Shown piece by piece: positions 1-25,159 of a stretch of DNA of 25,159 bases. The translations under genes were made by a program, and so were the position numbers. Positions within the stretch are counted from its first letter, which is position 1, and the number at the start of each line of letters is the position of its first letter. Under the pieces are notes generated by a model. It was not told the DNA's origin. It saw only the letters and a list, made by a program, of their open reading frames with translations, and ran no database searches. Source of the stretch: a virus; the IMG/VR virus record IMGVR_UViG_3300010885_033876, positions 1 through 25,159 of that record. One strand, given 5' to 3'.

Positions 1-738
1 GATATAACCCTTTGCTAGATAGTATAGAGTGTCCTTGCATGCAAACATCTGCATGGTTGGATCAATCTTATTAGCAAAGTATTTTTCAAGTCTATGCTCG
101 TGGTTGCCACGTACGATATAAACCTGAGGAAAGATTCCAGCAACTTTACGAACAAATTCCAAAGCCATTGTGTACTCTAGATGCATTGGGATGTTCTTAT
201 CCTTGGCAAAGCTACTAGCGGCGTAACCGTCTAGTAAGTCGCCATTAAGAACAAGAATATCTGCATCTTTGTGTAGCCCAATAACTTCGTCAATTATTTC
301 TTGGTTTTGGAATGGAAAGTGAATATCACTTAAACTAAGAATCTTAATTGCTGCTTCTGCTGTGCTAGCTCTCTTGGTTAGGAAAACCTTGTCCTTTGCG
401 TCCTTAACGGCATCGAGATAAGCTTGTATACTACCTGCCTTCTCGACATCCTTTGTGACATCCTTGGGGTCTTCTGCGCTTGCTAGAGCTTGGATAACAG
501 TTGGCTTAGTAGGGCCAATCTTCTTAGTCTTGATGTTCTTACTACTTGGGATCTTATAGTAATTAATAATCTTATTCAAGGTAGAAGTAGCTTTAGGATT
601 GTCACCCTTCTGTACTTCTATGGCTCCCCTCTTGGCAAGGCGCTCTAGCGTATGCCTAGATATATTGTACTTAATAGAAAGTAAAGTACCAGGAATCCAA
701 GTATCAAGATCTTCTTTTTGCCAAATAACTGTATTCAT
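1..738 (-). CDS. Calcineurin-like metallophosphoesterase with N-terminal extension (C-terminus cut by window edge)
   Basis: The reading frame starts at the ATG at 738 and stays open for 246 codons to the window edge, so the C-terminus is missing. The metal-binding motifs of a calcineurin-like phosphoesterase occur in the correct order: SDIHFP at about residues 137-142, GDLLDG at 166-171 and RGNHEHR at 210-216. The family hydrolyses phosphomono- or phosphodiesters with two metal ions. About 135 residues precede the catalytic domain. The first 40 read like a helix-turn-helix (YNISRHTLERLAKRGAIEV), which suggests DNA or RNA binding, followed by a lysine-rich linker. A modest AAGG ribosome site lies upstream, and the start is 9 bases after the dnaE C-half stop, so it is probably co-transcribed. 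The substrate is unknown: DNA-end processing, RNA repair or phosphatase activity are all possible. The fold is firm; the HTH is an inference. Confidence 0.88.
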   Translation of the reverse strand, partial: MNTVIWQKEDLDTWIPGTLLSIKYNISRHTLERLAKRGAIEVQKGDNPKATSTLNKIINYYKIPSSKNIKTKKIGPTKPTVIQALASAEDPKDVTKDVEKAGSIQAYLDAVKDAKDKVFLTKRASTAEAAIKILSLSDIHFPFQNQEIIDEVIGLHKDADILVLNGDLLDGYAASSFAKDKNIPMHLEYTMALEFVRKVAGIFPQVYIVRGNHEHRLEKYFANKIDPTMQMFACKDTLYYLAKGYI

Positions 739-747
739 ATAGGGACC

Positions 748-3165
748 TTACTTTATTAAAGTAATTTTTCCTACTGGGCGAATCCGTAAGAAGTCATCTT
801 TCTTAGTTGCTTTGTAGGAGAAAAATAATAGGGAACAATAGTCAAGTTTGTCTTTCAATTCTTCATATTGATCTGAGAACAATGTGACTTCTGATATAGA
901 AGATAAATCTTCGATTGTCAATGTTGCCATTAATTTTCCTTTCGATTTACCACTTTTAATTTGCTGTTCTTTAATATGAGATACCGCAACGAGCAGATTG
1001 CCTTCGTTACTATTTGTTTCATCTATATCCTCTATTTGACTAATTAAAATGCCAGGAGGCGTCTTAGTGATATAGGACAGAGGATGGCGGCTAATAAAGA
1101 ACTTACAATATTCAGATTCCCATTTGACAATTTGAAGTGGGACTTTGTATCCCAGACTTTTCTTGATAGATTCTAGGTCAGGAAAGACAGGCTGTTCTGG
1201 AACTTTGAGTACCAATGGCTTCTTAGGTCTTAGTTCAGAGTAAACCTTCTTACTGTCAGAATCTAGTTGGACTGTAATGACACCAGCTTTTACTTTGGTA
1301 GTCCAGTCATCGAGCAATGCAGGATAAGCATCTAGCTCTTTGTTACGCTCAAAAGCTTGAACTATTCTTGTTTGATAGTTTTCAACCTTTGTATAGTAAT
1401 CAAAGATATCAGAAAGTTTCTCTACAAGCTTAACTCTGTCATATCCAAAACTATCAAAGGCACCAACCTTTGCAAGTATGCTAACAACGCCAGCATTAAT
1501 CTTTGTTCGATTAATTCTAGTAAAGAAGTCAGCCATGCTTGTAAAGGACTTTCGGCCACGAGCCTTCAGTATAAGATCGCTAGCTTTGTTACCAATGCCA
1601 TTGATCATGCCAAGGCCAAATAGGATAGTGTTATCATCCAGCTTAGTAAAACCAATATCACTATTGTTAATGCTAGGTGGAAGAATATTGTATCCCATCT
1701 GCCGATACTCGTTGATATAACGAACCAGTTTCTCTGGCTTACCACTCCTAACAGTCATTAGCGTAAGCATAAAGTCTGTAGGATAGTAAGTTTTAAGATA
1801 TGCATTGAAATATGTAATGAAAGCATAAGCAAGAGCATGACTTTTATTAAATCCATACTCAGCAAATGCTGCAATGATATTCCATATACGAGTTGCTTCG
1901 CTAGTATTAATCTGATGAAGACGTCCACACCCGTCCACAAAAAGTGTGCGATACTCTTCCATTAGAATAGCGTCCTTTTTGCCCATTGCTTTTCTAATCT
2001 TATCAGCTTCTTGTAAGGTTACACCTGCAAGAATTTGACATGCTGCCATAATTTGTTCTTGGTAAATAAGAACACCTCCGGTCTCAGCAAGTATACCATC
2101 AAGTAAGGGATGCAATTTATTTTGAGTCTCTTTAGTTGTCTTGTAATCGATATAGTCTTGGAGAAGACCAGAGTCACGAGGACCAGGACGATTAAGAGCT
2201 GAGAAAACTGCAAGATCCTGAACGCTCTGTGGCTTAAGATCAGCTACAAGCTTTAGGAGATAAGTCTCCTCCATCTGGAATAGGCCAGCAGTAAATCCTT
2301 TATTGATTAATTCAAACACTGCAGGATCATCTACTGGAACTTCTTCCTCTAGCCATTTAAGGGACTTGCCAATACGCTTACAGGTAAGATCATTAATAGT
2401 AAGACAGTCAATTCTAAGGATATCGAACTTAATAAAGTTCATCTTCTCTAGAGTTGGACCTTCCCACTGCGTAAGATTAAACCAGTCTGCGCCTTCAGTC
2501 TTGCTTTTGCGAATTGGAATCATCTGGTCTACTGGACTTGTACCAATTAAAACTGCGCTAGCATGTACGCTGACCTCCTTGGCTTGACCATCGACTGGTC
2601 CGCAAAGACTAAAGATTTCCTCATTAGCTTCTACAACCTTCTTAATGTGCTCACTATTGTCTTCAATTAGCTCTTTGTAAGTTACGTATTTACCACGGTG
2701 ACTTTCAGGCAAACTATCAGCAAGACGTTCTGCGTCAGCAATAGTTCTGTATGATCCATCTGCGTTCTTAAGTAACTTAGTAAAAGCCTTAACACTAGTC
2801 TTAAGAGACCATGGCTTATAAGTTGAGACACGAAGAACACGGTCATGACCATATTTAGTTTGCAGTGCTTTGATTAGATCATCAGCACGGACATTACAAA
2901 AGTCAGTGTCAATGTCTGGACCTTCGCCGTCAACGTTATAAGTTATACGTGAATCAGAATTGTAATTATCAGACAACTTAAGCAAATATAGAATTGCACT
3001 ATTAGACTTATTAGACAATGATTTCTGCGAATCATAAGCATTGTTTATAAATACTAGAGTTTCAGGAGTAAGATACTTAATCTCAAACTCCAAATAGTCT
3101 TTATTAACACCTGGCAACCTTTCCTTGTTAAAGAAAGATCGTATGTTTTCTATAGTAATTGACAT
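748..3165 (-). CDS. dnaE: DNA polymerase III alpha subunit, C-terminal half (catalytic palm, fingers, OB fold)
   Basis: This is the larger part (805 aa) of a bacterial-type replicative polymerase encoded as two genes. The catalytic aspartate motif PDIDTDF is at residues 83-89 and the third acidic site KFDIL at 246-250. Further C-family signatures follow: RPGPRDSG, LIYQEQIMAACQILAG and EYGFNKSHALAYAF. After these come a helix-hairpin-helix stretch (GLGMINGIGNKASDLI) and a C-terminal OB-like domain. The first 82 residues match no normal DnaE segment that I recognise and replace the PHP and early palm region, which the upstream gene carries. I chose the ATG at 3165 over an in-frame start at 3279 because GGAG lies 5 bases before it and it follows the preceding stop by one base. 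No QADMF-type clamp-binding motif was seen. The product should work only in complex with the N-half. Family assignment is firm; subunit assembly is inferred. Confidence 0.95.
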   Translation of the reverse strand: MSITIENIRSFFNKERLPGVNKDYLEFEIKYLTPETLVFINNAYDSQKSLSNKSNSAILYLLKLSDNYNSDSRITYNVDGEGPDIDTDFCNVRADDLIKALQTKYGHDRVLRVSTYKPWSLKTSVKAFTKLLKNADGSYRTIADAERLADSLPESHRGKYVTYKELIEDNSEHIKKVVEANEEIFSLCGPVDGQAKEVSVHASAVLIGTSPVDQMIPIRKSKTEGADWFNLTQWEGPTLEKMNFIKFDILRIDCLTINDLTCKRIGKSLKWLEEEVPVDDPAVFELINKGFTAGLFQMEETYLLKLVADLKPQSVQDLAVFSALNRPGPRDSGLLQDYIDYKTTKETQNKLHPLLDGILAETGGVLIYQEQIMAACQILAGVTLQEADKIRKAMGKKDAILMEEYRTLFVDGCGRLHQINTSEATRIWNIIAAFAEYGFNKSHALAYAFITYFNAYLKTYYPTDFMLTLMTVRSGKPEKLVRYINEYRQMGYNILPPSINNSDIGFTKLDDNTILFGLGMINGIGNKASDLILKARGRKSFTSMADFFTRINRTKINAGVVSILAKVGAFDSFGYDRVKLVEKLSDIFDYYTKVENYQTRIVQAFERNKELDAYPALLDDWTTKVKAGVITVQLDSDSKKVYSELRPKKPLVLKVPEQPVFPDLESIKKSLGYKVPLQIVKWESEYCKFFISRHPLSYITKTPPGILISQIEDIDETNSNEGNLLVAVSHIKEQQIKSGKSKGKLMATLTIEDLSSISEVTLFSDQYEELKDKLDYCSLLFFSYKATKKDDFLRIRPVGKITLIK

Positions 3166-3166
3166 T

Positions 3167-3457
3167 CTAACTCCAGCATTGACGGGCAATAGATTTAAAT
3201 AAGTGTAAAGTTTCTTTACGCTTATGATGTGCATTAGATACTTGGTTATTAACCATAATGTATCTAAAGAATAAAGCAAGTAATATTAAAAAAGGATGCT
3301 TAATAGCCCAGAAGTTCTTCTTGTTAAATATAGACTTAAGAATAAAAGACTCCTTTAGAGATTCTATGCTTTGAGTTTCTGTATTGTAAACAAATTCTTC
3401 TGCAATTGTGTTGCGATAAGGAACCTCTGGCATATCTATTTTTATATTTTTAAGCAT
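3167..3457 (-). CDS. Small membrane-associated protein between the two dnaE halves
   Basis: I do not recognise this 96-residue product. It is probably real. Its ATG overlaps the stop of the dnaE N-half by 8 bases, AAGGA lies 5 bases upstream, and its TAG ends one base before the ATG of the dnaE C-half, so translation of all three is likely coupled. The N-terminal half is polar with acidic residues. A hydrophobic segment at about residues 54-69 (HPFLILLALFFRYIMV) could span or dip into the membrane, and the C-terminus is basic. It contains no LAGLIDADG, GIY-YIG or HNH signature, so it does not look like the homing endonuclease that could have split the polymerase, although it may be a remnant. 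Its position suggests a polymerase accessory or membrane tether, but nothing in the sequence proves that. Confidence 0.6.
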   Translation of the reverse strand: MLKNIKIDMPEVPYRNTIAEEFVYNTETQSIESLKESFILKSIFNKKNFWAIKHPFLILLALFFRYIMVNNQVSNAHHKRKETLHLFKSIARQCWS

Positions 3458-4730
3458 TTAATTCCTTCATATCCTCTGAAAAGTCTAAAGATATTCTTAC
3501 TCGACCAGGATTCAGGAAGCGCTCAAAGAGTAAGCCATGCTTAACAGGATCAAGATGCTTAGCAGTGATTCCAAGTGACCATGAGATCAAAGATCCGCCA
3601 CCAGAACCACGTGCTGGGCCAACGGGTATACCCATACCCTTAGCAAGACTAACATAGTCCTGAACGACAAGGAAATAAGAACTATAACGAGCCTCGTCAA
3701 TGACTTGGAACTCGTATTTAATTCTATCCTTATATGCCTTAGGAACATCCGCCCAGGTAGCTACGCCAAGTCTAGCTATAAGTCCAGCCTTAGCCTTCTT
3801 AAGCAACATTAAGCTTGTGCCTTCCGGAGTAAGACCTTCAAGCTGAAGATTGGGAGCTCTAGTGACTCTTTCAAAGTAGTCACCATCTACAAGATCTGCT
3901 ACATGCTGAGTATTAGTAATTGCTTCGTGTGGCAATTGCCAATCGTCGCATAAGCCCTTAGCAAATTCCGCATCATACATCCAAGCATTGTGGTCTTGGA
4001 CTTCATATGGCATTGTATCTGGAGTCTTATGCATACTCACACACATAACATAGCTACGTAGTTTATACTGATCTTGGTTCTGATGATGTGCATCTGCAGT
4101 AAGGACAAGGGGAATATTCTTGCGTTTACTTAGATCAATTAGATATTGATTATAGCCATATTGCTTTTCAACATTGTTATGCTGAAGCTCAAGGAAGAAG
4201 CTGTCGTCGCCGACTGCCTCTCTAACTTCATCACACCATCTATCAATCTTTGCATGTTCACCCCAGTGCCAGTACTTAAAGCACTGACTACTGATACAAG
4301 TACTAGTAGCAATCAAGCCCTTAGCATGTTGCTTAAACATCTCTAAGTCAATGCGAGGATAACGATAAAAGCCATCCTCATATGAATACTTAGTAAGCTT
4401 CATAAGATTCTTATAGCCTTCTTCATTCTTAGCAAGTAATAAGAAGTGGCCATTGTTAACTGCCTTCTCTGCAACGCCATTCTCTGGCATAAAATCAGAC
4501 TTAGTCTTAGCATCATTAAATGCAAGATAAGTCTCATTGCCAATAATAGGCTTTACATTAGCAGCCCGGCAACCTTTTACAAACTCTGGAATGCCACCCA
4601 TATATCCATGGTCGGTCAAAGCAACTGCATTCATCCCTCTAGACGCAACAATCTTGCCCATTTGATCAGCTGGCTGTAAGCCATCAAGCAATGAATAATA
4701 ACTATGTGCGTGAAGATGTACCATTCCCAT
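3450..4730 (-). CDS. dnaE: DNA polymerase III alpha subunit, N-terminal half (PHP domain and start of palm)
   Basis: This 426-residue protein carries the PHP domain and the first part of the polymerase palm. PHP motifs are HLHAHS at residues 5-10, LLDG at 14-17, TDHG at 40-43, NETYL at 65-69, H95 in GHFLLLAKNEEGYKNL, C145 and TADAHH at 211-216. Together they supply all nine metal ligands known from proofreading PHP domains. The nucleotide-binding loop follows as GPARGSGGGSLISW, then FERFLNPGRV at about 402-411. The protein ends 15 residues later, exactly where a normal DnaE would enter the PDxDxDF catalytic motif. That motif is in the downstream gene at 748-3165. An in-frame TTG at 4760 exists, but I chose the ATG at 4730 because GAGAG lies 6 bases upstream and the protein then begins at the family's usual N-terminus. 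It should pair with the C-half to form one active site. Confidence 0.93.
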   Translation of the reverse strand: MGMVHLHAHSYYSLLDGLQPADQMGKIVASRGMNAVALTDHGYMGGIPEFVKGCRAANVKPIIGNETYLAFNDAKTKSDFMPENGVAEKAVNNGHFLLLAKNEEGYKNLMKLTKYSYEDGFYRYPRIDLEMFKQHAKGLIATSTCISSQCFKYWHWGEHAKIDRWCDEVREAVGDDSFFLELQHNNVEKQYGYNQYLIDLSKRKNIPLVLTADAHHQNQDQYKLRSYVMCVSMHKTPDTMPYEVQDHNAWMYDAEFAKGLCDDWQLPHEAITNTQHVADLVDGDYFERVTRAPNLQLEGLTPEGTSLMLLKKAKAGLIARLGVATWADVPKAYKDRIKYEFQVIDEARYSSYFLVVQDYVSLAKGMGIPVGPARGSGGGSLISWSLGITAKHLDPVKHGLLFERFLNPGRVRISLDFSEDMKELNA

Positions 4731-4749
4731 ATCATTCTCTCTTATGTTA

Positions 4750-4798
4750 AAAATGAACAAACACCAATAGGTGACAAGGCTAAGTATAGCCCGTCACC
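4750..4798 (-). terminator. Stem-loop between phoH and dnaE N-half, possible weak terminator
   Basis: On the minus strand an outer 6-bp stem (GGTGAC/GTCACC, 4770-4775 with 4793-4798) encloses an inner 4-bp stem (GGCT/AGCC, 4778-4781 with 4788-4791) around a 6-base loop. The sequence after it (TATTGGTGTTTGTTCATTTTT) is T-rich but interrupted. It fits a leaky terminator or an RNA-processing/stability hairpin that sets phoH apart from the polymerase genes. This 97-base gap (4731-4823) is one of the longer ones in the window and holds nothing else that I see. Confidence 0.5.
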
Positions 4799-4823
4799 AC
4801 ATGGTTTGCAATAGCAAAAAGTA

Positions 4824-5726
4824 TTAAGCGACTAGTTTCTTGCAGATCTGTATTCCAAGCTCAGCCAAAGGACTGCGCTCAATTTCAATAAGTTCTACGA
4901 AACTAGTAAGCGGACTCTCTTGATAAATGTCAAGTCCGATTGTTTGAAGGACTGGGCAAAGTTTACCTTTACGGTTTTCTTTTTCGTCAATCTGATCTGT
5001 ATCAGCCATAAGTATTAACTTACTCTTCTCACCTAGACGAGTGATTAGAGTCTTGAACTGATGGATCTCAACGTTCTGGGCTTCATCACAAATGACTAAA
5101 GCATTTGTAAAGTCTTCACCACGCATATATTCCAAAGGAATGCATTCAATCTTGCCTTCTTCGAGCTTCTGCTCAAAGATCTTTAGGTAAGTTTTACCCC
5201 AGATCTTTGCAAGAGCGCGTTCGTAAGAGCTGAAAACAGGTTTCATCTTGTCTATGATTGTGCCTGGAACATCGCCAATTCTGCCACCGCTAGCAGTCGT
5301 AGCTTGGGCTCTGCTTTTAGTTAGAATAATTCTTTCGAATTTCTTCTCATCAAGCATATTAATTGCAGCAACCATTGTTACATAAGTCTTACCTGAGCCA
5401 GCGCCACCAAAGACTGTAAGCATTGGGATAGTTTGATCATATAAAGCAGACAGTAAATATTTTTGCTCTAAGTTCTTAGGTGTAAATTTCTTAACTGTAG
5501 GTAGATTTATATTGACTAAAGCTTCTCCATTCCAACGTTTAAGAGCACTATAGCTTCCATGTCTAAAACACCAATAGCTATTAACTGGGGGTGGTGTCAT
5601 CTCAAGCCATGGATCAAAGTCAAGATCATCAATAGTAACAGGGTCGTCTGTGAATAAAGGCCCTAAATCTGCTGAATATTCCACATCAATTATTGTAGGA
5701 TGAAATATTTCCTTTGGCTCTTGCAT
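4824..5726 (-). CDS. phoH: PhoH-family ATPase
   Basis: A 300-residue PhoH-like P-loop ATPase. The Walker A motif GGAGSGKT is at residues 107-114 and the Walker B motif LVICDEAQN at about 211-219. Both are followed by the typical FKTLITRLG and LILMADTDQID segments of the SF1-helicase-like PhoH core. The first 85 residues lack a recognised domain and are acidic and proline-containing. phoH is common in large phages as a presumed nucleic-acid-dependent ATPase; its role in infection is unsettled and it is not a reliable marker of phosphate control. It starts 8 bases after the VWA gene stop, so it probably shares the recA-MoxR-VWA transcript. A stem-loop lies downstream. Family assignment is firm; function is only what is known of the family. 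Confidence 0.93.
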   Translation of the reverse strand: MQEPKEIFHPTIIDVEYSADLGPLFTDDPVTIDDLDFDPWLEMTPPPVNSYWCFRHGSYSALKRWNGEALVNINLPTVKKFTPKNLEQKYLLSALYDQTIPMLTVFGGAGSGKTYVTMVAAINMLDEKKFERIILTKSRAQATTASGGRIGDVPGTIIDKMKPVFSSYERALAKIWGKTYLKIFEQKLEEGKIECIPLEYMRGEDFTNALVICDEAQNVEIHQFKTLITRLGEKSKLILMADTDQIDEKENRKGKLCPVLQTIGLDIYQESPLTSFVELIEIERSPLAELGIQICKKLVA

Positions 5727-5734
5727 TGAGTTCC

Positions 5735-7078
5735 TTACAAATAGATCTTGTTCAAGTTAGGTAATTTACGATTGACTGTCTCCTTTGGCACAACTAGATA
5801 AAATTTATTTGTAATATTACTTTTATTTATTTCTGGAATTATCCCATCAGTGAAACATAATATTGCGTCATATTTGTATCTACCGTTATGTTGATTAATT
5901 CTTTTTATTGCAGGATTCAAATCTGTTCCGCCACCACCTTTCCAATCAATACTATCTGCAAAGCTTCTGTTCTTTGTCTTTACTAATTCTTCTCTAACGA
6001 CTGTATCACCCATCAGGTAATGTATGTTTGCATGCCTTGATAACTTCTTTATATAAGATACAAATTTTTGAGCAAGCAACAAGTCAATGCTACCACTTGT
6101 ATCAAGAATACAAGCAATTAGAGGGCGAGTAGTTTTCTCATGACCAGGCAATACTCCAGGAAGTACGCAGTTATACTTAGCCCAAGAAGGGTTAGATTTA
6201 TTTTTCTTACCTGCTCTTTTTAACTGTTCAATTAGTCGCAAAGCAGTGTCAGAAGTTTCTTTTACTGTAATCCTTTGAGTATCATATTTCTCAAAACTAG
6301 TGTCATTTAAAAATGGGTCTTGAGAGATATCTGGAATTTTTGCTATCTGTTTTTCTAATGTAGCTTCTCTATCCTTAATCTCTTCATCTGTCAGCTCAAA
6401 GTCGTCAAGCATATCATCAGAAAGATCTGATTCAGCTTTCAAGATGTCTTCATCAGTGACATTAAGTTTAAGCCATTCAAAAATTTCCTCAGTAGTTATC
6501 TTAAAAATACTTCTTCTTAGTCCGCCTAGTCCCTGATACAAAGGACTAGATGGAGAAAGATAGTGAAGAGATAGACTAGGATGATTTATGTTTCCTAGCT
6601 CTTTCACTCCAGTATAAAAGACATTGTCTACAACATTAGTAAACCCGTAATCCGGCTGTAAACAATCGTAAGACTGATCTTCGAATAGGAGTTCGGTGTT
6701 TAACTTTATGTCCTGAGCAATGTTAAGTAACAAATGATATTGTCTTGGCGTCTTATACATCTTCACAGGATGGGCATATATAAAATGCTTTAACTCGTGA
6801 AGAATAATAAAAGCGTTCTGATGCTCAGAGTAAGTTGCCATCTTGTCTGCGTGCAGATAGAGACAATACTCTTTGCTTTCCTTATCCCAGGATATAGCAG
6901 CAATGAACTTCTCACCAAAACCTTGTTCTTTTACTGTTGTATCGTTTAGATAATGCTTATTTATATATGGCAAGTATCGAAATAAATAATTGTAATTAAA
7001 TACATAAGATTTAGTACTTGAAGATGATTTAAAGGATAAATCCGAAATGTATTTTATTAATTTATTTATATTGCTCAT
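5735..7078 (-). CDS. Metallopeptidase-like plus VWA-like domain protein (MoxR partner)
   Basis: A 447-residue protein of the DUF2201 type. The N-terminal half contains a zincin-like motif HELKH at residues 94-98, followed by NIAQDIKLN at about 119-127, as in the putative metallopeptidase domain. The middle (about 200-260) is acidic and helical. The C-terminal third is a VWA fold with MIDAS elements DTSGS at 326-330, GGGGTD at 381-386 and FTDG at 409-412, so metal-dependent adhesion looks intact. The start overlaps the stop of the MoxR gene as ATGA, which I prefer to the in-frame ATG at 7099 because neither has a strong ribosome site. MoxR ATPases usually work with VWA proteins encoded beside them to remodel or assemble targets, so these two gene products probably form a complex. 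Whether peptidase activity exists is unknown. Confidence 0.85.
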   Translation of the reverse strand: MSNINKLIKYISDLSFKSSSSTKSYVFNYNYLFRYLPYINKHYLNDTTVKEQGFGEKFIAAISWDKESKEYCLYLHADKMATYSEHQNAFIILHELKHFIYAHPVKMYKTPRQYHLLLNIAQDIKLNTELLFEDQSYDCLQPDYGFTNVVDNVFYTGVKELGNINHPSLSLHYLSPSSPLYQGLGGLRRSIFKITTEEIFEWLKLNVTDEDILKAESDLSDDMLDDFELTDEEIKDREATLEKQIAKIPDISQDPFLNDTSFEKYDTQRITVKETSDTALRLIEQLKRAGKKNKSNPSWAKYNCVLPGVLPGHEKTTRPLIACILDTSGSIDLLLAQKFVSYIKKLSRHANIHYLMGDTVVREELVKTKNRSFADSIDWKGGGGTDLNPAIKRINQHNGRYKYDAILCFTDGIIPEINKSNITNKFYLVVPKETVNRKLPNLNKIYL

Positions 7079-8178
7079 TCTAATGTATTGACCTGCCATT
7101 TTGTTTGAGACAACATAGCATAGAATTCAGGATACTCTTTTGCATATTGCAAAATATACTGAGTACTAGCTAGTTGATCCTTTGTCAAGGTTGGAATTAA
7201 GTTCTTATACTCAGAGAAAACAAGAACACTATCATAGTAGTCTATGGTCTTTGAGTTAATTCTATTAAGAATAGAATCGTTAAAGAATGATTCTTTAGCA
7301 ATCCAGTCCTTGTTAAGAAGAATGTTAAGCCATTTATTAGCAATGTTAGATTTAATTAGACCACTGGCAAGTGCAAAGACTGCCGTCTTTGTCTCCCCAG
7401 TAATCTCTATGCCATTAGTTCTGGCCCAGAGAGTCCAAAGAGCAAGACGATTAAGCATCTCGATAGTACGAGGACATGGGCTAATTTCTTTTTCGATATC
7501 CCATTCTCCTGCAAGTTGACCCGACTGTATATTCTCAATAGGATTATTCATATTAGAGAGGATATACGACATAGCTGGATCAATTATGTCGGAGCATTGA
7601 GATAGGAATTCAGAAGTTGTTAAGTTGTAATGGACATGAGCCCATCTGCTTTTCATAGCTTTGTCTAGTGTATCTGTGTTGAACTCACCAACAGGAGGGT
7701 TACAAGCACTGATTAGGCGGCTATTTTGAGGTAAGGCATACTCACCTAGCCGACGCTCTGCTGTGATACTCATCATTGCGTTAATGCCTTCTTGCGTGCC
7801 ACGATTTAATTCGTCTACAAAAAGAACAAAGAAATCTGAGTCTACAGAGTTTGGAAGCCAGGAAGGCTTTGTCTTTCTATGGACCATCCGTTCAGCATCT
7901 ACAACTGGTATACCCCAGTCTGCAGTGTCCGTATGTGCTAATCTAAGATCAAAAGATGAAGGATTAAACACACTAGATACTTGACGTTTAGCAAAAATAC
8001 TCTTACAAAACATAGGAGTCTCAAGCTTTAGGTCTCGAAAGAAATTATCTATTGTCTTGGATATAATCGTGCTTTTACCAATGCCACTAGCGCCCCAGAC
8101 GCAAACAGGAATGTCTGCGTCCAGGGCTATTCTAGCGACTTTTTCTAATTCACTAGAGGAGATTGTCAATGACGCCAT
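7075..8178 (-). CDS. MoxR-type AAA+ ATPase
   Basis: A 367-residue AAA+ protein. Walker A is GASGIGKST at residues 29-37 and Walker B is FVLFVDELNRG at about 117-127. After these come an ITAERR-like stretch and a RLISACNPP segment (sensor 1 with the conserved Asn), both characteristic of the MoxR/RavA branch. The C-terminal part is helical. It lies one base after recA with AAGGA upstream, and its stop overlaps the start of the VWA/metallopeptidase gene (ATGA). MoxR ATPases act as chaperones for VWA partners, metal insertion or complex remodelling. In this phage the target is unknown; it could be a replication complex, given its neighbours, or a host machine. The ATPase call is firm and the partner call is strong by context. 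Confidence 0.88.
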   Translation of the reverse strand: MASLTISSSELEKVARIALDADIPVCVWGASGIGKSTIISKTIDNFFRDLKLETPMFCKSIFAKRQVSSVFNPSSFDLRLAHTDTADWGIPVVDAERMVHRKTKPSWLPNSVDSDFFVLFVDELNRGTQEGINAMMSITAERRLGEYALPQNSRLISACNPPVGEFNTDTLDKAMKSRWAHVHYNLTTSEFLSQCSDIIDPAMSYILSNMNNPIENIQSGQLAGEWDIEKEISPCPRTIEMLNRLALWTLWARTNGIEITGETKTAVFALASGLIKSNIANKWLNILLNKDWIAKESFFNDSILNRINSKTIDYYDSVLVFSEYKNLIPTLTKDQLASTQYILQYAKEYPEFYAMLSQTKWQVNTLE

Positions 8179-8179
8179 T

Positions 8180-9298
8180 CTAGTCCTTGGTTTCGTATGC
8201 GATTTTGCGCTTACGTGTTAGCGGATAGCGAGCTTCAAAATGATTGACTCCAAGTAGATCACAAAGAGAAGCTCTTGCAGCTGCATCACTTCTAAGTAGT
8301 TCTGCAAGATTATTCCTGCCTTGAACCTTAAGAGCAATAGCAGGAACCTGGAGCCAGGCACCAGCAGCAACGATATGCTTCTGAGCTAGACCCATAGTAA
8401 TAAGCGAGTCAACTCGGTCAAGACCGATACCCCACTTAATACTAATCTCTACCTCGTCCTCTGCACGAGCCGCACCCTGCGCCTTAACAATCTGGACCTT
8501 TCTAAGATTCTCTTTGCCATCACCAGGGATAGGAAGAATCTTGAGACGAAGTCTAGCATAGTAGCGAATAGCCCGGCCACCTGTAGTGATAGTACCGCGA
8601 GCACCCATTGGAGTAATATTAACTCTCATCTGGTTACTCGTAATTAAAGTACAGTCATAGGTCTTGTATGAAGTAGCAAGCCTACCAAGTACCTTAGAGC
8701 TAAGCAAAGCATGCCAGCCAATTGCGCCGTCACCAGCCTCTGCATTATTATCTGCAGACGCAGGAGGACTAAGAGCAGCCCAGCTATCTAATCCAATACA
8801 TGAAAACATACCACTACGAATCAGTTGGTCTAGAAGGGTAAGAGCTTGCTTGCCATTCTGAGGAAGACTATAGACAAATCTTTCGTCGTCCACGGGTACT
8901 CCAAGGTGACGTGCATACTCGGCATCGAAGTTACCTTCCATGTCGATAAATGCAATACCACGTTCTGGAAAAGCCTTAGCAAAGCTAGCTAATGCTTCGT
9001 ACATCAGAGTAGTCTTACCAGACGACTCCTCGCCCGCAATTTCAATAAAGGTGCCACGAGGCCATCCTGCATTCTCACCAAATCCACCAAGCAAACTATC
9101 CAGACAAGGATCACTTGTCGGAACAAAGCTGAATGTAGGTAAGCTGTCCTTGCCAGTGACAAGAACAAGTTCTTCGCCATATTGCTTAATCTTGCTTATC
9201 TTAAAAGCATTAAAAGTTTTAGGATTCCAGGTTACAGCTCCCGGCGTAGCAAAAGAAGATTCTTCTTCTGTTTCCCATTCTGTTTCTTCTAAACTCAT
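8180..9298 (-). CDS. recA: RecA-like recombinase
   Basis: A 372-residue RecA homologue that should form ATP-dependent filaments on single-stranded DNA for strand exchange and recombination-dependent replication or repair. Walker A is GEESSGKTT at residues 89-97. Next come AFIDMEGNFDAEYARHLGV (matching the RecA AFIDAEHALD region), the Walker B-like CIGLDSWAAL and an L1-like loop rich in acidic residues. LITSNQMRVNITPMG and the L2-like ARGTITTGGRAIRYYA complete the core. An N-terminal acidic extension of roughly 25 residues (MSLEETEWETEEESS) is unusual compared with bacterial RecA, and the C-terminus ends basic (LTRKRKIAYETKD) instead of in the usual acidic tail. AAGGTGAT precedes the ATG. The 61-base gap upstream holds a sigma70-like promoter candidate. 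Confidence 0.96.
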   Translation of the reverse strand: MSLEETEWETEEESSFATPGAVTWNPKTFNAFKISKIKQYGEELVLVTGKDSLPTFSFVPTSDPCLDSLLGGFGENAGWPRGTFIEIAGEESSGKTTLMYEALASFAKAFPERGIAFIDMEGNFDAEYARHLGVPVDDERFVYSLPQNGKQALTLLDQLIRSGMFSCIGLDSWAALSPPASADNNAEAGDGAIGWHALLSSKVLGRLATSYKTYDCTLITSNQMRVNITPMGARGTITTGGRAIRYYARLRLKILPIPGDGKENLRKVQIVKAQGAARAEDEVEISIKWGIGLDRVDSLITMGLAQKHIVAAGAWLQVPAIALKVQGRNNLAELLRSDAAARASLCDLLGVNHFEARYPLTRKRKIAYETKD

Positions 9299-9314
9299 AT
9301 ATCACCTTATGATT

Positions 9315-9343
9315 ATTTTAAATAAAATAAAAATCTATAACAA
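9315..9343 (-). promoter_or_regulatory. Candidate sigma70-type promoter upstream of recA
   Basis: On the minus strand TTGTTA (9338-9343; 4 of 6 match to TTGACA) and TAAAAT (9315-9320; 5 of 6 match to TATAAT) are separated by exactly 17 bases, 17-46 bases before the recA ATG. The gap is very AT-rich, so a chance match is possible. It would drive recA, the MoxR and VWA genes and phoH. Confidence 0.3.
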
Positions 9344-9359
9344 TAGGAAAGTTGTATTG

Positions 9360-9557
9360 CTATTCAGTATAAAATAGATCTCTTAAATCCTGTTTAGTAT
9401 ATTTACGCCCGTTAAGATCAATAGATCTGTTTCCTTGCATAAATTCCTTTAGATTATTTTGAAGATCATCTTCTAAGTCTAAAGAGAAAACATCTTTTAA
9501 GATGCGCAAAAGACTCTGCGGATCTGGAATTTTTTCATCTAGTTTAATGTTTGACAT
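9360..9557 (-). CDS. Small protein of unknown function between nrdJ and recA
   Basis: A 65-residue acidic, mostly helical protein that I do not recognise. The start at 9557 is chosen because AGGGA lies 5 bases upstream and it lies 7 bases after the nrdJ stop; an upstream in-frame ATG at 9632 would overlap nrdJ. The sequence has a DPQSLLRILKDVFSLDLEDD helix and a C-terminal LNGRKYTKQDLRDLFYTE segment. That segment reads like a small helix-turn-helix or recruitment motif, but this is only an impression. It is followed by an AT-rich gap with a candidate promoter for recA. Confidence 0.65.
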   Translation of the reverse strand: MSNIKLDEKIPDPQSLLRILKDVFSLDLEDDLQNNLKEFMQGNRSIDLNGRKYTKQDLRDLFYTE

Positions 9558-9564
9558 GTATTCC

Positions 9565-11493
9565 CTACTTGACAGGACAGAATCCACCTTCGCAATCGCT
9601 AGAGTCAACACTCGCGTCAAATGAAATACCATTGATTAACTTAGTTGTTCTAACCAGTTCATTATAGACATCTTCTGTGATTTCTTCAAGAGGCGCTTGC
9701 TTAAAACCATGCTCAGAATGTAATAAGAATGAAAGACTTTTATGATTTAAAGTATAGTTCTCACGAAGATATTCTTTAACCTGATCAAGTTCTTCTTTCC
9801 TATAGTAGATAGTGCAAGATACACTATTGTCTGACCAATCTTCCTGTAGTCTTTTAACAACTGCAAGCTGATCAAGAGCTGTCATGTCTCTAGCTAGAAG
9901 TGTACCTTCTGGGTAAGAGAATGGAAACTCAGCCACCATAGTTGAATAGTCAAGGCTACCGTCAAAGTTTTCCTGATACTCAATCTTATAATTGTGTGAA
10001 CGCACTACTTCAATCAATGGATGATTAGCAGCAATACGAATACGACGAATAAGATGTCTAGCATAAGCAGGATGTGCACCCGGTGTAACACCAGGAAGCA
10101 AACTAAGTGTACCGCTAGGTTTTACGGTAGTAAGTTTAACGCTAACAGGGAATCCCTTTGCAGCGCTATACTCAACATCGTAAGCACGAAGCTCGCCATA
10201 AACATCCCTGAGCCAAGACTTTTGTTCATCTGTAGCTTGAAGATATCCAGTGATACCAATACCCATACGCATATGTTTATTGACAATCTCTTCTGTCTCT
10301 GAGTGGTGGCAATGTAAAGCCAAGCTATGCTTGTTAATACGGTAAAGTAGCTTACATACGTCAGCTAATTCAGCTGGACTTGTTATGTTAGGAAGAAATA
10401 CTTCTGCCAAACAGCAAGTCTCAAAGTTAGCAAGACTCTGTTCTGCGCATGGGTTATAGCCCATGACAGCAGGATCAGGATACTCTGTTTCGCCAAGGCG
10501 ACCCATAGCACGCGAAAGCTTAAGGTTAATTAAACCATAAGGCTCTCCCTTGCCTTCATAACCATCCCAGAACATATCTGGAAGGTCATTGATATCGTCA
10601 CAAGCTACACTATTATTAGACATTGCACGCCAGCTTGGGATAGTACCCAAGTCCCAACGCTTAGCAAGTAAGAACTCAATATCGTCACAGTCACCGATGG
10701 CGATCTGTGCGCTACGTCGGACGTTACCAGCAACTACAATGCTGCCAATAATGTTCATGATATCTAGACAATCAACACTGCGTAATTGCTTACCAGCGCG
10801 CCTCTCTAGAACCTTACCAATATTAGCTATACCTTCACATAAAATCTCAGGTCCGCTAGCTACGCCACCAAAGCCTTTGATTGGCGCGCCCTTACCACGA
10901 ATTAGCTGAGTGCTAAATGTAAATGTATTCTTCTTGTCTGCAAGGAATGCAGCCTTAAGAGTCTTAGCTAATAGTGCAACCCAACCTTCTCTTGTGTCAG
11001 ACACAATGAAGTCAGAGTCTCCTTGATCTCTGCGGGTTGGGCTCTTAAAGTTCTTACGAACCTTAGGAAGTTTATTAATGTGCTCACGCTGAATATTGTA
11101 GCCAACGCCACAGCCAAGCATAAGCATATCCATTGTCCAAGTGAATGGACGAACAGGTCCGTCTACAACAGTAAAAGCACAGTTCTGTAAGCTAGGAAGA
11201 CCTAAGTCCTTAACAGTTCTAGTGCCTAGTTGCCACAGAAAGCGGCCAGCAACGGTACCTTTGAGCTCAAGCATATAAGTCCTAAGCCTAGCTTTCTCAT
11301 AGGCCGTAAAACCCACCTTAAGCTGCTTCTCACTAGCATTAAGAACACGATCTACGGTGTCAGTCCATTCCTCTGTTGGGCCATTAAGATCAGTCTCACT
11401 AAGCCTTCTAGCATAGGTTCTCTTGTAAGTTAGATAGCCTACAGTGCTCCAAGGTGTAACTATATCTTTTGTAAAATTATCAATATTTGGCAT
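9565..11493 (-). CDS. nrdJ: Adenosylcobalamin-dependent (class II) ribonucleoside-triphosphate reductase
   Basis: A 642-residue monomeric class II reductase that converts ribonucleoside triphosphates to deoxyribonucleotides using B12 radical chemistry, giving an oxygen-independent dNTP supply for phage replication. Active-site residues are visible: C105 in LQNCAF, N347, C349 and E351 in NPCAEQ, and C360 in ETCC. Relative to the Lactobacillus enzyme, C349 and C360 have the 11-residue spacing of Cys408 and Cys419. The C-terminal redox pair C634/C639 (CEGGFC) matches the CX4C tail. Other family motifs are GCGVGYNI, GNVRRSAQIA and TVKPSGTLSLLPG. The protein is about 100 residues shorter than the 739-residue Lactobacillus enzyme, but all catalytic residues are present. 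GAGAG lies 6 bases before the ATG. The next gene (9360-9557) starts 7 bases after the stop. Confidence 0.95.
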   Translation of the reverse strand: MPNIDNFTKDIVTPWSTVGYLTYKRTYARRLSETDLNGPTEEWTDTVDRVLNASEKQLKVGFTAYEKARLRTYMLELKGTVAGRFLWQLGTRTVKDLGLPSLQNCAFTVVDGPVRPFTWTMDMLMLGCGVGYNIQREHINKLPKVRKNFKSPTRRDQGDSDFIVSDTREGWVALLAKTLKAAFLADKKNTFTFSTQLIRGKGAPIKGFGGVASGPEILCEGIANIGKVLERRAGKQLRSVDCLDIMNIIGSIVVAGNVRRSAQIAIGDCDDIEFLLAKRWDLGTIPSWRAMSNNSVACDDINDLPDMFWDGYEGKGEPYGLINLKLSRAMGRLGETEYPDPAVMGYNPCAEQSLANFETCCLAEVFLPNITSPAELADVCKLLYRINKHSLALHCHHSETEEIVNKHMRMGIGITGYLQATDEQKSWLRDVYGELRAYDVEYSAAKGFPVSVKLTTVKPSGTLSLLPGVTPGAHPAYARHLIRRIRIAANHPLIEVVRSHNYKIEYQENFDGSLDYSTMVAEFPFSYPEGTLLARDMTALDQLAVVKRLQEDWSDNSVSCTIYYRKEELDQVKEYLRENYTLNHKSLSFLLHSEHGFKQAPLEEITEDVYNELVRTTKLINGISFDASVDSSDCEGGFCPVK

Positions 11494-11544
11494 TTTAAAC
11501 TCTCTTAAAATAAACGGGAATAGAAGCGGGTAAGGATTATCTTA

Positions 11545-12057
11545 TCACTGGGTTTCGAAGCCCTCTGATCCTTTACCAAAAGCTTTTAACTCACTATTGA
11601 CTGAGTAAGCTACGCTCTCCAGTACCCTTCTCATACCTATAAGTTGGCCCTGAATTCTTTCAAAGAAATCTACTAGAAAGCTATGTAAAACTTCCTTTGT
11701 ATTATCGTCATCAAACTCCACGTCAAGACTTGCCTGTAACTGATCTACAGTAAACTTAGGATTATCTTTCTTAAGTTGCAAAAGTTTTGCAGCTTTATAA
11801 GACTTGGTAGCAGAGTGATGAAGATCTCTGGCCAGAACGGCTTGACTGTGCTTGTGATTCACATCACTAAGTAAGTCCGCAATACGTCTAAATTGCCTAT
11901 AGACGTCCTTAACAGTCATATCATCGGGCAAACTTACCCGATAATACTCAGCCCATTCTGTCAGAGTCTTCTTATTGAAAGAAATAGTATTGACTAGGTT
12001 GATATCAGTTACGCAGCTTTTCTTTGCAGACTCAACTTTATCTTTATCTATTTCCAT
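11545..12057 (-). CDS. Hypothetical helical protein upstream of nrdJ
   Basis: A 170-residue protein with no recognised family. It is predominantly helical and charged, with long amphipathic segments (VYRQFRRIADLLSDV; FLVDFFERIQGQLIGMRRVL) and one acidic cluster (EFDDDNTKE). AAGGAG lies 7 bases before the ATG, and it starts 10 bases after the SpoVG-like gene stop, so the two are likely translated from one message. A 51-base gap separates it from nrdJ; I see no clear terminator there. By context it may belong to the single-strand-handling or dNTP module, but no motif supports a specific role. Confidence 0.75.
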   Translation of the reverse strand: MEIDKDKVESAKKSCVTDINLVNTISFNKKTLTEWAEYYRVSLPDDMTVKDVYRQFRRIADLLSDVNHKHSQAVLARDLHHSATKSYKAAKLLQLKKDNPKFTVDQLQASLDVEFDDDNTKEVLHSFLVDFFERIQGQLIGMRRVLESVAYSVNSELKAFGKGSEGFETQ

Positions 12058-12067
12058 CAGTTACTCC

Positions 12068-12487
12068 TTAGTCAGTTTCCCACTCGTCTGACGTGCTAGC
12101 TTTAGCAGTAACTTTGGCAGGAGCGGGCTTCTTTGCAAGGTATGCGTCAGGAACACTGCTCTTCGCAGCTGGCTTACCTGCAGCAGGCTTAGCAGCTGAC
12201 GATGCCGAGCGTGTCTGGCCACCCGTCTGACTCTCATATTCATCAACAAGCGCCTGCTTAATATCAAGCAAGAACTGGCCACTTTCCTTAGGAGCAATAA
12301 TCGTATCCTCATATGCCTCCCCGCGCTTAGCGCTAGGAGCACCAGCAAATAGACCGTTCTTACCCTTAACTACCTTCCATCCCTTCAGGATAAGATCACC
12401 ATCGTCGGTCACAAGAGTGACATCAGCCATAGCGACAACAGGACCAGTAGGATTACTAAGGGGATTGACACGAACTTTAATTTCCAT
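12068..12487 (-). CDS. SpoVG-like domain protein with basic low-complexity linker and acidic tip
   Basis: A 139-residue protein. Residues 1-86 resemble SpoVG: an N-terminal strand (EIKVRVNPL), MADVTLVTDDGDLILKGWKV, then GKNGLFAGAPSAKR at 42-55, which matches the family signature xGxNGLFVAMPSKR. YEDTIIAP and QALVDEYES follow, where SpoVG has FRDIAHP and a C-terminal helix. SpoVG proteins bind DNA and RNA. Residues 90-130 are alanine/lysine/serine/proline-rich, and the last residues are acidic (DEWETD). That layout is like a single-strand-binding protein with a disordered linker and interaction tip, so this may be a phage single-strand-binding or recombination protein. The 5' end of the gene overlaps a small membrane-protein gene. 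Domain assignment is by eye. Confidence 0.75.
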   Translation of the reverse strand: MEIKVRVNPLSNPTGPVVAMADVTLVTDDGDLILKGWKVVKGKNGLFAGAPSAKRGEAYEDTIIAPKESGQFLLDIKQALVDEYESQTGGQTRSASSAAKPAAGKPAAKSSVPDAYLAKKPAPAKVTAKASTSDEWETD

Positions 12488-12626
12488 AATTTACCTCTTT
12501 GATTTTGGCAAGTTTACTTTCGTTGTACTTGGCCAGCAAGTTAAAACCAATCTCAAAAATGATTGGTGTAGCAATAATAATAGCCTGTTTAACGGCATAT
12601 TTATTTTTTAATAAATAATAATACAT
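12477..12626 (-). CDS. Small single-pass membrane protein (49 aa)
   Basis: A short gene starting at the ATG at 12626. AAGAG lies 6 bases before the start, and the stop overlaps the first 11 bases of the SpoVG-like gene, the kind of coupling seen across this window. The product has an N-terminal lysine/tyrosine-rich stretch, one hydrophobic segment at about residues 15-32 (QAIIIATPIIFEIGFNLL) and a basic/acidic tail ending in KEVNYGN. No family was recognised. It accounts for most of the 163 bases between 12488 and 12650, which otherwise look empty. Confidence 0.55.
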   Translation of the reverse strand: MYYYLLKNKYAVKQAIIIATPIIFEIGFNLLAKYNESKLAKIKEVNYGN

Positions 12627-12650
12627 GTAATACTCTTAAATAATAATTAG

Positions 12651-12989
12651 TTACTCAGTCTCAATATCTGACTTGAATGATTCAACTTCACTAACTACAG
12701 TAAAATCTCCTGATCCTACTAGACTACCGATTTGAAAAGCAACAAAAAGTAGAAGACCTGCGGCATTAAGTGTCTTCTCTCCACCAAGAACGCCCAGTGC
12801 AGTAAGCATAGGATCATTCTGAGCTAGAAGAGTCTCAATCATAAGCATGACTGCCTTCTTGCCTTTCGTATTCTCAATGCCTTCAGGTTGGTTGATCTTA
12901 TCAACAATTGCCTTAAGCAAAGAAGCAAAAGGAATTTCCTCTGAGTCTTTGTTTAGGATTTTAATCTTGACATCGTTTTCTTGTTCCAT
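12651..12989 (-). CDS. Hypothetical protein with hydrophobic C-terminal segment
   Basis: A 112-residue protein that I do not recognise. The start overlaps the preceding stop as TAATG, and AGAGGG lies just upstream. The N-terminal half is charged and helical (LLKAIVDKINQPEGIENTKG). Residues 47-58 and 77-90 are hydrophobic (NAAGLLLFVAFQIGSLV), but GGEK and acidic stretches between and after them make a soluble helical bundle as likely as a membrane protein. It sits in a run of small early genes between the Whirly-like gene and the SpoVG-like gene. Confidence 0.7.
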   Translation of the reverse strand: MEQENDVKIKILNKDSEEIPFASLLKAIVDKINQPEGIENTKGKKAVMLMIETLLAQNDPMLTALGVLGGEKTLNAAGLLLFVAFQIGSLVGSGDFTVVSEVESFKSDIETE

Positions 12990-13537
12990 TAGCCCTCTTT
13001 TTTATAAGTTATGAATAAGTTGCCATTATTATGTGAAAAATTATATGGAATACCATGTTGATCCATTGCTTTCATTCCCATTGCTTGGAAGAAATATGGA
13101 TTATATCCGTACGGATCTTTGAATCTACTTAAGTGGTTTCGAAGCTCTCCAGCTACATATGGACTATTAGTATAGATTCTAAGTTTTGTGCCAGTCATTA
13201 GGCTATTAAATCCTAAGCCACTAGTATACTGCTTTAGTGCAAGACTTGCAAGCAAAAAAGTAGTTTTAGTGTAGATATCGTAGCCTTCAGGCAGCAACTC
13301 TTTATACTTATAAACAAAGAAATCTGTCTTGTCCATATCTATATCTGGACCTTCGGTAGACCCGTATCTATAGACAACCATTTGCTCTACATCATCAAAG
13401 AATAGACCAATATGGGTCCAGAGGCCGTGCCTATATGGAAATCCAAGTCTGGGATTAAAGCCATATCCAAAGGAAAAAGCTATAGTCCACATATAAGTAC
13501 GAATCTTATCTAATACTTTATAGTAAAAATTCTTCAT
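12989..13537 (-). CDS. Hypothetical protein, aromatic-rich
   Basis: A 182-residue protein with no recognised family. It is rich in Tyr, Phe and Gly (FGYGFNPRLGFPYRHGLW near the N-terminus; YGYNPYFFQAMGMKAM near the C-terminus). There is no signal peptide, and the hydrophobic N-terminal patch (MWTIAFSFGYGF) is too short and polar to be a sure membrane segment. It ends in ITYKKEG, with the stop overlapping the next start (TAATG). The gene lies 8 bases after the Whirly-like gene. Function unknown. Confidence 0.72.
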   Translation of the reverse strand: MKNFYYKVLDKIRTYMWTIAFSFGYGFNPRLGFPYRHGLWTHIGLFFDDVEQMVVYRYGSTEGPDIDMDKTDFFVYKYKELLPEGYDIYTKTTFLLASLALKQYTSGLGFNSLMTGTKLRIYTNSPYVAGELRNHLSRFKDPYGYNPYFFQAMGMKAMDQHGIPYNFSHNNGNLFITYKKEG

Positions 13538-13545
13538 AGTAGTTC

Positions 13546-14073
13546 TTACTTCTTTGGATCTCTTTCACGCTGAAGATCAAGATGTAAGCCGGTCATATAG
13601 ATACTAGCTGTACGACACAGGTTAATGAAGATATCCATCTCACCTGAGGTCATTGAGGTAGAGATACTATCACCAGCCTCATTGCGCATCGTAAGCATAT
13701 AAGTACCAAGGTACTTGTCTACGCCACTCTGCATTGTAAGCTTCTTGACGTTATCCTCGCTAGCGCCAGGCGGCACGTGAATAAGGTTTAAGGTCTGACG
13801 CTGTGAGGTGTCAACCCAACCATTCATTACACCATTATAGAAACTAAGAATCTGATAGATATCGTTAATGCCTACGGCAAAAACAATCTTATTACCCCAG
13901 TCAAAGGTATTATGACCACCTTCGTTCTTCCCACCAGTTGCACGAGCAAACTGGAGATATACTGCACCCTCCTTTTCTACTTGCTTACCGTACTCACTAT
14001 CTTTAGTGGTTACAGGAATGTAAGAGATCTGAAGGGCACTACTCTTTTTAACAATCTGAAACTGCTTTGACAT
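13546..14073 (-). CDS. Candidate Whirly-like single-strand DNA-binding protein
   Basis: A 175-residue protein whose motif order resembles the Whirly fold of plant and kinetoplastid nucleic-acid-binding proteins. A beta-rich start (QIVKKSSALQISYIP) leads to GAVYLQFARATG at 36-47, then FDWGNKIVFAVGINDIYQILSF at 57-78. The Whirly counterpart of that last stretch is YDW-x2-K-x2-FALS followed by a helix. Next come LIHVPP, KKLTMQ at 110-115, YLGTYMLTMRN at 121-131 and a C-terminal GEMDIFINLCRTASIYMTG helix. Whirly proteins bind ssDNA as tetramers, so this could be a phage single-strand-binding protein. AAGGTGA lies 5 bases before the ATG. The resemblance is by eye and distant; the function is an inference. 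Confidence 0.7.
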   Translation of the reverse strand: MSKQFQIVKKSSALQISYIPVTTKDSEYGKQVEKEGAVYLQFARATGGKNEGGHNTFDWGNKIVFAVGINDIYQILSFYNGVMNGWVDTSQRQTLNLIHVPPGASEDNVKKLTMQSGVDKYLGTYMLTMRNEAGDSISTSMTSGEMDIFINLCRTASIYMTGLHLDLQRERDPKK

Positions 14074-14094
14074 TACTTCACCTTATTCTATTGT

Positions 14095-14565
14095 TTATTC
14101 TTGAGGAAATAATTCCCACTTGTCTAGTATTAAATTCTTGTTTTCCAATTTCCAATTAAATGCTTCAGATAACTTCTGAAGATAGAAGAATAAAACTTCC
14201 TCATCTTCAAAGAAATCAGTATAAACGAATTGCAATTCCTCTGTAGAAACTACATCCTTGTCAGAAGCATCCTTTTGACTGTTATAGACAAAAGTAAATA
14301 ATTCTTTATATAACGTACTATTAACAACAAGGAGAGGTTCATCCTTAGCTAAGGATTTAAACTCTTTTGAGTTTGCTGTGAATACTCCCTTACAGTAGCA
14401 AGTCAATTTGAATTTGTCAAGATCTTCTCGCTCCCAAATCATATTAAAACCTATTGCTTTAAAATCATTGTCGGCTTTAACAAGAATGGGAGTTTCCAAT
14501 GTTTGTAATTCTGAGATACTCTTTAGTTCAAAGTCTGCTTTAGTAGCGGTAAATCTCTGAGGCAT
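14095..14565 (-). CDS. Hypothetical protein
   Basis: A 156-residue acidic protein that I do not recognise, with a mix of strands and helices (FKLTCYCKGVFTANS; EEVLFFYLQKLSEAFNW). No motif stands out; the two cysteines in CYC do not make a zinc site. The start at 14565 has AAGGA 7 bases upstream but overlaps the previous gene by 43 bases, more than usual here. It lies 21 bases upstream of the Whirly-like gene. Confidence 0.68.
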   Translation of the reverse strand: MPQRFTATKADFELKSISELQTLETPILVKADNDFKAIGFNMIWEREDLDKFKLTCYCKGVFTANSKEFKSLAKDEPLLVVNSTLYKELFTFVYNSQKDASDKDVVSTEELQFVYTDFFEDEEVLFFYLQKLSEAFNWKLENKNLILDKWELFPQE

Positions 14566-14999
14566 TTAATATTCCTTCTATTAGTTCCATTACTTTCAGA
14601 TAAATATCTACCAGAAAGTATTTTCGGGTGTTTAATAAGAGCTTGGAATTGTTTAATACGATTTAAATTTGAAAAATGCTCTAACCAATTTTCCATAAGT
14701 ACTGGCTCAGTAATAAAAATATCCAGTGAAGCCTTAGGTTCATTTTGCTCTATCTTTATCTCTGGAAGTATAGATAGTAAAAGATAAGTCTTATAGTCTA
14801 AAGATTTAAGAATTTTTGAATTAGATTCCTGAGACAATGTATTGATTAAAAGACATTCTTCCTCAGAGATTTCAGAAGGTACCTTCTCTTCCCCTTGAGG
14901 AAAGGAATCTACTTTGTCTTGAAGTGTTTTAACTTTGTCACTTAAACGTTCTTCCAAATTATTAAGAAAATTAAGTAACAAGTTCTTAACTTTCCCCAT
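14523..14999 (-). CDS. Hypothetical protein with N-terminal coiled-coil
   Basis: A 158-residue protein without a recognised family. The first 35 residues form an amphipathic, coiled-coil-like helix (NLEERLSDKVKTLQDKVDSF), followed by an acidic linker. A leucine-rich middle (SLDYKTYLLLSILPEIKI) and a basic C-terminus follow. Its start overlaps thyX by 14 bases and its last 43 bases overlap the next gene. The final residues are dictated by that overlap and may be less conserved. Confidence 0.65.
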   Translation of the reverse strand: MGKVKNLLLNFLNNLEERLSDKVKTLQDKVDSFPQGEEKVPSEISEEECLLINTLSQESNSKILKSLDYKTYLLLSILPEIKIEQNEPKASLDIFITEPVLMENWLEHFSNLNRIKQFQALIKHPKILSGRYLSESNGTNRRNIKCLRDLPLLKQTLN

Positions 15000-15873
15000 T
15001 GGCTATCCTATTAAACTTCTCTTGAAACTCTAACAATTCGCCTTTGCTTAGTTTTGTTCCTTGACTTGCAGCATTAAAACTCTCACTGCCAGTGAAGGGA
15101 ATAAGATAGCGTAGAATATCTATCTCTTCTTTACTGAAAGAAACTCCACCTTGCCAGTAGTCTTCGAATGCTTCCCAAGTCCAAGGACAATGTAGCTTTA
15201 CAAACTCTGCAATTGCCTCTGCAAATACGCGAATTTCATACTGAGCATGAGGATCCAGGCGCAGTCTAAGCATCTTAAGAAGATTAAGCAAGTCACACTT
15301 CCACACAACACGTGTATAGAGATTGACAGGAAGTACCATGCGGGCTTGTTCACGGCTAACACCAGCTTCAATCAACTGTTGATAAAGCTTATAAGCTTCA
15401 TCAGTCTGATGATTCATAACTGCTGTTGCTGTTTCTTTAGGACCAATGAAAGGATTGAAATCTCCTTCTGCGCTGCCTTGCTTGTTAGTAGTGCTTTGAG
15501 CTCTGAGAGTATCAGGTTCATAGAATACATCTTCCATGACACTGTAACGTGCACTCTCCTCGTTAAGACTAGCAGTTCTATGACGAACTAGCTGGCGCAT
15601 AACAAAGATAGGCAAACGCATCTCAAACTTAAACTCTACCATCTCAAATGGACTAGTATGCCAATGACGCATAAGATAACGTAGCAATTGCTTATCTGAC
15701 TGTTTACGAGTAGTACCTGACTGGTAACTAACTCTAGCAGCATCAATAATTGCATAGTCAGCAATGTTAGTATTAAATGAAAGATCCTCTGCATCAGCAT
15801 GAGGCATAACATCAATTAGTTTAACATAACCATGATCAAGACATGGAATTAAATCATTAGTTCTTTCCAGCAT
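14986..15873 (-). CDS. thyX: Flavin-dependent thymidylate synthase
   Basis: A 295-residue ThyX, which methylates dUMP to dTMP using FAD, NADPH and methylene-tetrahydrofolate. The diagnostic ThyX motif RHRxxSxNExSxRY is present at residues 97-110 as RHRTASLNEESARY. FEMVEFKFEMRLPIFVMRQ comes before it. After it come QARMVLPVNLYTRVVWKCDLLNLLKML and LRLDPHAQYEIR, which are typical of the catalytic core. An in-frame ATG at 15900 exists, but the ATG at 15873 has GGAG 7 bases upstream. With NrdJ it gives the phage its own dNTP and dTTP supply. It overlaps its upstream neighbour by 17 bases and its downstream neighbour by 14, so it is part of an operon. It is somewhat longer than the usual 220-250 residues, mainly by an insertion after the motif and by C-terminal residues. 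Confidence 0.96.
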   Translation of the reverse strand: MLERTNDLIPCLDHGYVKLIDVMPHADAEDLSFNTNIADYAIIDAARVSYQSGTTRKQSDKQLLRYLMRHWHTSPFEMVEFKFEMRLPIFVMRQLVRHRTASLNEESARYSVMEDVFYEPDTLRAQSTTNKQGSAEGDFNPFIGPKETATAVMNHQTDEAYKLYQQLIEAGVSREQARMVLPVNLYTRVVWKCDLLNLLKMLRLRLDPHAQYEIRVFAEAIAEFVKLHCPWTWEAFEDYWQGGVSFSKEEIDILRYLIPFTGSESFNAASQGTKLSKGELLEFQEKFNRIANGES

Positions 15874-16588
15874 CCTTTTTCTCCGACAAATGGGTAACAT
15901 CCATTACTGGGGTTTTATTTGATAAATCATTATAAGCTTGGCCAATATTAAAGATAGTAGTTAATTCGCTTATAAGCTCACCAGTTTCTTTTGTACCAAC
16001 CTTCTTATAGACCATATAGTGTGTTCTATAGGAAAGATTAGACTTGTTTTCAATTACTAGCTTAACAAAAGCAGAGTAATCACTGGCAGATGAAATGCGG
16101 ATTTCTTTATCTTCTTGTAAATCCCATAAAGTATATTTTGTATATATGTTATAGGTATCAAGGCCATTCATCACACTAGGAAAATCAAACTTCTTAGCAG
16201 TTTTAAAAAGCTCAAGTTCTTCTGGATCATCAATGTATTCTTCTTCTGCATTCTGCAATGCGCCGATTACATTTCTATAACCCAAGAAGATGTCAACAAT
16301 CCCTGCTAGCAAGCTTGCATAGGGAACATAAACAGTTTCATTTTCACTAGCTGCAAATTGAAACCTTTCATGTAGATCATCTACTTCAATATCTTTTGAA
16401 AGAGTATCGCTAGTCAATGCTTCGTTGGGAAATTGAATATAAATTTCCTTAGGATTAACATAATCAACAAAGATAATCTCTCGCTCCCAGTAATAGATCG
16501 TTTTAATTACCTTATTAAGAGTAGATAAAAGAGTGTATGTAACACCAGCAACACCTAGTAATGCAATTATTAGTGTTAGCAAAGCCAT
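15857..16588 (-). CDS. Hypothetical membrane-anchored protein
   Basis: A 243-residue protein with one clear N-terminal membrane helix (ALLTLIIALLGVAGVTYTLL, residues 2-21) and a large soluble remainder of mixed strand and helix. A tract of acidic residues (NAEEEYIDDPEELELF) lies near the middle. The start at 16588 overlaps the previous stop as TAATG and has GAAGAAG upstream; an in-frame start at 16636 has no such support. No family was recognised. The anchor-plus-domain layout suggests a protein held at the inner membrane with its bulk on one side, but topology cannot be fixed from sequence alone. It sits immediately upstream of thyX. Confidence 0.72.
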   Translation of the reverse strand: MALLTLIIALLGVAGVTYTLLSTLNKVIKTIYYWEREIIFVDYVNPKEIYIQFPNEALTSDTLSKDIEVDDLHERFQFAASENETVYVPYASLLAGIVDIFLGYRNVIGALQNAEEEYIDDPEELELFKTAKKFDFPSVMNGLDTYNIYTKYTLWDLQEDKEIRISSASDYSAFVKLVIENKSNLSYRTHYMVYKKVGTKETGELISELTTIFNIGQAYNDLSNKTPVMDVTHLSEKKDAGKN

Positions 16589-16965
16589 TACTTCTTCACA
16601 TGCTCGAAGTATCCTGACCCATTGCAGATGTAACAAAGAGTTGTCGACTCAGGAGTAACATTAGGATCAATTCCTTCTCCGTAACATGCATGACAAACGT
16701 TGTTATACTTACGATAAAGGAAAGCACACTCTGCAGCTGCAGGCGTCTTCTTTACTGCGTTGTATACGAACTGCCAAAGCTGAAGGCCCCACTCCCATGC
16801 ATAGTAAGCGTATTCGGCTTCTGCATTGGTCTCATATGTTCCCTTCTCATATACAGAACTTGAGAAAGGAAGAGTAGCAACAACAACCCTATCAGGATCG
16901 TTAATGCTTGTAAGAGAAACCCGCATGGTAAAGTCAGGAAAAGACAAGAGTCTCCTTCTTGCCAT
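16588..16965 (-). CDS. Protein with DnaJ-like CxxCxGxG zinc motifs (possible downstream part of a frameshifted gene)
   Basis: A 125-residue reading frame whose C-terminal 35 residues carry two CxxCxGxG repeats, CHACYGEG at 91-98 and CYICNGSG at 111-118, as in the zinc domain of DnaJ. It should bind one zinc ion. Upstream residues are beta-rich, then helical (EYAYYAWEWGLQLWQFVYN). The start is uncertain. The ATG at 16965 lacks a ribosome site, while a TTG at 16947 has AAGGAG 4 bases upstream. The frame also overlaps the upstream gene (16752-17129) by 214 bases, so it may instead be reached by a -1 frameshift from that gene. A zinc-binding domain is firm; function is unknown. Confidence 0.68.
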   Translation of the reverse strand: MARRRLLSFPDFTMRVSLTSINDPDRVVVATLPFSSSVYEKGTYETNAEAEYAYYAWEWGLQLWQFVYNAVKKTPAAAECAFLYRKYNNVCHACYGEGIDPNVTPESTTLCYICNGSGYFEHVKK

Positions 16966-17129
16966 TCTGCTACTACTGCCATAGAACCAAGTGGTTCTTT
17001 CTCAGATGTAGTAATTGTTTCATTGTTATAATGCCAACGATTATCTTTCGTATCTACTAGGATGCTCTTTGGATCAAACTTAATTTCAAAATTCTCAAAA
17101 AGATTTGCAAAATCAATTCTTTTAGTCAT
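16752..17129 (-). CDS. Hypothetical protein overlapping the zinc-motif gene (possible first part of one frameshifted gene)
   Basis: A 125-residue frame. The first 58 residues look like ordinary protein (NRWHYNNETITTSEKEPLGS, then MAVVAEWQEGDS). The remainder (LTILIGLLLLLFLSQV and a Met-rich, low-quality tail) reads like a shadow of the zinc-motif gene in another frame, although it could be a membrane segment. The zinc frame continues the beta-rich character of this N-terminus, so I suspect a single protein made by -1 frameshifting near 16938-16957, or a one-base sequence error. It follows a terminator at 17150-17172 and so probably begins a new unit or depends on readthrough. No family was recognised. 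Confidence 0.5.
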   Translation of the reverse strand: MTKRIDFANLFENFEIKFDPKSILVDTKDNRWHYNNETITTSEKEPLGSMAVVAEWQEGDSCLFLTLPCGFLLQALTILIGLLLLLFLSQVLYMRREHMRPMQKPNTLTMHGSGAFSFGSSYTTQ

Positions 17130-17149
17130 GTATTCACTATGTATTAGGT

Positions 17150-17172
17150 AAAAAATAAACCCTTTCGGGCTT
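17150..17172 (-). terminator. Intrinsic terminator after the 648-residue orphan gene
   Basis: On the minus strand AAGCCC-GAAA-GGGTTT forms a 6-bp stem (one G-T pair) with a GNRA tetraloop, followed directly by TATTTTTT. It lies 13 bases after the stop of the gene at 17185-19131. A perfect 12-base palindrome, CTTAATATTAAG (17170-17181), overlaps its upstream edge. Confidence 0.85.
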
Positions 17173-17184
17173 AATATTAAGATA

Positions 17185-19131
17185 TCAAATTAAACTTGAC
17201 TGTGCAAGTTGCACAGCCTTAATGCTGGGACCAAAATTAGAAATATATCGAAAGACATCGCTTGGATTATCAAAAATATAATCAAACATTAATTCAATCT
17301 TTAAATAATTTCCAACCTTAATCTCAGTATCACTAGCAAGACCAGCCTCAAAAAGTTTCTTAGCTTCGGCTTTATTAGTAATTTCGGTTTTCTCTAAGTT
17401 ATATACAAAAGAAATATTGCGCATGTTCGCAATTTCCAAAAGAATATGCTTGGGAATCTTATTATTCTGAATCTGATATTCAAGAAAGTTTTTGATTCTA
17501 GCATACAGTGGTTTGATTGAAGGACTATTTTGCTGAGTAGCAATGATAGCCTTGCCATACAAATCAAGACAGTTACTCATCAAATTGATTTGAGTGCGAG
17601 TAAATGGAATCTCAGCAAGAAGCCAACCATATTCTCTTAGGGTCTTTGGCCGAATAACTTTAACCTTATGGCTTATGTTATAAAGACAAACCATCTCTTG
17701 CAATGACTTTGTTGTGTATTTGGATTTGTCAGAGGTAAGGAATTTAGTTGCTGCAATCTTCCAGCGTCTATACTCTTCACTGTCGTATCCGTATTGTGTA
17801 ATAGTATCCTCAAGGGAGCCAAGCTTTATGCGCATCTTCTCAGGAAGCATAAAGTAAAGAAGATCTTCAGCACTTCCAGTTTTAAACATATCAGCTAAAG
17901 TCTTATCAGGGGTTACAGCTACAGTTGTATTGCGGCCCACGTTAAGAACATAGTATGGAGTTTGGATTCTAGTTTCAATCTCTGCTTGAATCTTAGGAAA
18001 GTCTTCTAAAATTTTAGACATGCCGTCTTTGCCAATCTGTCTAGGCGTAATCCCTGATAGATTAAGCTCGCGTGCTGTGTCTCTAATTCCAGAATAAATT
18101 CTATCCTTGCGAAGCTTTTTATCTAAAGTTTCCCAAAAGATATCTTCTTCTAGCTTTCTAATATGACCAACAATGCTGCCAGTAATGAAATTAGCTTCAT
18201 GAATTGCATTAGCAAGCAAGGAGTAATTCTCTTTGGCATACTTAAGGTTGTCTAAAGTAATATCAGGATACTGGATTCGCTCTAGTTCCATCTTACTATT
18301 AAAGATAGGAGTAATTGAGGCAGAGTGTAAAAGCTTATACATCTCCTCAAGTCTAAACTCTTGAGCCTTTGGCTCCCAAGTATTCTTACCCCTGTAAAAT
18401 TTAATAGAGTTAATTTTCCCGCCGTAAGGTCCATAAGTCTTCTTGCCATCTTTTAAGGCAAAAGTATAAAGCCTACCCTTCTCCTGAAATGAAATAGTAT
18501 ATTCATGATGAATATCTCTCATTGTCTCAATAGTATTGCCATCCGCGTAAGGAGCAGAGGAAATAACTCTTGCAGCTTGAGAGCCTTTAGGCAGGAATTC
18601 TTCAATTAGCTTTGTATGCTCTTCATTGTATGAATGCTCTTGGGAGTAGATAATAGCATCCATTGCCCAAGAAGGCGCGTGAATAAAGCCTTCCTCTTCG
18701 ACTTGTCGATTGTTGTAATCTCTTGCTTCAGCAAGAAACTCAGACAAATGATTGTATCGTTCCGAGCCAACTTCAGTCTTGTTCATCTCCAAGATAACCC
18801 ATTCAATACCAGAGTCCTTCTCAAGATAACTTTTTACAGGATTGCCTGTGTCAGTGTCAGCATCAGGATGCTCCCATGGATATTGAATAAAACTAAGAGC
18901 TCTGTTACCAGGGTAAAGAGCTTCAAGTGCTTCATCTCCGAAAGGTAGTCTTCGAGCTTCTCTCCAGTCAGGATCGCCTACATCTCCGATACTAAGGTAG
19001 TTTGCAGTTGCATAGATTGTCTCATATGCGCCATACTGACCACCATAATTAAGAGTTGGAGGTGTCCAATACTTTTCAATAACTTCATTTTCACTAATAT
19101 CAGAAAAGTCAATAGAGTTTGACTTTGACAT
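17185..19131 (-). CDS. Large orphan protein of unknown function
   Basis: A 648-residue protein, the largest unrecognised one here. I see no Walker motif, signal peptide or membrane helix. Acidic and aromatic at the N-terminus (KYWTPPTLNYGGQYGAYETI), it contains a beta-rich section (YTISFQEKGRLYTFALKDGKKTYGPYG), a charged helical middle (IVGHIRKLEEDIFWETLDKKLRKDRI) and leucine-rich helices at the C-terminus. The start at 19131 is chosen because AAAGGGG lies 5 bases upstream; an in-frame ATG at 19173 would run through a terminator. It is flanked by terminators on both sides (19172-19191 and 17150-17172), which suggests its own promoter and timing. No convincing -35/-10 pair lies in the roughly 40 bases between terminator and start. 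It could be an early takeover protein or a virion component; nothing settles it. Confidence 0.85.
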   Translation of the reverse strand: MSKSNSIDFSDISENEVIEKYWTPPTLNYGGQYGAYETIYATANYLSIGDVGDPDWREARRLPFGDEALEALYPGNRALSFIQYPWEHPDADTDTGNPVKSYLEKDSGIEWVILEMNKTEVGSERYNHLSEFLAEARDYNNRQVEEEGFIHAPSWAMDAIIYSQEHSYNEEHTKLIEEFLPKGSQAARVISSAPYADGNTIETMRDIHHEYTISFQEKGRLYTFALKDGKKTYGPYGGKINSIKFYRGKNTWEPKAQEFRLEEMYKLLHSASITPIFNSKMELERIQYPDITLDNLKYAKENYSLLANAIHEANFITGSIVGHIRKLEEDIFWETLDKKLRKDRIYSGIRDTARELNLSGITPRQIGKDGMSKILEDFPKIQAEIETRIQTPYYVLNVGRNTTVAVTPDKTLADMFKTGSAEDLLYFMLPEKMRIKLGSLEDTITQYGYDSEEYRRWKIAATKFLTSDKSKYTTKSLQEMVCLYNISHKVKVIRPKTLREYGWLLAEIPFTRTQINLMSNCLDLYGKAIIATQQNSPSIKPLYARIKNFLEYQIQNNKIPKHILLEIANMRNISFVYNLEKTEITNKAEAKKLFEAGLASDTEIKVGNYLKIELMFDYIFDNPSDVFRYISNFGPSIKAVQLAQSSLI

Positions 19132-19171
19132 TTGTACCCCTTTGGTGAGTAATTGGAAGAAAAATCCAAAC

Positions 19172-19191
19172 AAAAAATGCGCGTTAGCGCA
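19172..19191 (-). terminator. Intrinsic terminator after the uracil-DNA glycosylase gene
   Basis: On the minus strand TGCGC-TAAC-GCGCA forms a perfect, GC-rich 5-bp stem with a 4-base loop, followed immediately by TTTTTT. It begins 12 bases after the uracil-DNA glycosylase stop and precedes the 648-residue gene. Confidence 0.88.
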
Positions 19192-19202
19192 CAGGATTAT
19201 CT

Positions 19203-19865
19203 TTACATGTCATTGATTTCATTAATAAAATTATTAATATATTTAAACTTATGAGAGTAATTAAATTGAAAAAGTTCCCAATCTTGTTCTGTTAGAGCAT
19301 TCTTCTGACGAAGATAGTAACTAGGATGGTAGATTGGAATAACAGGATAGTCTTGGCCATCCAGAGTAAAAGAAGATACAGCATCCGGCTTTTTCCAATC
19401 AACAGACTTTGGATCTTTAATTGTTCCGGTAATCTCTAAGCCAGCCATTGCACTTTTGCCAAGCGTAACAATTACCTTAGGCTTTAGATTAATAATCTGC
19501 TTAGCAAGATATGGACTGCAATTAGAAAGCTCTTCAGGAGTAGGAGTTCGGTTCTTATGAGGTCGGCATTTAACAATGTTAGTTACATATGTTAAATCAA
19601 TTAAATCATATTGCCTTAGATAGGTATCAAGAACTCTACCACTTACACCCATAAATGGAAGACCAACTTGATCTTCCGTCTCGCCAGGAGCTTCACCGAT
19701 TACTAGAATAGGTAAAGTCTTATGGTCCCATGGAGCTACTGTATTTTTGGTAAACTTATCAATTACGACACGGCTTCTTGAAGCACATAAATCCTTGCAC
19801 TTAGTGCAGTCTTTAATTTCTTGCCTGCCAATAGCTGAATAAAAACTTTCTTTGTCAAAGATCAT
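19203..19865 (-). CDS. Family 4 uracil-DNA glycosylase (iron-sulfur)
   Basis: A 220-residue enzyme that should cut uracil from DNA. Family 4 motifs are intact: GEAPGETED at residues 57-65 (motif A) and HPSYYLR at 180-186 (motif B with the catalytic-loop histidine). The four cysteines for the [4Fe-4S] cluster are C20 and C23 (DCTKC), C100 (NIVKCRPHKNRTP) and C116 (SNCSPYL). It overlaps the upstream gene as ATGA and is followed by a strong intrinsic terminator, so it ends the 25159-19203 block. In a phage with its own dNTP synthesis it would limit dUMP in new DNA or help degrade host DNA. It also argues against uracil-substituted phage DNA. Confidence 0.95.
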   Translation of the reverse strand: MIFDKESFYSAIGRQEIKDCTKCKDLCASRSRVVIDKFTKNTVAPWDHKTLPILVIGEAPGETEDQVGLPFMGVSGRVLDTYLRQYDLIDLTYVTNIVKCRPHKNRTPTPEELSNCSPYLAKQIINLKPKVIVTLGKSAMAGLEITGTIKDPKSVDWKKPDAVSSFTLDGQDYPVIPIYHPSYYLRQKNALTEQDWELFQFNYSHKFKYINNFINEINDM

Positions 19866-20404
19866 AGATTCACATGAGGAATGATTAGTTCAAAATCTTT
19901 AATAAATAATTTATCTATATCAGTTAGTTCTGACTTCGTAATCAAATCTGAATAATCAGATTTAATTTTGTCAAAAAGAACAGAAGTAACAATAGGATAA
20001 GCCTTTGGTTTTCTAAGTAAAAAAGAAAGCCAAACAAAATAGATATTACTATCTAGTGTAAAAATTAAGAATTTCTGACTAGGTTTCTGGTTGAGTTCAT
20101 CCCGCCATACATAGTTATAATGACCAGGGAGTGTGCTTAGTGTAAATACACCTACAATTCCGAAGTCATCAAGAGCACTATATATTTGATCAGTCTTTAG
20201 AACCTTAGAAATATATATATCTAAATCTGAATTCTTATTAAGGATTTGATTTGCGCTATATTTGCTAAGCAAGAAATTAAAACAATCTACCCCAGTAAGA
20301 CCTGGCTGTTTAGCCTTGCTTGAAGCTGAGATAGATGTTTTACTAATTGGTGTGCCAAACCTATCGGCAGGCTGGAATAGCTGCCAAAAATGTTTAGCAA
20401 TCAC
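19862..20404 (-). CDS. Hypothetical protein with GTG start
   Basis: A 180-residue protein that I do not recognise. The start codon is GTG at 20404, overlapping the previous stop as TAGTG; no other Met or strong ribosome site is nearby. It has a serine/lysine-rich N-terminus (KTSISASSKAKQPGLTG), a central FGIVGVFTLSTLPGHYNYVW segment and a hydrophobic patch (NIYFVWLSFLLRKPKAYPIV). Its last bases overlap the uracil-DNA glycosylase start (ATGA). That tight coupling suggests the two are made together, but a repair role is not otherwise supported. Confidence 0.72.
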   Translation of the reverse strand: MIAKHFWQLFQPADRFGTPISKTSISASSKAKQPGLTGVDCFNFLLSKYSANQILNKNSDLDIYISKVLKTDQIYSALDDFGIVGVFTLSTLPGHYNYVWRDELNQKPSQKFLIFTLDSNIYFVWLSFLLRKPKAYPIVTSVLFDKIKSDYSDLITKSELTDIDKLFIKDFELIIPHVNL

Positions 20405-20856
20405 TATAGAATTCTATTGACTAGGCTTGAGTAGATCTTCCGATCATTTCTTTGAGTCGAGGTTCTAAGTGAGTCAAAGTCCATAACCTGGGTTTGACCA
20501 AAAGACCAGTCAGACAAATCGGCAATCTCTAGATAAAGATTAACTTTATTGCAATACTTCTTACCACTATCAGTATAGTAATCAAACCAGCTACTAACGT
20601 AAGACAAAGTCTCTACATCTGAATTGCTTGTAGGATAAATGCTAATAGCTGCATCTCTAGTAATAGTATCCTCAGTAGGATGAACAGCTGCCACAAGATC
20701 TAAAGTAGAATTGTGTAGCTCTTCGTGTTCATACTTACCAAAATCTTCTTCTTCATCACTGTCAATTTTAAGTTCATCAGGAATAAAGACTGTAAGCGTA
20801 TCTAGATCTTCATCGGCGTGATCGTCAATAAAGGCATTAATGTCAAATTCTTCCAT
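20404..20856 (-). CDS. Hypothetical acidic protein
   Basis: A 150-residue, strongly acidic protein. The first 50 residues are dense in Asp/Glu (DSDEEEDFGKYEHEELH) and could mimic DNA or be disordered. The rest has beta-like stretches (CNKVNLYLEIADLSDW). It has no known motif. It starts one base after the IMPDH/GMPR-like gene stop and ends overlapping the next GTG start. DNA mimicry is only a possibility suggested by charge. Confidence 0.72.
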   Translation of the reverse strand: MEEFDINAFIDDHADEDLDTLTVFIPDELKIDSDEEEDFGKYEHEELHNSTLDLVAAVHPTEDTITRDAAISIYPTSNSDVETLSYVSSWFDYYTDSGKKYCNKVNLYLEIADLSDWSFGQTQVMDFDSLRTSTQRNDRKIYSSLVNRIL

Positions 20857-20857
20857 T

Positions 20858-21931
20858 TTATCTCACTAGTGAAGTGTTATTTTCAACGGTAATATTAGGA
20901 GAACAAATAAGCTTAGTACAGTTTTGAAGCTCAATAAGACTATGGCTATTAGTATAGCTCATAGCGCTACGAAGATTGCCTTCAATACCTTTAAGCATCT
21001 CTACAACAGATTCTGTCATAGGAATAAGCCCAGACTGGCCTTCAATGCTGCTCTTCTTATTATAGAAAGAGCTAGCAAGTCCTGCGTATTCCTTGTACCA
21101 GATACCAGTCTTTTCGTCTAGTACTGGGGCTGCGGCACTCTCAGATGTAGCAGTAAACATCTTTCCAAGCATTACAAGATCTGCCCCTGAAGCAAGAGCC
21201 TTGCAGATATCGCCATTATTCCGGATGCCACCGTCAGCCACAATATAAGCTGGAGCGGCGGCGTCCTTAGGATATGTATAGACTAGTCGCTTACGCTCAG
21301 CATGACAACGTGCAAGTGCAGTAACATTACCAGCACCAACACCAGTATTAAGACGAGTAGTGCAAGCGCTACCCCCACCAATGCCTACACGAATATAATC
21401 GCAAAGACTAGCAATGCGACTATAAGCTAGCTCGTTGGTTACGTTTCCGGCCCAGATAAAGACACCTTCATCAAAGCGAAGGTTCTGTAGCTTTACCAGA
21501 TAGTCATACATACTATCTAGATTGCCATTAGCAATGTCAACTAGAACGTGAGCAATTTCATACTCGCTAACTTTATTAAGCAACTTGTCAATCGAATAAT
21601 CAAGGCCAATGCTAATGCCACAGCCTCTCATATACATTTCGTCTAGCTCATGTTCCGGGCGAAACCTGTCAGCAAACACTGCAAAAGGCTTATAGCTGGA
21701 GTCAGTGATTGCGTCCATAAAATTATGGCCGGCAATGCCTGGCATAGGACTAGCAACAATTGGCAAAGCATCAAAAGGTTTCTGATAATACCCATTTTCA
21801 TTCCTGTGGTAAGGACTAATATTTGATCCATATCTACTATTGATATCAGACACTGGGGCCTGATTAAGCAAAACATCATCATAGGCAAGCTGATAATTTG
21901 CAGCTACCGCATCCTCAAACTTAAAAAACAT
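20858..21931 (-). CDS. IMP dehydrogenase / GMP reductase family enzyme without CBS domains
   Basis: A 357-residue TIM-barrel enzyme of purine nucleotide metabolism. YDDVLL at 17-22 matches the IMPDH/GMPR N-terminal TFDDVLL. The active-site loop GIGGGSACTTRLNTGVG (183-199) holds the nucleophile C190, and ADGGIRNNGDICKALASGADLVMLG (232-256) forms the phosphate-binding site. There is no CBS pair, so its length fits GMP reductase (about 346 aa) as well as a CBS-less IMPDH. The C-terminal segments IEGQSGLIPM and GIEGNLRSAMSYTNSHSL have the layout of both. The usual GPGS in the loop is GGGS here. It would shift the IMP/GMP balance, probably towards guanine nucleotides for replication or by recycling host GMP. 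The exact reaction cannot be fixed by eye. Confidence 0.9.
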   Translation of the reverse strand: MFFKFEDAVAANYQLAYDDVLLNQAPVSDINSRYGSNISPYHRNENGYYQKPFDALPIVASPMPGIAGHNFMDAITDSSYKPFAVFADRFRPEHELDEMYMRGCGISIGLDYSIDKLLNKVSEYEIAHVLVDIANGNLDSMYDYLVKLQNLRFDEGVFIWAGNVTNELAYSRIASLCDYIRVGIGGGSACTTRLNTGVGAGNVTALARCHAERKRLVYTYPKDAAAPAYIVADGGIRNNGDICKALASGADLVMLGKMFTATSESAAAPVLDEKTGIWYKEYAGLASSFYNKKSSIEGQSGLIPMTESVVEMLKGIEGNLRSAMSYTNSHSLIELQNCTKLICSPNITVENNTSLVR

Positions 21932-21933
21932 TT

Positions 21934-22449
21934 TTACTCCGCGAAACGAGATAGGTCCAAAGTTCTACGGACCATATGAACACTTTTCTCAATATCTTTT
22001 GAACCAGGAAAGAACATCCTGTCAAATATTTCTTCAACAAGCTTTGCATCAAAATCTTTGCACGAATAAACATCAGCGGTTACAAATCCCTGTTCGGGAA
22101 ATGTATGGAATGCAATATGTGATTCTGCAATCATTGCAATAGTGCTATAGCCATAAGTTTGCTCAGCGCGTTCCTTCAAAGCACCAGCAATAAACTGGGC
22201 AGTAGTAGAATTAGCAAGCCCTTCAGCATTTAAGCGCTGAAGGACTCGCTCTAGTTCACACTTATTATGTGGGAATTCTATAGTAAGTGGAGGAACAATT
22301 AATGTCATATCAATTGCATCTACAAGGGCTGATACAACTTTATGACCCATACTTGGATCATTAAGAGGATTTAATCTATCAGTTGAAGGCACTGACTTAG
22401 CGCCAGCATCATAAATTAAATGTAAGCCATTATATTTGTAGTTAGACAT
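21934..22449 (-). CDS. speD: S-adenosylmethionine decarboxylase proenzyme (pyruvoyl enzyme, SpeD family)
   Basis: A 171-residue proenzyme of the prokaryotic SpeD type. The self-cleavage and catalytic motif AESHIAFHTFPEQGF spans residues 108-122, with cleavage expected before S110 to make the pyruvoyl group. Catalytic H115 and C130 lie 5 and 20 residues after that serine, exactly as in the bacterial enzyme (S63, H68, C83). The N-terminal part is about 47 residues longer than in short bacterial SpeD. The family makes decarboxylated AdoMet for spermidine, though some homologues have changed to decarboxylate arginine or ornithine, so the substrate is uncertain. It sits 2 bases from each neighbour, between the Ntn hydrolase and the IMPDH/GMPR-like gene. 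No spermidine synthase (speE) is in the window. Confidence 0.92.
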   Translation of the reverse strand: MSNYKYNGLHLIYDAGAKSVPSTDRLNPLNDPSMGHKVVSALVDAIDMTLIVPPLTIEFPHNKCELERVLQRLNAEGLANSTTAQFIAGALKERAEQTYGYSTIAMIAESHIAFHTFPEQGFVTADVYSCKDFDAKLVEEIFDRMFFPGSKDIEKSVHMVRRTLDLSRFAE

Positions 22450-22451
22450 AA

Positions 22452-23351
22452 TTAATCGGATCCTTTCTTTTTCTTATCGGTTGTAGAATTCTTTTTTGAT
22501 TTACCCTTAGTCTTCTTATTTGAAGCTGCCTTTGGAGTTGACTTTGTTTTAGGAGTATGAGACTTGCCATACTGTACAAATTGGTCATCAGTATCATAAA
22601 TGATTGATAGCTTATGAGGAAAAGGCTTAGTGAAAATAGTATCTACTTCACTGTAAGTTTCCTTTACAACATAGATTGTTTCTTTGGTTTCAGTATTATA
22701 TACTTGTTCGACCATACAGAATGGACCAGCTACTCCCATATGGATATCACAAACTGAATCCATAACGGTATCTAGTAGTTGTTCGCCGTCAAACATGACA
22801 TGCGTCTCATCGTCGTCAGCTGGGTCAAGAAGACCCAAGCGTCTAGCTAGAGAGTATGCGCCAAGAGCTGTAGGTTGCCCACTACCTGTGGCCTGAAATG
22901 GCTCAGCTAGAAGGGTCACGCAAAGGAACGCGTCTACGTGATAAAGATTGCCACGATAACCAACAAGCAAATTAAGATTACTAGCTGGTAGTGGATCCAT
23001 ATCGTCCATGCCACGACCTTTAGTAACTATCTTACTCTGCATACTTGCAGGAATAATTTCGTTAAGGACGTTGTGAATATAAGCAATATCGCTTACATCA
23101 TCAGGGCGAATGAGCTCGTAGTAAGTATGCTGAAATAGCTGGGCATCCTTAAGAACACCAGCATAACCAAACATAATATCATCACGAATGAAGATCTTAG
23201 GTTGCTTAAGCATAAAACCATAATCAGCATAGCTAACACGGCTATCGGCTTTCAGTAAAACAGATTTAAGCAATGGATCAAGATCCATATTGGTAGGCAT
23301 TCCGGTAGTAGTGTCGACGCCTGTATTTGAATATCCTAGGATACAAGTCAT
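22452..23351 (-). CDS. Proteasome beta / HslV-like Ntn hydrolase with basic tail
   Basis: A 299-residue protein. The first 200 residues fit the proteasome beta/HslV Ntn-hydrolase fold. Removal of Met1 would expose Thr2 as N-terminal nucleophile (TCILGYS). KADSRVS at 34-40 matches the conserved ADSRAT with D36 in the place of Asp17, and K49 or K52 is in the place of Lys33. IMFGYAGVLKDAQLF at 59-73 matches the GxAGxxADxxxLF strand and helix. QATGSGQPTALGAYSLARRL matches the HslV AIGSGGNYALAAARAL helix. The C-terminal 45 residues are rich in lysine and serine (KSKKNSTTDKKKKGSD), as in nucleic-acid-binding tails. GAGGAG lies 9 bases before the chosen ATG. No ATPase partner such as HslU lies beside it. 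Activity and substrate are unknown: it could act on host proteins or process phage ones. Confidence 0.8.
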   Translation of the reverse strand: MTCILGYSNTGVDTTTGMPTNMDLDPLLKSVLLKADSRVSYADYGFMLKQPKIFIRDDIMFGYAGVLKDAQLFQHTYYELIRPDDVSDIAYIHNVLNEIIPASMQSKIVTKGRGMDDMDPLPASNLNLLVGYRGNLYHVDAFLCVTLLAEPFQATGSGQPTALGAYSLARRLGLLDPADDDETHVMFDGEQLLDTVMDSVCDIHMGVAGPFCMVEQVYNTETKETIYVVKETYSEVDTIFTKPFPHKLSIIYDTDDQFVQYGKSHTPKTKSTPKAASNKKTKGKSKKNSTTDKKKKGSD

Positions 23352-23353
23352 TG

Positions 23354-23656
23354 TTATTTCTCCTCTATTTCTGCATTTGAGTAAGCACTCATAAGAATTC
23401 CATAACCTGCAATATCTTGCCATGGGCTTTCGCCAAAGGCATCTTTACTGTTAGCAATTCGGAATAACTTATCAAGAATTCGAACTGTAACTAAGATATC
23501 AAGGTACTTATCCGTGGAAACACCATTCGGATATAAAATTTTTAATACTTCACCAGCTTTTGAAAAAGCATCACCATAGGCAAGATTTTTCTCAGCAACA
23601 AGATCGCCAATAGCATCTGCAGTATTGGTAATTGAGTCTGAATTTATATTTCTCAT
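23354..23656 (-). CDS. MazG-like / DUF1599-type small protein (possible nucleotide pyrophosphohydrolase)
   Basis: A 100-residue all-helical protein. EKNLAYGDAFSKAGEVL near the N-terminus and VTVRILDKLFRIANSK with PWQDIAGYGILM near the C-terminus follow the order of all-alpha NTP pyrophosphohydrolase-like proteins such as DUF1599 (EKNxDYGDxF ... RxxDKxxR ... DxAGY). Those proteins are thought to hydrolyse (d)NTPs. It is shorter than classical MazG, and the metal-binding glutamates are only partly recognisable, so the activity is uncertain. AAGGGA precedes the ATG and the start overlaps the upstream stop (ATGA). It starts the run leading into the Ntn hydrolase, speD and IMPDH/GMPR genes, which suits a nucleotide role. 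Confidence 0.72.
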   Translation of the reverse strand: MRNINSDSITNTADAIGDLVAEKNLAYGDAFSKAGEVLKILYPNGVSTDKYLDILVTVRILDKLFRIANSKDAFGESPWQDIAGYGILMSAYSNAEIEEK

Positions 23657-23922
23657 TCTGTGTCCCTTACATAGCAGACAGCCATTTTATTTGTTTTCTT
23701 GTCATAAAAAAAGTAGGAGGTCCTATATCCTAGAACGTCTCCTACTTTAATAGTTATGTCAAAAATTTCTCGATTCCAGATTTGCCTTTGAAAATAAAGA
23801 AATAGATAATCTTCAAAATCTTCAAAAGAATCTAAAATAGAAAATCCAGGAGCTATTTCAATACTTTGTAAGTATGAAATAAAATCAGCAACTTTCTTAT
23901 TAGATTCTAAGATAGTCGCCAT
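23653..23922 (-). CDS. Hypothetical small protein
   Basis: An 89-residue protein not recognised by me. It has aromatic-rich helices (DSFEDFEDYLFLYFQRQIW) and a C-terminal beta hairpin (YRTSYFFYDKKTNKMAVCYV). AGAGGAG lies just upstream of the ATG, 11 bases after the zinc-ribbon gene stop, and its stop overlaps the next start as ATGA. Probably cytoplasmic. Confidence 0.68.
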   Translation of the reverse strand: MATILESNKKVADFISYLQSIEIAPGFSILDSFEDFEDYLFLYFQRQIWNREIFDITIKVGDVLGYRTSYFFYDKKTNKMAVCYVRDTE

Positions 23923-23933
23923 ATTTTACTCCT

Positions 23934-24143
23934 CTAGTCCGTAAGAGTTATAAAGCTCTCGCAGCTATAGCACTTAGAATTTCTAGCTAAATAAGTATAA
24001 GTTAAAAATCGCCTACATTTCGGACAAGATACTCCGTCCTCTTCTTCGGCAGGATTTGAATCCCTAGATTTGCGCTCATTCTTTTGAGCCTTAAAGCCTT
24101 TAATCTCATGATCTGAGAAATCTTCTCTATAATTCTTTGACAT
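23934..24143 (-). CDS. Small zinc-ribbon protein
   Basis: A 69-residue protein whose C-terminal half has a CPKC (C40, C43) and a CYSC (C58, C61) knuckle, forming a zinc ribbon. The N-terminal half is highly charged (KAQKNERKSRDSNPAEEED) and probably disordered. Such small ribbons often contact nucleic acid or RNA polymerase; here the target is unknown. The ribosome site is weak; an AGGA lies 16 bases before the ATG. Confidence 0.68.
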   Translation of the reverse strand: MSKNYREDFSDHEIKGFKAQKNERKSRDSNPAEEEDGVSCPKCRRFLTYTYLARNSKCYSCESFITLTD

Positions 24144-24161
24144 AATTAATTTATTTATTTC

Positions 24162-24248
24162 CTAATGATAAGTAACTGTAAAGACACATTGATTATCGGT
24201 TAGATAATTCTTCAATGCAAATGACAATTTCTTTTGATTAATATCCAT
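24162..24248 (-). CDS. Possible micro-gene (28 aa)
   Basis: A 28-codon frame starting at the ATG at 24248, with AAAGGA 6 bases upstream and a TAG stop, in the 118-base space between the zinc-ribbon gene and the gene at 24262-24891. The product starts MDINQKKLSFALKNYL and ends CVFTVTYH. It is too short to assign and could be a leader peptide or chance. The ribosome site is the only support. Confidence 0.4.
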   Translation of the reverse strand: MDINQKKLSFALKNYLTDNQCVFTVTYH

Positions 24249-24261
24249 TAATATCCTTTAT

Positions 24262-24891
24262 TTACTTCAATATAGTGCGATAGTCTGATAGATCGTATTT
24301 TGGATTTGCCTGTGAAACCTTATCAGAGATAAGCTTATAAGCAACTTTCGCAAGAGCTCTAAAGTCAGGTCTGTCTGGGGTACCAAATTGTAGATCACAG
24401 GAATCTATAACCTCTTCATATATAGGATACTCCATTCTTGCCTGTGCAGTCAAAGGATGAATGCGAATTTTTGTTGTAGAATCAGTGACTGAATAGTCAG
24501 CAATCCAAACAAACTTATCGGTATTTGGTCGACCAAGAAAAGCTCGCTTAAGCCTAGACAAAGCAACCTTTCTGCCCTCATGTTTATCATAAGGATCTAC
24601 AGGATTATGGACAGACAAAGCAAAAGCAAATTCAGAATCACCAAGACGAAAAGCCGCAGTAGTTACATACCTAACTGACAGGCCAGTCTCTATGCGATTC
24701 TTCTTTGAAAAAATTCCTCTATTCCGGTTATACAAAGTAGCAAGATAGCTTGCGTTGTCATACATATTAGAATTCTTTAGTTCTGAAATCTGATAGACTT
24801 GACAAGAATGCTCACTGTAATCGTGCTTACGAACAAACAAAGCACTGGAAAAAGTAACCCTCTCATCTGACTTAAAAACATTAGTAGTCAT
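24262..24891 (-). CDS. Hypothetical protein
   Basis: A 209-residue protein with mixed strand/helix content, not recognised. The middle has FRLGDSEFAFALSVHNPVDPYDK followed by HEGRKVALSRLKRAFLGRP. That pattern of a proline-aspartate turn and a conserved-looking GRxxAxxRLxxAF helix looks like a conserved core and might bind nucleic acid. AAGGAG lies 4 bases before the ATG and 6 bases of spacing follow the upstream membrane-protein stop. Function unknown. Confidence 0.75.
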   Translation of the reverse strand: MTTNVFKSDERVTFSSALFVRKHDYSEHSCQVYQISELKNSNMYDNASYLATLYNRNRGIFSKKNRIETGLSVRYVTTAAFRLGDSEFAFALSVHNPVDPYDKHEGRKVALSRLKRAFLGRPNTDKFVWIADYSVTDSTTKIRIHPLTAQARMEYPIYEEVIDSCDLQFGTPDRPDFRALAKVAYKLISDKVSQANPKYDLSDYRTILK

Positions 24892-24899
24892 AATGCTCC

Positions 24900-25159
24900 T
24901 TATATAGTGTTATATAGTTGTTTCTTTCTTAAACTAAATAGGAATAAACAAGTAAATTCACTAATTACTCCTGCAGCTACTGCTGTAAATGACATTGAAA
25001 TGCCAGTTATAAACAATAGATTTGCAAATGTAACCGCAGCGTCAAATAGGAATTCATGTTTGAAGAAAAACAATTGAACTCTAATAGGTAATTTTGTAAA
25101 TGTATGATAGGTTGAGTAACCTAGTAATATTCCAAAAAATACAGCGGCTAGTATAAGGC
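24900..25159 (-). CDS. Membrane protein (N-terminus beyond window edge)
   Basis: An open frame enters from the right edge and runs 85 codons to a TAA at 24900. It shows two strongly hydrophobic parts: LILAAVFFGILLGYSTYHTF at the edge and NLLFITGISMSFTAVAAGVI in the middle, extended by ISEFTCLFLFSL. A short basic tail (RKKQLYNTI) should lie in the cytoplasm. It therefore has at least two, perhaps three, membrane helices. No family was recognised; a holin-like or superinfection-related role is possible but unsupported. Confidence 0.62.
   Translation of the reverse strand, partial: LILAAVFFGILLGYSTYHTFTKLPIRVQLFFFKHEFLFDAAVTFANLLFITGISMSFTAVAAGVISEFTCLFLFSLRKKQLYNTI

Follow-up and report, generated by a model that had tools for sequence, protein, structure and literature searches.

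The window, meaning the whole 25,159-nucleotide stretch of viral DNA that was analysed, carries a C-family DNA polymerase (DnaE) as two genes on its minus strand, between positions 748 and 4730. An earlier note, made from the sequence alone, had described a DnaE broken within the palm, and the sequence agrees: the N-half ends with FERFLNPGRV followed by 15 residues (RISLDFSEDMKELNA), and the C-half, whose ATG lies at 3163-3165 and whose stop codon ends at 748, is separated from it by 284 nt. The locus contains the following features.

3450..4730, minus strand: DnaE N-half, 426 aa from its ATG, with a PHP domain and the N-terminal part of the palm including the GS loop (sequence, Pfam).
3591..3620, minus strand: GS nucleotide-binding loop GPARGSGGGS, N-half residues 371-380 (sequence).
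3453..3500, minus strand: N-half tail, VRISLDFSEDMKELNA, which pairs with the PDxDxDF strand of intact DnaE and is without the aspartate pattern.
3167..3457, minus strand: 96-aa ORF between the N-half and the C-half, for which searches of Pfam and PHROG gave no match.
3171..3174, minus strand: Shine-Dalgarno-like GGAG, with 5-nt spacing to the C-half ATG (sequence).
748..3165, minus strand: DnaE C-half, 805 aa, with an extension, the catalytic palm, fingers, HhH and an OB-like end.
2920..3165, minus strand: N-terminal extension of the C-half, 82 residues, apparently a decayed palm segment without the GS loop.
2899..2919, minus strand: metal-binding motif PDIDTDF, C-half residues 83-89 (sequence), which aligns with the PDIDTDF at residue 462 of 3e0d_A.
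2422..2424, minus strand: third catalytic aspartate, D248, in KFDILRID (alignment to PDB DnaE).

The ribosome site that the earlier note gave to the C-half is the GGAG at 3171-3174, and the 82 residues before PDIDTDF are there as well. The 96-aa ORF was absent from that note. Its ATG overlaps the N-half stop (ATGCTTAA), it encodes a hydrophobic stretch and evolves fast, and distant relatives have other ORFs in its place. In Pfam the N-half matches PHP and positions 5-109 of the 260 positions of PF07733, while the C-half matches positions 101-259 of the same family, the fingers family PF17657 and HHH_6; the families above cut-off are PF02811, PF07733 (both halves), PF17657 and HHH_6, and DnaE structures in the PDB are matched too. 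OB-fold matches were found over C-half residues of about 701-805 in PDB structure searches. Both features that mark membership of DnaE, the GS loop and PDxDxD, are thus present, on different polypeptides. All three catalytic aspartates sit on the C-half, where the position matching D248 is one that we take to be catalytic.

Relatives with the same split were sought and found: 34 other viral contigs carry both halves with the same break, at identities down to about 25-35%. The six nearest contigs with both halves (L003-L008) share the break, with C-half identity of 91-100% and, in L005-L007, N-half identity of 95-96%; in a seventh near relative (L028/L036) the contig end cuts the locus. Since the break is common to the nearest and the distant contigs, it is no sequencing error, which had been named as one way in which the reading could fail. 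The separation of the GS loop and PHP domain from the metal-binding aspartates also held across the collected set, which consists of loci already classed as split and includes near-duplicate contigs: the GS loop is present in 35 of 35 N-halves and 0 of 38 C-halves, and PDxDxD in 0 of 35 N-halves and 37 of 38 C-halves, the 38th being interrupted by a group I intron.

A profile scan gave 62 loci, among which 23 are palm-split with the extension, 33 are intact, one is split at the GS loop (L073), one is split between PHP and palm (L088), and four (L036, L050, L084, L089) were left outside these classes. In the palm-split loci examined, the distance from the N-half stop to the motif ranges from 251 to 4,300 bases, and the genes lying between the halves differ from lineage to lineage. 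The 82 residues, which the earlier note did not recognise as such, form a conserved family across 38 other C-halves; a query with the extension only picked up 29 viral loci, in all 29 of which the ORF carrying the extension is without the N-half. In an alignment of 19 N-half rows, 22 of 78 palm positions are invariant, against 33 of 332 before the palm. The palm is therefore the most conserved part of the N-half and is not decaying. Both the N-half and the C-half are under purifying selection, with omega of 0.03-0.04 both in the N-half and in the C-half outside the extension; the extension itself gave 0.09 and 0.27 in the two pairs where omega was calculable.

The split rows fall into two clades in the trees, plus L091 in the N tree. 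A single clade of split rows was merely not rejected (p-AU 0.404) and appeared in 26% of bootstrap trees; the split may have a single origin. The 27-row tree omits L005, L006, L041, L050, L091 and several intact or otherwise split rows, and the 40-row trees include most of these if the half is long enough, with L091 in the N tree only.

Among named phages, residues 1-106 of the window's C-half had no match in 50,697 records at E <= 1. Queries from clade B matched 105 and 73 named-phage records, with 0 and 1 of these covering 80% of the query, and 34 of 40 and 39 of 40 of the matches listed begin at the motif or slightly ahead of it. The two records with the matches that reach furthest into the extension, MT836290 and MT835501, encode intact polymerases, and this split was not found in any named phage among the matched records inspected. 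A pattern search of cellular genomes gave 42 matches and no relatives.

The extension and the tail were compared with the palm of intact polymerases. When the extension without its motif (18 rows) was aligned to a profile of 28 intact DnaE with local hhalign, it matched the part of the palm that runs from the YEL-type helix to ALGIT and lies a little ahead of the motif, with an E-value of 0.0016, and 0 of 200 column shuffles reached this score. Each clade on its own hit the same palm stretch, with E 0.096 for the 5 rows of clade A and E 0.009 for the 12 rows of clade B. The hhalign probability was low despite these E-values, at 16-31% for the full set and 0.6-19% for the subsets. In MAFFT the extensions from 14 C-half rows fell on the N-half palm, a placement that the gap cost may have helped; one alignment included the read-through translation of L011 (N-half, intergenic, C-half). 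The N-half tail, which had been thought to look like a degraded form of the metal-binding motif, indeed aligns onto PDxDxDF of intact polymerases, and in tblastn the N-half match overlaps the start of the C-half match on intact polymerases such as MT836213 and MT835885. At the profile level there is moderate evidence that the extension is homologous to the palm segment that bears the GS loop. Each half, then, seems to retain a degenerate version of the half-palm that its partner supplies.

Structure prediction gave a different picture. In two AlphaFold2 models searched against the PDB the extension was mostly not placed on the palm: alignments to DnaE/PolC chains start before model residue 70 in 3 of 16 rows in one search and again in 3 of 16 rows in another, there with rmsd of 8.7-11.4. 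A search of viral models gave 24 matches at E <= 0.001, most with rmsd above 9, and those with names are DNA polymerases or a phage G protein. The models tell against the extension occupying the place of the palm helices.

Other recognised polymerases are absent from the contigs examined, which are linear, up to 184 kb long and possibly incomplete. PolA was not found in any of 12, nor PolB in any of 14, distinct related contigs, and the fingers domain occurs once per contig in 11 of 11. A second complete replicative polymerase, which would have spoken against the split pair as the replicase, was likewise not seen on these contigs.

We think it probable, from the sequence comparisons, that the two genes encode two subunits of one replicative C-family polymerase with a composite active site, and that they arose by duplication and complementary loss. 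The N-half would supply the PHP domain together with the palm part that holds the GS loop and FERFLN and grips the incoming nucleotide. From the C-half would come the metal-binding aspartates along with the fingers, HhH and OB-like domains, such that an active site forms only when both halves meet. An intact dnaE would have been duplicated before the split lineages diverged, after which the metal site was lost from one copy, which retained the nucleotide loop, and the nucleotide loop was lost from the other, which retained the metal site. The C-half extension and the N-half tail would then be decayed copies of the partner's half of the palm, both retained as an interface, and are probably docking surfaces now. 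Group I introns and split inteins would have broken the same gene further at a later time. The fullest form of this reading, in which the pair is an obligate heterodimer made by duplication and reciprocal decay and the sole recognised replicase of a deep clade of large phages, where group I introns and split inteins then broke the gene further, has in our judgement about an even chance of being right. If true, two genes, each missing the motif that the other keeps, build one replicative active site between them, and it becomes testable how an essential single-chain enzyme turns into a heterodimer. The pair would also be a naturally two-part C-family polymerase in which the GS loop and the metal site can be dissected biochemically, and a gene in which the order in time of an old fission, of group I introns and of split inteins could be worked out.

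The earlier note had instead suggested an old insertion, with a mobile element (homing endonuclease, intron or intein) once splitting dnaE before PDxDxDF; the extension would then be newly acquired sequence. It was right in that such elements do occur in this gene in relatives. Group I introns were found in four of eight other loci scanned, with one at the PDID motif itself (L108), relatives have a split intein at FADY|C, another DnaE site, and the variable genes between the halves fit an insertion as well. Splits of T4-type gene 43 and of nrdA have been linked to inserted elements (PMC2988022). In the window, however, no group I or II intron turned up, either over its whole length at the gathering threshold or in a permissive scan of 2600-3900. 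No relic of an intein was found at the palm break: with an N-intein profile built from nine relatives, the control L073 gave E 5.8e-7, while the 18 extensions and the 8 tails of N-halves that were tried all gave E 0.2 or worse, and no NCBIfam intein family was found for four N-halves and four C-halves (from the window, L037, L051, L052 and L072). One locus with a break near the same site, L012, has a tail that is intein-like by eye, and it gave E 2.4 and no NCBIfam intein family. Given these results, together with the varying intervening genes and the relation of the extension to the palm, duplication with complementary loss is favoured, and an old insertion seems unlikely.

It is improbable that the C-half is an autonomous polymerase with an altered nucleotide pocket and the N-half merely a PHP proofreading or scaffold subunit. 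A conserved N..NS-LLY segment of the extension does stand in the place of the GS-loop helix. Against this reading, the GS pattern is missing from 38 of 38 C-halves, and the GS loop of the N-half and the helix that follows it are strongly conserved, which is not expected of a loop that is not used. It is very improbable that the two genes are a remnant, non-functional or accessory, in a phage that uses its host's replicase or an unrecognised polymerase. The low omega, the conservation across a deep clade and the lack of PolA and PolB on the contigs searched speak against it; in its favour are the possible incompleteness of the contigs, a beta-clamp match in just 1 of 8 contigs (below cut-off) and DnaB-domain matches above cut-off in 4 of 9.

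Two polypeptides sharing one active site would be unusual for a replicase, as the earlier note held, but the arrangement has precedents (PMC7824862, PMC2988022). As described in PMC7824862, the minimal DNA polymerase III alpha of group 2.2 jumbo phages is split at this same boundary and, as here, has its NTP-binding N part and its Mg2+/template-binding C part on separate proteins. Their version is a minimal core without other Pol III domains, whereas the window pair keeps PHP, HhH and OB-like domains; their genes are distantly located, not neighbours as in the window; they have a family B polymerase alongside, which was not seen on the possibly incomplete contigs here; and the decayed partner segment that each half seems to keep here is a difference from them. 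According to PMC2988022, gene 43 is split in Aeromonas phages 25 and 44RR (43A/43B) and nrdA in phage Aeh1, and the 43A/43B products of phage 25 reportedly purify together and show polymerase activity. These too are phage enzymes made as two polypeptides, but gene 43 is a family B polymerase and nrdA a ribonucleotide reductase, and their splits involve an inserted endonuclease gene or untranslated sequence, with decayed overlapping copies unmentioned in the passages on them. Searches of the open-access literature turned up no full-length DnaE divided within the palm whose halves keep decayed, overlapping segments. Phage polymerases in two polypeptides are already known, and the palm-split pair is a variant of that arrangement.

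Cyanobacterial DnaE is likewise encoded by two genes, split at another site than here, and trans-splicing joins its halves; the window has no interruption at that site (FAEYGFNKSHA). This split-intein DnaE is mentioned in PMC3919608. The actinophages Rachella, Suzy, Weiss13 and Trina also have DnaE in two genes, with a break between PHP and palm, and unlike the window they carry the N-half-type palm segment and the aspartate region together on the second protein.

The earlier note had described a DnaE polymerase divided within the palm, and this was confirmed: the division is no error and recurs in relatives. The window, a viral contig of 25,159 bp, encodes the following in this region:

4730 to 3450, minus strand: N-half, with the PHP domain plus the N-terminal part of the palm of a C-family polymerase, as far as FERFLNPGRVRISLDFSEDMKELNA
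3457 to 3167, minus strand: middle ORF of 96 aa, overlapping the stop of the N-half
3165 to 748, minus strand: C-half, the remainder of the polymerase, with 82 residues (the extension) and then PDIDTDF

A GGAG site precedes the C-half start. When aligned to solved DnaE, the match of the N-half stops at the residues just before the PDIDTDF motif, and both that motif and the third aspartate lie in the C-half. The Pfam domain PF07733 is shared out between the halves, the N-half matching its positions 5-109 and the C-half its positions 101-259.

The three-ORF arrangement is repeated in six contigs, the longest of 176 kb, whose C-halves are 91-100% identical, and the split recurs in distant loci as well, which together exclude a sequencing error. 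A profile search with the N-half gave 62 loci, classed as 23 palm-split with the extension, 33 intact, one split at the GS loop, one split between PHP and palm, and four unresolved. The extension alone, queried with the catalytic motif removed, matched 29 viral loci and no cellular locus; in all 29 the ORF with the extension lacked the N-half, and 25 had a separate N-half in the same locus. Among contigs classed as split, the GS loop was found in 35/35 N-halves and 0/38 C-halves, and PDxDxD in 0/35 N-halves and 37/38 C-halves, counts that are conditional on loci picked beforehand as split and include near-duplicate contigs (e.g. L041/L042, L044/L045, L046/L086, L125-L127). In the 38th C-half a group I intron breaks PDxDxD at the motif. 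Apart from the window, 34 contigs show both halves.

Omega was calculated with our own Nei-Gojobori script among the window and its close relatives L006 and L007. The N-half, and likewise the C-half minus the extension, gave 0.03-0.04; the final 44-45 N-half codons taken alone gave 0.05-0.06. For the extension, two pairs gave 0.09 and 0.27, and the remaining pair was saturated. Conservation within the N-half is highest in the palm part (22/78 positions invariant vs 33/332 before it, in 19 rows). Eleven related contigs have one fingers domain apiece, and among distinct related contigs, which are linear and maybe incomplete, PolA was found in 0/12 and PolB in 0/14. A DnaB-type domain matched 9/9 contigs, over cut-off in 4, and discriminates little since the control matched all 14 genomes. 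The two genes are most likely a conserved C-family replicase with one composite active site.

The extra residues of the C-half do not look foreign when aligned. Their pattern, D(F/Y)L-(F/Y)E ... N-x-x-NS-(I/L)LLY-(T)G-L-(T/S)D ... PDID, parallels YEL ... GRGSAAGSL-AYALGIT-D ... PDIDIDF of the intact DnaE palm. A profile of 18 extensions (motif removed) matched a profile of 28 intact DnaE at that palm stretch with E 0.0016, a score reached by 0/200 column shuffles, and the reversed extension profile gave no match (E 0.79, one column). Run separately, the extensions of the two clades of palm-split loci matched the same palm location (E 0.096 and 0.009). The hhalign probability was low, 16-31% for the full set and 0.6-19% for the subsets, so homology of extension and palm is taken as moderately supported. 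Pairwise tblastn reached into the extension in a few DnaE records, namely Pseudomonas phage Y1, Corynebacterium phage Zion, MT835501 and MT836290; the last two were inspected and their polymerases are intact. The N-half tail aligns onto the motif strand; in the larger clade, most rows conserve it as (G/A/S)ATPLIF or a near variant. With the extension resembling palm and the tail resembling the motif strand, both halves apparently retain a decayed form of their partner's contribution.

In AlphaFold2 models of the whole C-half (mean pLDDT 81, pTM 0.69) and of residues 1-262 only (pLDDT 76, pTM 0.45), the extension forms short helices, after which comes a poorly predicted region at about 74-80. 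In each of two structure searches, alignments with DnaE/PolC chains start before residue 70 in just 3/16 rows. The monomer models therefore do not display the extension packed as palm, which tells against the decayed-palm reading. They would fit an extension displaced by the N-half, but an inaccurate model or another fold would account for them just as well.

Palm-split rows form two clades in trees, with locus L091 separate in the N tree. The trees do not recover one clade, and a single clade was not rejected (p-AU 0.404, 27 rows); the common break point and homologous extension argue for a single origin. The interpretation in the earlier note was partly supported: the GS loop and the metal-binding aspartates lie on separate polypeptides, and mobile elements strike dnaE in relatives. 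An old insertion fixed as two subunits was not supported as the origin, and no intron or intein was detected at the window's break. Taken with the rest of the origin evidence, that absence favours duplication with complementary loss over fixation of an insertion as the more probable route. Group I introns (RF00028, above gathering score) occur in 4/8 scanned loci besides the window, and further breaks involve inteins:

L108, 7001-7216: group I intron in the dnaE C-half, at the broken PDID catalytic motif
L109, 7183-7511: group I intron in the dnaE C-half
L120, 3896-4175 and 5197-5460: two group I introns in the dnaE C-half
L125, 6876-7198: group I intron in the dnaE C-half
L011, 6649-9208: split intein between FADY and CFNKSHS, a second dnaE break
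L073, 5872-10797: DnaE split at the GS loop (GPGRG then C...; ...VHN then SASG)

The FADY break lies at the site of the cyanobacterial DnaE split intein. This intein is above the NCBIfam cut-off in L011 and L040 (N-intein TIGR01445, E 1e-12 and 1.1e-8; C-intein TIGR01443 in L011, E 0.0034, barely above), and is visible by eye in L039-L041, L044 and L046-L049. In L011 the intein halves are separated by other ORFs. L073 has an intein-like N part whose TIGR01445 match falls short of the cut-off, and a DUF7487 gene separates the parts. A further C-half break, after ...RRAMG/RKAVG, is present in L103, L119, L109 and L120; group I introns lie at this break in L109 and L120, and none reached the gathering threshold there in L103 and L119. 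The break in L012 (5501-9093), near the palm motif, has a different tail, a short C-half head and no intein match, and is possibly a separate, independent split.

PMC7824862 describes a split Pol III alpha in jumbo phages of group 2.2: the enzyme is minimal, its NTP-binding and Mg2+/template-binding parts are separate proteins from genes far apart, and a PolB accompanies it. The cut position is the same as in the window, whereas the window polymerase is not minimal, its genes adjoin, and PolB was not found on its related contigs, which may be incomplete. With two described features absent and PolB not found, the window system was not filed under this type; by analogy it may work like it. According to PMC2988022, the two products of the split gene 43 in phage 25 purify together and show polymerase activity, so a phage replicase is able to function in two pieces. 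The covered parts of PMC3919608 and PMC12926913, surveys of bacterial enzymes, contain no comparable phage split. Named actinophages with a two-gene DnaE are broken between PHP and palm, unlike the window.

The middle ORF (window 3167-3457) contains a hydrophobic stretch. It is homologous to those of L006 and L007 at 31-34% identity with saturated sites, vs about 91-96% for the polymerase halves, and distant relatives have other ORFs in its place. Large cargo can fit between the halves: L072 has a C-5 cytosine methylase gene there (9565-11181, minus strand), and L046 an 844-aa ORF with no Pfam match (8669-11203). In L011, L048, L051, L052 and L072 the space between the halves holds ORFs of 123-538 aa on the opposite strand, among them the L072 methylase. 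Nearby genes at window 8180-22449 (Pfam) are nucleotide-metabolism and repair genes: RecA-like, B12-type ribonucleotide reductase, ThyX, UDG-superfamily, IMPDH/GMP reductase and AdoMet decarboxylase.
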